Assembly: GCA_016927595.1 (NCBI GenBank) | Contig: JAFGMI010000019.1 | Location: 62,001 to 126,000 of the forward strand | Direction of reading: 5' to 3' | Source: Melioribacteraceae bacterium | GTDB lineage: Bacteria > Bacteroidota > Ignavibacteria > Ignavibacteriales > Melioribacteraceae | DNA length: 64,000 nt | In this document: piece by piece, positions 1 to 64,000 of the stretch | How the letters are laid out: each line of letters begins with the position of its first letter | Position numbering within the stretch: the stretch's first letter is position 1 | The notes under the pieces: model-generated | The model's database searches: none | What the model was told of the DNA's origin: nothing | The model's input: only the letters and a program-made list of their open reading frames with translations | Position numbers and translations under genes: made by a program

Positions 1-259
1 CGAAGATGCTCAGGCACTTGCTGCCGAACTGGAAAAAGTATCAATCACTATTTCTGTTAAGGTCGGTGAAGAGGATAAAATATTCGGCTCAGTTACATCG
101 CAGATGATAGCCGAATCTCTTAAGGAAAAAGGTTATGATATCGACAGACGAAAAATTGAAATCGACGAACCGATAAAAGCGCTGGGCATATACAGCATTA
201 ATATCAAAATTCATTCGGACGTTACGGCTATTGTTAAAACCTGGGTTGTTCGGGAATAG
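1..259 (+). CDS. rplI: 50S ribosomal protein L9, C-terminal part (5' end outside window)
   Basis: The reading frame is open from the window edge (first whole codon at base 2) to a TAG at 257-259, giving 85 residues. The sequence matches the C-terminal domain of bacterial L9: a segment around KVGEEDKIFGSVTSQMIAE, then a basic stretch and the IKIHSDV strand near the end. L9 is a two-domain protein of the large ribosomal subunit that binds 23S rRNA with its N-terminal domain; that domain lies upstream of the window. An intrinsic terminator follows at once, so this is the last gene of its operon (in many bacteria rpsF-ssb-rpsR-rplI, not visible here). Confidence 0.9.
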   Translation, partial: EDAQALAAELEKVSITISVKVGEEDKIFGSVTSQMIAESLKEKGYDIDRRKIEIDEPIKALGIYSINIKIHSDVTAIVKTWVVRE

Positions 260-266
260 TTTGATT

Positions 267-287
267 ACCGGCATTGCCGGTTTTTTA
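267..287 (+). terminator. Rho-independent terminator after rplI
   Basis: A 6-bp stem (ACCGGC/GCCGGT) with a 3-base loop is followed by a run of six Ts. It lies 8 bases after the rplI stop codon and separates that gene from secD. Confidence 0.85.
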
Positions 288-325
288 TTAATACGATTAA
301 TTACTAACAAGACACAGAAAATAGA

Positions 326-2209
326 ATGAAAGAATTTAGATTTAAATTAATATTGATAGCTGCATTCGTTGCTTTAAGCGTGTACTTACTGTACCCTACT
401 TATGCCGATTATTCATTTACAAATGAAATTGAATCCGAGCTGACTTCAATTACCGACAGCATCAGAGCATCTAATCCTACCATTTCTGACGCTAAACTTA
501 GTCAGATAATTGAATTGAAAGAAGACAGTATAAGGATATCAAACCCTGCTATAAAGAACGCGCGTGAAAAACGCGTAAAGCTCGGCTTGGACCTTCAGGG
601 CGGCATGTATTTGGTTATGGAAGTTAATACTGCTAAACTGCTCGAGAATCTGGTAAAAAATCCAGATGAAGATTTTATGAATCTTTTAAAGGAAGCTGAA
701 GAGGAATCAAGAATTTCTGAAGAAAATGTCGTTTCTATTCTTGCTTCGAAGATACAGGCTCAGGGTAAAAGATTAAGCAGGTATTTCGGATCGATACGGG
801 ACGAAGACGAAGATATAATTGCCAGGCTGGAAGAACAGGAATCTGATGCTGTCACCCGCGCAATTGAAATTATTAACAATCGTGTTAATCAATACGGAGT
901 ATCGGAACCTAATATTCAGAAACAGGGTGCGAGAAGAATTATTGTAGAGCTGCCGGGTATTGCAAAAGAGGAAGAAGCCAAGCGGCTGCTGCAAGGTAGT
1001 GCATTGCTTGAGTTTAAGCTAACCAAAGAACCGGATTTTGCTATTCCAATCATGAACAGAATAGATGAAATCCTTGCCGGTAAAACCGGTGAAGAAGCTG
1101 ATTCGCTGAATACACAGGACAGCGCGGATGTTGCAGATATGACTGAGGAAGAATTTGCAAAGGAGCATCCTTTCTATTCGATAGCCCTTGTAAGTACGAA
1201 TTATCCTTATCCTCTTGTAAAAGAAAATGATAGAGATAAGATAATGTCTTATCTCAGCCGTCCGGAAGTAATGAATGTAATTCCGGATAATGTTGAATTT
1301 TTATTCGGTGCCAAACCTGCCATCACTCAGGATAATGAGAATTATTTTGCTCTTTACCTAGTAAACAAAGAAGCTGAACTTACAGGCGGTGTAATTACGG
1401 ATGCTCAAGCGAATATCGATCCTCAAACTACACAAGCTATTGTGTACATGTATATGGATTCGGAAGGTGCGAGAGAATGGTCGAGAATTACCGGCGCCAA
1501 TATCGGAAAGAATTGTGCAATAGTACTCGACGGTGCGGTATACTCCGCTCCGAGAATCAACACAAAAATTCCAAATGGAAGTTCAGTGATTGAAGGTATG
1601 GAAGACTTAAACGAAGCCAAACTGCTTGAAATAGTTTTGAAAGCCGGCGCTCTTCCCGCTCCCGTTGACATAATTGAGGAAAGAACAGTAGGACCTTCGC
1701 TTGGTCAGGATTCCATCAACCAGGGGTTCAACTCAACTCTGATCGGATTCATACTCGTCGCTATTTTCATGATATTCTACTACAGAAGAGCCGGCACGGT
1801 TGCCGATTTAGCTTTGTTCTTTACAATCATATTCATAATGGGTATTCTCGCCGGTTTCCAGGCTACACTTACACTGCCGGGTATAGCTGGTATTATACTT
1901 ACTATAGGTATGGCTGTGGATGCAAACGTTATTATTTATGAAAGGATAAGAGAAGAAATTGCTACAGGAAAAACCATTAAAGCAGCGATTGAAAGCGGTT
2001 ATACAAATTCTTATTCGGCAATTTTCGACTCTAACATAACAACTTTCTTTACCGGTATTATACTTTATCAGTTCGGCAGCGGTCCCGTTCAGGGCTTCGC
2101 ATTAACGCTGATGATTGGTATTGTCTGTAGTTTATTTAGTGCATTTGTTGTAACACGTGTCGCTATAGAAATGATGACAGCTAAAGGCATTAAATTGAAT
2201 ATAGGATAA
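326..2209 (+). CDS. secD: Protein translocase subunit SecD
   Basis: SecD partners SecF in the inner membrane and uses the proton-motive force to pull secreted proteins out of the SecYEG channel. The 627-residue product has an N-terminal membrane segment (about 8-25), the family motif LGLDLQGG at 86-93, a large periplasmic region (about 100-455), and a C-terminal block of about five membrane helices (from about 470) with the RND-type sequence GMAVDANVIIYERIREE. The order and length fit SecD as a protein separate from SecF. The ATG at 326 has only a weak ribosome site. secF follows after 29 bases, so the two are co-transcribed. An acidic, low-complexity stretch near 265-285 in the periplasmic part is probably a lineage-specific insertion. 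Confidence 0.97.
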   Translation: MKEFRFKLILIAAFVALSVYLLYPTYADYSFTNEIESELTSITDSIRASNPTISDAKLSQIIELKEDSIRISNPAIKNAREKRVKLGLDLQGGMYLVMEVNTAKLLENLVKNPDEDFMNLLKEAEEESRISEENVVSILASKIQAQGKRLSRYFGSIRDEDEDIIARLEEQESDAVTRAIEIINNRVNQYGVSEPNIQKQGARRIIVELPGIAKEEEAKRLLQGSALLEFKLTKEPDFAIPIMNRIDEILAGKTGEEADSLNTQDSADVADMTEEEFAKEHPFYSIALVSTNYPYPLVKENDRDKIMSYLSRPEVMNVIPDNVEFLFGAKPAITQDNENYFALYLVNKEAELTGGVITDAQANIDPQTTQAIVYMYMDSEGAREWSRITGANIGKNCAIVLDGAVYSAPRINTKIPNGSSVIEGMEDLNEAKLLEIVLKAGALPAPVDIIEERTVGPSLGQDSINQGFNSTLIGFILVAIFMIFYYRRAGTVADLALFFTIIFIMGILAGFQATLTLPGIAGIILTIGMAVDANVIIYERIREEIATGKTIKAAIESGYTNSYSAIFDSNITTFFTGIILYQFGSGPVQGFALTLMIGIVCSLFSAFVVTRVAIEMMTAKGIKLNIG

Positions 2210-2238
2210 TTATTTACACATAAGGAGACAGTAAATAG

Positions 2239-3366
2239 ATGCGTTTATTTGAAAATTTAAATATAGACTTCCTGAGTAAAAGAAAGTTTGCGTACATTTT
2301 TTCAGGAACTCTGCTTGTTTTAGGATTGATCAGTATTGTATTGAGAGGTCTTGAGTTGGGTATCGATTTTAAAGGTGGATCTGAAATAGCTCTTAAATTT
2401 GAAAATCCTATTTCAATCAGTGAAGTTAGAGACGAACTGAACCAGATTGGATTAGGCAATATAGAGGTTAAAACTTTTGGTGGTGAAACCGGTATATTAA
2501 TTCGTACTGAACTTCAGACTATCCCGGAGAATGTTTTCGGGAGGGTTACTTCTGCAATCGAAAAGCATATTGAAGAGGTATTCCCCGGAATTCAGAAAAA
2601 CATTGTTGAAAAGACAAACGATGCCATAACATACCAGTTCGAAAGTGACAGTATAACTAAAGAACTGTCTACCGAGTTATTTAAAGTCGGACTTCAAACA
2701 TCTTCTCTTCAGGATAATAAATTGCTGGTAAGAGTCGGGGTTGCAGACTGGATAGAGGAGGTATTACGCGAGAAAATTGCTGATAATCGGTTTGTTGTTC
2801 AGAAGGCAGATAATGTAGGTCCTAAAATCGGCGGCGAACTTAAAAGAGATTCGATTATAGCTGTTGCTTTGGCTTTAATTGTTATTCTTGTTTATCTCGG
2901 ATTCAGATTTAAGTTTGCATTCGCTCTGGGTGCCGTAATTGCTTTGTTCCATGACGTGATGATTACTCTTGGCTTGTTTTCACTTCTTTACGGTATTATA
3001 CCTGGTCTTAATCTGGAAATATCAATCAGCGTAGTTGCTGCCTTTCTGACTCTGGTCGGTTATTCTATCAATGATACGGTGATTATCTTCGACAGGGTTA
3101 GAGAAAATATGAAGATACATAAAACCGCCCCTATCGAACAGAACATTAATTCTGCAATTAACAAAACAATGCCGAGAACAATAATAACAAGTTTAACCAC
3201 ACTCTTTGTTGTTGCCGTATTACTGATCTTTGGCGGGGAAGTTCTCAGAGGATTTGCCTTTGCGCTGGTATTTGGAATTTTTATCGGTACATACTCAACA
3301 GTGTTTGTTGCAAGTCCTTTTGTTCTGGAATATGCCCGTCGCTTTAAGAAAAAGCTTGAATTCTAG
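2239..3366 (+). CDS. secF: Protein translocase subunit SecF
   Basis: This is the second half of the SecDF export motor. The 375-residue protein has a first membrane helix (about 18-38), the GIDFKGGSEI motif just after it, a periplasmic domain (about 45-190) and five more helices ending near 365. The RND-type motif GYSINDTVIIFDRVREN sits in the helix 4/5 region and is diagnostic. An AAGGAGA ribosome site lies about 10 bases before the ATG. It is the last gene of the secDF unit, and a strong terminator follows the TAG stop. Confidence 0.97.
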   Translation: MRLFENLNIDFLSKRKFAYIFSGTLLVLGLISIVLRGLELGIDFKGGSEIALKFENPISISEVRDELNQIGLGNIEVKTFGGETGILIRTELQTIPENVFGRVTSAIEKHIEEVFPGIQKNIVEKTNDAITYQFESDSITKELSTELFKVGLQTSSLQDNKLLVRVGVADWIEEVLREKIADNRFVVQKADNVGPKIGGELKRDSIIAVALALIVILVYLGFRFKFAFALGAVIALFHDVMITLGLFSLLYGIIPGLNLEISISVVAAFLTLVGYSINDTVIIFDRVRENMKIHKTAPIEQNINSAINKTMPRTIITSLTTLFVVAVLLIFGGEVLRGFAFALVFGIFIGTYSTVFVASPFVLEYARRFKKKLEF

Positions 3367-3374
3367 TTTTTAAC

Positions 3375-3400
3375 AAAGCCGGTTGATGCCGGCTTTTTTA
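3375..3400 (+). terminator. Rho-independent terminator after secF
   Basis: An 8-bp perfect stem (AAAGCCGG/CCGGCTTT) with a 6-base loop runs into a T tract. Flanking A and T runs on both sides mean it could also stop transcripts arriving from the convergent yhhN-like gene. Confidence 0.88.
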
Positions 3401-3402
3401 TT

Positions 3403-4029
3403 TTAAAGAATTGTTATTCCGTAAGAGATTAAAATTTGTCCCGCATAGTAGCTTGTCAATATTATAAATTCTGCCAGCTTAAACCGATTCTTAAACTTAT
3501 TCCATGCCAGCACAAAATCAGAAATTAGAAAAAGACATGCTCCTATTAAAATTAATATTGACTCAATGCCTGAAGATACTTCTGTATAACTATATATGAA
3601 CGCTATAGTTGTGAAGGAAATCAGAATATATACCAGTATGTAATTACGAAGCTCCCTTTTTTCAATTCTGAAAATATTTAATACAATAAATGAAGCAGGC
3701 AGCATTACTAATAATACCAGATAATTTAAATTGCCGGAAAGAAAGTAAAATCCTGTAATGTAACATAGATGTGTAGTAAGAAATGCAAATAATCCCTTAG
3801 TGAAGTACTTTTCGGGAAATAATAGAAGTAAGTCCCCGATCATAGCAAATATAAAACCGCAGAGTATAATTAAAACCGGGAAAGGGTAATCGCCCCTGAA
3901 AATCAGAGGCATTATAATTACGAGCAGACTTGTAATTGTCTTGAAAATAACGAACAATTTTCTATTCCGGTATTTACCCGTCACGGTAAGAATAAGAGAA
4001 AAAAGAAAAGCAGCAACAAAAAATATCAT
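3403..4029 (-). CDS. YhhN (TMEM86/lysoplasmalogenase) family membrane protein
   Basis: The 208-residue, very hydrophobic protein has about eight predicted membrane helices. Family landmarks are visible: AMIGDLLLLFP, the nearby THLCYITGF, GACLFLISDFVLAWNKF, and a YYAGQ motif close to the C terminus. Animal members (TMEM86) hydrolyse the vinyl-ether bond of lysoplasmalogens; the acidic residues of the GD and SD motifs are thought to be catalytic. The bacterial role is poorly defined, so the enzyme activity is inference. It starts 11 bases after the stop of the transglutaminase gene and is probably its operon partner. It converges with secF. Confidence 0.8.
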   Translation of the reverse strand: MIFFVAAFLFSLILTVTGKYRNRKLFVIFKTITSLLVIIMPLIFRGDYPFPVLIILCGFIFAMIGDLLLLFPEKYFTKGLFAFLTTHLCYITGFYFLSGNLNYLVLLVMLPASFIVLNIFRIEKRELRNYILVYILISFTTIAFIYSYTEVSSGIESILILIGACLFLISDFVLAWNKFKNRFKLAEFIILTSYYAGQILISYGITIL

Positions 4030-4040
4030 TTTTAATCCGC

Positions 4041-5468
4041 TTAATTATTCTCATATTCAACTTTCATAAAATAGTCCCACTGATCAAAATATAAATTACC
4101 GCCTCTCCATTCCACTTCTCCCCTCTGGAAATCTACTGTTTCGCTCCTCGGGAAAATTTTAGCAGGAAACAGCGGCTGCGAATAATCATCGTTGATTATT
4201 AAATGATACGCATCGGTTCCGCCGAAATAAAACCACTTAACATCTTCATCATCCGAATCGACTAATTTAAATGACTGATCGACCGGCACCCATCCGTATC
4301 CCTCAAAATAAATTTCACACCAATCATGCAGATTCACTTCCCCGGGGTGCAGCATCCATCCGCTCTGCCATTTAGCTGGAATGCCGTTGAATCTGCAGAG
4401 CGTCATAAATGTGAGAGTTTGAATTCCGCAGTCGCCCCATCCGTTTGATAGACAATAATCTGAGATATTGTTTATAGTTGAGTATTCGCGCGCTCCAGCC
4501 CATGGAATGTTGTCGTTGATCCACTTATAAATCATTTTTGCCGCGAGCAAAGGATTAGTTTCCCCACCTACAATCATTTCCGAGAGTTCTTTAATTTTAT
4601 CGCTGAATACAATGTGAGGTTCGAGCTCTGACGTATATTTAATGTACAGGTCCGAGCTTTTATCATAAGGATTCAGATTAGCAGTATTGAGAGAATGCCA
4701 TTCATTAAAGCCGGTATATGAAACTTCCAATTCGAATTCAGTGGGTTTCCCCCGCTCGGCAACTTTCTCCATGTAGATTGTTCTCTGTAAGTTCGAATTA
4801 TCCGCAATTATATACTCATCAGCATTTGTCCGGATTAATTTTATTAACTGCTGCCTGTTGTGTCCTTCCCGCGGGTATGGGAGCCAGGCACGAATATTTT
4901 CCCCGGCAGGTACTGCATCGGCATTAACAACCAGTCTGTAATTTAATTTCATTGATACGGGCATTACCAGATGATTTCCTTTTATCTTAGCTGTTTTAAC
5001 AACTTCCGGTAAATATTTCTCGAGATACCGGTCAAGACTGTTCTTAACAAATCCTGAAGCTTTTTCCTTTTGCATTTTGGCATTCTTATTCACTCTGAAC
5101 AGATTTGTGTGAGAACGATTGAAGTAGAATTTTTCACCGTCTATAATTTTAAATTCAAGGGTGCCGTCATTTTCTCTTTCTTCAAGAAACTTTTCATCAG
5201 CTTCAGGATAATAATTCCGGACATACGCGAGAATGTCAGCACTCGTTTTCTTAAAGTCCTTTCTGATTCTGTTCATTCTTTCGATCTGAAATTGCAGATC
5301 AAGACGTTCTGCAGCATCAAGTGATTCATTTTGAAGAACCTTGCTGATTAATCCTTCTGCAATCTTATAATTGCCGTTTTCAATAGCAGTGTTAATATCA
5401 TCGTATTTCGTCTGAGGAAAAAACATTGAGCTACAAAACATTAAAATTATTATTATCGACTTCATCAT
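4041..5468 (-). CDS. Secreted transglutaminase-like cysteine protease-fold protein
   Basis: A signal peptide (about 1-20, ending near FFPQT) precedes an N-terminal helical region (20-110) and a transglutaminase core in the last third. The catalytic triad is visible: Cys near 346 in GWGDCG, His in HDWCE and Asp in PVDQS. Such bacterial proteins hydrolyse peptide or isopeptide bonds outside the cytoplasm; the substrate cannot be told from sequence. The frame opens with TTG-ATG-ATG. The AAAAAGGG ribosome site is too close to the TTG, so one of the two ATGs (5468 or 5465) is the real start. The yhhN-like gene follows. A 22-bp palindrome lies in the divergent promoter region. Confidence 0.8.
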   Translation of the reverse strand: MMKSIIIILMFCSSMFFPQTKYDDINTAIENGNYKIAEGLISKVLQNESLDAAERLDLQFQIERMNRIRKDFKKTSADILAYVRNYYPEADEKFLEERENDGTLEFKIIDGEKFYFNRSHTNLFRVNKNAKMQKEKASGFVKNSLDRYLEKYLPEVVKTAKIKGNHLVMPVSMKLNYRLVVNADAVPAGENIRAWLPYPREGHNRQQLIKLIRTNADEYIIADNSNLQRTIYMEKVAERGKPTEFELEVSYTGFNEWHSLNTANLNPYDKSSDLYIKYTSELEPHIVFSDKIKELSEMIVGGETNPLLAAKMIYKWINDNIPWAGAREYSTINNISDYCLSNGWGDCGIQTLTFMTLCRFNGIPAKWQSGWMLHPGEVNLHDWCEIYFEGYGWVPVDQSFKLVDSDDEDVKWFYFGGTDAYHLIINDDYSQPLFPAKIFPRSETVDFQRGEVEWRGGNLYFDQWDYFMKVEYENN

Positions 5469-5540
5469 CAACCCTTTTTATTCCTGTAAAATTTTAATTA
5501 ATACAATGCTGCATATAATAATTACCGACACTTTAAATTA

Positions 5541-5562
5541 TGTTTGATTTTCAAATCAAACA
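5541..5562. promoter_or_regulatory. 22-bp palindrome, candidate operator
   Basis: TGTTTGATTT and AAATCAAACA form perfect 10-base arms around a TC centre. It lies in the 142-base region between the divergent transglutaminase and amidohydrolase genes, 48 bases before the amidohydrolase ATG. It has no GC-rich stem or T tract, so an operator for a dimeric repressor or activator is more likely than a terminator. The binding protein is unknown. Confidence 0.45.
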
Positions 5563-5610
5563 AGTTAATATTGCACACGAAATTAACTAATCATCCGGAT
5601 CAGTAATTTT

Positions 5611-7206
5611 ATGAAATTCAAAACTGCTTTTATAAACGGTAAAATCTATACAGCAGATGATTCGCAGAAGTGGACTGAAGCAATCGTTATTTCCGGAAAT
5701 AAAATCATATTCACCGGGAGTAATTCCGAAGCACATCAGTTCATTGATAATCAAACAGAAGTAATAAACCTGAATTCAAAATTGGTGCTTCCAGGCTTTA
5801 TAGATTCCCATGCACATATAGTGATGGGAGGCTTTTACCTGCAAAGTATTGATCTATCAGGTGTTTCAACTCCATCCGGGTTCAGGGAAAAAATGGCAGA
5901 ATATATATCCAGACATCCAGGCAGATGGGTGACCGAGGGCAACTGGAACCATGAAAATTGGAAGAACGGCGAATTGCCCAGGAAAGAATGGATAGATGAC
6001 TTCAGTCGTGATACTCCTGTTTTTGTGGTAAGAATGGATTATCATATGGGTTTGGCAAATTCACGGGCACTGGAACTGGCAGGAATAAGCAGGCATACTC
6101 CCGATCCAGCGGGCGGGAAAATAGTACGGGATCCTATTACCGGCGAACCTACGGGTATTCTAAAAGACAAAGCTATGGAACTTGTGTACAATGTTATTCC
6201 TTACCCCACAGACGCAGAATATAAAAGTGCAATTCTCAATGCGATGAATGAAGCCAGACGTTTCGGAGTTACCTCTATTCATGATATAACATATAAAAAC
6301 CATCTTAAGCATCTTCAAAAAGCTGAAAGAGAGGGATATCTGACCTGCAGGGTATATTCAAGGTTGCCGATTGAACTTAATAAGAATCTGACTGATGCTG
6401 AAATACAATACAATTTCGGAAGCGATAAACTTAAAATCGGTTCAGTTAAAGCATTTGCAGACGGCTCGCTCGGTTCTTCAACAGCATATTTTTTCGAGCC
6501 GTATAGTGATGATAATACAACATGCGGACTTGCAATGGATATTCTGCAGGACGGAAGTCTCAAAGACTGGATGCTGTATTGCGACGCAAACAGACTCCAG
6601 CTTTCAATTCATGCGATCGGCGATCGGGCAGTGAGTGAAATCCTGGATATCGTGGAAATAATAGAGAAGCAAAATCCTGCATGGGACAGAAGGTTCAGAC
6701 TTGAACATGCTCAGCATATCAAAAAAGCCGACATTGAAAGATGCAGTAAGCTCGGAGTATTTGTATCCGCGCAACCTTACCATCTTTATTACGACGGCGA
6801 TTATATGGAGAAGAAAATTGGAAGAGACAGACTTAAAGAAGCCTATACATTTAAATCATTTATACGGAGCGGAGTAAAATTGTGCTTCGGCAGCGACTGG
6901 TCTGTTGTATCATTAAATCCCTTAACCGGTATCTATGCTGCAGTCACAAGACAGACATCAAACGGGAAATACAAAGATGGTATAAACGGTGACGAGAAAT
7001 TAACAGTTGAAGAAGCTGTTAAATGCTACACAATTAATGCTGCCTTTGCATCATATTCTGAAAATCTTGTTGGTAGTATAAAAAAAGGGAAATTTGCAGA
7101 TTTCGTCGTTCTTGATAAGAACATTTTTGAAATTGAGCCCAAAAATATTAAAGATGTTGTTGTAAAAACGACGGTATTCGATGGAGAAATAGTTTACGAA
7201 ATGTGA
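5611..7206 (+). CDS. YtcJ-like metal-dependent amidohydrolase
   Basis: The 531-residue protein belongs to the amidohydrolase 3 group of the metal-dependent hydrolase superfamily. It has a small beta-sandwich domain at both ends (N-terminal start FINGKIYTADD; C-terminal GKFADFVVLDKN) around a TIM barrel. Metal and catalytic residues are visible: HxH in DSHAHI (about 66-71), His in IHAIGDRAV, His in LEHAQHI and Asp in FGSDWSV. No signal peptide is seen, so it acts in the cytoplasm. Relatives hydrolyse N-acyl or other amide bonds, but the true substrate is not predictable. It is transcribed alone, with a 280-base gap to the next gene. Confidence 0.85.
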   Translation: MKFKTAFINGKIYTADDSQKWTEAIVISGNKIIFTGSNSEAHQFIDNQTEVINLNSKLVLPGFIDSHAHIVMGGFYLQSIDLSGVSTPSGFREKMAEYISRHPGRWVTEGNWNHENWKNGELPRKEWIDDFSRDTPVFVVRMDYHMGLANSRALELAGISRHTPDPAGGKIVRDPITGEPTGILKDKAMELVYNVIPYPTDAEYKSAILNAMNEARRFGVTSIHDITYKNHLKHLQKAEREGYLTCRVYSRLPIELNKNLTDAEIQYNFGSDKLKIGSVKAFADGSLGSSTAYFFEPYSDDNTTCGLAMDILQDGSLKDWMLYCDANRLQLSIHAIGDRAVSEILDIVEIIEKQNPAWDRRFRLEHAQHIKKADIERCSKLGVFVSAQPYHLYYDGDYMEKKIGRDRLKEAYTFKSFIRSGVKLCFGSDWSVVSLNPLTGIYAAVTRQTSNGKYKDGINGDEKLTVEEAVKCYTINAAFASYSENLVGSIKKGKFADFVVLDKNIFEIEPKNIKDVVVKTTVFDGEIVYEM

Positions 7207-7487
7207 TAAATGAAATGAATTCATGCATTTTTTACTTTATTTGAGTATATTTGTAATGATTATTTGATTTTTATCAGATCGTATTTAATTAAAATTAGAT
7301 TGTATGTTGAAAAAGTGTGGTTGTAACCATTATCGCATTAAAAAAACATATTATAAACAAAGCCTGTAAAATAATCCCCTCTAGCAGACTGTTTTTATCC
7401 ATCTTTCTGGCATACAAGTACTTTTAATATTTTTTATTCATATCTGATTATTTCACTCATAGTTCAAAAATTATTTGGAGAATATGC
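7207..7487. other. Intergenic region, probable promoter of the GNAT-racemase-symporter block
   Basis: This AT-rich 281-base stretch holds no supported gene, tRNA or strong hairpin. The only clear element is GGAG just before the ATG at 7488. A Bacteroidota-like -7 match (TATATTTG) occurs near 7246 but has no partner -33 box at the right distance, so I do not call it. Confidence 0.5.
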
Positions 7488-7934
7488 ATGCTTATTTTTA
7501 AGAAAATTGAAAATGTTGATGATTTTGACGATTCGATAACAAGAACCCGGTTTGTGGACTTTTTACACAACCATCTCGATCAATTCGGCGATTCTAAGGA
7601 AGCAATAAATAAATCCATCGATTACGCTTTTAATAACTCTGAAGAGAGCGGCGGATTTCTGCTTGCAGCATTTTACGAAAACAAATTAATCGGTGAACTT
7701 GTAATGAATAAAACCGGTATGTCGGAATATATTCCCGAATATATACTGGTTTATGTCGCTGTAGATGATTCTTTTAGAGGTAAGGGATTCGGACGTCAGA
7801 TTGTGGAAAAAGCTCTCGATTTGGTAGAAGGTGATGTAAAACTCCATGTAGAATACGACAATCCGGCAAAGCGTCTGTACGAACGTATCGGTTTTACTTC
7901 CAAATACGCAGAGATGAGATACAGGAATATCTGA
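7488..7934 (+). CDS. GNAT-family N-acyltransferase
   Basis: The 148-residue cytoplasmic enzyme shows the GNAT acetyl-CoA binding loop SFRGKGFGRQIVEKAL (about 98-113), the R/Q-x-x-G-x-G/A pattern, and the C-terminal NPAKRLYERIGF motif. It should transfer an acyl group, usually acetyl, to an amine; the acceptor is unknown. A GGAG ribosome site 7 bases before the ATG supports the start. The racemase gene begins 5 bases after its stop, which suggests the acceptor is an amino acid or amine handled by that enzyme and by the downstream symporter. Confidence 0.85.
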   Translation: MLIFKKIENVDDFDDSITRTRFVDFLHNHLDQFGDSKEAINKSIDYAFNNSEESGGFLLAAFYENKLIGELVMNKTGMSEYIPEYILVYVAVDDSFRGKGFGRQIVEKALDLVEGDVKLHVEYDNPAKRLYERIGFTSKYAEMRYRNI

Positions 7935-7939
7935 ACATA

Positions 7940-9022
7940 ATGGCAGTTTTAAAGGTAAATACAAACATTATTATCGGAAATATTCGAAAACTAAGCAGTT
8001 ACCTCAATCAGAATAATATTACCTGGTCGCTTGTAACCAAAATATTGAATGGAAACCGTGCAATACTTGAGCGGATACTCCAGGATAATTCAATAAAATC
8101 TACTCACTCGGTTGGCGACTCCAGAATTTCCAATTTAAAACTCATAAAGCAGATCAATCCCGATATTGTTACTATGTATATTAAGCCCCCTGCAGTTAAT
8201 CTTGCAAAAACCATAATCAATTATGTCGACATCTCACTCAATACCAGTTACAGGACAATAAAGGCATTGAACGACGAAGCCGGCAAAGCTGGAAAAAGAC
8301 ACAGAGTTATAGTTATGATTGAACTTGGGGAATTGCGGGAAGGAATATTAAGAGAAAATATTTTATCCTTTTACGAGGAAATATTTAAGTTAAAAAATAT
8401 AGTTGTGGAAGGTATCGGTACAAATCTCGGATGCATGTATGGTGTTGAGCCTACATACGACAAGCTTATTCAATTGAATTTATACAAGATGCTCATCGAA
8501 GCAAAATTTAATAAATCACTTAATCTGGTTTCGGCTGGAAGTTCAATTACACTGCCTCTTATTAATCAGCAGAAAATTCCAGTCGGAGTAAATCATTTCA
8601 GAATAGGTGAAAGCGCATTCATGGGTGTTTCTCCATTCGACAACAAAAAGTTTATGAATCTATCCGGCAATGCTTTCGATTTTTCGGCCGAAGTATTGGA
8701 AGTTGAAAAGAAGGAATATATCCCGGATGGTAACATCGGGGATGCAAGCATCGGGAGCACTGCAAATTTGCAGGATGTTGAAAATAATTCCACCTCTTAT
8801 CGTGCCATCGTTGATTTCGGTGAACTTGATGTGAATGCTGAAAATATTAAACCCAAAGATAAAAATGTAAAATTTTTCGGTACAACCTCGGATATGACTG
8901 TATATGATATAGGAGAAAGGTCAAACAAAATAAAAGTCGGTTCTCAGATTCATTTTAATCCCAATTATATGGCTGTCGCAAGATTAATGAATTCAAAATA
9001 CGTTGCAAAAATTGTCCGGTAA
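7940..9022 (+). CDS. Alanine/ornithine racemase-family PLP enzyme (fold type III)
   Basis: The 360-residue protein is related to ornithine racemase/YhfX-type enzymes rather than to the Alr of cell-wall synthesis. Lys34 in the segment SLVTKIL is the expected Schiff-base lysine. Family landmarks follow: GDSRISNL, YVDISLN, and VMIELGELREGI, which closely resembles the ornithine racemase motif. The barrel domain fills about 1-225 and a C-terminal beta domain the rest. It should interconvert D- and L-forms of an amino acid using PLP. It sits between a GNAT enzyme and a sodium symporter, which suggests uptake and conversion of one substrate. Ornithine, lysine or another diamino acid is possible, but the substrate is inference. 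Confidence 0.82.
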   Translation: MAVLKVNTNIIIGNIRKLSSYLNQNNITWSLVTKILNGNRAILERILQDNSIKSTHSVGDSRISNLKLIKQINPDIVTMYIKPPAVNLAKTIINYVDISLNTSYRTIKALNDEAGKAGKRHRVIVMIELGELREGILRENILSFYEEIFKLKNIVVEGIGTNLGCMYGVEPTYDKLIQLNLYKMLIEAKFNKSLNLVSAGSSITLPLINQQKIPVGVNHFRIGESAFMGVSPFDNKKFMNLSGNAFDFSAEVLEVEKKEYIPDGNIGDASIGSTANLQDVENNSTSYRAIVDFGELDVNAENIKPKDKNVKFFGTTSDMTVYDIGERSNKIKVGSQIHFNPNYMAVARLMNSKYVAKIVR

Positions 9023-9066
9023 TTCCTCTGATTAAAAACTAAATCTATAATAATAATCTATTAAGC

Positions 9067-10497
9067 GTGCATTGGATTGATCTGTCTATATTTGTTATTT
9101 ACATGATTGCAATGCTAAGCATCGGAATCTATTTTCTTAAAAGGAATTCCGACGCAGACGACTACTACGTAGGCGGTAGAAACATGGGCAGTTTTCATAT
9201 TGGATTATCGGTAGTAGCAACCGACGTCGGCGGTGGTTTTTCAATTGGTCTGGGAGGTTTGGGTTTTATTATGGGAATATCAGGCTCGTGGATGCTGTTT
9301 ACCGGCTTGATCGGTGCATGGTTAAGCGCCGTATTCTTAATACCAAAAGTAAGCAGGATGCCGGAATTTAAATCACTTTATACTTTCCCCCAAATATTCG
9401 GGGTGTTTTATGACAGGAAAGTAGCCTTAATTGCCGGCGTAATATCAGCAATCGGATATATAGGATTTACCAGTTCTCAAATACTTGCCGGAGCTAAACT
9501 TGCCTCCGCCTCTTTTATAGATCTTAACTTGAATACAGCTCTTATAATAATGGGTATTATAGTAGTTGTTTATACTTTCCTGGGCGGAATAAGAGCTGTA
9601 ATTTATACAGACACTGTCCAATGGTCAATCTTAATTATCGGATTAATTTTCATCGGTATACCGCTGGGTTATAATGCAGTCGGCGGATATTCCGCAATCT
9701 CGAAAACACTCCCTTCAGATTTTTTCTCTTTAAGCAATCTTGATTGGCAGGACTTTATAAACTGGTTTGTGACTATCGTACCGATTTGGTTTGTCGGGAT
9801 GACGCTTTATCAGCGTATATTCGCATGCAGAACGGAACAGGAAGCTAAAAAAGCATGGTTCATCGCCGGTTTATTCGAGTATCCCGCAATGGCATTTATG
9901 GGTGTTCTTCTCGGTTTATTCGCACGTGCAGCAGCAGAGAATGGTATGTTCGGATATCTCGGTTATTCAAATACAGTTGCTCTTGATCCGGAGATGGGAC
10001 TTCCCATGCTTCTAAGAACTATACTGCCTGTAGGTTTAATGGGCTTGATGATGTCTGCTTATTTTTCTGCAATCATGTCAACTGCAGATAGTTGTCTTAT
10101 GGCGGCATCCGGAAACGTAATGACCGATATACTCGATAAATTTTTTAATATGAGTAATAATCAGAAAAGTCATTTGCGGTATTCACAGGTGCTTACACTT
10201 TTATTAGGATCCTTGTCGTTATTATTAGCCTCATCAATGCAGAATGTTCTAGAGCTGATGCTTTATTCATATGCCTTTATGGTCTCAGGCTTATTCATAC
10301 CCCTTATCGGTGCTTTTTACTGGAAATACAGTAACTCAAATTCTGCTCTATGGGCAATGATTTTAGGCGGAGGTACTACAATAGCACTTATTGCACTGGA
10401 CGCGGATTTACCTCTTCAACTTGATGCAAATATTTACGGTATTGCAATATCGGCTGTTGCATATTTCGGTATCGGATTTTTTCAAAAGATTAACTGA
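9067..10497 (+). CDS. Sodium:solute symporter (SSS family)
   Basis: The 476-residue membrane protein has about 13 helices typical of the SSS (TC 2.A.21) family. Landmarks are DADDYYVGGRNMGSF near the N terminus, the VATDVGGGFSIG segment in helix 1-2, and MSAYFSAIMSTADSCLMAASG around 325-345, which carries sodium-site serines. It should import a small organic solute with sodium. The start is a GTG at 9067, which places the first helix at residues 3-22; the ribosome site is weak. The gap to the racemase gene is 44 bases, so co-transcription is likely. Proline/amino-acid, sugar and acid transporters all fall in this family; the context favours an amino acid. Confidence 0.9.
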   Translation: MHWIDLSIFVIYMIAMLSIGIYFLKRNSDADDYYVGGRNMGSFHIGLSVVATDVGGGFSIGLGGLGFIMGISGSWMLFTGLIGAWLSAVFLIPKVSRMPEFKSLYTFPQIFGVFYDRKVALIAGVISAIGYIGFTSSQILAGAKLASASFIDLNLNTALIIMGIIVVVYTFLGGIRAVIYTDTVQWSILIIGLIFIGIPLGYNAVGGYSAISKTLPSDFFSLSNLDWQDFINWFVTIVPIWFVGMTLYQRIFACRTEQEAKKAWFIAGLFEYPAMAFMGVLLGLFARAAAENGMFGYLGYSNTVALDPEMGLPMLLRTILPVGLMGLMMSAYFSAIMSTADSCLMAASGNVMTDILDKFFNMSNNQKSHLRYSQVLTLLLGSLSLLLASSMQNVLELMLYSYAFMVSGLFIPLIGAFYWKYSNSNSALWAMILGGGTTIALIALDADLPLQLDANIYGIAISAVAYFGIGFFQKIN

Positions 10498-10642
10498 AAT
10501 TTCTATTTAAACAATCCTTATCACGATTAATTTGCATAGTAATAATTATCTTTGTGACGCTTATATTACGTACCACAAAAATGTGAATAATTTTTACCAG
10601 TGATATTATCATTGAAAGAAGTTAGTTTTGAACTGGATAAAT

Positions 10643-13450
10643 ATGAGAAACCGCTCAAATATAACTGCAATTTTATTAATAATTATATCTCTTGGTGTTT
10701 CAATCAACGGACAACAATTTGAAACTTCACTAACACTCATCAACAGAGATGTAAATAATAAAATTATTTCTGAAAGTCAGTCTGTACTTCAGAAGATTTA
10801 TTCAGTATTCGATAAAAGCCGGATTAATAAAAAATATTTTTCCACGAAGAAGGAAAAATGCGCCACACATATAATCAATGAATATTTGAACATCAGACCA
10901 GCACTTCCATCTTCATTAACATCTGAAATTGATTCCATGATCTATAATAATAAAATCTCACTTTCTCTCGATCAGATATATACTTCGCCTTCGGGTATTT
11001 TCGATTTACATTATACACTTGAAGGCGACAATGCGGTTATTCCCGATGACGACAACGCAAATGGTATTCCCGATTACGTTGAAAGAGTAGCTGAGTATTT
11101 TGATCACACATGGAGCATAACAATCGATTCACTTGGATACACCGCCCCTAAATTGGATAACGGAAAATTCAACATTGAATTCTTGAAGACTGACTATTAC
11201 GGCTATACATTACTTACACAGCCTAAAATAATTATGAATAGTACATTCAGGGATTTTCCACCGAATGACGACCCGGAAGGAGATATACTCGGAGCTGCAA
11301 AGGTGACTGCCGCACACGAGTTCAAACACGCAACTCAATTTGCTTATATCACGAGATTCGAGAGCACCTGGTTTATGGAAGTTGACGCAACGTGGATGGA
11401 AGAAATAATATATGATCAGGTTAACGACTACTACAACTACATGAGCGATTCTCAAATTATTAATCCTGCACGCCCGCTGCCTCTAAGCAATGGTTACAGT
11501 GATTCCATTTTTATGCATTTTCTGACACAAAAATTCGGCAACGGATTTAACGCTGACTTTTGGAATTTGAGAGATAATGTTCCGATCAGTGATGTTTTCC
11601 CTGATCTCGATTATATCTTAAGTTTATACGGTAGTTCGCTCGATGTGATTATACCCGAATATTTTTCATGGAATTATTTCTGCGGGAATAAGTTTGTACC
11701 CGGGGCGCTTACTTACGAAGAAGCAAAATTTTATCCTGATCCGAATATCTGCACAGTACTTGAATTTTATCCGGCAGAGTTTGACGGTTGCGAAATTAAT
11801 TACTATGGTGCAAATTATATAGAATACTACCCTGGTGATAATAACGATTTATTCAGTTATGAATTTAACGGTGCCGGCGCTAATTTCTCTGTAAACAACA
11901 TAGTAATAAGTGATTCTACAGTTTATTACGAAAAAACATTCAAACCGGCTACAGGTGAAAACAAGTTCATTTTACCCAGGATTTCAATTGAAGCGCCTAA
12001 GATAGTTGTTATTCCGGTAGTTAATTCACGTAGTGATGTTGAGTATAATTACAGCATATCCTTCAGACCACAGTTGTATGTAAATTTTATTCATACACCT
12101 CTCAAAGATACAGAACAATTGAAATATATATATGTTGGTTTAGAGATTGACAACGAATACGATATTAATCTTAAAGAGGCACCGATATTTTATTTCAGTA
12201 CAGACAGTGTAATATTCAGACAACAGCTTATGCTGGAGGACAAACAAAATTATTATACAGTAGTTCCTCTTGATACCAGCGAAGTAAGAATTTATTATTA
12301 TTTCAGTATTGAAGATTATAATGACAATATGCTGTATTATCCGTCCGGTGCACCGGATTATACGTTTTCATTCTTTGCAGGATCCGACAAAATACCTCCG
12401 GTCATTACTCCATTAACAAATATCGAGGACATCTCCGGGGCTGGTCTTCCCCTGGATATCATAGCAAAGGTCACAGATAACTTAGGGGCTGATTCAGGTG
12501 AGATAGAATACTTTGTCAATTTCAGATCATCGCAAACAAGAAGGATGATCCGCATAAATGATTCACTTTTTATTGCTACTATAGATTCAGCGGATTTAAG
12601 TATTCAAACCGGTGATATATTTGGCTACAGAATTTCAGCAAAGGATAAATCGTTGAACGGAAACAGGAGCTACTTCCCTGCCGATGACTATTACTATCAT
12701 ACGATTGTGAATGCTTATCGATTTAATTCTGAACCCTTCCTCTTAATTCCGCAAAATTCAGAAATCGTTGATTCAATTTATATTCATAAGGAAATAGTAA
12801 TAGATGACATTGATATAGTCTTTGAATCAGATAATCTTGCTTTGAATAAGACCGATATTCTTATAACTACTCCGGAAGGTACCTGCTATAATCTGATATT
12901 GAGCAGCAACAGCAATTCTGAATCAATATATTATGATAAAATAAGATTCAACGATGATGCGGTTTATAGTTTTTCCGGGACGGAATATTCAGATCTTAAA
13001 GAGTATGTGAGTTCCTTCAAACCGTATGATGTTGATTACAATGAATTAGTAAATGGAAATGCATTCGGGTGCTGGCGCATATCGGTTAAAAATTACGCCG
13101 GTAATGAAAACAGCATACTTAAAAATTGGACAATAATATTAAGAGGAACATATCTAACCTCTGAAAATAACGAAGCTCAAATGAAATTTTCTTACATGCT
13201 ATACGATAATTATCCCAATCCTTTCAATCCGACGACAAATATTACTTACGAGCTGAAGACGAGTGTACATATTAATCTAAGCGTGTTTAATGTACTCGGT
13301 GAATTAGTGGCAGTTCTTGACTCTGGTTATAAAAAACCGGGTAAACACAGTGTCATTTTTAACGCCGCCGGGCTTCAGTCGGGGGTATACTTTTATAAAC
13401 TTGTTGCAGGTGAGTATTCCGTCACCAAGAAATTAATTCTTCTCAAATAG
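10643..13450 (+). CDS. Secreted MXAN_6640-like metalloprotease with P domain and type IX sorting tail
   Basis: A signal peptide (about 1-24, ending near SING) leads a 935-residue exported protein. A zinc-protease motif HEFKH (HExxH) lies at 225-229, followed by a Glu-rich MEVDATWMEE segment that can supply the third ligand. Beta-sandwich domains follow. A proprotein-convertase-like P domain covers about 700-865, with a characteristic GCWRISVKN...NWTI ending. The last 80 residues are a Por/type IX secretion sorting domain starting at NYPNPFNPTTN. It is therefore expected on the cell surface or outside the cell. An in-frame TTG at 10628 is an alternative start; the ATG at 10643 is preferred for the start codon itself. 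It overlaps the convergent permease gene by 8 bases. Confidence 0.85.
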   Translation: MRNRSNITAILLIIISLGVSINGQQFETSLTLINRDVNNKIISESQSVLQKIYSVFDKSRINKKYFSTKKEKCATHIINEYLNIRPALPSSLTSEIDSMIYNNKISLSLDQIYTSPSGIFDLHYTLEGDNAVIPDDDNANGIPDYVERVAEYFDHTWSITIDSLGYTAPKLDNGKFNIEFLKTDYYGYTLLTQPKIIMNSTFRDFPPNDDPEGDILGAAKVTAAHEFKHATQFAYITRFESTWFMEVDATWMEEIIYDQVNDYYNYMSDSQIINPARPLPLSNGYSDSIFMHFLTQKFGNGFNADFWNLRDNVPISDVFPDLDYILSLYGSSLDVIIPEYFSWNYFCGNKFVPGALTYEEAKFYPDPNICTVLEFYPAEFDGCEINYYGANYIEYYPGDNNDLFSYEFNGAGANFSVNNIVISDSTVYYEKTFKPATGENKFILPRISIEAPKIVVIPVVNSRSDVEYNYSISFRPQLYVNFIHTPLKDTEQLKYIYVGLEIDNEYDINLKEAPIFYFSTDSVIFRQQLMLEDKQNYYTVVPLDTSEVRIYYYFSIEDYNDNMLYYPSGAPDYTFSFFAGSDKIPPVITPLTNIEDISGAGLPLDIIAKVTDNLGADSGEIEYFVNFRSSQTRRMIRINDSLFIATIDSADLSIQTGDIFGYRISAKDKSLNGNRSYFPADDYYYHTIVNAYRFNSEPFLLIPQNSEIVDSIYIHKEIVIDDIDIVFESDNLALNKTDILITTPEGTCYNLILSSNSNSESIYYDKIRFNDDAVYSFSGTEYSDLKEYVSSFKPYDVDYNELVNGNAFGCWRISVKNYAGNENSILKNWTIILRGTYLTSENNEAQMKFSYMLYDNYPNPFNPTTNITYELKTSVHINLSVFNVLGELVAVLDSGYKKPGKHSVIFNAAGLQSGVYFYKLVAGEYSVTKKLILLK

Positions 13451-14801
13451 TCTGTTCGTACGTATATCCTTTATCTTTGCGCCTTTTGAAATATATATAA
13501 AAAGGTAAACCTGTTCCGATTAAAAAAACACAAGCAAGAGTTCCACCCAAAGGAAATGCCAGGAAGGTCCCGTAAGCCAGATACAGTTGTACAAGCACCG
13601 ATACTGAAGCCATAATAAACCATAACGGAGATCTGTAAGCGGGTTTGTACTCATTTTTTCTTCTCAACGAAAACACTGATAAGTAAACGAGTGTATTCTG
13701 CAGCACATATGATAAAGTGAAATAACCTAAAAGATCCCCCAGGTCACCTATTAAGAGTATTATTCCGAAGGCAGCCTGAATGATGATAGAATAATCAGGG
13801 GTTAAATAACGCGGGTGAAGGTGACCGAACAGTTTAAAAAATAATCCGTCACGCGCCATAGCATACTCCAGCCTCGGTTGTGTAATAACCGAAGAGTTCA
13901 TTACCCCGAGCATTGAAACGAATACAGCAATTGCAAATAATCCGCCTGCAACATCGGCAGAAAACGGGATGAATTGAAACGGATTAATAAATTTTCCTTC
14001 TTCAACACTGATAAGTTCATTAAAAGGTACAATAGCGCTCGTGCATAAACTAATAAGAACATAAGCAGTCATTACAAATATTACTGAACCAATTAGACTT
14101 TTAGGAAGTATTTTACGAGGTTCTTTAACTTCACCTGACGTATAAAGTATATTCAGAAAGCCGGCATATGCCCATACAGTAGCTGAGATTCCTGCAGTTA
14201 CAACCGCTAAAGTAACCGGTTGACCGTTTATGCCGGTGAAAAAAGATTCCGTGGCAAGGTTACCTGAATTTAAAAAGAATGCTCCGATTATAACTACAGC
14301 AAGCAGCGGTGAAAGCTTCGCGATGGTCAGGGCTACCTGTACATTGCTGCCTGCTTTAACCGATCTGTACTGTATTGTAGAGAAAATGATGATTAAAAAC
14401 GCCGCAAATACTTTTGCATAAATTGATAATCCCAGTGCGGGGAAAAAATATGACAGTGCATCAGCAGCAAGCAGTCCTATTATTGTCAGCGTCGGTGTAT
14501 CACTTGTTAGAAAAGCAGTCCAGGTATATATAAAAGCGAAAAAGGGTGAACCTGCTTTATAGATAAAGTGATAAGGTCCACCCTGGTCAGGGTATGCAGT
14601 ACCCATCTCAGCAAGAATTAATATCTGAGGCAGCCAGATTAATCCTCCGATGAACCATATAAACACGCCAACAAGCGGATTGCCAGCTATCGAGGCAACA
14701 ATGGGAACATTGATAAAAATTCCCGATCCAATCACCTGACCAATGATAATAGCAGAAGTCTGAAGCAGATTTAACTGTCTTTTAGGTTTTAAGACGGACA
14801 T
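13443..14801 (-). CDS. APC-superfamily amino acid permease
   Basis: The 452-residue protein has about 12 membrane helices. The first, IIIGQVIGSGIFI, carries the GxGIF-type substrate-binding break of the APC superfamily; VWAYAGFLNILYTSGEVKEPRKILPKS is the helix-6/loop signature. It should exchange or import amino acids. The frame extends to 14837, but the ATG at 14801 overlaps the stop of the upstream DUF1460 gene as TGATG, the normal form of translational coupling, so I use it. As the last gene of a murein-degrading operon it probably takes up amino acids freed from peptidoglycan stem peptides. Confidence 0.88.
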   Translation of the reverse strand: MSVLKPKRQLNLLQTSAIIIGQVIGSGIFINVPIVASIAGNPLVGVFIWFIGGLIWLPQILILAEMGTAYPDQGGPYHFIYKAGSPFFAFIYTWTAFLTSDTPTLTIIGLLAADALSYFFPALGLSIYAKVFAAFLIIIFSTIQYRSVKAGSNVQVALTIAKLSPLLAVVIIGAFFLNSGNLATESFFTGINGQPVTLAVVTAGISATVWAYAGFLNILYTSGEVKEPRKILPKSLIGSVIFVMTAYVLISLCTSAIVPFNELISVEEGKFINPFQFIPFSADVAGGLFAIAVFVSMLGVMNSSVITQPRLEYAMARDGLFFKLFGHLHPRYLTPDYSIIIQAAFGIILLIGDLGDLLGYFTLSYVLQNTLVYLSVFSLRRKNEYKPAYRSPLWFIMASVSVLVQLYLAYGTFLAFPLGGTLACVFLIGTGLPFYIYFKRRKDKGYTYEQTI

Positions 14802-15682
14802 CAGTGCGTGGAATTTTTCATTTCGTGTATATCCCACGGTAGTATAATATTTCCGTTCGTATTTAGTTCAGCTCTAACACGCATAACTGAAACGCCGAGA
14901 TATTTTTCTGATCCTAAATATTTATCAATCCACTTGTCGATCGGAGTGTCGAAAACTGTCATTCTGCTCATGGCTGACTCTCTGATAAATCCATTGCCAG
15001 AATTCTCGTAGTACATTAACATATGAGCTGAGAAAATATTATCAAGCTTTGCAAAGAGTAAAGATAATATATCACCGTTCTTTAAGTTATTCTTCTTAAC
15101 CTCAAGGATTTCAAAAGGAATATAATCGATTGTAATTGTCCTGTCAGCTTTAACGTATCTTAAATCTGTAATGCCTTTATTTTCAAAAAATGTTTTGTGT
15201 GATATTTTCCTTGTAATTTTTTTTATTCCAGGTCCTCCGACATCGTAAGAAACGTCTTTCAGAAGCCAGTTATTTTCGGGCAGCCAGTCGGCTAAGGTAT
15301 AGTGGTTCCGCGTGCGCATACCTATTATCCCGTTTTTATACCTTATCTGCTGAAGGTTGTTAAAAAAATTATCCCAGGAATCTGAGATGGAAAGTGCAAG
15401 TACGTGCTCACAATATACCATGCAGTTGGTCTCATTAAAATTTACCAGAGGCTCGGTTTCATAAAGTGCGTAAGGACCTTCTCCGGCACACGTTAGATTG
15501 TATGGCATATCAAGGAAAAGTTCCGAATAAAATTTCATTCTATCTGTTATCGTTAAATTCTGTCGAGATACCTCAGAAAGCAAAGAATCGATCTGATGAT
15601 TGGTGAATTCAGAAATCTTCGCTCTATCCTGGGAAAATGATATTGATGTATATAAAATAAATATTATGAATAATTTAATCAT
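14801..15682 (-). CDS. DUF1460 family N-acetylmuramoyl-L-alanine amidase-like protein
   Basis: The 293-residue protein has a signal peptide (about 1-17). It matches the DUF1460 family, whose studied members have an NlpC/P60-type fold and cut the N-acetylmuramoyl-L-alanine bond of murein fragments. The likely catalytic Cys87 lies in NCMVYCEH and the partner His in TRNHYTLADWLPEN (about 124-137). It should act in the periplasm. It sits 10 bases after dacB and overlaps the permease gene by one base, so its product is probably used together with both. The family assignment is firm; the bond it cuts here is inferred. Confidence 0.8.
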   Translation of the reverse strand: MIKLFIIFILYTSISFSQDRAKISEFTNHQIDSLLSEVSRQNLTITDRMKFYSELFLDMPYNLTCAGEGPYALYETEPLVNFNETNCMVYCEHVLALSISDSWDNFFNNLQQIRYKNGIIGMRTRNHYTLADWLPENNWLLKDVSYDVGGPGIKKITRKISHKTFFENKGITDLRYVKADRTITIDYIPFEILEVKKNNLKNGDILSLLFAKLDNIFSAHMLMYYENSGNGFIRESAMSRMTVFDTPIDKWIDKYLGSEKYLGVSVMRVRAELNTNGNIILPWDIHEMKNSTH

Positions 15683-15692
15683 TACATCCTCT

Positions 15693-17162
15693 TTATTTTA
15701 GATTAGCCAGTTCGATCATAATTTCCTGATGAGCTTTTGTGACGTTATAAGCGCTGCCGCTAAAATTGTTTGCTATCATCGAGAAAACAATTTTTTTCCC
15801 ATTCTTATCGTTAAGATAACCCGAATAACTTCTTACTCCCTGGATGACTCCCGATTTAATCCGGGCGTTCTTTGCAATTGCCGTTCCCAATCCTGTATTA
15901 CTGAAATATCCTATATCATCAGGATCCCCAACAAGTGCAAGGGAATTATAAAAACTTTCAAACCATTTTTTCTTCATAATCTCCGTCAGGAATTCAACCA
16001 TTATTTTAGTGCTTATGCAGTTAGCTCTTGATAACCCGGAACCATCGTATAAATTAAGTGCTTCCGTATTTATTCCCAGCGATTTAACAAATTCCTCAAC
16101 TACTTTTACTCCTGTTACAGTTGAACCCGTACCTTTAATTTTAAGAGCAATCATCTTCAACAGAAGTTCGGCATATAAGTTACTACTTCGTTTATTCAAT
16201 ATATATATAATACTCTTCAACGGCGGAGATTCAATCGAGACAATTTTTACTGCACCAGCATAGTCTTGTTTATGGTTTACCATTCCCGGTTTATTCGATA
16301 CCTCGATTTCATTCTGCATAAGTTTATTTTGTAAAGACTGAGCAAAGAACAAAGGCGGATCCGGTATTGAGCCTTTGATTGGAAATTCATTCTTACCTTT
16401 GGGTACAGTACCGCGCAGAATTGCATTGTAGGTAAGTGGAGCGCAGTAAATATAACCGTTATCCCCGGAGCCTTCCCTGCCTGTTTTCATATAATTCGTA
16501 AATACTAATCCGGGAATTACAGGTTCTGTTTTGATTACTTCAGCAATATCTCCTACTTTTTGTGCAGGTTTGAAATACAGGTAATATAAATTATCATTTA
16601 TAGTCAATGCGGAACTTGATGCGCCGTAATAATTTCCTATATCGATATATTCCCAGTTATTTGGTATTGGCAGCTCATCAAATAAAGAATTGTCAGCAAT
16701 AACAGAACCGGCAATCTTACTTATTCCGGTTGCTTTTACAGCATTTACAATTCTATTTAATACTTCATCATACCTGAGTGCCCCTTCAACCATATACGAA
16801 CCGAGACTCGGATCACCCGATCCGACTAAATATATGTCACCATTTAAGTTACCTGAATTATCGATTATACCTTTATAGAAAACATCCGTAGAGTATTGAA
16901 AATCTTCACCGAGAATCTCCAACGCAGTACCGGATGTAAGTACTTTAAGTCCTGAAGCTGGTGCAAGAGATTGATCTGAGTTATAATCGAGTATAAATTT
17001 ATCGTCATCAGCATATTTTGCATAAATGCTCCATTGTGCATTCCTGAATGTCTTGGACTGAGCATGATTTTCGACCAGTTTATCCAGTACTGATAAATCC
17101 TGGGCGTCCGATGCAGCGTTAAATATAATAAAGAATAATAACAGAAAAGACTTTTTTCCCAT
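15693..17162 (-). CDS. dacB: D-alanyl-D-alanine carboxypeptidase/endopeptidase (peptidase S13)
   Basis: This 489-residue penicillin-binding protein has a signal peptide (about 1-20). The catalytic SxxK motif is S70-G-L-K73 in APASGLKVLTSG. The S13-type insertion domain lies between it and the SxN-like motif in DGSGLSRANCIS (about 370). A KSG near the C terminus replaces the usual KTG box, a known conservative change. It removes the terminal D-Ala or cuts D-Ala-mDAP cross-links in the periplasm. The gene lies 8 bases after the amidase lipoprotein gene and 10 bases before the DUF1460 gene. Confidence 0.93.
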   Translation of the reverse strand: MGKKSFLLLFFIIFNAASDAQDLSVLDKLVENHAQSKTFRNAQWSIYAKYADDDKFILDYNSDQSLAPASGLKVLTSGTALEILGEDFQYSTDVFYKGIIDNSGNLNGDIYLVGSGDPSLGSYMVEGALRYDEVLNRIVNAVKATGISKIAGSVIADNSLFDELPIPNNWEYIDIGNYYGASSSALTINDNLYYLYFKPAQKVGDIAEVIKTEPVIPGLVFTNYMKTGREGSGDNGYIYCAPLTYNAILRGTVPKGKNEFPIKGSIPDPPLFFAQSLQNKLMQNEIEVSNKPGMVNHKQDYAGAVKIVSIESPPLKSIIYILNKRSSNLYAELLLKMIALKIKGTGSTVTGVKVVEEFVKSLGINTEALNLYDGSGLSRANCISTKIMVEFLTEIMKKKWFESFYNSLALVGDPDDIGYFSNTGLGTAIAKNARIKSGVIQGVRSYSGYLNDKNGKKIVFSMIANNFSGSAYNVTKAHQEIMIELANLK

Positions 17163-17170
17163 GATTGATC

Positions 17171-20149
17171 CTAACGTATTTTCAAATATTCAAGTATTGA
17201 TTTCATCACCAAATCTCTGTCATTGTTACCGAGTATTATTTCAAACGGAAATCCGAATGCAACAATTCCGTACTCGTTTTTATAGCCGACCGCGCTCCCG
17301 TATAAATTTTCTGAATATCTAAGCAGAACCTCGCTGTCCTTTGTATTTGTAATGGCATCAGGAGCCTCGGCTGCATATATTGAGTCATTAAGTTCAGTAT
17401 TGAATTTGAAACTGAACCCTTCCGGAAGAAAAACTGAATTAGCCGATTCCACATTGCCTTCTACAACTGCATGATTACTGCTGAGTTTGTATTTGAGAAC
17501 ATTCATTACAAACTCAATATCAGGATCATCTTTCTTACGACCATAAAACATATCAGTTCCAATGTACGATCCTGAAACGAAAATATTACCCCCACCCGAT
17601 AAATAGTCGGTAATACGGGATTTCATTGAATCGTTAAATGTCTTGAACTGTTTACCCACGAGCGAGTCGGTATAAGACTTAATCCATCCTGTTTCCTTTT
17701 CCTCACCAAAAATCAAATCAATAAATTTATAATCATTTAAGGGCACAGTTTTATTTTCCACAGTTTCATCACTTACGGTAACAAATGATAATCCATTTGC
17801 CATAAGGCTTTCACCGTGTGTATAACCAAAATCAAATGTATTACCCGCAATAATTTTATTTTCATAATTAGCATAACTTGCGCCGTGTCCCGGGATATCA
17901 TCAGTTCTCCATGTGTGAGACGGATCGAAGTCGTGCTGTCTGCCTGTATAACTGATATCATATTTATCCGGGACTCCCATATCAAAGAAATCAAGAAATC
18001 CTGTAAACTTTTCCGTCTCGATTGAGGCTGGTCCGCAAATCCTGTCGAAGGCGTTAATTACGAGTGCAGTCGTTGTTGAATTTTTCTTTAAACCGACAGA
18101 CACTATCTCCGAGGGAAAACTTTCTCCACCGTCATTAACTGCAGTTACCTTAAAATTGTAAATTTGATCAACCTTTAAATTTTCGATTGTTGCAGAATTA
18201 TCTGTTACATATAAACCATTATCGAATCCGTATTTTCCAATACTCTTATAAATTATGTAACCCGTTGGAACTGCAGTGGACTCAAGTGAGTCTGTCTGAG
18301 GCATCCAGGAAATAGTAACTGAATTGTCTTTATTAATTCTTGAATTCATGTGTGTTACCGGCAGCGGCTGTACTACCGGATCGAACCTGTTATTATAAGC
18401 TATGTATTTCAGAAAAGCTTTGTAAATAGATCTTGAGGCGTCGAAACGGAATCGCGGATCGAGCTGAAATTTACTGTCAAGAAAATTTTGATGTGATAAA
18501 AGTTCCAGAAGTACCGACGGTACATTCGGTCTTACGGCTTCGCTGTATCTTCCGTCGAAGAGCTGACGACGGTTCCAGACAGGATCATATTTATACCGAA
18601 GATCATTAACCAATTGTGTCTGAAGCATATCAGCAAGATCACGGTTCGCCAGCCGCGATACTCCGTCGGGGAAAAAATAACTGGAATCATCATCAGTAAC
18701 ACTGTAAATAGATAACGTCCCTACCGTCGTATCGTTGTGAGTAATACCGGCATCGGTATGAAACGCAAGGGATAAATCAATAGGAATACCAAGCCCTCTT
18801 GTTCTGTCCTTGTTCGGACCGTATGGATTGCCAACAAGGTAATTTACCCATTCGCCTCTGCTTTGATAATCATCTGCGTAATCGGTACTATCATTGTTAA
18901 TGTTATAAATCAAAGTGTCCGGCATCCCGGCAAACTGTAAATAATAACGGGCACCTTCTATGTATTTGGCTCTGCCGCTGGTTTTGCCTCCGCGTTTTAC
19001 TACACCCATACCACCTCCGAACCGTACCGCGTCGACTGAAATAGTTTTACCTGGAGTATTACTCTCATTAACTGCAGAAACTCTGCCGATATTCTGATTT
19101 GTTCCTTTTGCAAATTTAAAAGTACCGAGGTAATGCCAGGTCGATCCACCCATTGTCTGATCAACAGAGAATTCGGTTTTGCCTCCTGTATGGTAAACAA
19201 TAAAACGCGCATCATCGGTATTCTGATCCGATGCTACATACGAAACATACACTGCGTAGTTGCCGGTCGTCGGTATTTCGGGAATAAATTCAACGCTTGC
19301 ACTTGAATCATGATTTGTTTCTGCGATCCGGTGAGTTCCGTATTCAAACGGATTATAGTTGGCTTCATATGGCGGACTTCCTAAAAGGAATGCATTTCCC
19401 TTTCCCGTTTTCCATTGCCCGTTCTCAAGATACGACTTACTCCCGATAACATCATTATCTATTATTATTTCATTTACCTGCACGTCTCTTTCCCTGGGGA
19501 TATATACATTCGCTCCTGCGTTCTCCAACATCGGAACCAGATATGGAAGAACGTACGAAATTGGACCAATATCCTCTACCATCTGAAATAATCTTGCCCG
19601 CTGCCATAACCATCTGTCAAGATCGTGATTATAATACCATCCGTGACTATGCCAGAGCGCTATGTTTCTGTCATTCAAACCCTTTGTGGTTTCATATACA
19701 GTACTAAGATTTTTAACAACTTGTTTACCCGCCGCATAATTAAGAGGTATTCTAGATTTATCAATATCAAAATATTTTCTATAAAAATTGGGGACTAATT
19801 CTTCTATGGGAAATGATATTGATTTGATGGTGAGATCAAAGTCAGCATAATAAGGGTATAAGAACTGCCTGACTTCATTATATATTTCAGATATATCAGA
19901 TTCCCTGAAGAATCGATAAGAAAACTGCTTGTTTGTTTCAACAACAATTTCTTTTTTTATGGAATCAATTTTTATCGCAGTTACTTTTGAACCTCCGGGA
20001 ATAAAGAAATTGAAGTTTCTGTTCTCGAAGTCCTCATACAGATTATTTATTTTTGTTTCAAGTGCCGGTACATCTTCCTCAGTTGTCAGCAGAGAAGAAC
20101 AGCCGTAAAGAAACAGCGCTGCAAATGAAATAATAACTATTTTTTTCAT
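17171..20149 (-). CDS. Lipoprotein N-acetylmuramoyl-L-alanine amidase-like protein with golvesin-like and fibronectin III domains
   Basis: A lipobox ending at Cys17 (LYGCSS) anchors this 992-residue protein to a membrane. An amidase_3-like fold is split by an insertion. The first part (about 155-225) has WHSHGWYYN and LFQMVEDIG, whose His and Glu could bind zinc. A golvesin/xanthan-lyase-type beta domain follows (about 225-380). The amidase part then resumes with AFHTDAG (about 462) and LLELLSHQNF (about 550). A fibronectin III domain (about 600-690) and an unassigned C-terminal domain (about 695-990) follow. Similar proteins in Bacteroidota are often labelled xanthan lyase; the metal-site motifs point to an amidase. 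It is the first gene of the murein operon. Confidence 0.75.
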   Translation of the reverse strand: MKKIVIISFAALFLYGCSSLLTTEEDVPALETKINNLYEDFENRNFNFFIPGGSKVTAIKIDSIKKEIVVETNKQFSYRFFRESDISEIYNEVRQFLYPYYADFDLTIKSISFPIEELVPNFYRKYFDIDKSRIPLNYAAGKQVVKNLSTVYETTKGLNDRNIALWHSHGWYYNHDLDRWLWQRARLFQMVEDIGPISYVLPYLVPMLENAGANVYIPRERDVQVNEIIIDNDVIGSKSYLENGQWKTGKGNAFLLGSPPYEANYNPFEYGTHRIAETNHDSSASVEFIPEIPTTGNYAVYVSYVASDQNTDDARFIVYHTGGKTEFSVDQTMGGSTWHYLGTFKFAKGTNQNIGRVSAVNESNTPGKTISVDAVRFGGGMGVVKRGGKTSGRAKYIEGARYYLQFAGMPDTLIYNINNDSTDYADDYQSRGEWVNYLVGNPYGPNKDRTRGLGIPIDLSLAFHTDAGITHNDTTVGTLSIYSVTDDDSSYFFPDGVSRLANRDLADMLQTQLVNDLRYKYDPVWNRRQLFDGRYSEAVRPNVPSVLLELLSHQNFLDSKFQLDPRFRFDASRSIYKAFLKYIAYNNRFDPVVQPLPVTHMNSRINKDNSVTISWMPQTDSLESTAVPTGYIIYKSIGKYGFDNGLYVTDNSATIENLKVDQIYNFKVTAVNDGGESFPSEIVSVGLKKNSTTTALVINAFDRICGPASIETEKFTGFLDFFDMGVPDKYDISYTGRQHDFDPSHTWRTDDIPGHGASYANYENKIIAGNTFDFGYTHGESLMANGLSFVTVSDETVENKTVPLNDYKFIDLIFGEEKETGWIKSYTDSLVGKQFKTFNDSMKSRITDYLSGGGNIFVSGSYIGTDMFYGRKKDDPDIEFVMNVLKYKLSSNHAVVEGNVESANSVFLPEGFSFKFNTELNDSIYAAEAPDAITNTKDSEVLLRYSENLYGSAVGYKNEYGIVAFGFPFEIILGNNDRDLVMKSILEYLKIR

Positions 20150-20305
20150 ACGATGTTCTCAAAAATAATTAAATAGATACAACTTAAAAGAGACAATTTT
20201 AGTATTACTATTATAGTTATAATTTTAATAAAGAATTTTTTATGATAGGTTTAAATACTAAAAAAGACCCGATAATTTATGCTAAATCAAATACTAAAAA
20301 TCTCA
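20150..20305. other. Intergenic region between two minus-strand operons
   Basis: This AT-rich 156-base gap should hold the end of the signalling operon transcript and the promoter of the murein operon. I see no GC-rich terminator hairpin. The 12-mer AAATACTAAAAA occurs twice (about 20255 and 20290), probably by low complexity. Confidence 0.4.
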
Positions 20306-22873
20306 TCAACATTTTTTCATCAGTAAAAATGTAATATCGTCATTTTGAGGAACATCTTTCTTGTGAAATTCAAGATCACCTATTAATGTGTTAAGTATTT
20401 CAAAGCATTTCGAATTGATATTCTTCTGAAAAATGTATAATAGTCTGTCCATGCCGAAAAATTCGTTTTTGGAGTTCATCAGTTCAGTTACACCATCTGA
20501 GAAAAGCACGTACAATGTGTTATCTTCTATCGGGATCAGTATCTCCTCAATTGTTGCGTTAAATAATTCCCCTTTTTCAAGACCTATTCCTATTCCTTTC
20601 GGTGAATATTCCTTAGTTTCGTTACTGCCTATAGCCACAAGAGGAGTATGCCCTGCTCTTGCGAGCAGAATTGTATTCTGATTAATATCAAACAAAGCAA
20701 CCGATACAGTAATGAACCAGCTCCTGTCTATAGATCCGAAAATTTTTGAGTTAATCTCAGACAATATCTCTTTTGGCGAACGACTTCCGTCGCAATACAA
20801 CTGCATCATTGTCTGAAGCTTCGACATATAAAAAGAAGCAGATAATCCCTTACCGGACACGTCACCTATCACGGCGAAAAGTTTATCTTCACTCACTTTT
20901 ATAAGATCGTAATAATCACCGCCAACGTGCATTGCGGGTATCATAATCCCGCATACATCAAAGCCTTCGAAAGAAGGAAAATCTGACGGGAGCAGACTGT
21001 TCTGTATCAGTCTTGCATTTTCAAGGTCTCTGTCGAGTTTAAGTTTTTCAGACTCCGATTCGTAAAGTCTTGCATTTTCGATTGCAATTGCAGTCTGATT
21101 CGCAGCAATCGAAAGCAGTTCGAGATCTTTGCCCGCGAATTTCGAGCCGGAGTGTTTTAATCCGAACAGCATAAAACCTATTATTTTGGATTGGATAATA
21201 AGCGGAAGTACAGTGAATATTTTTTCGTCAACCAGTTTTTGAGAACTTTCAGGAAAAATATCTTTGAAATCCGATTCATCAATTATAAGTAATGAACCTG
21301 AATCTTTTTTTGAAAGTATAAATTGAGCCAGATTTACAATATTTACATTCAGCATAAACGGATTTTCGTAAAAACCTATGCCTTCAGCTAACCGGTATGA
21401 ATTTGTGCCAGATTTATTTTTAAGCATAATTCCGAATCTATCTACCTGTAGTGCCTCAACCAAAGTGTTACAAGTTGACTTTATTATATTTTCCAGACCA
21501 ACAATCGTAACAACATCGTTACTGAACTGATGAAGCATTTTTTGATAAGCGAACTGTTCAGGATAAAATTTCCTCGTAATAACTTCCTGAAACTTTTCTT
21601 TTGTCGATTGAAATACGAGGGCAAAAATTATGAATAATATTCCAGCTATAATTCCCTGATACTGTGTACCAATTGCACTGCTTATCGACTGTCCTACTAC
21701 ATAAATGAGAAGGAAGTATATTGAAGCGATCGATAAAGTTGCAGCCCCATAAAGAATTGTGTTTTTAACAACATCAGTTACATCCATCAATGAATAACGG
21801 AAGATCGAAAAACCGAAGGCGATGGGCAGAAGTGCGGTTAGAACTACCGGAAATAACAGTTCGGGCGAATTATAAAATTCTGCCCGCGATAGTGAACTGT
21901 AAATAATAACTGTATACGCATAAGTCAAAATTACAATAACGTATGAAATCAGGATTATAAAAATTGCAGTACGTTCATTCTTGGTCTGAATTCTTAAATA
22001 ATTCATGAACAATGATACAAGTCCGATAATCAGGCTGATAGAAATTAATCCGTTTACAAAGCGGGCATACCATTGTATAAAAATATCTAGCAGGTATTGA
22101 TTATCATAGAGATAGATGATTTTAAATAACGTAACAATAATAAAGATAATAGATGGTGTTATGTATAATACCTTAGTGGTGAACTTACGGTCGATTATCG
22201 AAAACTTTCTTGGGAAAATCCAAAAGAAGTGCACCATCAGAAATGGTATGAATATACCTCCGAATGATTGCATTATATCGAAGGCGACAGCAATAAATGT
22301 ATAATCAAAAACCGGATTAAAAATGTTCTGAGAGTCAAGGATATTGAAGCAGGTAAAGAGAACAAATGCGGTGCCTATCCGGAAGAAAAGAATCTGTGTG
22401 TAACCGTCGGGCTTTGCGCTGATAACCATTATAGATACCAGCAACCAGATCGCACCGAAGATTGTATAGGCTAATCCCCCCATCTGTATTAACTTTTTTA
22501 CTTCTACTTCGGCATCGAATGTTCTTCCTTCTCTATTCACTCTGTAAATAGCTGTATCGCCCGGTTCCAGGTTAAACAGAATAGCGTTAGCATCAAGCGA
22601 ATTTTCAATTTTATGACCATTTATTTCAAGTAGCTGATCACCATCTCTGATTCCACCCTTCCAGGTCACTCCTTCGAATTTCACCTCTTCAAAGAATAAT
22701 GCCAGTTCACCTTCAGGCGTGTAACGCGGAATCCAAAGACATTCATCATTTGGCTGTGGTGTAATTGTGAAAATAAAATAAAGCTGAACTGCGACCAGCA
22801 TAAACAGAATTGCGGAGACAGGCCAGAGGAGCCTCTTTCTATATTTTGTGATCAAATCGCGCAGGGTATTCAT
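20306..22873 (-). CDS. PDZ - multi-helix membrane - GAF - SpoIIE-type PP2C phosphatase
   Basis: The 855-residue sensor phosphatase begins with a membrane helix (about 16-36), then an extracytoplasmic PDZ-like domain (about 40-128, with GIRDGDQLLEINGH), about nine further helices (136-420), a GAF domain (about 465-610), a short coiled linker and a C-terminal SpoIIE/PP2C domain (about 655-855). PP2C metal motifs are visible: GDVSGKGLSA, FSDGVTELMN and NDDITFLLM. The expected job is to dephosphorylate a STAS protein when the PDZ or GAF part senses a signal. It is the last gene of the sigma/partner-switching operon and starts directly after the stop of the previous gene. Confidence 0.85.
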   Translation of the reverse strand: MNTLRDLITKYRKRLLWPVSAILFMLVAVQLYFIFTITPQPNDECLWIPRYTPEGELALFFEEVKFEGVTWKGGIRDGDQLLEINGHKIENSLDANAILFNLEPGDTAIYRVNREGRTFDAEVEVKKLIQMGGLAYTIFGAIWLLVSIMVISAKPDGYTQILFFRIGTAFVLFTCFNILDSQNIFNPVFDYTFIAVAFDIMQSFGGIFIPFLMVHFFWIFPRKFSIIDRKFTTKVLYITPSIIFIIVTLFKIIYLYDNQYLLDIFIQWYARFVNGLISISLIIGLVSLFMNYLRIQTKNERTAIFIILISYVIVILTYAYTVIIYSSLSRAEFYNSPELLFPVVLTALLPIAFGFSIFRYSLMDVTDVVKNTILYGAATLSIASIYFLLIYVVGQSISSAIGTQYQGIIAGILFIIFALVFQSTKEKFQEVITRKFYPEQFAYQKMLHQFSNDVVTIVGLENIIKSTCNTLVEALQVDRFGIMLKNKSGTNSYRLAEGIGFYENPFMLNVNIVNLAQFILSKKDSGSLLIIDESDFKDIFPESSQKLVDEKIFTVLPLIIQSKIIGFMLFGLKHSGSKFAGKDLELLSIAANQTAIAIENARLYESESEKLKLDRDLENARLIQNSLLPSDFPSFEGFDVCGIMIPAMHVGGDYYDLIKVSEDKLFAVIGDVSGKGLSASFYMSKLQTMMQLYCDGSRSPKEILSEINSKIFGSIDRSWFITVSVALFDINQNTILLARAGHTPLVAIGSNETKEYSPKGIGIGLEKGELFNATIEEILIPIEDNTLYVLFSDGVTELMNSKNEFFGMDRLLYIFQKNINSKCFEILNTLIGDLEFHKKDVPQNDDITFLLMKKC

Positions 22874-24553
22874 TTAATTTACTTTTATTACTAATGCCGT
22901 AATATCGTCTGATTGCTGAGCACCATTTGTATAATTTCTGACATCGGTAATGATTTTATCCATAATCTCGGAAGAGCTTTCATTTTCCATTTCAACACAC
23001 AGCTCTTCCAGTCTTTCGTCGGAGTATTCTTTACCCTCGACATTCATCGCTTCGGTTATACCGTCAGTGAACATTATAATTTTATCTTTTGATTCAAGCT
23101 TAATTGTCTCGTACTTGTAAGGAGCGACAGTCGGCATTACTCCAAGTATCATTCCGCCCAATTTTAATTTTGTAATTTTATGGTCTCTTATATGAATAGG
23201 CGGATTGTGTCCCATGTTAACAAAAGTAAATTCTTTGCTTTCATCGTCAAGTATACCCCAGAAGAACGTAATAAAACTTCCGTCGGTTGTATTCTCAGAA
23301 ACAAGATCATTCAGGAGGTTAGACGCTTCATTGATTGCAATGTTCTGCTTTGCGATTGACTGCAGAAAAGCCTGCAGATTTGCCATAAGCAGAGCTGCCT
23401 GTACTCCTTTGCCGGAAACGTCTGCGATAGCAACAAGCGTCCTCGTATCGGATAATTTTACAATGTCGTAATAATCGCCGCCCACTTGTCTTGCAGAATA
23501 ATTTACAGCGGATATATCAAAACTTTTCATCGCTGGAATTTTATCGGGCAGAAGATTTCTCTGTATATTTTGTGCAATCTCCAGATCTTTTTCGAGTCTT
23601 TGTTTTTCGAGTGCCTCTGAGAACAATCTTGCGTTTTCAATAGATATTACAGCCAAACTGCCTAACGCTGAAACATATTCAATATCAGATTTGGAATACT
23701 GAGAACCACCTGTTTTTTTACCCAGCAGGATCAACCCTTTCGTGCGGGACTTTATCTGCATGGGAACAATTAACTCAACACCCAACTCAAACAATCCTGT
23801 AAAATTTTTATCAACATCTTTTCCGCAGACCGGTCCGGTAAAATTCTCTTCTTCGCAATTCTTGATATATTTTTCTAAACCCAGTTTCGAGAACCTGTTT
23901 TCAAGAATATTTATACCTTCGGGGGTGCAAGATACTATTGCAAATTTGGTAACCAAAAGCTGACCGATGATTGAATATACAAGTAATTTATTTACCCTTC
24001 CTGAATCAATTATACTGCTGAATTCTTTGCTTAAATCGAAAAGAGAGCTCAACTGGTTCACCTTAGAATCGAGGTCTCTATTGACCATCTTCAATTTTTC
24101 AACTATCAATGAATTCTGAATGGCTGAAGATGCGATATTCAGCAAGGTATTCAGAAAATCCTTATCTTCTTTTGTATAGTTCTCGTTACTTAAACGTCTG
24201 CCCAGGAACAACAGACCAATCTTACTTCCTGAGACTTCTATGTTGACAGATAAAAACAGCCTGGATGAATCGATAAAGTGAATCATATCTTCATTTGACC
24301 TGGCATTCTCTAACTGACACTCCGGAAATTTTTTTATTGTTTCGCACGTTAAACCTTTATAAGCCATAACCTTTAAAAAACCATCGTTATCAACAAGTGC
24401 AACTATCCCTCTTGTTGTATGAAACTTGCCGAAGCATGTCAGCAGCAGATTATTTAAAATTATATCAAGCTCGAGATTTGAGTTAATAAGATTTGAAAAA
24501 TCAACTAACGCTGATAGATTTCGTAAGGCTGCATTATTATTTATTGAAAGCAT
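22874..24553 (-). CDS. Soluble tandem-GAF SpoIIE-type PP2C phosphatase
   Basis: The 559-residue protein has no membrane segment. Two GAF-like domains (about 10-160 and 175-320) are followed by a helical linker (QRLEKDLEIAQNIQRNLLP) and a PP2C domain (about 350-559) with ADVSGKGVQA, FTDGITEAMN and QQSDDITALV. It is a cytoplasmic, signal-controlled serine phosphatase, expected to act on STAS switch proteins such as the one encoded two genes upstream. It lies 7 bases after the RsbW-like kinase gene, and the next phosphatase starts at its stop codon, so the three are translated together. Confidence 0.88.
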   Translation of the reverse strand: MLSINNNAALRNLSALVDFSNLINSNLELDIILNNLLLTCFGKFHTTRGIVALVDNDGFLKVMAYKGLTCETIKKFPECQLENARSNEDMIHFIDSSRLFLSVNIEVSGSKIGLLFLGRRLSNENYTKEDKDFLNTLLNIASSAIQNSLIVEKLKMVNRDLDSKVNQLSSLFDLSKEFSSIIDSGRVNKLLVYSIIGQLLVTKFAIVSCTPEGINILENRFSKLGLEKYIKNCEEENFTGPVCGKDVDKNFTGLFELGVELIVPMQIKSRTKGLILLGKKTGGSQYSKSDIEYVSALGSLAVISIENARLFSEALEKQRLEKDLEIAQNIQRNLLPDKIPAMKSFDISAVNYSARQVGGDYYDIVKLSDTRTLVAIADVSGKGVQAALLMANLQAFLQSIAKQNIAINEASNLLNDLVSENTTDGSFITFFWGILDDESKEFTFVNMGHNPPIHIRDHKITKLKLGGMILGVMPTVAPYKYETIKLESKDKIIMFTDGITEAMNVEGKEYSDERLEELCVEMENESSSEIMDKIITDVRNYTNGAQQSDDITALVIKVN

Positions 24554-24560
24554 TTTAAGA

Positions 24561-24989
24561 CTAGCTTCGAAATTTAACTAACACTACCTGATTACGATTG
24601 CCGGTGAGGTTTGTATAAGTAACACTATCCATTAATTTTTTCATCAGGAACATACCAAGACCTCCGCCCTTTCTTTCTTTTTGAAGCTTTAACAGATCGG
24701 GTTCGGGGACTAAATTCGGATTGAAATGCCCACCATCGTCAACTATTTTAACAGATATCTTTTCGTTATCAACAGTTATATGAATTGTAATATTGCCATT
24801 AGGGGAATACTTGTAAGCATGTTTGATTATGTTAGTACATGCTTCATCAACTGCGAGGGTTACTTTTCTTACATCCACTTCGCTTAATCCTGCAGCGCTG
24901 GTTGTCTCTTTTACAAAATCTCTAACCAGTGAGAGATTTTCAGTAGTACTTTTGACAACCAGTTTTTTATTTGACTTTTTGGTTGTCAA
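24561..24989 (-). CDS. RsbW/SpoIIAB-like anti-sigma serine kinase
   Basis: The 142-residue GHKL ATPase has the N box DEACTNIIKHAY (Glu49), the G1 box VDDGGHFN and the G2 box GGGLGMFLMK (about 108-117). Proteins of this type bind a sigma factor or other effector and phosphorylate a STAS antagonist. It starts with TTG at 24989, and its start overlaps the STAS stop by four bases (TTGA), the coupling typical of STAS-kinase pairs. Which sigma factor or effector it holds is unknown; the sigma factor of this operon is an ECF type, whereas classical RsbW binds group 3 sigma factors. Confidence 0.9.
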   Translation of the reverse strand: MTTKKSNKKLVVKSTTENLSLVRDFVKETTSAAGLSEVDVRKVTLAVDEACTNIIKHAYKYSPNGNITIHITVDNEKISVKIVDDGGHFNPNLVPEPDLLKLQKERKGGGLGMFLMKKLMDSVTYTNLTGNRNQVVLVKFRS

Positions 24990-25345
24990 GATCTCTCTGT
25001 CTGATTGAATTTGTTTACAGCTTCGGTTTCGTCTTTAAAGAACTCATAAAGGACTGGGAATCCCAGCAAGTCGAATATATTAAATACATCGTTCTGCATG
25101 TTCGAGAATTTAATATCACCGCTATTTTCGCGCATTGTTTCTACATAAGCCATAAATACCCCCAAACCGGCACTGCTTATGTATTTCAATTCGTCGAAGT
25201 TCACAACAACTTTGTAGTTATGCGAATCGATGAGTTTATTAAATTCCCTCTCCAAATCCGGTGCAGTATGTGCGTCTAAATATCCTTTAAGATCAATGAT
25301 CTTAATTGACCCAACCTCTCGAGTCGATACGTTAAAATCTGCCAT
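24986..25345 (-). CDS. STAS-domain anti-anti-sigma factor
   Basis: This 119-residue single STAS domain resembles SpoIIAA/RsbV. The conserved switch loop YISSAGLG (55-62) carries the phosphorylatable serine (Ser57 or Ser58). When dephosphorylated it should bind the RsbW-like kinase and free that kinase's partner. The ATG at 25345 overlaps the stop of the upstream phosphatase gene as TGATG, with GGAG 7 bases before it; an in-frame TTG one codon earlier is less likely. The gene sits between a phosphatase and the kinase, the usual order for a partner-switching cassette. Confidence 0.93.
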   Translation of the reverse strand: MADFNVSTREVGSIKIIDLKGYLDAHTAPDLEREFNKLIDSHNYKVVVNFDELKYISSAGLGVFMAYVETMRENSGDIKFSNMQNDVFNIFDLLGFPVLYEFFKDETEAVNKFNQTERS

Positions 25346-27417
25346 CAATTTACTCCGGATGGTTTGTTATTACTCTTCCACTTTAAAAGTACGAGTGTTA
25401 TATCATCATACTGTGAATTACCGTCGGTAAAACTACTAATTTTATTTATTATTTTGTCTTTTAAATCTTCAATATTTCTGAAGTTGCCTGAACAGAGTAT
25501 TTTTTCCAGCCTCTCATATCCAAATTCTTCGAACTTTACGTTTTTCGCTTCGGTTATACCATCTGTGTATAACACAATCAAATCATCATTTTCCAGATAT
25601 ATGGTTTCCTCTTTAAGGGTTTCATCGAAAGTCTCATCGAAATTTAAGCCCAAACCAATTCCTCCCGGAATTATTTGCTGAGCTTTTGTTCCCCTGCAGA
25701 GATATATGGGCATATGACCAGCCCGTGCAAATGATAATTTCCCGGAATTCTTATCAACTACACCGTATACAGCAGTTACAAAACTTTTCTTTTCAAGACT
25801 ACCGCTCAATATTTTATTAGCTTTAATAAGAAGTTCTTTAGGGCTTTCAATGAGTTTAGACAATGATTCGAAAATACCCTTAACCTCTGCCATTATAAAG
25901 GCTGCGGAGATACCCTTACCGCTTACGTCCGCTATGACAAATCCAAGTTTGTTATTATCAAGTTGAAAGAAATCGTAATAGTCTCCGCCGACTTCATAAG
26001 CAGGTATAAAAAAAGCTGAAACATCCAGAGTTTCGCAGCTGGGAGTCTCGTTAGGAAGAATTTTATACTGTATTTCACGCGCCACATTTAGCTCGCTTGT
26101 GAGTCTTTCCTTTTCAATGGATTCTTCTATAAGTTTTGCATTTTCAAGTGCGACTGCAGCGTAATCAGCAAAAGCCTCAATTGATTTTTTTTCATCTTCA
26201 TCAAAACCGAAATTTTCCTTTCTGGCCGCGAACAAAAATCCTTTATTCTCATTATGCACTTTCAATGGTGAAACCGCCAGAGCACTGAAATCAAATGTTC
26301 TTATATCATTCTTAATGTGAATCTTCACCTGCTTCTTATTGAACACAATGAATTGTTCTGCACTAAGTATGCCTTCGGATGCAAAAATGTTTGTAATTTC
26401 ATTCGCTTCAACAAATCCTATATTACTTACAGAACTTAGTTTAAGCTGTTCTTTATCCATAGTAACAAGCCACGCTGAATCCGAGTTGCACACCTTTGCC
26501 GTCAAACTTGTAATTGTATCGGCAAGTTCTCTGAAGTCGAATACCTGGGTAATCAGTTTACTTAAATCCATCAATGATGATGCTTCCTCGGCTTTTCTGT
26601 CGAATGCCTCGGCTGTCGGGAGATGAAAAAGTGAAGTGAAAAAAATTATCCCGCAATAGATTGCTCCATAAATCATAATTGTTCTGTAAAGCAGGTGCAG
26701 ACCGGGTGAAAAGTTAACCAGTAACTGATTTAGGAAAGATTCGTCGAAACTCAATGCAAAGTTAAGGCTGAACAATGTACTTAGAACGGTGCTTATCAAT
26801 AGAATGTATAATTTCTGTTTCTTCGGAAGAAATGCTATCCATGATACTCTGAATGAGTTTAAAGAAATTAAAATTATCGAAACAACAAAAAAAGTAAGAG
26901 CTATAAAATTCGGATTCTCTTCCGTATCCGGTATCATTGCAGAGAAAAATGCCAGAGTAAAAAAAATAATCATCGAATCATACAATTTCTGGCTTTCGGT
27001 TTTTACTCTTAAGAAATAGAGTTCTCTGAAAACTGAAAAAATATATGCTATTGATGCGATGAATATCAGTGTAATCATTATTGAAAAAAACGTATAAATC
27101 AGGTTCACACTTGAACTTAATTTGGGAATAGCATCGAATAAAGAAGATGAGATAGCAGTAAGGAAGAACAAAATGGCGTTCAAGATTCCAGCGTTTACAA
27201 CCAGTGATATCGGACTTGTTTTCTTTAACTGTGTATAATTTGATGAGGTTAAAAATCCGAAATAAATGACCGAAAATACTATTATCTCATTTATAGCAAT
27301 TACTATCAGCTCTGTCTGCAAGGGAAAAACGATTTTGAATATAAGGATTAAGACAACGCTGAAAATTGTAAACTCCAATTTCCTCTGCGATATAAGATCG
27401 TTGAAAGGTAGATTCAT
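25345..27417 (-). CDS. Membrane GAF - SpoIIE-type PP2C phosphatase
   Basis: The 690-residue protein has about seven membrane helices (13-240), a GAF domain (about 275-425), a coiled linker and a PP2C domain (about 460-685). Metal motifs are ADVSGKGISA, YTDGITEAKN and QYDDITLVLL. It should sense a membrane or cytoplasmic signal and dephosphorylate the STAS protein encoded immediately downstream, with which it overlaps by one base. It differs from the 855-residue phosphatase in lacking the PDZ domain. The gap to the upstream unknown membrane-protein gene is 28 bases. Confidence 0.88.
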   Translation of the reverse strand: MNLPFNDLISQRKLEFTIFSVVLILIFKIVFPLQTELIVIAINEIIVFSVIYFGFLTSSNYTQLKKTSPISLVVNAGILNAILFFLTAISSSLFDAIPKLSSSVNLIYTFFSIMITLIFIASIAYIFSVFRELYFLRVKTESQKLYDSMIIFFTLAFFSAMIPDTEENPNFIALTFFVVSIILISLNSFRVSWIAFLPKKQKLYILLISTVLSTLFSLNFALSFDESFLNQLLVNFSPGLHLLYRTIMIYGAIYCGIIFFTSLFHLPTAEAFDRKAEEASSLMDLSKLITQVFDFRELADTITSLTAKVCNSDSAWLVTMDKEQLKLSSVSNIGFVEANEITNIFASEGILSAEQFIVFNKKQVKIHIKNDIRTFDFSALAVSPLKVHNENKGFLFAARKENFGFDEDEKKSIEAFADYAAVALENAKLIEESIEKERLTSELNVAREIQYKILPNETPSCETLDVSAFFIPAYEVGGDYYDFFQLDNNKLGFVIADVSGKGISAAFIMAEVKGIFESLSKLIESPKELLIKANKILSGSLEKKSFVTAVYGVVDKNSGKLSFARAGHMPIYLCRGTKAQQIIPGGIGLGLNFDETFDETLKEETIYLENDDLIVLYTDGITEAKNVKFEEFGYERLEKILCSGNFRNIEDLKDKIINKISSFTDGNSQYDDITLVLLKWKSNNKPSGVN

Positions 27418-27445
27418 AAATATGCGGACTTATTAATCGTTTAAA

Positions 27446-28684
27446 TCAATTATTTCGATTTTTCTTTCGCGATTCGCGTTTAGCTTTCTTCAATTCTTCC
27501 GAAATCTGTTTCAATTTGATGATTGAAAGACTGTCTCCTGATTCTGTGTATATATTTTTCGATAAAGAGTCCATCTTCATGCCAAAAGCCTCCCAATCCG
27601 TAGAGGTAGCCTGCATAGCAGCATTAATTGATTCTGTGATTACCGCTCCCAGATTCCCAAAATCCAGATCGATTTCAACATCATTATCTTTATCCAGAGG
27701 ACCTTTATACTTGAAATTTAATCCATTTAAAGAACTACTGAAGCCAAGTTTAATTTTATTCAGCTCTTCGGCAAGCATATCTAATTCAATTTTAAGGCTG
27801 TCGTATACAAGTAAATCCTGGGATAAATTTAAGGAGGTAGGTATTGTTAACTCCCAGAAATTCGAATCAATAGTATAGTGGTACTCCTCCGGAGATAAAG
27901 GTGAGATAAAAGCTTTCTCCGGAAATACTCTTGGAATAAGCTTTCCGGATTTTCCCTCAATGGTTTTATCCTGGTTAATGAACTCTTCGGCGGCAGTAAA
28001 TAATTCTTTTGAATCGAATACAATATCAGATCCGAACACGGTATCCGGAGTCATTATTATATATTTTCTGGGTTGACTATCAGATACAGATTCAAATGAA
28101 CTTACCGATTTGTAAGTATCTTTTTTCGGCTGAGTGACGTTTGCATAATTTGGAATATTGATCCTGTCGAACGAAAAATTGTATATATCAGCTCCCAGAG
28201 ATTTATGCAGGTTTGAAAGATTTGGATCAAACGCAACATCACCTTCCTCGTTTATTAATACTGAAGCGTATAAATCATCTTTATATGAATTAAGTATCGA
28301 GTCAATTTTTTTCTCTTCGGTTTCATCCAATTCAAACTGCTTCTTGAAATTAGTGTAGTTCTCACTTTTGAAATCACCCTTAACGGATTCTATTTTATAA
28401 TTGTCATTGCCATATGAATCAGATTCCAGCTGTAGTACTTTATTGTTTTCTTTATCCAGCGGCAAACTGTTATAAAGAGCAAAGTTAAATATGTCTTCAT
28501 CTGTCAAAGATGATTTTGAGAATACCGGAAATAGGCCCCGGGTATATTCTGCCAGAAGGTCTTTACCAGTACTCTGCAGCGCAACATATCCTTTATCGCT
28601 GTACTTAAAGAAAATCATCAGCGCAATTGTAAGTACGGCAAGAAGTATCCAGGGGATATATTTTTTTATATTACTACTTTTCAT
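27446..28684 (-). CDS. Unknown single-pass membrane protein next to ECF sigma factor
   Basis: I do not recognise a family. The 412-residue product has a short basic N terminus, one membrane helix (about 11-27), then a long, acidic extracytoplasmic region and a strongly basic C-terminal tail (KKAKRESRKKNRNN). Helical stretches occur near 300-320 and 380-405. There is no zinc-finger anti-sigma motif. It begins 5 bases after the stop of the ECF sigma gene. That is where anti-sigma factors usually lie, so a sigma-binding or signal-receiving role is possible but unproven; the topology (short cytoplasmic N terminus of about 10 residues) leaves little room for classic sigma binding. Confidence 0.6.
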   Translation of the reverse strand: MKSSNIKKYIPWILLAVLTIALMIFFKYSDKGYVALQSTGKDLLAEYTRGLFPVFSKSSLTDEDIFNFALYNSLPLDKENNKVLQLESDSYGNDNYKIESVKGDFKSENYTNFKKQFELDETEEKKIDSILNSYKDDLYASVLINEEGDVAFDPNLSNLHKSLGADIYNFSFDRINIPNYANVTQPKKDTYKSVSSFESVSDSQPRKYIIMTPDTVFGSDIVFDSKELFTAAEEFINQDKTIEGKSGKLIPRVFPEKAFISPLSPEEYHYTIDSNFWELTIPTSLNLSQDLLVYDSLKIELDMLAEELNKIKLGFSSSLNGLNFKYKGPLDKDNDVEIDLDFGNLGAVITESINAAMQATSTDWEAFGMKMDSLSKNIYTESGDSLSIIKLKQISEELKKAKRESRKKNRNN

Positions 28685-28689
28685 AAGTC

Positions 28690-29286
28690 TTACGCGTTCA
28701 ACTCTCTCTGATATGGTTCCAAAATAAATCTCAAACTCTCACGCGCTCTGAATATGCGCGATTTAATAGTCCCAACTTCACAGTTTAACTGATCTGCAAT
28801 TTCCTTATAACTCAATCCGTCAATATCCCTTAATATTAAAGGGATTTTTAATTTTTCAGGTAATTTCTGAATACTCTTCCGTACAAGTCCGGGAATATCA
28901 AGCGTTTCGGAATGTGTTTTGACACTCAATTCATTATGAGAATCTTTTATCGGAGTAAATATGCTACGTACCCGCTTTTTCCTCAAATAATCGCGGCACT
29001 TGTTAACCGTTATCCGATAAAGCCATGTCGTAAACTTGGACTCGAAACGAAATTCTTTTAACTTATGATATACGCTTATGAAAACATCCTGTGAAATATC
29101 ATCAACAAACTCGGTATCTCCCAGCGTAAGATAAACCAGGTTCCGAACTTTCTCTTTATGAAGATTTACCAATGTCTCGAATGCAGCATCCTCACCATCA
29201 ATATAGGATCTGATAAGTTCGAAATCTTTATCTTCAATTTCTTTACCGCTTTCCGATAATTCTTCGTAATTACTATTCAAATCCAT
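28690..29286 (-). CDS. ECF-family RNA polymerase sigma factor
   Basis: The 198-residue protein has sigma region 2 (about 25-105, with DDISQDVFISVYHKLKEF and TTWLYRITVNKCRDYLRKKR) and region 4 (about 135-188, with LPEKLKIPLILRDIDGLSYKEIA and VGTIKSRIFRARESL). Regions 1 and 3 are absent, as in ECF (group 4) sigma factors. It should direct RNA polymerase to a small stress or envelope regulon. AGGA just before the ATG is the ribosome site. It is the first gene of the seven-gene signalling operon, and a sigma-E-like promoter lies directly upstream, which suggests self-activation. Confidence 0.93.
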   Translation of the reverse strand: MDLNSNYEELSESGKEIEDKDFELIRSYIDGEDAAFETLVNLHKEKVRNLVYLTLGDTEFVDDISQDVFISVYHKLKEFRFESKFTTWLYRITVNKCRDYLRKKRVRSIFTPIKDSHNELSVKTHSETLDIPGLVRKSIQKLPEKLKIPLILRDIDGLSYKEIADQLNCEVGTIKSRIFRARESLRFILEPYQRELNA

Positions 29287-29289
29287 TCC

Positions 29290-29318
29290 TTAGACGAGAT
29301 AATTTAATTTGAAGTTCC
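29290..29318 (-). promoter_or_regulatory. Candidate ECF-type promoter of the sigma/partner-switching operon
   Basis: On the minus strand GGAACTT (29318-29312) and GTCTAA (29295-29290) are separated by 16 bases, close to the E. coli sigma-E pattern. The -10 element ends only three bases before the sigma gene's ATG, so the predicted transcript would start at or inside the ATG and be leaderless. A TTGACA at 29348-29343 could belong to a second, housekeeping promoter, but no good -10 is seen at 17 bases. Confidence 0.45.
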
Positions 29319-29509
29319 AATAAGAAAATTTATATTCACTATTGTCAAAATTGTTATTTTAATCGGCGTAAAACAAGAATAACTTTATTTTTACACGTTA
29401 ATTCAATAATTTGTACGGTAATATAATTATTTATATCAAATAATATTTAATTCTTCATTTATTTTGAACAGTTCTGAAAAATTTTAATAAACTAATCCGG
29501 GATGACAAT

Positions 29510-29848
29510 ATGAAAATTAAAACAAATGAAAAGTACGGTGCCCTTGTAATCGAATTAAAAGGGAATGTAATGGGGGGACCCGAGGCTCAGGAATTCCAGG
29601 ATTTACTTCACAAATCATTAGAGGATGGAAAGAAAAACGTAGTTGTTGATCTGGCGAATGTTAAGTTTATGAATAGTTCTGGTTTAGGAATGCTAATAAG
29701 TGGATTCACCACAATGAAAAACGGCGGTGGGTTACTAAAGCTTGCGAATGCAACTGAAAAAATAAACAGCCTTCTTGTTATTACAAAATTAATCACCATT
29801 TTTGAACATTTTGAATCTGTTGACAAAGCAGTAGCTAGTTTTAAATAA
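29510..29848 (+). CDS. STAS-domain anti-anti-sigma factor (second copy)
   Basis: This 112-residue single STAS protein has the switch loop FMNSSGLGMLISG (53-65), with the phosphorylatable serine at 56 or 57. It differs clearly from the STAS protein inside the divergent operon, so it is a paralogue with its own partner or an extra input to the same kinase. No kinase or phosphatase gene is beside it on its own strand; the seven-gene signalling operon is transcribed away from it, 223 bases distant. A strong terminator follows, so it is a single-gene transcript. Confidence 0.9.
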   Translation: MKIKTNEKYGALVIELKGNVMGGPEAQEFQDLLHKSLEDGKKNVVVDLANVKFMNSSGLGMLISGFTTMKNGGGLLKLANATEKINSLLVITKLITIFEHFESVDKAVASFK

Positions 29849-29872
29849 AAATAAATTTAAGTGATATCTTTT

Positions 29873-29902
29873 AAAGCTCCGGTGTTTATCGGAGCTTTTT
29901 TT
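29873..29902 (+). terminator. Rho-independent terminator after the STAS gene
   Basis: A 9-bp stem (AAAGCTCCG/CGGAGCTTT) with an 8-base loop is followed by seven Ts. It separates the STAS gene from purA. Confidence 0.9.
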
Positions 29903-29930
29903 GCCTTCCTTTTCTTAATGTGAGGATTAA

Positions 29931-31202
<1,272 letters not shown>

Positions 31203-31296
31203 GAAAAAAGTTTCGTTCAGATTTTCACTTTGATCTTTACTTTTTTTCCATAGTGTTCGGGCACTATTTGCGGTTATTATCATCCAGGAATTGACA

Positions 31297-32508
31297 ATGC
31301 AAGTTAAGATGTCGGGCGGACCTGCAACGCTCCAAATAAAACTGATACTGCTATTAATAGCTCTGCTGATTGCAACAGGTACACTTGTTTATACTCAAAT
31401 ACTGGTCAATGACCTGCAGGAGCGTGAAAGGCAAATTGTGCAGTTGTACGCTAGCAGTCTGGAATCAGTTGCAAAGAATTCATTCTCCGGCGTTGATTTT
31501 ACATTTCAGCTCGATATCATTAAAAAAATTGATTTCCCTTTAATACTAGCCAATGTTGACAGCAATAATAATGTTAGTGAAATTATCAATTTCAGAAATA
31601 TTGAAATTGATCCGCTAACCTCTGCTGATGAATTACATTCAATTCTTAAGACAAAAGCGCAGGAATTAAGATCCATTCACGAACCAATTCCGATTGTGAT
31701 TGATAATAATCAAACAAGGCAGCTGGTATTCTACGGCGATACTAAACTTGTGGAAAAACTTAAGTACTATCCTTATCTCCAAATATTATTCGCCGTAATT
31801 TTCTTACTCATTTCGTATATATCATTTAATTACCTCAAGCGTACCGAACAAAGTAATATCTGGGTCGGTATGGCAAAAGAAACAGCACACCAGTTGGGCA
31901 CGCCAATTTCAAGTCTGATGGGCTGGCGGGAATTACTTATTATGAACTACAACAATGCCGATAGTGTGCAGGATGTGGCAAATGAAATGGAAAATGATTT
32001 ATCGAGACTCAATAAGATAACAAACAGATTCTCTAAAATTGGTTCCAAGACAGAACTCCAGCCTGAAAATCTGTATGATGTAATTACTAAAGTTATCGAT
32101 TATTTTAAGAGACGGATCCCTCAAAAAAGTAAAAAGGTAAATATAAGTATTAAGGGCGATCCATCACTCAAATGCCTGATAAATTCAGACTTATTCGAGT
32201 GGGTTATTGAAAACCTTGTTAAAAATTCTCTCGATGCAATCGGATCTGAAAAACAAGGAGAAATACTAATTAGTTTTGAAAAGACAGATGGATTTGTTGA
32301 AATTGAAGTTTCAGATAACGGAAAAGGGATTGATCTTCGTAAAAGGCAGGATGTATTCAGACCCGGTTATAGTACTAAGAAAAGGGGTTGGGGTCTTGGG
32401 CTGAGCCTTGCAAAAAGAATTATTGAAGATTATCATAAGGGTAAGATTTATGTAAAATCTTCTGTGGTTAATCAAGGAACAACATTCCATATTACTCTTC
32501 GTGCATAA
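31297..32508 (+). CDS. Membrane sensor histidine kinase
   Basis: The 403-residue protein has two membrane helices (about 15-33 and 161-180) around a periplasmic domain of about 125 residues with no recognisable fold. The histidine phosphorylation site is His198 in KETAHQLGTPISSL. The ATP-binding part has the N box NLVKNSLDAI, the G1 box VSDNGKGI and the G2 box GWGLGLSLAKRI. No HAMP domain is evident. A TTG at 31291 is in frame, but AGGA sits correctly for the ATG at 31297. No response regulator gene is adjacent, so its partner must lie elsewhere. Confidence 0.9.
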   Translation: MQVKMSGGPATLQIKLILLLIALLIATGTLVYTQILVNDLQERERQIVQLYASSLESVAKNSFSGVDFTFQLDIIKKIDFPLILANVDSNNNVSEIINFRNIEIDPLTSADELHSILKTKAQELRSIHEPIPIVIDNNQTRQLVFYGDTKLVEKLKYYPYLQILFAVIFLLISYISFNYLKRTEQSNIWVGMAKETAHQLGTPISSLMGWRELLIMNYNNADSVQDVANEMENDLSRLNKITNRFSKIGSKTELQPENLYDVITKVIDYFKRRIPQKSKKVNISIKGDPSLKCLINSDLFEWVIENLVKNSLDAIGSEKQGEILISFEKTDGFVEIEVSDNGKGIDLRKRQDVFRPGYSTKKRGWGLGLSLAKRIIEDYHKGKIYVKSSVVNQGTTFHITLRA

Positions 32509-32862
32509 ACTCCGAAAGTATGGTCCCGGATAATTTAATTTATCTGGCACAATCATTGTTTAATTATAACTGCATTATTTGAATTAAATATACCCCTTCC
32601 ATTTTTTAGCAATCCAAGCTGCTGTGTCTGTGCCCTCAACACAGCAGCTTCCCTTCTGAAATGATCATTTTAATAGCTTTTATATAATTATTATTCCCGG
32701 TTAAAATTTATTATTTTCAGGAAATTCATTTTAAGAAATATGCAGTGTGTGAAGTCCACTGAATTCAGGAATTAATTACCGGTAATTCTTACGAGAACTT
32801 TCTTAGAATTGTTCAGTAGTCATAGTTTGTTAATAAATTTAGGAAAAAATCAGGACTATAAA
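32509..32862. other. 354-base intergenic region with a strong hairpin
   Basis: No supported gene is seen. The frame of the next gene could extend back to 32809, but without a ribosome site. The main content is a perfect 12-bp inverted repeat at 32616-32650. The remainder is AT-rich and presumably includes the comEB promoter. Confidence 0.55.
32616..32650. repeat. 12-bp perfect inverted repeat (stem-loop)
   Basis: AAGCTGCTGTGT and ACACAGCAGCTT pair over an 11-base loop. No T tract follows on either strand, so it is not a standard terminator. It lies about 110 bases after the sensor kinase stop and 210 bases before comEB. It might be a transcript-end stabiliser, a small-RNA structure or an operator. 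Confidence 0.6.
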
Positions 32863-33354
32863 ATGCCAGTAAAAAAGAAAAAAAGACCTAGCTGGGATGA
32901 ATATTTCCTTAAAGTTGCAATGCTGGTATCCGAAAGAGCCACCTGTCCGAGGATGCATGTAGGATGCGTGTTGGTTAGAGATAAGCAGATTTTAGCTACC
33001 GGATACAATGGTTCAATTCCAGGAGACGTGCATTGCGAAGATGCGGGCTGTCTGATAGTTGATAACCATTGTGTAAGAACTATACATGCTGAGATGAACG
33101 CTATTCTGCAATGTTCATCACATGGAGTGAATACTACCGGGGCTAAAGCTTATATCACAAATATGCCCTGTACAACGTGCGCAAAGGCTCTGATCGCGGC
33201 AGGAATTAAAGAGATTATAATCTTTACCGATTATCATGATACACTGGCAGAGAAATTTTTCAACATCGCCAAAGTAAAAGTCAAAAGAATGAAAATGCCC
33301 GATACCAAGATTATTTATGATATAGATAATTATTCATCGATTAAAAAGATATAA
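32863..33354 (+). CDS. dCMP deaminase (ComEB-like)
   Basis: The zinc-dependent cytidine/deoxycytidylate deaminase motif is complete: HAEMNAI (His ligand and proton-shuttle Glu) and MPCTTCAKAL (two Cys ligands). The early TCPRMHVGCVLV and GYNGSIPGDVHCEDAGC segments are typical of dCMP deaminase, with additional Cys/His for a structural zinc. It converts dCMP to dUMP for thymidylate synthesis. The 163-residue form from the ATG at 32863, with AGGA upstream, begins with the basic PVKKKKRPSWDEYF common in the family. The longer frame from 32809 adds 18 unrelated residues and is rejected. Confidence 0.92.
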   Translation: MPVKKKKRPSWDEYFLKVAMLVSERATCPRMHVGCVLVRDKQILATGYNGSIPGDVHCEDAGCLIVDNHCVRTIHAEMNAILQCSSHGVNTTGAKAYITNMPCTTCAKALIAAGIKEIIIFTDYHDTLAEKFFNIAKVKVKRMKMPDTKIIYDIDNYSSIKKI

Positions 33355-33425
33355 TTAACTCATACACTTTGATCAGCTTTTAATCCATTATGTTTATATT
33401 TTAATCTTGTTTATTTTAGAATCAT

Positions 33426-35552
33426 ATGAAACTATCGAAAGAAAATCTGAAAAAATATTTTCTACCGGAAAATTTCTTTAACAGAGATTTGAGCTGGCTC
33501 GAATTTAATAGAAGAGTTCTGGAAGAAGCACTTAATCCTTCCCTCCCGCTACTTGATAAAGTTAAGTTCATCTCAATTTTCTTTTCTAATCTCGATGAGT
33601 TTTATATGATCAGAGTATCGGGATTAAGAGAACAAATCAGAGCAAGAATTTTCGAACCGGCGATAGATGGTTTAACCCCTATGGAGGAAACACTGGAAAT
33701 TGAAAAGGGGGTTAAACCCTTGTTGACGAGTATTTATGATTTGTGGAAAAAAACTGTTATCCCGGCACTAAAGGAAAACAATGTATATATAAGCAGCTTC
33801 AGAGATTTTTCCAAAACTGCAAGGGAACAGCTAAAAGAATATTTTTACAAGGAAATATATCCTGTGTTAACACCTCTTGCTTTCGATCCGGGCAGACCGT
33901 TTCCTTATATTTCAAATTTAAGTCTGAGTTTTGCGATTTTAATTAAAAAACAAAACGGCGAAAAGCATTTTGCCAGAGTAAAAATACCGAGTATATTACC
34001 AAGATTGTTAAGAGTCGACCATATTATTCCGACAGTAAAAAAAAACAATTCGCATCAGCCTGTCAAATACATTTGGCTGGAAGATCTGATAAAGTACAAT
34101 CTACCAATATTGTTTCCTGGTGTTGAAGTACTTGAAGCTCATACTTTCCGGATAACCAGAAATACGGATTTGGAAATTCAGGAAGATGAAGCCGACGACC
34201 TTCTTGAATTAATTGAAGAAAATATAAAGCAGAGAAAGTTCGGCTCAGTGGTTAGGCTTGAAGTTGAAAAGGCTATGCCGGATTTTATGCTGGAAACACT
34301 AGTCGAAAATCTGGAAATTACAAAAGAATCAATTCATATAATTGATGGTCCTCTCGGTCTCAGTTCGGTAATGCAACTATATGATTTACCTCTAAGTCAT
34401 CTTAAGGAAAAACCATTCCACCCGGTAACACCTTCCATATTTGAGGATGAAGAAAATATTTTTTCACTGATTAAAAAGCACGACATAATTCTGCATCATC
34501 CTTATGATTCTTTCAATCCGGTAATTGAATTTATTAAGAAAGCTTCACAGGATCCTGATGTTCTTGCTATCAAACAAACTCTTTACAGGGTGGGTCAGGA
34601 TTCCCCTATCGTTAAATCACTTATAGAAGCAGCGGACAGAAAAAAACAGGTCGCAGTTCTTGTTGAACTTAAGGCGCGCTTCGACGAAGAGAATAATATT
34701 TACTGGGCTAGAGAGCTTGAAAAAGCAGGCGTGCATGTTGTTTATGGACTTGTTGGCTTGAAAACTCATGCTAAGATGACACTGGTTGTAAAACGGGAAA
34801 CCGATGGTGTTAAAAGATATGTTCACCTGGGTACGGGAAATTATAATGCCTCGACAGCAAAGTTATACACTGACCTGGGATTGTTTACGGCCGATGAAGC
34901 AATATGCGCGGACGTTTCAGAGATTTTTAATTTCTTAACAGGTTATTCTGAACAAAAATCTTATAGAAAACTATTTGTATCGCCGATAAATGTGAGGGAA
35001 AGTTTCCTAAAATTAATACAGAGAGAGATTAAAAATGTTAAAGCCGGCAATGTAGGTAGACTTATTTTTAAGTTAAACTCCCTGGTTGATCCGGTAATAA
35101 TAGCGGCACTTTATGAAGCATCGAAGCAGGGCGTTCAAATTGATCTGATTGTAAGAGGGATATGCTGCCTTGTTCCGGGTGTTCCTAAACTGAGTACAAA
35201 TATAAGAGTAAGAAGCATCGTTGGACGATTTCTTGAGCACAGTCGTGTTTATTATTTTTACAATAAAGGGGACGAAGAAATATACCTCAGTAGTGCAGAT
35301 CTGATGCAGAGAAACCTGGACAGAAGAGTTGAGCAAACCTTCCCGGTACAGGATCCTAAGATTAAGGAAGAAATAAAGAAGAATATTCTGGATATTGCAT
35401 TAAGAGATACAGAAAAAGCAAGGCTGCTTCTGCCGACTGGTAAATATATTGTAAACAGAAGAGTGTATAATCAAAGCGAACTAAACATGCAGGAATGGCT
35501 GATGAATTTTGTTTCAAGCAATTCAAAACCCATAAAGAAAAAAGTTAAATAG
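33426..35552 (+). CDS. ppk1: Polyphosphate kinase 1
   Basis: The 708-residue enzyme reversibly moves the terminal phosphate of ATP onto polyphosphate. The N-terminal NRDLSWLEFNRRVLEEA motif, the head domain, and two C-terminal phospholipase-D-like domains are present. The autophosphorylated histidine is His448 in LKTHAKM, equivalent to E. coli His435. Further motifs are IKQTLYRVG and HLGTGNYN. The gene is transcribed alone and ends 5 bases before the stop of the convergent feoB membrane-domain gene. No ppx is nearby. Confidence 0.97.
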   Translation: MKLSKENLKKYFLPENFFNRDLSWLEFNRRVLEEALNPSLPLLDKVKFISIFFSNLDEFYMIRVSGLREQIRARIFEPAIDGLTPMEETLEIEKGVKPLLTSIYDLWKKTVIPALKENNVYISSFRDFSKTAREQLKEYFYKEIYPVLTPLAFDPGRPFPYISNLSLSFAILIKKQNGEKHFARVKIPSILPRLLRVDHIIPTVKKNNSHQPVKYIWLEDLIKYNLPILFPGVEVLEAHTFRITRNTDLEIQEDEADDLLELIEENIKQRKFGSVVRLEVEKAMPDFMLETLVENLEITKESIHIIDGPLGLSSVMQLYDLPLSHLKEKPFHPVTPSIFEDEENIFSLIKKHDIILHHPYDSFNPVIEFIKKASQDPDVLAIKQTLYRVGQDSPIVKSLIEAADRKKQVAVLVELKARFDEENNIYWARELEKAGVHVVYGLVGLKTHAKMTLVVKRETDGVKRYVHLGTGNYNASTAKLYTDLGLFTADEAICADVSEIFNFLTGYSEQKSYRKLFVSPINVRESFLKLIQREIKNVKAGNVGRLIFKLNSLVDPVIIAALYEASKQGVQIDLIVRGICCLVPGVPKLSTNIRVRSIVGRFLEHSRVYYFYNKGDEEIYLSSADLMQRNLDRRVEQTFPVQDPKIKEEIKKNILDIALRDTEKARLLLPTGKYIVNRRVYNQSELNMQEWLMNFVSSNSKPIKKKVK

Positions 35553-35557
35553 CCTAT

Positions 35558-36973
35558 TTAAGAAATCAACCTGTACAAGTGCGCTACAATAAAACATACA
35601 GTAAAACCCATTATCAACGGTAAAAAAGTTGCTACAGCCGTCCATTTTACACTTTTAGTCTCTTTATATATTGTATAAATCGTTGTCGAACAAGGATTAT
35701 GCAGAAGACTAAAAAGCATCAGATTAATTCCAGTTAATGTCGTCCAGCCTCCGGCTTGTAAAATAGTTGTTGTATCCTTAATCGAATCAAGTTCGAACAT
35801 TACGCCTGCACCCTCTCCAATACCAGACAATCTTGCTGTCATAACTGTAAGCATTAAAACCGTCGGGATCACGATTTCATTTGCCGGTATGGCTATTATG
35901 TAGGCCAAAAGTATAACTCCATTAAGTCCGATCAGTAATCCGAGAGGATTAGCCCAATCAATAAAATATTCTGCCAGACTAATTCCCTGTATGTTAATGT
36001 TAGCTACCAGCCAAATTACAATACCGGCTGGTAATGCGAATACAATGGCGCGCCATAGAACAAAAAGTGTTCTGTCTATCAATGAAGTATATAAGGTTTG
36101 TAAAATTCTGGGAGGGCGATACGGCGGGAGTTCCAGACTAAATGCGGACGCTTCTCCTTTTAGTATTGATTTGGATAGTGTCCAGGAAACAACGAGACTT
36201 AAAATTATACCGAGAAGGGCAACCGCAACAACAGCAGCAGCTGTTGCCAGTCCGGCAAAATGCACAGGAACAACAGATCCAATAAATATAGTTGCAATCA
36301 ATATCTGCGTGGGCCATCGGCCGTTGCAGAGCGAAAAATTATTTGTGATAATTGCTAACAACCTTTCTCGCGGACTGTCTATAACCCTTGCTGCAACAAC
36401 CCCGGCGGCATTGCACCCAAAACCCATAGCCATTGTTAGAGCTTGTTTACCATGGGCACCTGCTTTTCTGAATAAAAAATCCATATTAAAGGAGACTCGG
36501 GGCAGGTATCCGAAATCTTCCAAAAGTGTAAATATCGGGAAAAATATTGCCATGGGTGGAAGCATTACCGCAACGACCCACGCCATCGCCAGATATGCGC
36601 CATCTATCAGAATGCCATCGACAAAATAAGACAAACCAATGTCGGATGAGATTTGCTTCAACCATGGGTGAACATTGTCGAGTAATAATTCAGCTATCAG
36701 AGAAGAAGGATAATTTGATCCGACTATTGTAACCCAGAACACAAGTGCCAATAGGACAAACATTATTGGGAATCCTAATGCTTTACTGGTCAGAATTTTA
36801 TCGATCTTGGCATCGAAGGAATATGAATCCTTGTTTTTACTGGTTTTTACAGTATTACTCGATATTGCCGCAGCTTCCGAATAAATTGACTCGATTATGG
36901 AGTCGTGAAAACTTTCCCCAATCTCCCATCTTAATTCGTTTGCACGATTAGTTATATCGGTATAATTCTTCAT
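35558..36973 (-). CDS. feoB: FeoB membrane (permease) domain, separate protein
   Basis: This protein holds the membrane part of the ferrous iron transporter FeoB: two Gate (nucleoside-recognition) domains and the FeoB core with about ten helices. Family landmarks are the pre-membrane IDKILTSKALGFPIMF, LPPMAIFFPIFTLLEDFGYLPRVSF, AMGFGCNAAGV and LHNPCSTTIYT, which include the conserved cysteines. The N-terminal 60 residues match the linker that follows the GTPase in normal FeoB, so the split falls between helical linker and membrane part. Start: GTG at 36985 lies inside the GGAG site, so ATG 36973 is preferred. It begins shortly after the GTPase gene stop, in the same operon. Confidence 0.88.
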   Translation of the reverse strand: MKNYTDITNRANELRWEIGESFHDSIIESIYSEAAAISSNTVKTSKNKDSYSFDAKIDKILTSKALGFPIMFVLLALVFWVTIVGSNYPSSLIAELLLDNVHPWLKQISSDIGLSYFVDGILIDGAYLAMAWVVAVMLPPMAIFFPIFTLLEDFGYLPRVSFNMDFLFRKAGAHGKQALTMAMGFGCNAAGVVAARVIDSPRERLLAIITNNFSLCNGRWPTQILIATIFIGSVVPVHFAGLATAAAVVAVALLGIILSLVVSWTLSKSILKGEASAFSLELPPYRPPRILQTLYTSLIDRTLFVLWRAIVFALPAGIVIWLVANINIQGISLAEYFIDWANPLGLLIGLNGVILLAYIIAIPANEIVIPTVLMLTVMTARLSGIGEGAGVMFELDSIKDTTTILQAGGWTTLTGINLMLFSLLHNPCSTTIYTIYKETKSVKWTAVATFLPLIMGFTVCFIVAHLYRLIS

Positions 36974-36992
36974 TCCAAAGCTCACTCCCCTG

Positions 36993-37811
36993 TTAAACCG
37001 GTTCTTCAGCGTGTTTCAACGATGGCTCAAGATTTCCTATTTCACCACTGTTTAATGCATCAATTATTTGCTGATCACCTTCAAGTAATCTCATAGCCAC
37101 CCATCTTGTATTGGGTAAATTCGGCAGTTGTTCTTTTATTTTTTTTGAAAGCTCGTTAACTGCATTATCAATTTTCGGCGACAATGATTTAAGCCTTCTT
37201 GGTTTACAGATAAATTTTCCTGATGAGACTTCATCAACATATTTAAGGAGTTCATCCATTCCTTTTTTTTGTCTTGCTTCCATTGGAACCACCGGTATTC
37301 CCAGCTCTCTGGCAAGTTGTCTTAAATCGATGCTCATATTGTTGCGTTTTAATTCATCCATCAGATTTAATGCAAGTATTGCTCTATCGGTTATTTCCAG
37401 AATTTGCAGAACTAAATTTAAATTCCGTTCGAGCCTGGTTGAATCGACAACAATAATAGTTACATCAGGTTTTCCGAAAAGAATAAAATTTCGTGCAATA
37501 TCTTCATCTGTACTGGTTGATAGTAATGAGTAGGTACCGGGCAGGTCAACGAGTTTATAGTTATTATTATTATAAACAAATCCGCCTTCTGCCCGTGCAA
37601 CAGTTTTGCCGGGCCAGTTTCCTGTATGTTGTTTTAGTCCGGTTAAATTATTAAAGATGGTGCTTTTACCCGTATTCGGATTACCTGCAAGAGCAATAAC
37701 ATAATCGAAATTGCTCATATTAATTCCGAGTTTTACCAGATTATCGATATTATGAACAGGACAGTTTACGCACTGTTCCATCTGTTTGTTATTTAAATTC
37801 CAATTATTCAT
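36993..37811 (-). CDS. feoB: FeoB GTPase domain, separate protein
   Basis: The 272-residue protein equals the cytoplasmic N-terminal part of FeoB. It has G1 GNPNTGKST (43-51), the switch I sequence HTGNWPGKTV (62-71), G3 DLPGTYSL (89-96) and G4 NLMDE (149-153), then the helical GDI-like domain. Before the G domain is a CVNCPVH motif (Cys14, Cys17) that may bind metal. It ends cleanly with TAA near the end of the helical domain; the membrane part is encoded next. Its ATG overlaps the upstream DtxR-FeoA gene by 8 bases. Clean ends on both parts indicate a real gene split rather than a sequencing frameshift. Confidence 0.9.
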   Translation of the reverse strand: MNNWNLNNKQMEQCVNCPVHNIDNLVKLGINMSNFDYVIALAGNPNTGKSTIFNNLTGLKQHTGNWPGKTVARAEGGFVYNNNNYKLVDLPGTYSLLSTSTDEDIARNFILFGKPDVTIIVVDSTRLERNLNLVLQILEITDRAILALNLMDELKRNNMSIDLRQLARELGIPVVPMEARQKKGMDELLKYVDEVSSGKFICKPRRLKSLSPKIDNAVNELSKKIKEQLPNLPNTRWVAMRLLEGDQQIIDALNSGEIGNLEPSLKHAEEPV

Positions 37812-38826
37812 TAATCTCTTTTATAAAAATTTGTGACGCTTGTTTTTTCCTTATTGCAATGGTTGCTCCTCTTATCCGATAGCCCGTCGGATCTCCCCCG
37901 AGGCTCTGAATTTCAGCTTTTATTTTTGTGCCCGGTACAACTCCCAGATCCAAAAGCCTTCTTCTTTGCTGACCCCGAATAAGATTCGATATTCCAACAA
38001 CCAGACCTCCGTCACCTACTTTCAATTCAGACAGCTTTTTGAGGTTTCTTCTTACTCTATTTGTTTCATCAAATTTGACTACAGAAATATTAGCAGCAAT
38101 TATAGGAGCTAAAACAATAACCTCATCATCGACCTCGAATTTTACCCTTTCCTCTGAAATTTCAATAATTCTTAGGTGCTGACCTACATATAAACCCTCG
38201 GCAACTAATTGAGCAAATATGGTTTTGGGTTCATCTTCAAGATGAATAATTTTAACATGGTCATTAACACAAAATTGAGTTATCGGGACCCCCTGTTTAA
38301 CCGGCATTTTACCTTCTGAAGACGGTATAGGATCGCCATGCGGATCGGTTAATGGATTACCTATCTGTGCAGCAAGCTCATCGGCTTGTTCGGCAGACAG
38401 GATATGCTCAACATCCTCCGCCCTCTCGTGCCACTCGGATGCATGTATGCTTGTTTCGTCTGCTAAATAACGTTCCCATAATCTGTGAACTCTGATAATC
38501 CTGAGTGCGTAATTTCTTCCTTCACCGGTTAATTCTATTTTATCCCTGCCAAGTGAAACAAGACCCAGCGACTGCAATTTTTGAATGAGACCGGCGGCTT
38601 CATCTCTTTTTAACGAGAGATTTCCTGAAATACTGTCTAAAGAGCAACCTGTGTTATTGTATTCGCAATCGTATAAATGTTTTAGCGCATCTTCAATCCT
38701 GACTCTCTTTGAGTCCAACAATGCCCTTTTCCATTTTGAAAATAGACCCCTTCCTGGCAGAAAAAACAACAAAAGAAGTATCAGTAGCAGAAATCCTACC
38801 AGTGTTGTAAAAACCTCATTATCCAT
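37804..38826 (-). CDS. Membrane-anchored DtxR-like/FeoA fusion protein
   Basis: The 340-residue protein begins with a membrane helix (about 7-24), then a DtxR-type winged-helix region (about 41-110), a metal-binding/dimerisation domain (about 110-170, with VHRLWERYL, HERAEDVEHIL and DPHGDPIP) and two SH3-like FeoA-type domains (about 182-258 and 265-340, the second with RRRLLDLGVVPGTKI). FeoA normally is a separate 75-residue helper of FeoB. Here it is fused to a regulator-like body fixed in the membrane, which could couple metal sensing to transport. The ATG at 38826 overlaps the upstream regulator gene by 8 bases. Confidence 0.85.
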   Translation of the reverse strand: MDNEVFTTLVGFLLLILLLLFFLPGRGLFSKWKRALLDSKRVRIEDALKHLYDCEYNNTGCSLDSISGNLSLKRDEAAGLIQKLQSLGLVSLGRDKIELTGEGRNYALRIIRVHRLWERYLADETSIHASEWHERAEDVEHILSAEQADELAAQIGNPLTDPHGDPIPSSEGKMPVKQGVPITQFCVNDHVKIIHLEDEPKTIFAQLVAEGLYVGQHLRIIEISEERVKFEVDDEVIVLAPIIAANISVVKFDETNRVRRNLKKLSELKVGDGGLVVGISNLIRGQQRRRLLDLGVVPGTKIKAEIQSLGGDPTGYRIRGATIAIRKKQASQIFIKEINE

Positions 38827-39496
38827 CAAGATCTTCCTTTTTTAAAGCAACAAATATTTTGGATGCAATTATTTCACTAAAACTGATTTTATTATTTCCG
38901 ATTTTGATTGATACAGAATTGTCGAATTTCAGCCTGTCAATTACCTCAATCTCTTTAGAAAGTTCAATCCCGAGACCAGTTAAATAATCCAGCAGTTCTT
39001 TACTATCATGTTCAACACGCCTTATAGAATAAAACTTTCCGATCTCAGCCTCACATAAGTCTATACTATGAGGAATTTCAGGAAGAACACCGTTCTTATC
39101 GGGAATTGGATCCCCATGCGGGTCAAATTCGGGATTTCCCAAATAATCGTCTATTTTATTTATTAGAAAATCGGATGTCTGATGCTCAAGCTTCTCAGCC
39201 TCATCATGCACCTCGTTCCATGATAAATCAAAAACATGCATCAGAAAAGATTCCCAAAGTCTGTGTCTACGTAAAATTTTTAATGCCATTATCTTACCTT
39301 TTTCGGTAAGTTCAATTCCTTTATACTTCTGATACGTAATAAATCCGTCAGAATCCAATCTTTTAGCCATATCACTTACGGCTGCGCTGGAAACATTCAG
39401 TTTATCCGCCAAATAAGTTGTACTAATCTTTTCTCTATTTTCAGAGATCAGCGAATAAATTTCCTTTATATAGTCCTCTTTTGAAATGGTAATCAT
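38819..39496 (-). CDS. DtxR/MntR-family metal-dependent transcriptional regulator
   Basis: The 225-residue soluble regulator has an N-terminal winged helix (about 1-65, with YIKEIYSLI and the recognition region NVSSAAVSDMAKRL), a metal-binding/dimerisation domain (about 70-135, with RRHRLWESFL, EVHDEAEKLEHQ and DPHGDPIP) and a C-terminal FeoA/SH3-like domain (about 150-222). When iron or manganese is bound it should repress its target operon. It is the first gene of the feo operon, so self-repression of iron uptake is likely. A short inverted repeat sits 15 bases before its ATG. Confidence 0.93.
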   Translation of the reverse strand: MITISKEDYIKEIYSLISENREKISTTYLADKLNVSSAAVSDMAKRLDSDGFITYQKYKGIELTEKGKIMALKILRRHRLWESFLMHVFDLSWNEVHDEAEKLEHQTSDFLINKIDDYLGNPEFDPHGDPIPDKNGVLPEIPHSIDLCEAEIGKFYSIRRVEHDSKELLDYLTGLGIELSKEIEVIDRLKFDNSVSIKIGNNKISFSEIIASKIFVALKKEDLDG

Positions 39497-39510
39497 AATT
39501 AAAAATAAAT

Positions 39511-39524
39511 TTAAGGAATCTTAA
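39511..39524. promoter_or_regulatory. Candidate operator of the DtxR-type regulator
   Basis: TTAAG-GAAT-CTTAA is an inverted repeat with 5-base arms located 15 bases before the regulator's ATG and 125 bases before mrp. Short, AT-rich inverted repeats are usual for DtxR/MntR boxes, but the arms are too short to be sure. Confidence 0.3.
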
Positions 39525-39648
39525 CTTTATATTCAAGTATATTGATCTAGTAAAAAAGTGTAATATTTTGGTGGTTTTATTATTTCCAATATGAGATTTT
39601 TGATAATTTTCTTAACTTTGTTTTTTAAATATTAGAAAGGTTTCGTTA

Positions 39649-40482
39649 ATGCAGGGACAAGGAATATTAGCGGGGGTAAAGAACACAGTTGCCGTTGCAA
39701 GCGGTAAAGGCGGTGTCGGAAAGAGTACAGTTGCCGTAAACTTAGCAGTATCCACCGCATTAAAGGGATATAAAGTTGGATTAATTGATGCAGACATCTA
39801 CGGTCCAAGTATTCCCCTAATGCTTGGAATAAATGAAAAACCGCAAATCTATCAAAGTACTGATTCGAACAAGATGGTTCCTCTTGAAAACTATGGTGTA
39901 AAATTAATGTCAATCGGATTTTTAATAGATGACGATAATCCCGTAATCTGGCGCGGTCCCATGGCGAGCGGAGCGATAAAACAGTTTATGACGGATGTTG
40001 AGTGGGGCGAACTGGATTATTTGTTTTTTGACATGCCGCCGGGAACCGGAGATATACAGCTTACTTTAGTTCAGTCTATTCCACTTACAGGATCGGTGCT
40101 GGTTACCACTCCCCAACCGGTATCGCTGATTGATGCTCAAAAAGGGCTAAAAATGTTCCACCGGGTTAACGTTCCTGTTTGCGGCATAATTGAAAATATG
40201 AGCTACTTTATTGCGCCGGATACAGGAAACCGTTACGAAATATTCGGGCATGGCGGCGGTGAACAGCTTGCTTCCAAATTGGACACCGAATTTCTTGGCG
40301 GAATTCCAATCGATCCCAGAATTCGTGAGGGCGGTGATACAGGCCGACCTATTGTAATCAGCCACCCAGAAAGCGAAGAATCGAAAATAATTACCGGAAT
40401 TACAGAAACATTATTATCATCTCTCGAGAAATTGAAAAATTCTAATTCTTCTCCTGATATTGAAATTGATCTTAATGGTTAA
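39649..40482 (+). CDS. mrp: Mrp/ApbC-family P-loop ATPase, iron-sulfur carrier
   Basis: The 277-residue protein has the deviant Walker A motif SGKGGVGKST (about 14-23), DADIYGPS, and DMPPGTGDIQLT, all typical of Mrp/NBP35 proteins that carry Fe-S clusters to target enzymes. It lacks the N-terminal MIP18 (DUF59) domain found in many bacterial Mrp. The usual CxxC after ENMSYF is replaced by APDTG, a variant seen in part of the family. A NifU-like scaffold gene follows after 12 bases, which supports a role in Fe-S assembly. It is divergent from the DtxR gene, across a shared 150-base promoter region. Confidence 0.93.
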   Translation: MQGQGILAGVKNTVAVASGKGGVGKSTVAVNLAVSTALKGYKVGLIDADIYGPSIPLMLGINEKPQIYQSTDSNKMVPLENYGVKLMSIGFLIDDDNPVIWRGPMASGAIKQFMTDVEWGELDYLFFDMPPGTGDIQLTLVQSIPLTGSVLVTTPQPVSLIDAQKGLKMFHRVNVPVCGIIENMSYFIAPDTGNRYEIFGHGGGEQLASKLDTEFLGGIPIDPRIREGGDTGRPIVISHPESEESKIITGITETLLSSLEKLKNSNSSPDIEIDLNG

Positions 40483-40494
40483 CAAGGAGTTATT

Positions 40495-40731
40495 ATGGTT
40501 GACAGTATAGAAAAAAAGGTTAGCGAAGCTCTTGAGACTATTCGACCTTATCTTAAAGCAGATGGCGGTGATGTTGAACTTGTAAAAGTTACTGACGATG
40601 GCATTGTCGAAGTTAGATTAATCGGTGCTTGTGTCGGGTGTCCAATGTCACAAATGACTCTCCGAGCAGGTATTGAAAGAGCATTAATACGTGAAGTACC
40701 AGGTATAAGACGAGTTGAATCAGTATCTTAA
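40495..40731 (+). CDS. NifU C-terminal domain Fe-S scaffold protein (Nfu type)
   Basis: The 78-residue protein is a stand-alone NifU C-terminal domain: IRPYLKADGGDVELV at 17-31 and the cluster-binding GACVGCPMSQMTL, whose CxxC binds a [4Fe-4S] cluster between two subunits. It transfers clusters to target proteins in the cytoplasm. AAGGAG lies just before its ATG. The position right after mrp makes a two-gene Fe-S carrier unit, and tpiA follows 25 bases later. Confidence 0.94.
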   Translation: MVDSIEKKVSEALETIRPYLKADGGDVELVKVTDDGIVEVRLIGACVGCPMSQMTLRAGIERALIREVPGIRRVESVS

Positions 40732-40756
40732 TTTCAAATAAAAATATGGTGCAGAA

Positions 40757-41509
40757 GTGAGAAAGAAAGTAATAGCAGGCAATTGGAAAATGAACAATGA
40801 TCTTAACGAGTCAATAAATCTAGTATCACAGATTAAGCTTGGATTAGCAGACTATAACAAAAATGAAGTCATTGTTTGTCCTTCTTTTACGTCGCTTGAA
40901 AGTGTGAATGCTGTTATTAAAAACTCTGTTATTAAACTTGGTGCTCAGAACTTGTACTACGAAGATAGTGGAGCTTACACAGGAGAAATATCTGCAAAAA
41001 TGCTTAAAAGTGTCGGCTGTGAGTACGTTATTATCGGTCATTCTGAACGCAGGACTATTTTCCAGGAGAAGGATGAACTAATCAATCTGAAAATTAAGCA
41101 GGCATTAAGTGAAAAGTTAAAAGTTATATTCTGTATTGGCGAGACTCTTGAAGAAAGAGAAAATGATAAAACTTTTAAAGTTATAAATTCCCAGCTGTCA
41201 CTTGGATTAAAAGACTTGTCCGCAATTGAATTGAATGATATAATTATCGCATACGAACCTGTTTGGGCTATTGGAACCGGAAAAACCGCAACACCGCAAC
41301 AGGCACAGGAAGTTCATAAGTATATCCGGGACTATATCCGTGAGAATTTTACTGATGAAAGTGCAGAGAATCTGATAATTCAGTATGGCGGCAGTGTTAA
41401 GCCTGACAATGCAGCTGAACTGCTTAATCAACCCGATATAGATGGTGCACTGGTTGGTGGAGCATGTCTTAAAAGCGATTCTTTTCTGTCAATAATTAAA
41501 TCCGTTTAA
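40757..41509 (+). CDS. tpiA: Triosephosphate isomerase
   Basis: TpiA interconverts dihydroxyacetone phosphate and glyceraldehyde 3-phosphate. The 250-residue length is typical. Catalytic residues are visible: Lys11 in GNWKMN, His95 in IGHSERR and Glu167 in AYEPVWAIGTG, followed by the flexible loop; IQYGGSVKP binds phosphate. The start is GTG (40757). It is followed by a strong terminator and is probably the last gene of the mrp unit. Confidence 0.98.
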   Translation: MRKKVIAGNWKMNNDLNESINLVSQIKLGLADYNKNEVIVCPSFTSLESVNAVIKNSVIKLGAQNLYYEDSGAYTGEISAKMLKSVGCEYVIIGHSERRTIFQEKDELINLKIKQALSEKLKVIFCIGETLEERENDKTFKVINSQLSLGLKDLSAIELNDIIIAYEPVWAIGTGKTATPQQAQEVHKYIRDYIRENFTDESAENLIIQYGGSVKPDNAAELLNQPDIDGALVGGACLKSDSFLSIIKSV

Positions 41510-41513
41510 AAAG

Positions 41514-41537
41514 AAGCCCGTTTCCGAACGGGCTTTT
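41514..41537 (+). terminator. Rho-independent terminator after tpiA
   Basis: A 9-bp stem (AAGCCCGTT/AACGGGCTT) with a stable TCCG tetraloop ends in a short T run, five bases after the tpiA stop. Confidence 0.88.
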
Positions 41538-41570
41538 CATATAAGTTGTTATATTACAAAGACTTATCAC

Positions 41571-41589
41571 AAATCAATCAAATTGATTT
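41571..41589. promoter_or_regulatory. Inverted repeat upstream of the glycosidase-like gene
   Basis: AAATCAAT and ATTGATTT are perfect 8-base arms around CAA, about 53 bases before the ATG at 41642. No T tract follows. It may be an operator. It shares the TGATTT/AAATCA core with the palindrome at 5541-5562, but with the half-sites in the opposite order. Confidence 0.3.
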
Positions 41590-41641
41590 CCCCTCGATTC
41601 TTTATTATATTTAATGTTTTATTTTTATTTTTTGGGTGGTT

Positions 41642-44173
41642 ATGTCAAAACTCCGCATTTTGGTTAAATTCTTGTTTTTTTATAATTTTTTGCTTATAAA
41701 TGCACAAATTAAATTAATTGAATTACCACCTTTCGACAATAGTAAGAATAACGCCAACCAGTTTAATTTCAGTGAAATACGTCAAATTATTCCACTTGAA
41801 AGCGGATGGAAGGCTTACACTGAGGATTCTGAAGATAATACAACTTCCGTAAACCTGCCATGTGTTTTTAAGAACGCTGAACGAATTATATTCGAAAAAG
41901 AATTCAGTCTCTCTGAAAATGTAGTTAAATCAAAAGAATTGTTTCTTATAGTCGAAGGATTGAATTATTCGGCGGAAGTTCTTTTGAACGATATTGTTAT
42001 CTTTAAAAATGATGTTGCCTCAATACCCTTTGAAGTCCATCTGGTAAGAGAATTACTTAAAACGAAAGAACCGAATAATCTGAAGATTATTGTTAGTTAT
42101 GAGCTGGATGATGAAACAACGATACCACCTGTTCAACGTTTTCTTTTTCCTGAAAATATAGGTGGAATTGCACAGTCGGTATCGATTGAAGTATTACCTC
42201 TAAAAAGGATATACGTTCAGAATCTTAAGACTACTCTTAATGAAAAGAATGTTGGAAATCTCAGTTTTAATATTAGTCTTATCAACAATTCCCAGCAACT
42301 GGACTCTATATCAGCACAAAATTTAAGGCTAACCATTTCTCTGATTAATTCAAACGGCGCTGTTGTTTTAACTAAAGAAATTAAACCTGAGGGAAAGAAT
42401 CACTTTAACAATAATTTGAGTATATCAAATATTACCCAATGGAATCCCAAAGCCCCTTACGAGTATATACTTAAAATAGAGTTACTTTCAGATGGTAATG
42501 TCGTTGATGAGATTAATCGTAAAGTCATTTTTTATTCCATTGAGTTTACGGACAGCGGATTAAAATTTAATCATGATCAGTTTTCTATTAAGGGAATTGT
42601 ATACATACCAGATAACAGATTAGATACTTACAAGTCATATCGGGAACAGATATTTTCTGATTTAGAGTTTATAAAGGGAATGGGTTTTAATTCAGTTAGA
42701 TTCGCAAAGCATATTCCAGCCAAATCTGTTATCCATAAATGCCAGGAATTAGGTCTTTTAGTCTTTGCAGAATTGCCGGTATATTCGCTCCCCGAACAAT
42801 TCGCAATTAAAGAAGACTACATTTACCGTGTAAACAGCCTCTTGAATAAATTTCTTTCGGAATATTCCAGTTTAGGTCCTGTAGCCGCAATAGGCTTAGG
42901 AATTTCGTATATACCAGACTCCCCCATTCATGCAGAGTTTTTATCTGGAATGTCGAAAAAGATAAAGAATTACAGCGGTAAACTGACATACGCCTCATTC
43001 AGTGCAAAAAATTCTCTTGATATAAAATATCTTGATCTTTACGGCATTGAATTATTTAAAGAGAATTTGGAAAATGAATTAAACGGAGTTGACAAAAACG
43101 ATTTTTTAAGTGAAGTAACTTATCCGAATTTCAGAGGGACACGCTCCGGGTATCTTGATCAAAACAGCACAGAGGCACAAGCAAAGTATTTTGAGGATCT
43201 TATAAATATTTCACAAAACAAATCTATGTCGGGATTTTTTATAAATTCTTTTTCGAACTACTCTGGTGAGTATACCTCAATCGTTACAAAATTTAATGAA
43301 GAGAATCAGTATCAAATTGGAATTATTGATGACAACAAAAATCCTAGTAGTATTACATATAAAGTTATAAATTCCAAATTAACAAATAAAGAACGGGTTA
43401 CAATACCAATCGGCTCGGCAACTGATGATTCACCAATCTTTATAATTTTCACGGGTTTATTCCTTGCAATTGTAATGGGCGTTTTGATTAATTCCAAGAA
43501 AAAATTCAGAGAAGATGCTACAAGAGCCTTATTACGTCCTTACAATTTTTATTCGGACATACGCGACCAAAGGATACTGAGCGGTTTTCATACAATTGTT
43601 CTTATGTTCGTGCTTGCAGCTTCACATGCATTATTATTGACTAATTTGTTTTTCTATTTCAAGTCGAGTGTACTTACAGAAAAATTATTAATAACTTTTG
43701 CGCAACCATTCTTTACAAAAGCTTTCAGCTACTTAGCATGGGATCCTGTTTCATCTTTTATTTATGGATTTATATTTACCCTGGCAGTCTTTTTAATCAT
43801 TGCACTTGTGATTAAGATGGCATCTTTTTTTGTTAAAACGAAAGTACACTACTCGAATATTTACTTTGTTGTTGTATGGGCATTTTTGCCACTTGCTCTG
43901 TTGCTGCCTGTTAAAATAGTATTATACAGAGTACTGGAAGCGCACATAATTAACTTATACATTTTTATATTTCTGATTCTCTATTTTATTTGGATTCTCC
44001 AGAGAATTTTAAAGGGTGTGTACGTAATATTCGACACATCAAAAACAGCAGTATATTTTTATTCATTGCTGTTTTTTACAGTACTGGCGGGTTCTGTTAT
44101 TTTATGGTTTCAGCTCAAGCATTCAACCGTTTATTACATCATAACTACATTAAAACAATTTCAACTATTTTGA
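41642..44173 (+). CDS. GH2-fold protein with C-terminal membrane domain, probably inactive as glycosidase
   Basis: A signal peptide (about 1-22) leads a glycoside hydrolase family 2-like region: jelly-roll (about 40-185), Ig-like (about 190-300) and TIM-barrel-like (about 305-580, with FNSVRFAKHIP and GLLVFAELPVY). The usual acid/base Asn-Glu is not found; the matching spot reads LGISYIPDSP. A possible nucleophile Glu remains in LSEVTYPN. A helix near 600, a linker, and about five more helices (640-840), recalling Yip1-type domains, follow. The protein is thus membrane-bound with a carbohydrate-recognition-like periplasmic part. A GTG two codons earlier (41636) is an alternative start. Confidence 0.65.
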   Translation: MSKLRILVKFLFFYNFLLINAQIKLIELPPFDNSKNNANQFNFSEIRQIIPLESGWKAYTEDSEDNTTSVNLPCVFKNAERIIFEKEFSLSENVVKSKELFLIVEGLNYSAEVLLNDIVIFKNDVASIPFEVHLVRELLKTKEPNNLKIIVSYELDDETTIPPVQRFLFPENIGGIAQSVSIEVLPLKRIYVQNLKTTLNEKNVGNLSFNISLINNSQQLDSISAQNLRLTISLINSNGAVVLTKEIKPEGKNHFNNNLSISNITQWNPKAPYEYILKIELLSDGNVVDEINRKVIFYSIEFTDSGLKFNHDQFSIKGIVYIPDNRLDTYKSYREQIFSDLEFIKGMGFNSVRFAKHIPAKSVIHKCQELGLLVFAELPVYSLPEQFAIKEDYIYRVNSLLNKFLSEYSSLGPVAAIGLGISYIPDSPIHAEFLSGMSKKIKNYSGKLTYASFSAKNSLDIKYLDLYGIELFKENLENELNGVDKNDFLSEVTYPNFRGTRSGYLDQNSTEAQAKYFEDLINISQNKSMSGFFINSFSNYSGEYTSIVTKFNEENQYQIGIIDDNKNPSSITYKVINSKLTNKERVTIPIGSATDDSPIFIIFTGLFLAIVMGVLINSKKKFREDATRALLRPYNFYSDIRDQRILSGFHTIVLMFVLAASHALLLTNLFFYFKSSVLTEKLLITFAQPFFTKAFSYLAWDPVSSFIYGFIFTLAVFLIIALVIKMASFFVKTKVHYSNIYFVVVWAFLPLALLLPVKIVLYRVLEAHIINLYIFIFLILYFIWILQRILKGVYVIFDTSKTAVYFYSLLFFTVLAGSVILWFQLKHSTVYYIITTLKQFQLF

Positions 44174-44184
44174 GAGAATAATTC

Positions 44185-47100
44185 TTGTATCTATCCAAAC
44201 TGGAAATATTTGGTTTTAAGTCATTTGCGTCAAAGACCTCGATTAATTTTACAAAGGGAATCACGGGTATAGTTGGTCCAAACGGCTGTGGAAAAACCAA
44301 TATTGTAGACGGAATAAGATGGGTGCTTGGTGAACAAAAATCAAGTACTCTGAGAAGTGATAAAATGGAAAACGTTATATTCAACGGCACACGCAATAAA
44401 AAACCGATGGGTATGGCGGAAATTTCTCTCACCCTGGTCAACGACAGGAATGTGCTGCCTACCGAATATTCGGAAGTAACAATTACAAGAAGAATTTTCA
44501 GATCAGGTGAAAGTGAATATCTACTAAACAAGAACATTTGCAGACTTAAAGATATAACAAACCTTTTCATGGACACCGGTATGGGAACAAATGCATATTC
44601 GGTAATAGAATTGAAAATGGTTGAAACTATTTTGAGCAACAAAGCCGATGAAAGACGCAATATGTTCGAGGAAGCAGCGGGAGTAAATAAATACAAGCTG
44701 CGAAGAAGATTATCCCTTAAAAAACTTGATGAAGTTAAAGCCGATTTAATAAGAGTAAACGACATTGTTGCTGAAGTTGAAAAAAACGTGAGGTCATTGC
44801 AGAGGCAGGCTAAAAAAGCAGATAAGTATAATCAGATTCAGTCCATACTCCGCGAAAAAGAAATTGAATTGGCGGAGAGACAATTTTCACGAGATTCAAT
44901 CCGCAGGCAAGCCTTTGAATCGGAAAAATATAAACTTGACGAGAAGAAGCTTTTTGTTGATTCTGAAATTAAAAGAATAGAAAACAGTCTCATCGAACTG
45001 CGGGGACGAATAAGAGGTATTGAGGAAGAATTATCAATAAAACAAAGCGAGCTCGGTTCCGAATCTGAAAAGCTGCATTCAATCCAGAATATAATTTCCG
45101 TAGCAGAAGAAAGAGAAAGATCACTTTCCGATAATCTTCAAAGATATACAGACGAATTGAATGAACTGAGAACACAATCGAATGATACCAATGAAGATAT
45201 CAAACAAACCCAGGAACTTATTTTAGAAGCTGAGCAGAAAATAGATTCGAGCAGGGAAAAAATTAACGGTACGGAAAATATTCTAAGTGAGAAAAAGACT
45301 GAGCTTGATTTGAAAAAGGATCAGTTAAAAAATTATTCTGACCGTGCTATAGAGATACACAAAAAAATAAATTATAGAGAAAACGATTTAAACGCTTTGA
45401 AAAAATCTTTGGCGATTACAAATGAAGAGATTGAAAAACTTAACCTGCTTATTCAGAAAACCACTAACAATATTGCCAAGTCAGTCGGTTTCCTTGAAGA
45501 ACTATCGGATGAGAAACAATTAACTCAAAGACATATTGATGAAACTGATCAGCTTTTATCGGCGCAGCAAAAAGAAAAAGAGAGGATAGAAGCGGAAATT
45601 TCAGATCTTAGGCAGAAAGAGCTTGACGAAAAAAATGTTATAAACGCCTTAAGAAATAAAATTGATCTACTCCAAACGATGATTTCAAATCTTGAAGGAG
45701 TATCCAAAGCTTCAAAACTGTTGATTGAAAATGAAGGCTGGAGTAAAAAGGAAAAAACTCTATTTGCTGACGTAGGCAAAACTGATGAAAAATATCGGTT
45801 CGCTCTTGAAGCAGCACTCAAATTCGTTTTAAATAATCTGTTGATCGAGAATATTGATGACCTTAAAACCGCGATTAAATTCCTCAAGGAAAACGATCTC
45901 GGTAAAGCCTCATTCTTTCTGCTTAACGGTGTTGAAAACAGGAATTCATCGATCATGGAAAAGATTATAGGCTATTCTGAATCACGAAGGAAAAGAAAAA
46001 TTGAGAGGGACGAAAAGTTTATCGGATGGGCATTTAATTTTGTCGAAACGAAGCCGAAGTGGGAGGCATATTTTAAAAAAGTCCTGGATAAAACCGCAAT
46101 CACGGATTCGCTGGATTCAGCAATTCAGTTATCAAAAAAGTACCCCTCTTTTTCATTTGCAACGCTGAACGGTGACCTGGTCAGATTTAATGGAATTGTT
46201 GAAGCCGGCTCTCTTCCAAAGGCTGATGAAACGCTATTCGGGCGAAAACAGCAGCTTGAAGATCTTATAAGCGAGCTGCCGCTTTACGAACAAAATTTGA
46301 AAAAGCTCCAGAATTATATCTCGGAACTGTCTGAATCACTGGAGAAAATTAATCTCCAAAATATTTCCGACAAAGGAAGGCTTCTGCTTAATGAACTTAA
46401 TAACATAGACAAACAAATTTCTCAAATCGAATTTGAAAAAAATAAGTATTCGGAAGAAATAGAATCTGCACAGAAGAAGATTCAATCCTTAGCCGGAGAT
46501 GCAACTTCAATCGATAATCAGTCTGCTCTTATTCAAAATGAGATAAGTACATTGAAGAAAGACGAAATAAGTGCTAATGAGGCTCTTGCAAAGTTTGAGA
46601 CGGAACTGAAACATTTCGAGCATGAGTATGACAATATGGTCTCAGAGCAGAATCAGCAGAAATTGGATCTCGAGAGACTCCTGGGCAAATTGGAAAATGA
46701 AAGGAATGAGATTAAACGGCTTGATGAAAGCAAAGAAAGAATAAAACTTGCTATTGATAAAAGAGAAAAAGAAATAGTGAGTATCCACGAAGAGATTTCT
46801 TCAATTAAAAATACAATCGAAGAAAAGAAGGGTGAATTTTCGGTTATAAACGATCTCCGCCTCAAACTCGTAAATGAGGAGAACGGAATAAAAGACAGAC
46901 TGAGTATTGTGAAAACCGAAGCCTCCGGTTTTGAAACTGAATTAAATAAGTTAAGAAACGAAAGGCAGCAAATATCCGACACTATGCATGAACTCGATAT
47001 TCAAATCAGTGAACTGAAAATGAAACTTGAGAATATGCTCGAGCATATTAAGGAGGAATATTCATTAAATATCGAGTTTAAAGAATTTGAAGATAATGAT

Positions 47101-47775
47101 TCATTTGATTTTAAATATGCTTCCGATGAGGTTCACGAATACAAACAGCAGTTAAAATCACTCGGACCTATAAATCTTTTGGCGTACTCGGAGTATGAAG
47201 AGGAAAATGAGCGCCTTGAGTTTTTAACAAGGCAAAGGGATGATCTTATAAAATCGGAAAAAGATCTTGTTAAAACCATAGAAGAAATTAATGAAGCAGC
47301 CGAGAAGCTCTTTCTGGATACTTTTGCACAGATAAGGGAAAATTTTATAAAAATATTCCAATCACTATTTAATCCAGGCGATGAAGCCGACTTGATACTC
47401 CAGGAGGGAGTTGATCCGTTGGAAGCAAAGATAGAAATAATGGCCAAGCCCAAGGGCAAACGACCTACTTCCATTGAGTTGCTATCAGGCGGTGAGAAAA
47501 CACTTACAGCAACTGCCCTGCTATTCGCAATTTATCTGGTCAAGCCGAGTCCGTTCTGCATATTAGACGAAGTTGACGCGCCTCTAGATGATGCAAACAT
47601 CGATAGATTCACTAAACTGCTAAAAGAGTTCAGCTCCAACACTCAGTTTATAATAGTAACTCACAATAAAAGAACGATGAATGCTGCAGAAAATATGTAC
47701 GGTGTAACAATGCAGGAAGAAGGTATTTCAAAAATAGCAGGCGTTCAATTCAATGATGATTTTAATTTGAATTAA
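44185..47775 (+). CDS. smc: Chromosome segregation protein SMC
   Basis: The 1196-residue ATPase organises and separates chromosomes with ScpA and ScpB. Walker A GPNGCGKTN is at 31-39, a Q-loop region near VLGEQ, two long coiled coils (about 170-500 and 675-1030), a hinge domain (about 515-665), the ABC signature LSGGEK at about 1100 and Walker B CILDEVDAPLDD with Asp at about 1128. The start is TTG at 44185, because the first residues YLSKLEIFGFKSF match the family start and no ATG is available. It begins 11 bases after the glycosidase-like gene and ends one base before the next ATG. Confidence 0.97.
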   Translation: MYLSKLEIFGFKSFASKTSINFTKGITGIVGPNGCGKTNIVDGIRWVLGEQKSSTLRSDKMENVIFNGTRNKKPMGMAEISLTLVNDRNVLPTEYSEVTITRRIFRSGESEYLLNKNICRLKDITNLFMDTGMGTNAYSVIELKMVETILSNKADERRNMFEEAAGVNKYKLRRRLSLKKLDEVKADLIRVNDIVAEVEKNVRSLQRQAKKADKYNQIQSILREKEIELAERQFSRDSIRRQAFESEKYKLDEKKLFVDSEIKRIENSLIELRGRIRGIEEELSIKQSELGSESEKLHSIQNIISVAEERERSLSDNLQRYTDELNELRTQSNDTNEDIKQTQELILEAEQKIDSSREKINGTENILSEKKTELDLKKDQLKNYSDRAIEIHKKINYRENDLNALKKSLAITNEEIEKLNLLIQKTTNNIAKSVGFLEELSDEKQLTQRHIDETDQLLSAQQKEKERIEAEISDLRQKELDEKNVINALRNKIDLLQTMISNLEGVSKASKLLIENEGWSKKEKTLFADVGKTDEKYRFALEAALKFVLNNLLIENIDDLKTAIKFLKENDLGKASFFLLNGVENRNSSIMEKIIGYSESRRKRKIERDEKFIGWAFNFVETKPKWEAYFKKVLDKTAITDSLDSAIQLSKKYPSFSFATLNGDLVRFNGIVEAGSLPKADETLFGRKQQLEDLISELPLYEQNLKKLQNYISELSESLEKINLQNISDKGRLLLNELNNIDKQISQIEFEKNKYSEEIESAQKKIQSLAGDATSIDNQSALIQNEISTLKKDEISANEALAKFETELKHFEHEYDNMVSEQNQQKLDLERLLGKLENERNEIKRLDESKERIKLAIDKREKEIVSIHEEISSIKNTIEEKKGEFSVINDLRLKLVNEENGIKDRLSIVKTEASGFETELNKLRNERQQISDTMHELDIQISELKMKLENMLEHIKEEYSLNIEFKEFEDNDSFDFKYASDEVHEYKQQLKSLGPINLLAYSEYEEENERLEFLTRQRDDLIKSEKDLVKTIEEINEAAEKLFLDTFAQIRENFIKIFQSLFNPGDEADLILQEGVDPLEAKIEIMAKPKGKRPTSIELLSGGEKTLTATALLFAIYLVKPSPFCILDEVDAPLDDANIDRFTKLLKEFSSNTQFIIVTHNKRTMNAAENMYGVTMQEEGISKIAGVQFNDDFNLN

Positions 47776-47776
47776 G

Positions 47777-48511
47777 ATGACTTTAATCCCGGACAAAAGA
47801 AATTTCAAGATATTTATAGACTTTGACGGCACTATCACAACACAGGATGTTGGTGAGCAAATGTTTCTTAAATTCGGAGATGCCCGGGAAGCACGAAAAA
47901 TTGTAGAAAGATGGATTAGTAAAGAGATAACGTCGACACAATCCTGGGAATTATTATGTGCGACTATTTCAGATTTTAACGAAGAAGAATTTGATGTATT
48001 CCTTGACGAAATAATAATAGACCCGACTTTTTTTGAATTTGAAAGATATTGTAACGAAAATGGTATTGCTCTTTTTGTTCTGAGTGACGGGTTGGATTAT
48101 TACATAAACAGGATATTTTCAAAAAATAATCTTGATCATCTTAATGTTTACTCAAACAGAATGATAAAGACGGATGATAATAAAATTAAACCTGTATTCC
48201 CGTATTCCGATGAAGAGTGCAAAATGTGTGCAAATTGTAAAAGGAATCATATTATAAACAATAGTTCGGATGATGATATCACCGTATATATTGGCGACGG
48301 CTACTCTGATACATGTCCGGCTCAGTATGTTGATTATATATTTGCAAAAAATTCGCTTCTCAAGTTTTGTGAAAAAGAAAGAATATCATATTTCCCGTTT
48401 AATAATTTCGGTGAAATTAAAATCATGATAGAAGAGTTAAGAACGAGAAGGCGCTTGAGGAAGAGACATCAGGCTGAATTAAAAAGAAAAGAAGTATACC
48501 AGCAGGGATAA
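47777..48511 (+). CDS. MtnX-like HAD-IB family phosphatase
   Basis: The 244-residue protein has the HAD motif I DFDGTITTQD (about 16-25), motif II in FVLSDGLDYYI, and motif III/IV in YIGDGYSDTCPA. The Cys-rich ECKMCANCKRNHI and overall length resemble MtnX, the methionine-salvage phosphatase for 2-hydroxy-3-keto-5-methylthiopentenyl-1-phosphate. No other salvage gene is nearby, so the substrate is open; phosphoserine-like or other sugar phosphates are possible. The C-terminal 25 residues are strongly basic. It is co-transcribed between smc and lpxB, with gaps of one base on each side. Confidence 0.82.
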   Translation: MTLIPDKRNFKIFIDFDGTITTQDVGEQMFLKFGDAREARKIVERWISKEITSTQSWELLCATISDFNEEEFDVFLDEIIIDPTFFEFERYCNENGIALFVLSDGLDYYINRIFSKNNLDHLNVYSNRMIKTDDNKIKPVFPYSDEECKMCANCKRNHIINNSSDDDITVYIGDGYSDTCPAQYVDYIFAKNSLLKFCEKERISYFPFNNFGEIKIMIEELRTRRRLRKRHQAELKRKEVYQQG

Positions 48512-48512
48512 G

Positions 48513-49634
48513 TTGAGCAAAATATTGATAATAGCGGGAGAGGCTTCCGGTGATATACATGGAGCTTCATTAATGTACGAGATGATTCGGATTGATGCCG
48601 AACTGGAATTTTTTGGCGTCGGCGGCGATAATATGATAGAAGCCGGACTAAAAGCAAGTTTTCATACAAAGGATATGGCTTTTCTGGGATTCACCGAGGT
48701 TGTAAGACATATGCCTTTCATAATTAAAGTGCAAAAGCACATATTAGCCCTCGTTAAGGAGAACAATATTAAGAAAGCTGTACTTATTGATTATCCGGGG
48801 TTCAATCTGAATCTCGCAAAAAAATTAAAAAAAATAGGTGTAAAGATTTTTTATTACATCTCACCGCAAATCTGGGCATGGGGAAAACACAGGATTAAAA
48901 AGATTAAAAATCGAGTGGACAAGATGCTGGTAGTTTTCCCTTTTGAAGAAGTGTTTTACAGAAATGAAGGAGTAGATACCGAATTTGTTGGACATCCATT
49001 GATCGCTCGCCTGGAAAAACATCAATACCGTAGCCGCGACAATTTCTTCTCCGATAACAACCTTGAACCGGGGAAAAAAATTCTTCTTATAATGCCGGGC
49101 AGCCGAAAGCATGAAATAGAAAAGATCTTTGCCTCTGTTCTGAACGGGGCATACAAAGCTTCGGAACAGTTTAATATGCAAATTGTAGTTGCTTGTGCAA
49201 ATAATATAGATGAGTCGATCTTCAACAATTATGATACAAATAAATTCAGAGTTTTGAAAAATCAAACATATGATTTAATAAGACATTCGGAATTCGGGAT
49301 TATTAAATCAGGTACGTCTACGATGGAAGCTTCATTAATAGGTTTACCTTTTGCTGTGGCATATGCTACAACCAAATTAACCTATTTAATCGGCAGGTTT
49401 CTGGTCAATATAACAAGCATCGCGATGCCCAATATTATTGCCGGTAAAAAGGTAGTAAAGGAATTTATCCAGTCAGATCTCACGCCGGAAAACATATATC
49501 GTTATTTAAATTTCGTTTTTAATAATCAGGAAGAAATTGAGAAGATTAAAGCAGAGCTGCAAAATATAAAGCGCATACTGGGAAAGAAAATCCCGGCTGA
49601 TTTAGCTGCAAAAATTATATGCAGTCAGGGTTGA
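48513..49634 (+). CDS. lpxB: Lipid-A-disaccharide synthase
   Basis: LpxB joins UDP-2,3-diacylglucosamine and lipid X to make the lipid A disaccharide at the inner membrane. The 373-residue protein begins with the family motif ILIIAGEASGDIHGA and has ISPQIWAWGKHRI, LIMPGSRKHEIEK and a C-terminal KSGTSTMEASLIGLPFAVAY nucleotide-sugar site (GT-B fold). The start is TTG, one base after the upstream TAA. The gene leads directly into an acyltransferase and lpxK, so lipid A genes cluster here, which shows the cell makes LPS. Confidence 0.97.
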   Translation: MSKILIIAGEASGDIHGASLMYEMIRIDAELEFFGVGGDNMIEAGLKASFHTKDMAFLGFTEVVRHMPFIIKVQKHILALVKENNIKKAVLIDYPGFNLNLAKKLKKIGVKIFYYISPQIWAWGKHRIKKIKNRVDKMLVVFPFEEVFYRNEGVDTEFVGHPLIARLEKHQYRSRDNFFSDNNLEPGKKILLIMPGSRKHEIEKIFASVLNGAYKASEQFNMQIVVACANNIDESIFNNYDTNKFRVLKNQTYDLIRHSEFGIIKSGTSTMEASLIGLPFAVAYATTKLTYLIGRFLVNITSIAMPNIIAGKKVVKEFIQSDLTPENIYRYLNFVFNNQEEIEKIKAELQNIKRILGKKIPADLAAKIICSQG

Positions 49635-49638
49635 TGAT

Positions 49639-50301
49639 TTGAACACTTTAAGAAAAAAGCTATTGTTGGCTGCAGGGAATTGGTTTTTACGTCCGGTTAT
49701 AAGTGTTCTTTGTAAATCGTTAAAGATTGAGTATAAAAATTATACTCAAGTAGAATCATTGATGAATAGCGGACAGAACTTTATAATCGCTTTCTGGCAT
49801 GGTAAAATGCTGCTCCCATGGTACATTTTCAGAGACAGATCGTATACTGCGTTGATAAGCAGAAGTAAAGACGGGAATCTATTGGCAAATCTTCTTCATA
49901 GCTGGAATTACAGATTAATAAGAGGTTCGAGTCGAGATGGGAGTAAAGAAGCCTTCAATAAATCATCGGAAGCTGCGGCAGAAGGCAATACTTTACTAAT
50001 TACACCCGACGGACCGACGGGACCTCCGCACAAGATGAAAGCTGGTGCTGTTATAATTTCCCAGAGAAATAATATTCCAATAATACTGCTTGGAATTGGA
50101 TACTCGGAATATTACTCTCTGAAAAGCTGGGATAAATTTATGATTCCCAAACCATTTAGTAAGGCTGTTTGTGTTTTCTCTGATCCTGCTATAATCGAGA
50201 AAAATGATGATCGGGATAAAACGGATTTAGAAATAAAAATGTGTGAAGAATTACTACAAAAAATTGATAAAGAAGCTGAAGATATTGTTAAATATAATTA
50301 A
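49639..50301 (+). CDS. DUF374/lysophospholipid acyltransferase-family protein
   Basis: The 220-residue membrane-associated acyltransferase shows the DUF374 pattern FIIAFWHGKMLLPW (His and acidic box variant), LISRSKDGNLLAN, RGSSRDGSKEA and ITPDGPTGPPHKMKAG. Members are thought to acylate lipid A or lysophospholipids, and the position between lpxB and lpxK supports a role in lipid A acylation, possibly in place of the unrelated LpxL. The start is a TTG at 49639 with AGGG about 9 bases before it. The end overlaps the lpxK frame by up to 59 bases. Confidence 0.87.
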   Translation: MNTLRKKLLLAAGNWFLRPVISVLCKSLKIEYKNYTQVESLMNSGQNFIIAFWHGKMLLPWYIFRDRSYTALISRSKDGNLLANLLHSWNYRLIRGSSRDGSKEAFNKSSEAAAEGNTLLITPDGPTGPPHKMKAGAVIISQRNNIPIILLGIGYSEYYSLKSWDKFMIPKPFSKAVCVFSDPAIIEKNDDRDKTDLEIKMCEELLQKIDKEAEDIVKYN

Positions 50302-51337
50302 AATACTTTTAGCACCGACTGTAATTATTTACTACTCGGTAATTGGAATTCGGAACTGGCTTTTCGACCGTGGTATTTTTGTGTCAAAAAAAATCGATAC
50401 TAAAATAATATCCATCGGTAACCTGACTCTGGGAGGTTCAGGCAAAACACCCGCCGTTGTTATGGTTGTCAATCTGCTTAAAAGTATGAATAAGTCAGTT
50501 GGTGTGCTGAGCAGAGGTTATGGTCGTTCTACCAAAGGTTATAAGCTGATTAATAACGGCAGTGGTGAGAGAATGCCTGCAGATAAATGCGGAGATGAGA
50601 TGTATCTTGTTACGGATGAATGCAATGTACCTGGAGCAGTTTCTGAAAGAAGAGTAAAAGGAGCCGAACGGTTCATAAAAGATGTCAATAAGATTGATGT
50701 AATTGTCCTGGATGATGCCTTCCAGCACAGATGGATTTACAGGGATCTTGATATTGTAATGATAGACCAGAGGTTCCTGCTGAAAAATTCTGTACTGCAT
50801 CATAATTTACTTCCGCTCGGTGTTATGAGGGAACCATTCTCCTCTCTGAAAAGAGCTGACATTATTATTATAAACAGGAAATTCTCAGAAGGAAAAGAAT
50901 TACCTGCAAAAATGAAATCATATATGAAAGATAAATTGGTTTTAGAAGGACATTACGAGGTCGAGGGAATTTATGATGTAAAAACACATCATGGTTATTC
51001 AATTGAAGACTTCGTGGGGCAAAAAAGCCTTGTCGTATGTGGAATTGCAAGACCCTATTCGTTTCTGAGAATCCTTGAAGAATACTCCATTGATATTAAA
51101 AACAAACTGTTATTCACGGATCATAAAAACTATACATTGAAAGAGGTACAAAATATAAGAAGAAAATTTTACAACACTAATTCTTTTTCAGTTCTGACTA
51201 CCCAGAAGGATGCAGTAAAATTAACCAACTACTCGCGCGAACTGGACGATATAGATATTTACTACCTTAAGATAGGATTGAAATTGAATAATGAAGAAGA
51301 ATTTAAGAGCGAACTTGAAAAAGTTTTTAACAACTAA
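50243..51337 (+). CDS. lpxK: Tetraacyldisaccharide 4'-kinase
   Basis: LpxK phosphorylates the 4' position of the lipid A disaccharide. The protein has an N-terminal membrane-associated helix, the Walker A region SIGNLTLGGSGKTP (about 56-69), VLSRGYGR, and the Walker B-like VIVLDDAFQHR (about 151-161). The frame from the ATG at 50243 has 364 residues and overlaps the acyltransferase gene by 59 bases; an in-frame TTG at 50285 would cut the overlap to 17 bases and still keep the first hydrophobic helix, so the true start may be there. It is the last gene before the ppdK ribosome site. Confidence 0.95.
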   Translation: MKNYYKKLIKKLKILLNIIKILLAPTVIIYYSVIGIRNWLFDRGIFVSKKIDTKIISIGNLTLGGSGKTPAVVMVVNLLKSMNKSVGVLSRGYGRSTKGYKLINNGSGERMPADKCGDEMYLVTDECNVPGAVSERRVKGAERFIKDVNKIDVIVLDDAFQHRWIYRDLDIVMIDQRFLLKNSVLHHNLLPLGVMREPFSSLKRADIIIINRKFSEGKELPAKMKSYMKDKLVLEGHYEVEGIYDVKTHHGYSIEDFVGQKSLVVCGIARPYSFLRILEEYSIDIKNKLLFTDHKNYTLKEVQNIRRKFYNTNSFSVLTTQKDAVKLTNYSRELDDIDIYYLKIGLKLNNEEEFKSELEKVFNN

Positions 51338-51371
51338 ATAATATCATCAATTTATTAAGGAGGTAGCTTAA

Positions 51372-54137
51372 ATGGCTAAAAAGAAAACACCAAAATATGT
51401 CTATTTTTTCGGTGGTAAAAAGGCTGAAGGACGGGCAGATATGAAAAACCTGCTCGGAGGTAAAGGAGCAAACCTGGCTGAAATGGTTAACATCGGTTTA
51501 CCTGTACCTGCAGGCTTCACCATTACTACAGAAGTATGTACCTATTATTACAATAATAAGAAAAGGTATCCGAAAGAATTAAAAGAGCAGGTCATGAAAG
51601 CTCTGGCTAGCATCGAAAAAGAAATGGGCGCAAAATTCGGAGATAAGAAAAATCCGTTGCTCGTTTCTGTAAGAAGCGGCGCTAGAGCATCAATGCCGGG
51701 AATGATGGACACCATACTCAATCTTGGTCTTAATGATGAAACCGTTCTCGCTTTAATTGAAAAAACTAATAACCCGAGATTTGCATATGATTCATACAGA
51801 CGATTCGTGCAAATGTATGGAGACGTTGTTCTTGGTCTGCAGCCTGTCGATAAAAAAGATATCGATCCCTTCGAAGCAATTCTTGAGAAGAAAAAAGAAA
51901 AAAGAGGTGTTAAACTGGATACCGAACTTACTGCCGATGACTTAAAACAGTTGGTTGAAGAGTTCAAAAAAGAAATTAAAGCTAAAACCGGGCATAATTT
52001 CCCGAATGATCCCAAAGAGCAACTGTGGGGCGCTGTTGGTGCTGTTTTCCGTTCTTGGATGAATGAAAGAGCAATTGTTTACAGAAAACTTAACGGTATT
52101 CCTGCTGAATGGGGTACTGCAGTAAATGTTCAATCGATGGTATTCGGAAATATGGGTGACGATTGCGGAACCGGCGTTGCGTTTACACGCGATCCTGCCA
52201 GCGGTGAAAATGTATTTTACGGAGAGTATTTATTCAACGCTCAGGGAGAAGACGTAGTTGCTGGTACAAGAACCCCTCTTCCTATTGCTGAATTGAAAAA
52301 AGATGATCCTAAAATTTACAAACAGCTCGATGAGATCCGTAACAGACTCGAAACACATTACAAAGACATGATGGATATCGAATTCACCATTCAGCAAAAT
52401 AAATTGTGGATGCTTCAATGTCGCGTTGGTAAACGAACCGGGTTTGCTGCAATAAAAATTGCCGTCGATATGGTCCGCCAGAAATTAATTTCGAAAGAAG
52501 AAGCTTTAATGAGAATAGAGCCGGATCAGTTGAATCAGTTATTGAGACCTATTTTCGACATCAAACAAAAACAAAAAGCTATTGAATCGGGTAAATTATT
52601 AACCAAGGGATTAAACGCTGGTCCCGGTGCTGCATCAGGTAGAATAGCTTTTACTGCTCATGATGCGGAAATAATGGCATCAAAGGGCGACAAGGTAATT
52701 CTGGTAAGAATTGAGACGTCTCCCGAAGATATTAAAGGTATGAATGCTTCGGATGGCATACTAACTGCCAAAGGCGGAATGACATCGCATGCTGCACTTG
52801 TAGCTCGTCAGATGGGGAAAGTGTGTGTAGCCGGCGCCGGCGCTTTGTTGATTGATTATAAAAAGGGCGAGATGCGTGTCGAAGGTAAAAATACTGTGGT
52901 CAGAGAAGGAGACTACATTTCCATAGACGGTACCACCGGTGAGGTAATTAATGGCGAAATCCAGACAAAGCCTTCCGAAGTAGTTCAGGTTCTGTTAACA
53001 AAGGAATTGAGTCCCAAGAAATCGGATATATTCAGAACATATAACGACCTTATGACCTGGGCTGACAATGTAAGACAGATGAAAGTAAGAACCAATGCCG
53101 ACCAGCCTGATCAGTCGGCGAATGCGATTGCTTTCGGAGCCGAGGGTATAGGCTTGTGTCGTACTGAGCACATGTTCTTCGGCGGCGACAGAATACTTGC
53201 AGTACGCGAAATGATCTTGTCAGATACCGAGGAAGGCAGGAAAAAAGCTCTGGCTAAACTGCTTCCCCACCAGCGTAAAGACTTTGAAGGAATATTTAAA
53301 GTAATGGAGGGCAGACCCGTAACAATCCGGACATTGGATCCGCCGCTTCATGAGTTTCTGCCTCATACTGAAAAAGAAATGAAGGAAGTTGCAGATGCAT
53401 TAAATATACCCGTTAAAAAAGTAAAAGAAAGACTTGAATCTCTGCATGAGTTTAATCCGATGCTGGGATTCAGAGGCTGTCGTTTGGGTGTAAGTTATCC
53501 TGAAATAACTGAAATGCAGGCACGTGCTATTTTTGAGGCTGCCGTAAATGTAGCTAAAAAAGGAATTAAAGTTCTTCCGGAAATTATGATACCGCTTGTA
53601 GGTCACGTTAACGAATTACAACTTCAGGAGCAAATAGTAAGAAGAGTTGCAGCGGAAGTTTTCAAATCAAAAGGAAAAAAGGTTAACTATCTGGTTGGGA
53701 CAATGATAGAATTACCTCGCGCCTGTGTAACTGCCGATGAGATAGCAACTGTAGCCGAGTTCTTCAGTTTCGGCACTAACGATTTAACACAGACAACATT
53801 CGGACTGTCGAGAGATGACGCCGGTAAATTCCTGCCTCACTATGTGGAGAGAGATATTTTACCGAGAGATCCGTTCGAAGCTCTTGATCAGGATGGTGTA
53901 GGTCAGTTAGTCGAAATGGGAACTGAAAAAGGACGATCAGTAAAATCCAATCTCAAAGTTGGTATTTGTGGTGAACATGGCGGTGAGCCGAGTTCGGTAG
54001 AGTTCTGTCATAGAACCGGTTTGGATTACGTAAGTTGTTCGCCGTTCAGGTTGCCAATAGCAAGATTGGCTGCAGCACGTGCTGCACTTAAGAACCCCAG
54101 AAAGGTGGCAACCGGGAAAGCTGGTAAGAAAAAATAA
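51372..54137 (+). CDS. ppdK: Pyruvate, phosphate dikinase
   Basis: PPDK interconverts pyruvate, ATP and phosphate with PEP, AMP and diphosphate. The 921-residue protein has the N-terminal nucleotide-binding domain ([33 protein letters not shown]), the swivelling domain with the phosphorylated His in [13 protein letters not shown] (about 470) and the PEP-binding TIM barrel ([34 protein letters not shown] with the catalytic Cys). A perfect AAGGAGGT site precedes the ATG. Both ends are Lys-rich (AKKKTPK; KAGKKK). It probably serves gluconeogenesis or reversible, PPi-linked glycolysis. Confidence 0.98.
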
Positions 54138-54149
54138 ATGCTTTAGAGC

Positions 54150-54182
54150 GAGCGGCATTGTAAGAGTGCCGCTCTTCTATTT
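54150..54182 (+). terminator. Probable terminator after ppdK
   Basis: An 8-bp stem (GAGCGGCA/TGCCGCTC) with a 9-base loop is followed by an imperfect T-rich stretch. It lies 12 bases after the ppdK stop. Confidence 0.6.
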
Positions 54183-54222
54183 TGTAGTATGAAACAGTAG
54201 CAACTGATCTAAAGGAGAAAAT

Positions 54223-55260
54223 ATGAAATTGTCAGATTTCAAGTATAATCTGCCGAAGACATCAATTGCAAAATTTCCGGCAGAGCCGAGAGATAGTGCA
54301 AAGATGATGGTTCTGGACAGGAAAACTGAATCAGTTGACCATAAAAACTTCACCGATATAATCGACTACATGACGAAAGGTGATGTTTTGGTTGTTAACG
54401 AAACAAAAGTAATGCAAGCCCGTTTGTACGGTAAAAAAGAGAGAACTAACGCCAAGATAGAAGTATTCGTTTTACGTGAACTGAACAGAGAGGAAAACAT
54501 CTGGGATGTAATTGTAGATCCGGCTCGCAAAGTACGAATAGGCAACAGAATCTATTTCAATGATAATCTTTGGTGTGAAGTGATAGACAATACAACTTCA
54601 AGAGGAAGAACTGTCAGATTCAACGAGGACGCCGGAGATATTTTTGAAGCTATCGAAAAAATCGGACAAACTCCAATTCCGCCATACATTAAAAGAGAGG
54701 TGATTGCTGAAGATAAGGAAAGCTACCAGTCTATTTTTGCAAAGTACGACGGCTCTGTAGCGGCACCTACAGCCTCGCTGCATTTTACACCCGAACTGAT
54801 TAAGAAGATAAAGAAAAAGGGAATAAAAATAGCGACAGTAATACTTCACATAGGGCTGGGCACATTCAGACCTGTTGAAGTCGAAGATTTAACAAAGCAT
54901 AAAATGGATTCCGAGTATTTCGAAATTCCTGAAGAATCTGCTGAAATGATCAATAAAGCACTGACATCTAAAAAAAATATCTTTGTTGTCGGGACAAGTT
55001 CTACAAGAGCGCTTGAAAGCAGCGTTACAGCGGAAGGCTTTGTAAAACCGAATTTCGGCTGGACGGATAAATTTATCTTTCCACCGTATGATTTTAAAAT
55101 AACTAAAAAGCTTATAACTAATTTTCATCAGCCCGAATCAACTCTGCTTATGCTTTCTGCTGCATTTGCAGGTTATGATTTTTTAATGAAATCATATAAA
55201 AAAGCTATGAAGGAAAAATATCGTTTTCTTAGTTATGGCGATGCAATGCTTATAATATAA
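54223..55260 (+). CDS. queA: S-adenosylmethionine:tRNA ribosyltransferase-isomerase
   Basis: QueA moves the ribosyl part of SAM to 7-aminomethyl-7-deazaguanine in tRNA to form epoxyqueuosine. The 345-residue protein has the family sequences FKYNLPKTSIAKFPAEPRD, DVLVVNETKVMQARLYG, QTPIPPYIKR, SVAAPTASLHFT and TNFHQPESTLLMLSAAFAG. GGAG is correctly placed before the ATG. It directly abuts ispD (stop at 55258-55260, next ATG at 55261), so both are co-translated. Confidence 0.98.
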   Translation: MKLSDFKYNLPKTSIAKFPAEPRDSAKMMVLDRKTESVDHKNFTDIIDYMTKGDVLVVNETKVMQARLYGKKERTNAKIEVFVLRELNREENIWDVIVDPARKVRIGNRIYFNDNLWCEVIDNTTSRGRTVRFNEDAGDIFEAIEKIGQTPIPPYIKREVIAEDKESYQSIFAKYDGSVAAPTASLHFTPELIKKIKKKGIKIATVILHIGLGTFRPVEVEDLTKHKMDSEYFEIPEESAEMINKALTSKKNIFVVGTSSTRALESSVTAEGFVKPNFGWTDKFIFPPYDFKITKKLITNFHQPESTLLMLSAAFAGYDFLMKSYKKAMKEKYRFLSYGDAMLII

Positions 55261-55935
55261 ATGAAAATTCACGCAATAATACCATCCGGCGGAAGCGGCA
55301 CCCGAACTTCGCACCAGATTCCCAAACAGTATCTGGAATTCGGTGGAAAGGAAATGATTGCATTTACTATTGAAGTTTTTCAAAAGTGTAATCTTATCGA
55401 CGATATAATTATAGTCGCCAAGCCGGAGTACTTTAATCTTATTGAACAAATTAAATCAAAATATTCTTTTAGTAAAATTTTAAGAATAGTTGAGGGTGGC
55501 AACGAACGGCAACATTCTGTATTTAACGGTCTAAAGTCGATCTCAGCTGATTCCAAAGATCTTATTGTTGTTCACGATGCAGCCCGCCCTTTGCTTACGG
55601 TAAAATTATTGGAGAGAGCAGTAAAATCTGCAAAAATTTACGATAATGTTGTGGTCGCTCTTAAAGCTAGAGATACGTTGATTAAAGGAAGTGATACCGT
55701 GGATTCATACCTGGACCGGACAGATATATTTTATGCTCAAACTCCTCAAATTTTCAGATATGATATACTCATGGAATCAATGCGAAAAGCAGAATCGGAA
55801 AGATTTCTGGGGACCGATGAATCGATGCTTGTTCAAAAGGCATTCTATCAGGTGAAAATTGTTGAAGGTTCACCCTTAAATTTTAAGGTTACATCCGATG
55901 AGGATATTAAGATATTTAAGAGTTTGATTGAATAA
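55261..55935 (+). CDS. ispD: 2-C-methyl-D-erythritol 4-phosphate cytidylyltransferase
   Basis: IspD makes CDP-methylerythritol in the MEP isoprenoid pathway. The 224-residue protein has the nucleotide-binding start IIPSGGSGTRT with PKQYLEFGGKEMI, then GGNERQHSVFNGLK, VVHDAARPL and AQTPQIFR; the conserved Arg/Lys pair for CTP is in place. The first GG is PSGGSG rather than the more common AAGxG. Its presence points to the MEP rather than the mevalonate route. Confidence 0.95.
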   Translation: MKIHAIIPSGGSGTRTSHQIPKQYLEFGGKEMIAFTIEVFQKCNLIDDIIIVAKPEYFNLIEQIKSKYSFSKILRIVEGGNERQHSVFNGLKSISADSKDLIVVHDAARPLLTVKLLERAVKSAKIYDNVVVALKARDTLIKGSDTVDSYLDRTDIFYAQTPQIFRYDILMESMRKAESERFLGTDESMLVQKAFYQVKIVEGSPLNFKVTSDEDIKIFKSLIE

Positions 55936-56003
55936 AGCTTGAGGTTATTTTGATTGTAAGTTGTAAGTGAAATCAATATTTTTAGAAAATTTCGGGAAGT
56001 AAT

Positions 56004-56669
56004 ATGTTAAATCTTTTAGTCATTCTTATTCTCTCTTATCTTATTGGTTCTATCCCCACTAGTATTATTGTAAGTAAAATTGTAAGGGGCATCGATATTC
56101 GTGAACATGGCAGCGGCAATGCCGGAGGCTCCAATGTTTTCAGAGTCCTGGGATGGAAATATGGTGTTTTGGTGATAATCCTTGATGCACTAAAAGGATC
56201 TCTTGCCGTTATTTTAATTGCTCGATTATATTTTGGTGATTTTCCCTTCCCTAATCAAACTCCTTTCGACGATTTCACTCTTGTACAAATTATGGCTGGT
56301 CTTGGAGCTGTTATCGGACACATCTGGACTATATTCGCCGGTTTCAAAGGCGGTAAAGGTATTGCAACAGCTCTTGGATTTTTAATTACAATTATAACTG
56401 TAGATATGCTTCTTGCTCTGGGAATTTTTATTCTTGTAGTTTCTTTGTCGAGATATATATCACTTGGTTCGATTACTGCAGCAATTTCGATTCCCTTAAT
56501 CATGATTGTAAGAGAGAATATTTTCAATGCAGATGTGGTGGGTTACCATACTATTCTACCTTTTTCAATACTCCTGGCGGTTTTAATTATTTATACACAC
56601 AGAAATAATATTCAAAGATTAATACAGGGTGTTGAAAACAAAATTTCATTAAAGAGAAAAAACAAGTAA
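56004..56669 (+). CDS. plsY: Acyl-phosphate:glycerol-3-phosphate acyltransferase
   Basis: PlsY transfers an acyl group from acyl phosphate to glycerol 3-phosphate, the first step of phospholipid synthesis. The 221-residue membrane protein has about five to seven helices and the three conserved loops: GSIPTSIIVSKI with REHGSGNAGGSN, HIWTIFAGFKGGKGIATALG, and the late HRNNIQRL. GGGAAG precedes the ATG. gpsA, which makes its glycerol 3-phosphate substrate, follows after five bases, a functional pair. Confidence 0.96.
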   Translation: MLNLLVILILSYLIGSIPTSIIVSKIVRGIDIREHGSGNAGGSNVFRVLGWKYGVLVIILDALKGSLAVILIARLYFGDFPFPNQTPFDDFTLVQIMAGLGAVIGHIWTIFAGFKGGKGIATALGFLITIITVDMLLALGIFILVVSLSRYISLGSITAAISIPLIMIVRENIFNADVVGYHTILPFSILLAVLIIYTHRNNIQRLIQGVENKISLKRKNK

Positions 56670-56674
56670 AAGTA

Positions 56675-57673
56675 ATGCGTATATCCGTTCTTGGCGCGGG
56701 AAGCTGGGGAACCACACTGGCTATTATGTTATTTAACAATGGCCACGAAGTTACTCTCTGGGAGTTTAAAAAAAACTACGCCAAGACACTACTTAAAATC
56801 AGAGAGAACAAAATCTTCCTTCCCGGTATCAAAATCCCCGATGAAATAGAAATTACGCACTCACTTAATGATGCTGTTAAAAACAAGCATATGATCGTAA
56901 TTGCAGTTCCTTCACAATTTGTGCGGAGTGTAGTTCAGGATTTTCCAAAGGAGAGTTTCGACGATGTAACATTCGTGAGTGTCGCAAAGGGTATCGAAAA
57001 AGATTCTCTGCTGACAGTAGATCAGGTGCTGAAGAGTGAGTTGAAGAACTTAAGTAATTCAAATATAGGTGTTCTGTCTGGACCCAGCCATGCAGAAGAA
57101 GTCAGCAGGAAAATTCCCACAGCTGTAGTGGCAGCTTCGAGGGACGAGAAAACTGCACATTTAATTCAGGCAGCATTTATGACATCCTACTTCCGGGTTT
57201 ATAGCTCTACTGATATTGTCGGTGTTGAACTTGGCGGTGCTTTAAAAAACGTGATAGCAATCGGTGCCGGAATAGTGGACGGTGCAAAATTCGGCGATAA
57301 TACAAAAGCAGCTATTATGACCAGAGGAATTGCGGAAATATCGAGACTTGGAATTGCGCTCGGAGCCGAACCGCTAACATTTTCGGGATTATCCGGAATG
57401 GGTGACCTAATAGTAACCTGTATGAGTAAACACAGTCGTAACAGATACGTCGGAGAACAGATAGGTAAAGGTAATAAACTTAAGAATGTTCTTAAATCGA
57501 TGGAAATGATTGCTGAGGGAGTCGAAACCTGTAAATCTGCATATGAACTCGCCATGAAAAATAATGTAGAAGTACCAATCATATCAGCAGTACATCAGAT
57601 TTTATTTCTTGAAAAGGATCCGTCTAAGATTACTTACGATTTAATGACCAGGGACATGAAGCCTGAACTTTAA
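56675..57673 (+). CDS. gpsA: NAD(P)-dependent glycerol-3-phosphate dehydrogenase
   Basis: GpsA reduces dihydroxyacetone phosphate to sn-glycerol 3-phosphate. The 332-residue protein has the Rossmann motif GAGSWGTTLA (6-15), SVAKGIE, LSGPSHAEEV, the catalytic Lys in GALKNVIAIGAGI and the late GLSGMGDLIVTC. It supplies PlsY, encoded immediately upstream. Confidence 0.98.
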   Translation: MRISVLGAGSWGTTLAIMLFNNGHEVTLWEFKKNYAKTLLKIRENKIFLPGIKIPDEIEITHSLNDAVKNKHMIVIAVPSQFVRSVVQDFPKESFDDVTFVSVAKGIEKDSLLTVDQVLKSELKNLSNSNIGVLSGPSHAEEVSRKIPTAVVAASRDEKTAHLIQAAFMTSYFRVYSSTDIVGVELGGALKNVIAIGAGIVDGAKFGDNTKAAIMTRGIAEISRLGIALGAEPLTFSGLSGMGDLIVTCMSKHSRNRYVGEQIGKGNKLKNVLKSMEMIAEGVETCKSAYELAMKNNVEVPIISAVHQILFLEKDPSKITYDLMTRDMKPEL

Positions 57674-57732
57674 TCTCTGCCCTTTTATTATTTCTTTCCT
57701 ATATTTAACCTGAATAAAATAAACTGCTTATT

Positions 57733-59910
57733 ATGACCGATAAATTATCCGGCTCAATACAGTACTTAAAGAATGTCGGTCCGAAAAGAGTTAAAGCATT
57801 CCAGTCAATCGGTTTAGAAACTATTGAAGATTTATTATTCTATCTCCCGACAAAATATCTGGACCGTTCGACTATCCTGAATTCTTCGGCTGCACGTCGC
57901 TACATTTCAGCGGGATCCGATTCGGAGTTTACATTAATCGGTACCGTTGAAAGAACTGATGTTATAAGTTATTCAAGAAAACCGATACTCAAGTTAACAC
58001 TCCGCGATTCAGCAGGAACTTTCGATTGTGTTTGGTTCCAGGGATTAAGATTTATTAAGGATTTATTTAAATCAGGTGAGAGTTATGCAGTTTCAGGCAA
58101 ACCTGTTATTACAAAATACGGTCATCTTCAGTTCGCTCACCCTGACTTCGACAAGATAGAAGAAGATGAGCGTCGTGAGTTTATGAATACAGGGAGAATA
58201 ATACCATTTTACAAACTGGCAAATGAATTGAAAAAAACTAATATAGGAAATATAAGCCTCAGAAAAATAATATATAGTGCTGTACTCCAGTATGCGAAAG
58301 AGCTTGAAGAAACTTTACCAGATGAGGTATTAACTAAAAATAAACTTCTTAATATTGTTGATGCAATACAAAACCTGCACTTCCCCAAATCCACTGATCT
58401 GCTCCATGAAGCTTTGAGAAGAATTAAATACGAGGAATTATTTTACATAGAGATGATGATAGCGGTTAGAAAAACTGTCATGCATAAAAAAGTATCAGAA
58501 TTCAGATATAAAGTGAATTCCGATTCCATCCTCAAATTTATTTCAAATCTAAATTTTAAACTTACATCTGAACAGAAAAAAGTGATTAATGAAATCAGTG
58601 CAGATCTTAAATCCGGAAAAGTTATGTTCCGTTTACTTCAGGGAGATGTGGGGAGCGGTAAAACAATTGTTGCTTTGATTATAATGCTTGCCGCAGTTGA
58701 AAATGGTATTCAGGCAGCATTAATGGCACCTACAGAAGTTTTAGCCTCGCAGCATTATCATAATATAAAAAATTACCTCAAAAATTTTAATGTTGATATC
58801 CGTCTGCTGACAGGAGGAACAAGCAGATCGGAAAGAAAACAATTGGAAGAGAATTTACAGACCAATGACAGAATGATCTTGATTGGAACCCATGCTTTAT
58901 TCGAAGACGTGGTTCAATTCAGTAAACTTGGGCTTGTTGTGATTGACGAACAGCACCGTTTCGGAGTCTCACAAAGATACAAATTAATTGATAAAGGTGT
59001 TAATCCCCATGTACTTGTAATGACTGCTACTCCAATACCGAGAACATTGACTATGACAACATACGGTGATCTGGACATCTCGACCATTAACGAACTTCCG
59101 GATGAGCGGTTACCGGTTAAAACAGCTTTAAGGAGTGAAAGAAAACTTAATGATATTTATAAATTTATTATCGAAAGACTTAATAACGATGAACAGGCAT
59201 TTTTAATATATCCGTTGGTCGAGGACTCAGAAAAACTGCAACTTAAATCCGCAATGGAAGAATTTAATTCTTTGAAGAGGACTGTATTCAAAGACTATAA
59301 AGTAGGTTTATTGCACGGTAAAATGCCGTGGACGGAAAAAGAATCTGTTATGAACCGATTCGCAGATGGACATTTCAACATTCTTATTTCGACAACGGTG
59401 ATTGAAGTTGGTATAGATGTACCTAATACCACCGTGATTCTGATTAATGATGCCCATCGGTTCGGACTATCACAGCTTCATCAATTGCGCGGCAGAGTGG
59501 GCAGGAGCAATAAGCAATCATATTGCATTCTGGTAACGAAAGAAGAATTTATAAAATACAGCCTGCCGAAAAATCTGTCTGTTGATCTGTTGTCTCCGGC
59601 TGAAAGGGAAAAGTATAAGACGCATATAAGACTTCAGTCGATGATTAATCATTCAAACGGTTTCGAATTATCGGAGATCGACTTAAAACTAAGGGGACCC
59701 GGTGATATGTTTGGGACGAAACAAAGCGGTCTTCCGGATTTAAAGTATTCCAATATAATAGAGGATGTAGAAATTTTATACCAAGCTAAAGAAGATGCAT
59801 TCAATCTAGTCAAAAATGATTTTTCCCTGAAGGAAGAAAAAAATTTCTTACTAAGAAAAATTTTAATGAATAAATACCTAAGTGATCTTACCTTATCTTT
59901 GACCCCATAA
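57733..59910 (+). CDS. recG: ATP-dependent DNA helicase RecG
   Basis: RecG remodels stalled forks and branched DNA. The 725-residue protein has a helix-hairpin-helix-like N terminus (LKNVGPKRVKAFQSIG), an OB-fold wedge domain (about 65-160), Walker A GDVGSGKT from about 304, the DEQH box at about 405, TATPIPRTLTM, and C-terminal helicase motifs HGKMPWTEKE, VIEVGIDVPN and QLRGRVGRS, then the TRG-like end with LRGPGDMFGTKQSGLPD. It is a single-copy housekeeping gene 59 bases after gpsA. A T-rich terminator follows. Confidence 0.97.
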   Translation: MTDKLSGSIQYLKNVGPKRVKAFQSIGLETIEDLLFYLPTKYLDRSTILNSSAARRYISAGSDSEFTLIGTVERTDVISYSRKPILKLTLRDSAGTFDCVWFQGLRFIKDLFKSGESYAVSGKPVITKYGHLQFAHPDFDKIEEDERREFMNTGRIIPFYKLANELKKTNIGNISLRKIIYSAVLQYAKELEETLPDEVLTKNKLLNIVDAIQNLHFPKSTDLLHEALRRIKYEELFYIEMMIAVRKTVMHKKVSEFRYKVNSDSILKFISNLNFKLTSEQKKVINEISADLKSGKVMFRLLQGDVGSGKTIVALIIMLAAVENGIQAALMAPTEVLASQHYHNIKNYLKNFNVDIRLLTGGTSRSERKQLEENLQTNDRMILIGTHALFEDVVQFSKLGLVVIDEQHRFGVSQRYKLIDKGVNPHVLVMTATPIPRTLTMTTYGDLDISTINELPDERLPVKTALRSERKLNDIYKFIIERLNNDEQAFLIYPLVEDSEKLQLKSAMEEFNSLKRTVFKDYKVGLLHGKMPWTEKESVMNRFADGHFNILISTTVIEVGIDVPNTTVILINDAHRFGLSQLHQLRGRVGRSNKQSYCILVTKEEFIKYSLPKNLSVDLLSPAEREKYKTHIRLQSMINHSNGFELSEIDLKLRGPGDMFGTKQSGLPDLKYSNIIEDVEILYQAKEDAFNLVKNDFSLKEEKNFLLRKILMNKYLSDLTLSLTP

Positions 59911-59964
59911 ATAAAGGCTGCAATTGCAATTAAAATTTTTTACAATTAAAAACATTGTAATTGT

Positions 59965-59991
59965 TTTTGCTTTAGCAAAATTGTTTTTTTT
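59965..59991 (+). terminator. Probable AT-rich terminator after recG
   Basis: A 6-bp stem (TTTTGC/GCAAAA) with a TTTA loop is followed by TTG and eight Ts. The stem is weak but the T tract is long. A second loose inverted repeat (ACAATT/AATTGT, 59942-59964) lies just before it. Confidence 0.5.
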
Positions 59992-60050
59992 GAGAGCTAT
60001 TGCAAATATAATTTAATTAGTTATATTGCAGTAAATTTTTTGGAGTTATT

Positions 60051-61124
60051 ATAAAAATTTATAAAACAAAAAAGAGTTTTAAAGTTGGACTAACATATAA
60101 CATACGTCCAGAGCAAATTACTCTCTCTAATAACTCCGAGTCACCGATATTAATTAATGAAAATGAGATTAACGACATCTACGCTGAATGGGATGAATGG
60201 GAAACAATTAATGCAGTTAAGTCTTCACTCGAAAAATATCACGAAGTTGTTTTAATCGACGCTAACAACGATGCATACAATAAATTATTAACCGAAAAAC
60301 CTGACATAGTTTTTAATATTGCCGAAGGTGCCAACGGAATCAGCCGCGAATCTCAGATACCAGCTATGCTTGATATGTTAGGTATTCCATACACTGCTTC
60401 GGATCCCCTCACGCTTGCTATCTGCCTGAATAAAGCCAGAACAAAAGAAATTTTAAGTTACTACGGAATTACCAACAGCAGATTTAAAGTTATCCGTTCC
60501 AAAAATGAATTACTTGAATCCGATCTGAAACTACCTGTAATTTTCAAGCCGATAGGCGAAGGATCGAGCAAAGGTATTTTTAATTCATCGCTTCTTTTCA
60601 GTTATGAACAATTGAATGGTGAGTTGGACTTAAAAGTCAAGAATTACAAGCAGTATTTTATAGCAGAAGAATACTTGCCGGGACGCGAATTTACCGTAGC
60701 TGTTTTAGGCAATGAAGATGAAACTGAAGTTCTTCCAATAGTTGAAATTAATTTCAGCGCTCTTCCCGAAGGAGTTCATCCAATATATTCGTACGAAGCA
60801 AAATGGATATTCGATAGTCCGGATCATCAGCTTGAAATGTATAAGTGTCCGGCAGATATAGATAGTGATCTGGAACACAGCATTAAAGATTTAGTTCTTA
60901 ATACTTACAGGATTCTTAATTGCAGGGATTGGGCAAGAATTGATGTACGCCTGGATTCAAACGGTACTCCCAATATTATTGAAGTTAATCCTCTGCCCGG
61001 AATTTTACCGGATCCTAAAAACAATTCTTGTTATCCTAAAGCTGCACGTACTTCGGGATTATCTTACAGTGAGCTGATAAATAATGTTCTCTATTTTGCA
61101 TTAAAAAGATACAACTTGGTGTGA
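60051..61124 (+). CDS. D-Ala-D-Ala ligase-like ATP-grasp enzyme with non-standard start codon
   Basis: ATP-grasp motifs are clear: VIFKPIGEGSSKGIF (Lys binds ATP, glycine loop), AEEYLPGREF, and ARIDVRLD...IIEVNPLPG (Mg-binding Asp, Glu, Asn). The protein should join two amino-acid-like units with ATP. The first ATG in frame (60366) would remove the N-terminal domain. Coding-like sequence in the same frame runs back to about 60051 (FKVGLTYN, EWDEWETINAV, PDIVFNIAEG, a start typical of this family), yet no ATG, GTG or TTG exists there. GGAG at 60042-60045 points to ATA at 60051 or ATT at 60057. It is co-translated with a paralogue through a TGATG overlap. Confidence 0.82.
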   Translation: MKIYKTKKSFKVGLTYNIRPEQITLSNNSESPILINENEINDIYAEWDEWETINAVKSSLEKYHEVVLIDANNDAYNKLLTEKPDIVFNIAEGANGISRESQIPAMLDMLGIPYTASDPLTLAICLNKARTKEILSYYGITNSRFKVIRSKNELLESDLKLPVIFKPIGEGSSKGIFNSSLLFSYEQLNGELDLKVKNYKQYFIAEEYLPGREFTVAVLGNEDETEVLPIVEINFSALPEGVHPIYSYEAKWIFDSPDHQLEMYKCPADIDSDLEHSIKDLVLNTYRILNCRDWARIDVRLDSNGTPNIIEVNPLPGILPDPKNNSCYPKAARTSGLSYSELINNVLYFALKRYNLV

Positions 61125-62182
61125 TGCTAGATAAAAAAGTATTAATCTGTTACAACGAACCAGTGAGCTTCTATACAAATTATATAGGCAAGGATTCTTC
61201 TTCCAATGAAGAAAGGGTTGACTTGTCTGAAACTGACTTTAAGAAAAACTTACATTTTATTCAGGATTCTCTGCAGAAAAGTTTTTCATCTGTTCAAAGC
61301 CTTGGATTCACCCGCGATATTAAAAAAGTAATTTCACTTTTCCAATCCAGCAAACCGGACTTGATATTTAACTTCGTTGAGTCGATTGAAGGCGATTCTG
61401 ATTACGAGAGTTTTGTCACTGGGATGTTCGATATAATGCAAATTCCGTATACTGGAAATAATTCACTCAGTCTTGGTAACTGTTTGAATAAAAGAAGAAC
61501 TAAACAGCTTCTGACGTTTAAGGGCATTAAAACTCCTGCTTTCCAGGTAATTACAATTAAAGATAGTATAAAACCGGGATTCATAAAAATTAAGTATCCG
61601 ATTATCACAAAGCTTATAAGCGAAGATGCCAGTATCGGTATCTCGGAAAACTCTGTAATATATAATTTTGAAGAATTGAAAAAACAATGCAAGTTTTTGT
61701 CCATGAACTACAAAAAGGATATTATTCTTGAAGAATACATAAAAGGCAGAGAGTTAAACATTTCAATACTTGGCGACGAAGTTCTTCCTATCTCGGAGAT
61801 TACATTTAACAAACTGCCAAAGGGGTTGCCAAAGATTGTAACCTACGAGGCTAAATGGTCTCCAAGCAGCGTATATTTTAATAACTCAGTACCAGTTTGT
61901 CCTGCTCCTTTAAAAGCAGAGGTTGAAACAAGGATAAAGGAGACCGCTATTGCTGCATATAAGGCATTGGGATGCAGGGATTATGCAAGGGTGGATATAA
62001 GACTTAATAAAAATAATGTGCCTTATGTAATTGAGGTTAATCCTAATCCGGATATTTCTCCCGATACGGGATTCGTAAGGTCAGCAACAGCAGCCGGCAT
62101 TACTTACGATGATTTATTAAATCGTCTGGCAGGTTTCGCATTAAAAAGGAATATCAGTGATAAGAGCCATCAAAAAATCTGA
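61124..62182 (+). CDS. D-Ala-D-Ala ligase-like ATP-grasp enzyme (second, tandem copy)
   Basis: The 352-residue paralogue of the preceding ligase has ITKLISEDASIGIS (ATP lysine and loop, with DAS where the first copy has GSS), LEEYIKGREL, and ARVDIRLN...VIEVNPNPD. The pair shares a YEAKW segment and the GCRD/NCRD-x-AR motif. Two different ligases in a row suggest two successive peptide-type bonds or a hetero-oligomer. The ATG at 61124 overlaps the upstream stop; a GTG one codon earlier is also in frame. The end overlaps the GNAT gene by 26 bases. Confidence 0.85.
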   Translation: MLDKKVLICYNEPVSFYTNYIGKDSSSNEERVDLSETDFKKNLHFIQDSLQKSFSSVQSLGFTRDIKKVISLFQSSKPDLIFNFVESIEGDSDYESFVTGMFDIMQIPYTGNNSLSLGNCLNKRRTKQLLTFKGIKTPAFQVITIKDSIKPGFIKIKYPIITKLISEDASIGISENSVIYNFEELKKQCKFLSMNYKKDIILEEYIKGRELNISILGDEVLPISEITFNKLPKGLPKIVTYEAKWSPSSVYFNNSVPVCPAPLKAEVETRIKETAIAAYKALGCRDYARVDIRLNKNNVPYVIEVNPNPDISPDTGFVRSATAAGITYDDLLNRLAGFALKRNISDKSHQKI

Positions 62183-62630
62183 TCGCGATGCTTTAGTACG
62201 AATTATCAACAGGGTTGATGAATTCAGCACTGAGGAAAAAGAAGTGGCAACTGAGCTTATTGATGAATCATTAAATTCCTCTGGCGAATACAGTTACATT
62301 ACAAATGTGTTTGAACTGGACAATACTGTAGTTGGTTATTATTGTTTAGGTAAAAGAGCATTAACAGACGGTGTATACGATCTGTACTGGATAGTAGTTG
62401 ATCCGCTTAAACAGGAAAACGGATTCGGAAAAAAATTACTGGAACATGCAGAGAAATTCGTCGAGAGTAAAAACGGAAGGTGGCTGCTGATTGAAACATC
62501 ATCTAAAGATTCCTATAAAAAGACCAGAAATTTCTATCTGAGAAATTTTTATTCTAAAGTAGCTGAGATAAAAGATTTTTACAGTAAAAACGATGATTTA
62601 ATAATTTTTGGCAAATATCTAATAACGTAA
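62157..62630 (+). CDS. GNAT-family N-acyltransferase of the aminomutase operon
   Basis: The 157-residue GNAT enzyme begins at a GTG (62157) inside the end of the ligase gene, giving the standard family start MIRAIKKSDRDAL. The acyl-CoA loop is VVDPLKQENGFGKKLLEHAEKF (about 75-97; Q-x-x-G-x-G), and a C-terminal Tyr-rich YKKTRNFYLRNFYSK segment completes the fold. With lysine 2,3-aminomutase next door it could acetylate the amine of beta-lysine or of a beta-lysine peptide, as AblB does in methanogens; AblB is longer (about 270 residues), so homology to it is not claimed. Confidence 0.85.
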   Translation: MIRAIKKSDRDALVRIINRVDEFSTEEKEVATELIDESLNSSGEYSYITNVFELDNTVVGYYCLGKRALTDGVYDLYWIVVDPLKQENGFGKKLLEHAEKFVESKNGRWLLIETSSKDSYKKTRNFYLRNFYSKVAEIKDFYSKNDDLIIFGKYLIT

Positions 62631-62641
62631 AGGATTATCAA

Positions 62642-63799
62642 ATGGAATTATGGCAGCAAATGATTAGGGATAGTATTCACTCTGTCGATCAGTTGGTGGA
62701 AAAATTCGGTATTGACAGGAGTGTTGCAGAAAAACTTGATGAATTTTTTCAGGCAAGAATTAATCCTTATTACCTTGGTCTTATTAAATATCCGGGCGAT
62801 CCAATCTGGCGTCAGTGTGTCCCCGATGAAATGGAATTGGAGGATATGGATGGATTTGAAGACCCATTGCATGAAGATGAAATGAGTCCCGTACCCAACA
62901 TTACCCATAGATATCCAGACAGATGTTTGTTCCTGGTAACAAGTCAGTGCGGAATGTACTGTCGTTTTTGCACCAGAAAAAGAAAAGTCGGCAACTCAGA
63001 TAAAATATCGATGAAGCAGCTGGAATCAGCATTCAAATATATCGAATCGCACAAAGAAATACGTGACGTTATACTTTCCGGCGGTGATCCTCTAATGCTT
63101 ACCGATTATTTGCTTGAACGTATTCTAAGCAGGCTGCGAGAAATACCGCACGTGGAAATCATACGACTCGGCACAAAAATGCCCTGTGTTCTGCCGCAGA
63201 GAATCACGCCCAAGCTCTGCGAAATGATAAAAAAATATCACCCAATATATGTAAATACTCATTTCAATCATCCCTGGGAAATCACCGAAGAGAGTACAAA
63301 AGCCTGCTCAATGTTGGTGGATGCCGGATGCCCGGTAAGTAACCAGGCTGTGCTTATGAAAGGTGTAAACGATGATCCTGAAGTGATGAAAGAGTTGTTG
63401 TTAAAACTATTAAAAATAAGAGTTCGCCCTTATTACCTGTTCATGGCTGATGAGACAAAAGGCGCAATGCATTTCAGGACATCAATCGATAAAGGTCTTG
63501 AAATAATGGATCGATTAAGAGGGCATATAAGCGGGTTGGCAATACCTCACTTTGTTATCGATACACCCGGCGGCGGCGGAAAAATACCGATGCTCCCGGA
63601 TTACGTCCTCCATAAAGACAGCGATAAAATAATATTAAGAAATTACAAGTATGAAAATTTTATTTACCGAGATACTCATAATAGTAACGGTGAAGATAAT
63701 GGTAAGAAAACTGTTGTAAATAAGAGCAACGGAAAATCTAAAAAGAGTAAGGAACTATCGGCAAGTAAAATAACTCAACTTCAGTATAACGAAAATTGA
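62642..63799 (+). CDS. kamA: Lysine 2,3-aminomutase (KamA/AblA family radical SAM enzyme)
   Basis: The enzyme moves the alpha-amino group of L-lysine to the beta carbon using SAM, a [4Fe-4S] cluster and PLP. The cluster motif CGMYCRFC has Cys103, Cys107 and Cys110, followed by Arg112. The PLP lysine is Lys314 in PGGGGK, and Asp270 and Asp307 correspond to the two aspartates that hold the lysine side chain in Clostridium LAM (Cys125/129/132, Arg134, Asp293, Asp330, Lys337): a constant offset of 22-23. Lysine is therefore the likely substrate. It has 385 residues with a Lys/Ser-rich tail. AAAGGA precedes the ATG. It ends the operon; a terminator follows. Confidence 0.94.
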   Translation: MELWQQMIRDSIHSVDQLVEKFGIDRSVAEKLDEFFQARINPYYLGLIKYPGDPIWRQCVPDEMELEDMDGFEDPLHEDEMSPVPNITHRYPDRCLFLVTSQCGMYCRFCTRKRKVGNSDKISMKQLESAFKYIESHKEIRDVILSGGDPLMLTDYLLERILSRLREIPHVEIIRLGTKMPCVLPQRITPKLCEMIKKYHPIYVNTHFNHPWEITEESTKACSMLVDAGCPVSNQAVLMKGVNDDPEVMKELLLKLLKIRVRPYYLFMADETKGAMHFRTSIDKGLEIMDRLRGHISGLAIPHFVIDTPGGGGKIPMLPDYVLHKDSDKIILRNYKYENFIYRDTHNSNGEDNGKKTVVNKSNGKSKKSKELSASKITQLQYNEN

Positions 63800-63800
63800 G

Positions 63801-63826
63801 AGGGGCACACCATTGCCCCTTTTTTA
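63801..63826 (+). terminator. Rho-independent terminator after kamA
   Basis: A 7-bp stem (AGGGGCA/TGCCCCT) with a 6-base loop ends in a T tract, two bases after the kamA stop and directly before the convergent nadK stop. Confidence 0.9.
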
Positions 63827-64000
63827 TCATTTCCTGTTTCTTTGATTATTCCTCACATCCAACCCCCAGTAAAGTTTTTTCCTGAGAATCTGAAAATAAT
63901 TTGTTGATTGAATATGAATCAGCCTAATCGGCATCTCGCTTTTACGTATTTCAAATGTCGCCGGTGGATCATAATAATGAACGCGCTGACCGTCACAATT
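63827..64000 (-). CDS. nadK: NAD kinase, C-terminal part (5' end outside window)
   Basis: The reverse strand is open from the window edge to a TGA at 63829-63827, giving 57 residues. DGQRVHYYDPPATFEIRKS, a central FQILRKKLYWGLDVR and the basic end are the recognisable C-terminal end of NAD kinase, where the LR-x-KL-x-WG motif is conserved. NadK phosphorylates NAD to NADP. The catalytic GGDG region lies outside the window. It converges with kamA across a shared terminator. Confidence 0.8.
   Translation of the reverse strand, partial: NCDGQRVHYYDPPATFEIRKSEMPIRLIHIQSTNYFQILRKKLYWGLDVRNNQRNRK

Follow-up and report, generated by a model that had tools for sequence, protein, structure and literature searches.

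Three predicted peptidoglycan hydrolases followed by a predicted amino acid permease raise the question of whether the four proteins form a functional unit, and whether such a unit would recycle the wall of its own cell or feed on murein from outside. The genes lie in a 64,000-nucleotide stretch of DNA from a Melioribacteraceae bacterium, the whole of which is referred to as the window. The initial annotation had proposed that the hydrolases cut stem peptides off murein stepwise outside the cytoplasm, with the permease importing the products by a route different from that of AmpG/AmpD.

Arrangement and products of the four genes

All four open reading frames were confirmed on the minus strand (992, 489, 293 and 464 aa as called), with gaps in order of transcription of 8, 10 and -37 bases (Table 1). 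Homologues of the permease start at residues 13–16 of the window protein, about the ATG at 14801, and therefore the true gene most likely runs from 14801 to 13443 and encodes 452 aa: the 37-base overlap with the DUF1460 gene is an effect of the ORF caller, as homologue starts and the junction DNA (...CACTGATGTCC...), in which stop and start overlap as TGATG, point to a 1-base overlap. The gaps become 8, 10 and -1 bases, and the tight spacing claimed initially (8–10 bases or overlapping) stands. Promoter-like sites number 50 (38.7 in shuffles, sd 6.3) and terminator-like sites 8 (6.8 in shuffles); a sequence scan of the minus strand in 20150–20305 found no promoter-like site.

Table 1. Features of the locus, in positions of the window.
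Feature	Position	Strand	Basis or remark
Lipoprotein, predicted Amidase_3 fold, 992 aa	17171..20149	-	Predicted fold and conserved residues
DacB/PBP4-type D-Ala-D-Ala carboxypeptidase/endopeptidase, 489 aa	15693..17162	-	TIGR00666, Pfam S13, motifs
Type-A DUF1460 (PF07313) NlpC/P60 amidase, 293 aa	14801..15682	-	Pfam, modelled fold
APC-type permease, 452 aa (called 14837-13443, 464 aa)	13443..14801	-	AA_permease_2, start ATG at 14801
MXAN_6640-type putative metalloprotease, 940 aa, T9SS tail, convergent	10628..13450	+	Outside operon
Amidohydro_3 protein, 531 aa, flanking	5611..7206	+	Relatives near operon in L198, L199, L203

The first gene product is a lipoprotein (Cys17 in a lipobox LYGC, identified by eye) in which Pfam recognises only Golvesin_C and fn3: PF01520 (Amidase_3) was not listed at E <= 0.001, and no amidase model for the protein was found in Pfam or NCBIfam. 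Its layout comprises an amidase domain (about 155–592) containing a golvesin-like insert (about 222–381), an fn3 domain (about 598–684) and a ThuA/glutaminase-like domain (about 690–992). Among the best 16 structural matches of the AF2 model (pLDDT 88, pTM 0.90), 15 are Amidase_3-type amidases (Z 16.5–19.7), including CwlD (7rag_B, Z 19.7), E. coli AmiA (8c2o, Z 18.2), the endolysin PlyPSA and, at rank 4, YrvJ, which we take to be of the same type; the remaining one, 6f2p, matches the insert (Z 18.9). H169 and E192 are kept in 30 of 31 aligned sequences (one gap) and H464 and E549 in all 31: by analogy with Amidase_3, the first three are presumably Zn ligands and E549 the catalytic Glu. The golvesin-like domain separates E192 from H464, which are 272 residues apart, and it is probably this insertion, splitting the domain, that makes the family models miss the fold. 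On its model, the lipoprotein is a predicted Amidase_3-fold protein that shares the catalytic fold and the presumed His-Glu-His/Glu set with E. coli AmiA and C. difficile CwlD (Z 18.2–19.7), whereas the insert, the fn3 domain and the ThuA/glutaminase-like C-terminal domain set it apart from both.

The second protein can be assigned by sequence to PBP4 (TIGR00666, 259 bits with a cut-off of 107.8; Pfam S13, 2.4e-87), with the motifs SGLK at 70, SSN at 326 and KSG at 436 and an N-terminal signal sequence (by eye).

The third protein, also with an N-terminal signal sequence (by eye), belongs to PF07313 (90.4 bits, cut-off 27). Its nearest relative in both fold and sequence is 2im9, the DUF1460 protein LPG0564 of Legionella (Z 24.8 over 245 residues, 58.8 bits), yet identity is only 23 %, and we know of no functional test of LPG0564; the B. 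uniformis amidase structures come next, with Z 20.2 over 214 residues and 34.5 bits to 4h4j. Two canonical DUF1460 proteins, L053 and L061, show the reverse, with 161 and 146 bits to 4h4j against 37 and 30 bits to 2im9, and a type-B protein scores 28 bits to 4h4j. In a quick tree of 148 rows, the B. uniformis enzyme not being among them, 95 canonical rows stand apart from types A and B with an SH-aLRT of 100. C87, H220, R234 and E235 are invariant in 37 type-A sequences. For 4Q5K, the available part of PMC10318531 describes a Cys-His-His triad; the third catalytic His of this AmiA aligns in the window protein to Glu235 (MAFFT) or Arg234 (phmmer against 4h4j), a non-His residue either way, in a strand at residues 230–237 of the model. 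The third His is missing, and the likelier alignment suggests a Cys-His-Glu triad for type A. A plain AmiA can hence be rejected on clade, score to 4h4j and missing His, and the window protein is assigned from its sequence to type A, a clade separate from the AmiA subfamily. Compared with B. uniformis BACUNI_02947 (4h4j, 4q5k, 4q68), Pfam family, fold and catalytic Cys and His are shared, whereas the window protein is nearer to 2im9, lacks the third His and is linked to DacB and a permease. AmiA-type DUF1460 enzymes cut GlcNAc-anhMurNAc-peptide between MurNAc and L-Ala, and Xu et al. are said to have characterised DUF1460 enzymes in 2014 as amidases of small muropeptides. Family models and fold matches bear out that the first three genes belong to families predicted to act on peptidoglycan.

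Conservation of the run and the place of the permease

The initial annotation had made its proposal depend on conserved linkage, and such linkage was found: DacB and the permease lie beside the type-A DUF1460 gene at 8 of 11 other Ignavibacteriota-type loci, whereas around 106 DUF1460 genes of the canonical or type-B kind (flanked by 4 kb or more on each side in 81 cases) no relatives of DacB, lipoprotein or permease were found at E <= 1e-10 (Fisher p 2e-10, shared descent not corrected for); two of these controls (L123, L136) contain partial lipoprotein matches that are weak, at 49 and 40 bits. The order amidase-DacB-DUF1460-permease is found at L197, L198, L199, L202 and L219; it is kept at L210, where the contig ends within the amidase, and at L205, with two T9SS-tailed proteins in between, while at L203 a truncated DacB precedes DUF1460-permease. 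For L229 the mapped genes include no DUF1460 ORF, which places it outside the neighbour mapping. At 34 further type-A loci, many on short contigs, no permease ortholog was found; a permease-like protein near DUF1460 at L200 was rejected as ortholog (26 % identity, 697 aa). Lipoprotein homologues above 500 bits occur in 39 of 395 genomes of the phylum, the own genome included, and 19 of 20 neighbourhoods examined (own genome and G058 left out) show no link to DacB, DUF1460 or permease: being commoner than the operon and mostly unlinked, the lipoprotein therefore also works without these partners.

Six relatives show DNA upstream of the run; five of them have a PorV-family gene there and three a T9SS-secreted amidase. 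In these three (L197, L198, L199) the PorV-family gene is followed by a T9SS Amidase_2 protein 15–18 bases upstream of the lipoprotein gene; L202 and the genome of L205 (read as L180) have the PorV-family gene alone, and in L202, L205 and L219 no T9SS amidase heads the run. The 339-aa upstream gene of the relatives belongs to the PorV family, and its assignment as dipeptide epimerase was rejected. Beyond Ignavibacteriota, a lipoprotein homologue lies about 7 kb or less from type-A DUF1460 at L207, L209, L213, L215 and L217, and T9SS Amidase_3 (L204) and an M23 peptidase (L214) are found beside type-A DUF1460. The secreted protein at L204 carries Amidase_3 and not Amidase_2; L227 and L228 have only the tail part of such a protein. 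The WOR-3 contig L228 places type-A DUF1460 in a 16-ORF stretch with NamZ, Amidase_3, PBP4, a NagK-like kinase, an SSF symporter and an Ala-Glu-epimerase-like gene; the gene adjoining DUF1460 there is NamZ and not DacB, PBP4 lying at 16229–17689.

The permease matches AA_permease_2 (165.9 bits, cut-off 27, 2e-48), and its best NCBIfam model is the FrlA equivalog, at 352.9 bits and a cut-off of 800. APC transporters take amino acids or amino acid derivatives as cargo, not peptides. It is possible, if doubtful, that the permease is a passenger with a cargo unrelated to murein, such as the substrate or product of the Amidohydro_3 protein, and that the three hydrolases alone are the functional unit. 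The distribution of the permease ortholog bears on this in both directions: three of the seven genomes that carry it (among 395 of the phylum) have it away from the operon, directly adjoining an Amidohydro_3 gene (L251), beside PAP2 (L250) or near AbgT (L252), with no DUF1460 or DacB in the short stretches covered, whereas its rarity and its position beside type-A DUF1460 in the other four argue against a passenger. In the window, L198, L199 and L203 an Amidohydro_3 gene lies close to the operon, which makes its product a possible functional partner of the permease, and the nearest model being a fructoselysine transporter, though far below its cut-off, fits a cargo of another kind; the permease nevertheless follows type-A DUF1460 directly in 8 of the 11 loci and in G469, and overlaps it by one base in the window. 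The MXAN_6640-type gene also adjoins the operon in L198, L199 and L203.

Recycling genes and comparison with known systems

The own genome (G000) encodes a 617-aa AmpG-like MFS protein beside a GH3 protein, together with AnmK and MurQ, and POT peptide transporters, which could carry peptides in place of the permease, are encoded elsewhere in it. At a completeness of 99.79, the genome gave no Amidase_2 (AmpD family) match at E <= 1e-5. No Mpl above the cut-off was found in 29 genomes, the own included, whose four matches below it lie together on C54, as a Mur ligase cluster would. One of nine operon genomes and 12 of 18 others (kinship ignored) have an AmpG-like match at full length in a frame of some 420–515 aa, while the longer form (617–626 aa) occurs in the own and five other operon genomes; the NCBIfam cut-off for AmpG was passed by none of 30 genomes and by two of 14 controls. 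AnmK is present in eight of nine operon genomes and five of 18 others (kinship ignored; the partial cases G430 and G469, which both have it, are not counted). An Amidase_2 protein in a 204–256 aa frame occurs in six of nine operon genomes, and a general lack of AmpD where the operon is present was rejected. The claim of a route different from AmpG/AmpD is thus upheld in part, by the lack of Amidase_2 and Mpl in the own genome and the rarity of ordinary-length AmpG-like proteins in operon genomes, and in part weakened, by the long AmpG-like MFS beside GH3, AnmK and MurQ and by Amidase_2 in most operon genomes.

The same genes bear on a second alternative, recycling of the own wall only, in which the operon would replace the AmiA-type DUF1460 in the periplasm and feed the AmpG-like/GH3/AnmK/MurQ route with no scavenging. 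All nine operon-bearing genomes examined have a single DUF1460, the type-A of the operon (some assemblies incomplete), and the three genomes with the permease ortholog only have a canonical one; the AmpG-like set, the AnmK counts and the lack of Mpl also speak for this alternative. Against it stand the T9SS-secreted Amidase_2 in the run of some relatives, the WOR-3 contig with NamZ and secreted proteins, and two genomes (G004, G045) with both DUF1460 kinds, and we consider recycling alone rather unlikely. Septum splitting or wall remodelling by amidase, DacB and DUF1460, their products being incidental, is improbable: a lipoprotein homologue that is widespread and mostly unlinked would suit it, but the small-muropeptide activity reported for DUF1460 enzymes would not, and neither would the association with a permease, with secreted amidases and, in L228, with genes of sugar catabolism. 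Septa are split in this way by E. coli AmiA/B/C, according to the available part of PMC6403190.

With E. coli AmpG/NagZ/AmpD recycling the own genome shares the AmpG-like MFS beside GH3, AnmK and MurQ, whereas it lacks Amidase_2 and Mpl, and peptide removal would be extracytoplasmic. NamZ-NagZ-AmiE of Bacillus subtilis forms a wall-sugar scavenging operon. An extracytoplasmic amidase, hydrolases and an importer in one locus are common to this operon (NagZ and AmiE in the available part of PMC6987092) and the window, and NamZ recurs in L228, whereas the window operon has no NamZ, NagZ or sugar importer and an amino-acid-type permease instead. In Tannerella forsythia, the accessible portion of PMC7670621 infers strong periplasmic amidase activity, with peptides seemingly removed in the periplasm and disaccharides imported by AmpG: peptide removal outside the cytoplasm is hence not new in the wider group, but there the sugar is the prize, whereas here the operon includes an amino-acid-type permease, with the sugar genes at other places in the genome. 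No account of an amidase-DacB-DUF1460-permease operon was found in titles and the starts of abstracts, most subscription papers being outside this scope, nor in the available part of PMC11129491.

Proposed function and its meaning

A murein-degrading role of the operon is well supported by family assignments, predicted folds and the conserved neighbourhood, and we consider the scheme as a whole, in which the operon serves to dismantle murein fragments in the envelope, moderately probable. The Amidase_3 lipoprotein, with its carbohydrate-binding-like insert, would release stem peptides from the glycan, DacB would cleave D-Ala-mDAP cross-links and trim D-Ala, and type-A DUF1460 would take peptides off small soluble muropeptides. 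We infer that the permease carries a murein product: it would import an amino acid freed en route, with D-Ala or a diamino acid as first candidates, while the sugars would enter via the AmpG-like/GH3/AnmK/MurQ set. Given the T9SS amidase and PorV-family head of the run in some relatives, extracellular murein, or murein that the cell sheds, is probably a substrate at least as much as own turnover products: where a secreted amidase heads the run, the starting material may lie outside the cell. This scavenging reading is weaker for the own organism, since its genome has no Amidase_2 and the T9SS amidase is not universal among the relatives. A broader version can be offered only tentatively: a cell-surface locus for murein utilisation, marked by type-A DUF1460 and common in different forms to Ignavibacteriota, Fidelibacterota and WOR-3, in which T9SS and lipoprotein amidases would strip foreign walls, the DUF1460 of changed triad would free peptides and the APC permease would import a stem amino acid as food.

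The lipoprotein exemplifies an amidase fold missed by standard family models, probably through domain insertion, and given the number of genomes with a homologue, amidases may be undercounted in the phylum. The walls of dead bacteria are a large source of nitrogen in sediments, and to our knowledge the feeding of uncultured Ignavibacteriota and Fidelibacterota is mostly guessed. The position of the operon beside a secreted cell-wall amidase in some relatives hints at feeding on the walls of other bacteria, and with type-A DUF1460 as a marker and so compact an operon, murein feeding could be tested for in the genomes of these uncultured groups.

Organisation of the four-gene run

The initial annotation had described the lipoprotein, DacB, DUF1460 and permease genes as an operon with tight spacing or overlap, and this spacing was borne out: gaps of 8 bases (lipoprotein/DacB) and 10 bases (DacB/DUF1460) were found, followed by an overlap of DUF1460 and permease genes. 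The permease ORF as called starts 37 bases within the DUF1460 gene; since the junction reads TGATG and permease homologs start at or near its ATG, the overlap is, judging from sequence, most likely one base. The nearest upstream gene ends 156 bases before the lipoprotein gene, and promoter and terminator scans upstream of the run were uninformative. The genes directly upstream look like an Rsb-type partner-switching set, as named by eye; mapped relatives carry other genes there. Downstream, a consecutive trio lies between an Amidohydro_3 gene and a type IX secretion (T9SS) metalloprotease gene.

Features in the window and, where marked C22, elsewhere in the same genome
Feature	Position	Strand	Evidence
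992-aa lipoprotein	20149-17171	-	Pfam/NCBIfam: Golvesin_C and fn3, no enzyme model
DacB	17162-15693	-	Peptidase_S13/PBP4; TIGR00666, 259 bits vs 107.8
DUF1460 protein	15682-14801	-	AmiA-like PF07313, 90.4 bits vs 27
Permease ORF as called	14837-13443	-	AA_permease_2
Two PP2C-type phosphatase-like proteins with sensor domains, then small HATPase-like and STAS-like proteins	20306-25348	-	by eye
GNAT acetyltransferase, ornithine-racemase-like protein, SSF symporter	7488-10497	+	Orr model (racemase-like protein), 260 bits, cut-off 480
AmpG-like 617-aa MFS	C22:147061-148794		
GH3 domain, 958-aa frame	C22:149017-149973		

The three hydrolases

Pfam and NCBIfam returned no amidase call for the lipoprotein. 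In its predicted structure (input alignment of 31 sequences; pLDDT 88, pTM 0.90), residues 155-592 matched Amidase_3 enzymes on structural comparison: CwlD (7rag_B; Z 19.7, rmsd 2.8, 192 residues) and E. coli AmiA (8c2o; Z 18.2). Inserted in this domain, residues 222-381 matched the C-terminus of a Paenibacillus xanthan lyase (6f2p; Z 18.9), and C-terminal to the amidase region lie fn3 and then a ThuA/glutaminase-like domain. H464 and E549 are conserved in all 31 sequences, H169 and E192 in 30, the exception being a gap; we take these four, by analogy with Amidase_3, to be zinc ligands and catalytic Glu. The lipobox Cys17 is conserved in 28/31.

PF07313 is present in 109 of 159 class genomes, most matches scoring about 130-190 bits and the window protein 91 bits. 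A quick tree of 148 rows separated canonical DUF1460 proteins (95 rows) from two divergent clades, type A (the window's) and type B: 45 of the 46 rows labelled type A form a single clade (SH-aLRT 99), and the remaining row, the second DUF1460 of the WOR-3 locus L228, was placed with B. Assays of B. uniformis AmiA were reportedly described by Xu et al. in 2014. By sequence, the B. uniformis amidase 4h4j matched two canonical proteins at 161 and 146 bits, the window protein at 34.5 and one type-B protein at 28 bits; Legionella LPG0564 (2im9) is closer to both (58.8 and 60.2 bits, respectively). The predicted model of the window protein also had 2im9 as nearest structure (Z 24.8), with 4h4j next (Z 20.2). 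All 37 type-A sequences compared share C87, H220, R234 and E235. Excerpts of a survey give the DUF1460 triad as Cys-His-His (4Q5K; PMC10318531); the third position is Glu235 (MAFFT) or Arg234 (phmmer) in the window protein. In each of the nine operon genomes a single DUF1460 was seen, type A as judged by score and place; the same search was negative in G469, where the gene is truncated. Two other genomes (G004 and G045; loci L034 and L036) carry both a canonical and a type-A DUF1460, the latter on a short contig and unlinked to the operon. The murein-degrading role proposed for lipoprotein, DacB and DUF1460 is well supported.

Murein recycling genes

The route had been proposed to remove peptides outside the cytoplasm and to differ from AmpG/AmpD recycling. 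Excerpts of two papers offer precedents for such removal (PMC7670621; PMC6987092), the latter in Rhodothermus marinus, for which the excerpt gives AmpG and AmpD as absent. The window's own genome encodes an AmpG-like MFS, in which a long insert separates two matched halves, adjoining a GH3 protein that we take as NagZ-type from its neighbour; the pair also occurs in G058, G066 and G073. This genome further has AnmK, MurQ (372 bits) and three POT-like loci, with no Amidase_2 and no Mpl over cut-off. AmpG over cut-off was found in 0/30 genomes, among which G430 and G485 are apparently one genome twice. With G430 and G469 left out as partial cases (both AnmK- and MurQ-positive), a full-length AmpG-like match (at least 120 bits, frame about 420-515 aa) occurred in 1/9 operon genomes (G483) versus 12/18 others, AnmK in 8/9 versus 5/18, and MurQ over cut-off in 8/9 versus 12/18. 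Amidase_2 of some kind is present in every operon genome except the window's own (8/9), and a small one in 6/9, which rules out missing AmpD as a general mark of operon genomes. The proposed difference thus holds for Amidase_2 in the window's genome, but its AmpG-like MFS and the small Amidase_2 proteins of operon genomes speak against it.

Linkage in relatives

One scan of genome contigs with the type-A alignment gave 45 loci, 11 of them in genomes named Ignavibacteria/Melioribacteraceae, Chlorobiota or Bacteroidetes. Some type-A loci come from a genome sampled a second time under another handle (L198 is G058, L205 is G438). In 8 of these 11, DacB precedes DUF1460 and a permease ortholog (70-83 % identity) directly follows, with DacB truncated by the contig end in L203 and separated from DUF1460 by one T9SS-tailed gene in L205. 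The lipoprotein gene lies upstream of DacB in seven of the eight (cut in L210; a second T9SS-tailed gene intervening in L205), the contig of L203 ending before its position. The run is absent from L200, L201 and L206; in G469, DUF1460 (cut by the contig end) is followed by the permease. Clustering found no permease ortholog in the other 34 loci. As control, the surroundings of 106 DUF1460 rows of the canonical or type-B kind were searched, 81 of them with 4 kb or more on either side; no relatives of DacB, the lipoprotein or the permease occurred at E 1e-10, and two stretches gave weak partial lipoprotein matches. The survey suggested by the initial annotation found the linkage conserved (8/11 versus 0/106).

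With a threshold of E <= 1e-60, permease matches (identity at least 57 %) were confined to 7/395 phylum genomes: the gene adjoins type-A DUF1460 in four and lies elsewhere in G359, G013 and G153. In G013 it stands beside an Amidohydro_3 gene; the operon has homologs of that gene in its vicinity in the window and in L198, L199 and L203.

DNA upstream of the lipoprotein gene was visible in six relatives (L197, L198, L199, L202, L205, read as L180, and L219). The gene 15-18 bases upstream in L197, L198 and L199 encodes a T9SS-tailed Amidase_2 protein that also carries Big_5 domains, and a PorV-family gene (named directly in L198, otherwise via clustering) precedes the run in all but L219. At four Fidelibacterota loci and in one unplaced genome (L209), type-A DUF1460 has a lipoprotein homolog no more than about 7 kb away. 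A T9SS Amidase_3 gene lies 27 bases upstream of type-A DUF1460 in L204, and an M23 peptidase gene follows it in L214. At L207, L209, L215 and L217, the genes for type-A DUF1460 and the amidase lipoprotein flank one for a patatin-Omp85-like protein (named by Pfam on the L204 cluster member), which shares the strand of the amidase gene.

Locus L228 (DFBT01000067.1, about 1-20885) comes from candidate division WOR-3 bacterium UBA3073. Within 21 kb it encodes both type-B and type-A DUF1460, together with GHL10, a Big_5/T9SS tail piece, NamZ, GNAT, an SSF symporter, Amidase_3 and PBP4; a NagK-like kinase and an enzyme whose best match is an L-Ala-D/L-Glu epimerase model each score below the respective cut-off. 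From its gene content this single contig resembles a dense murein-catabolism locus, and it provides the most direct tie, on one contig only, of type-A DUF1460 to murein catabolism. Because of the conserved linkage, the permease of the run likely functions together with the three hydrolases.
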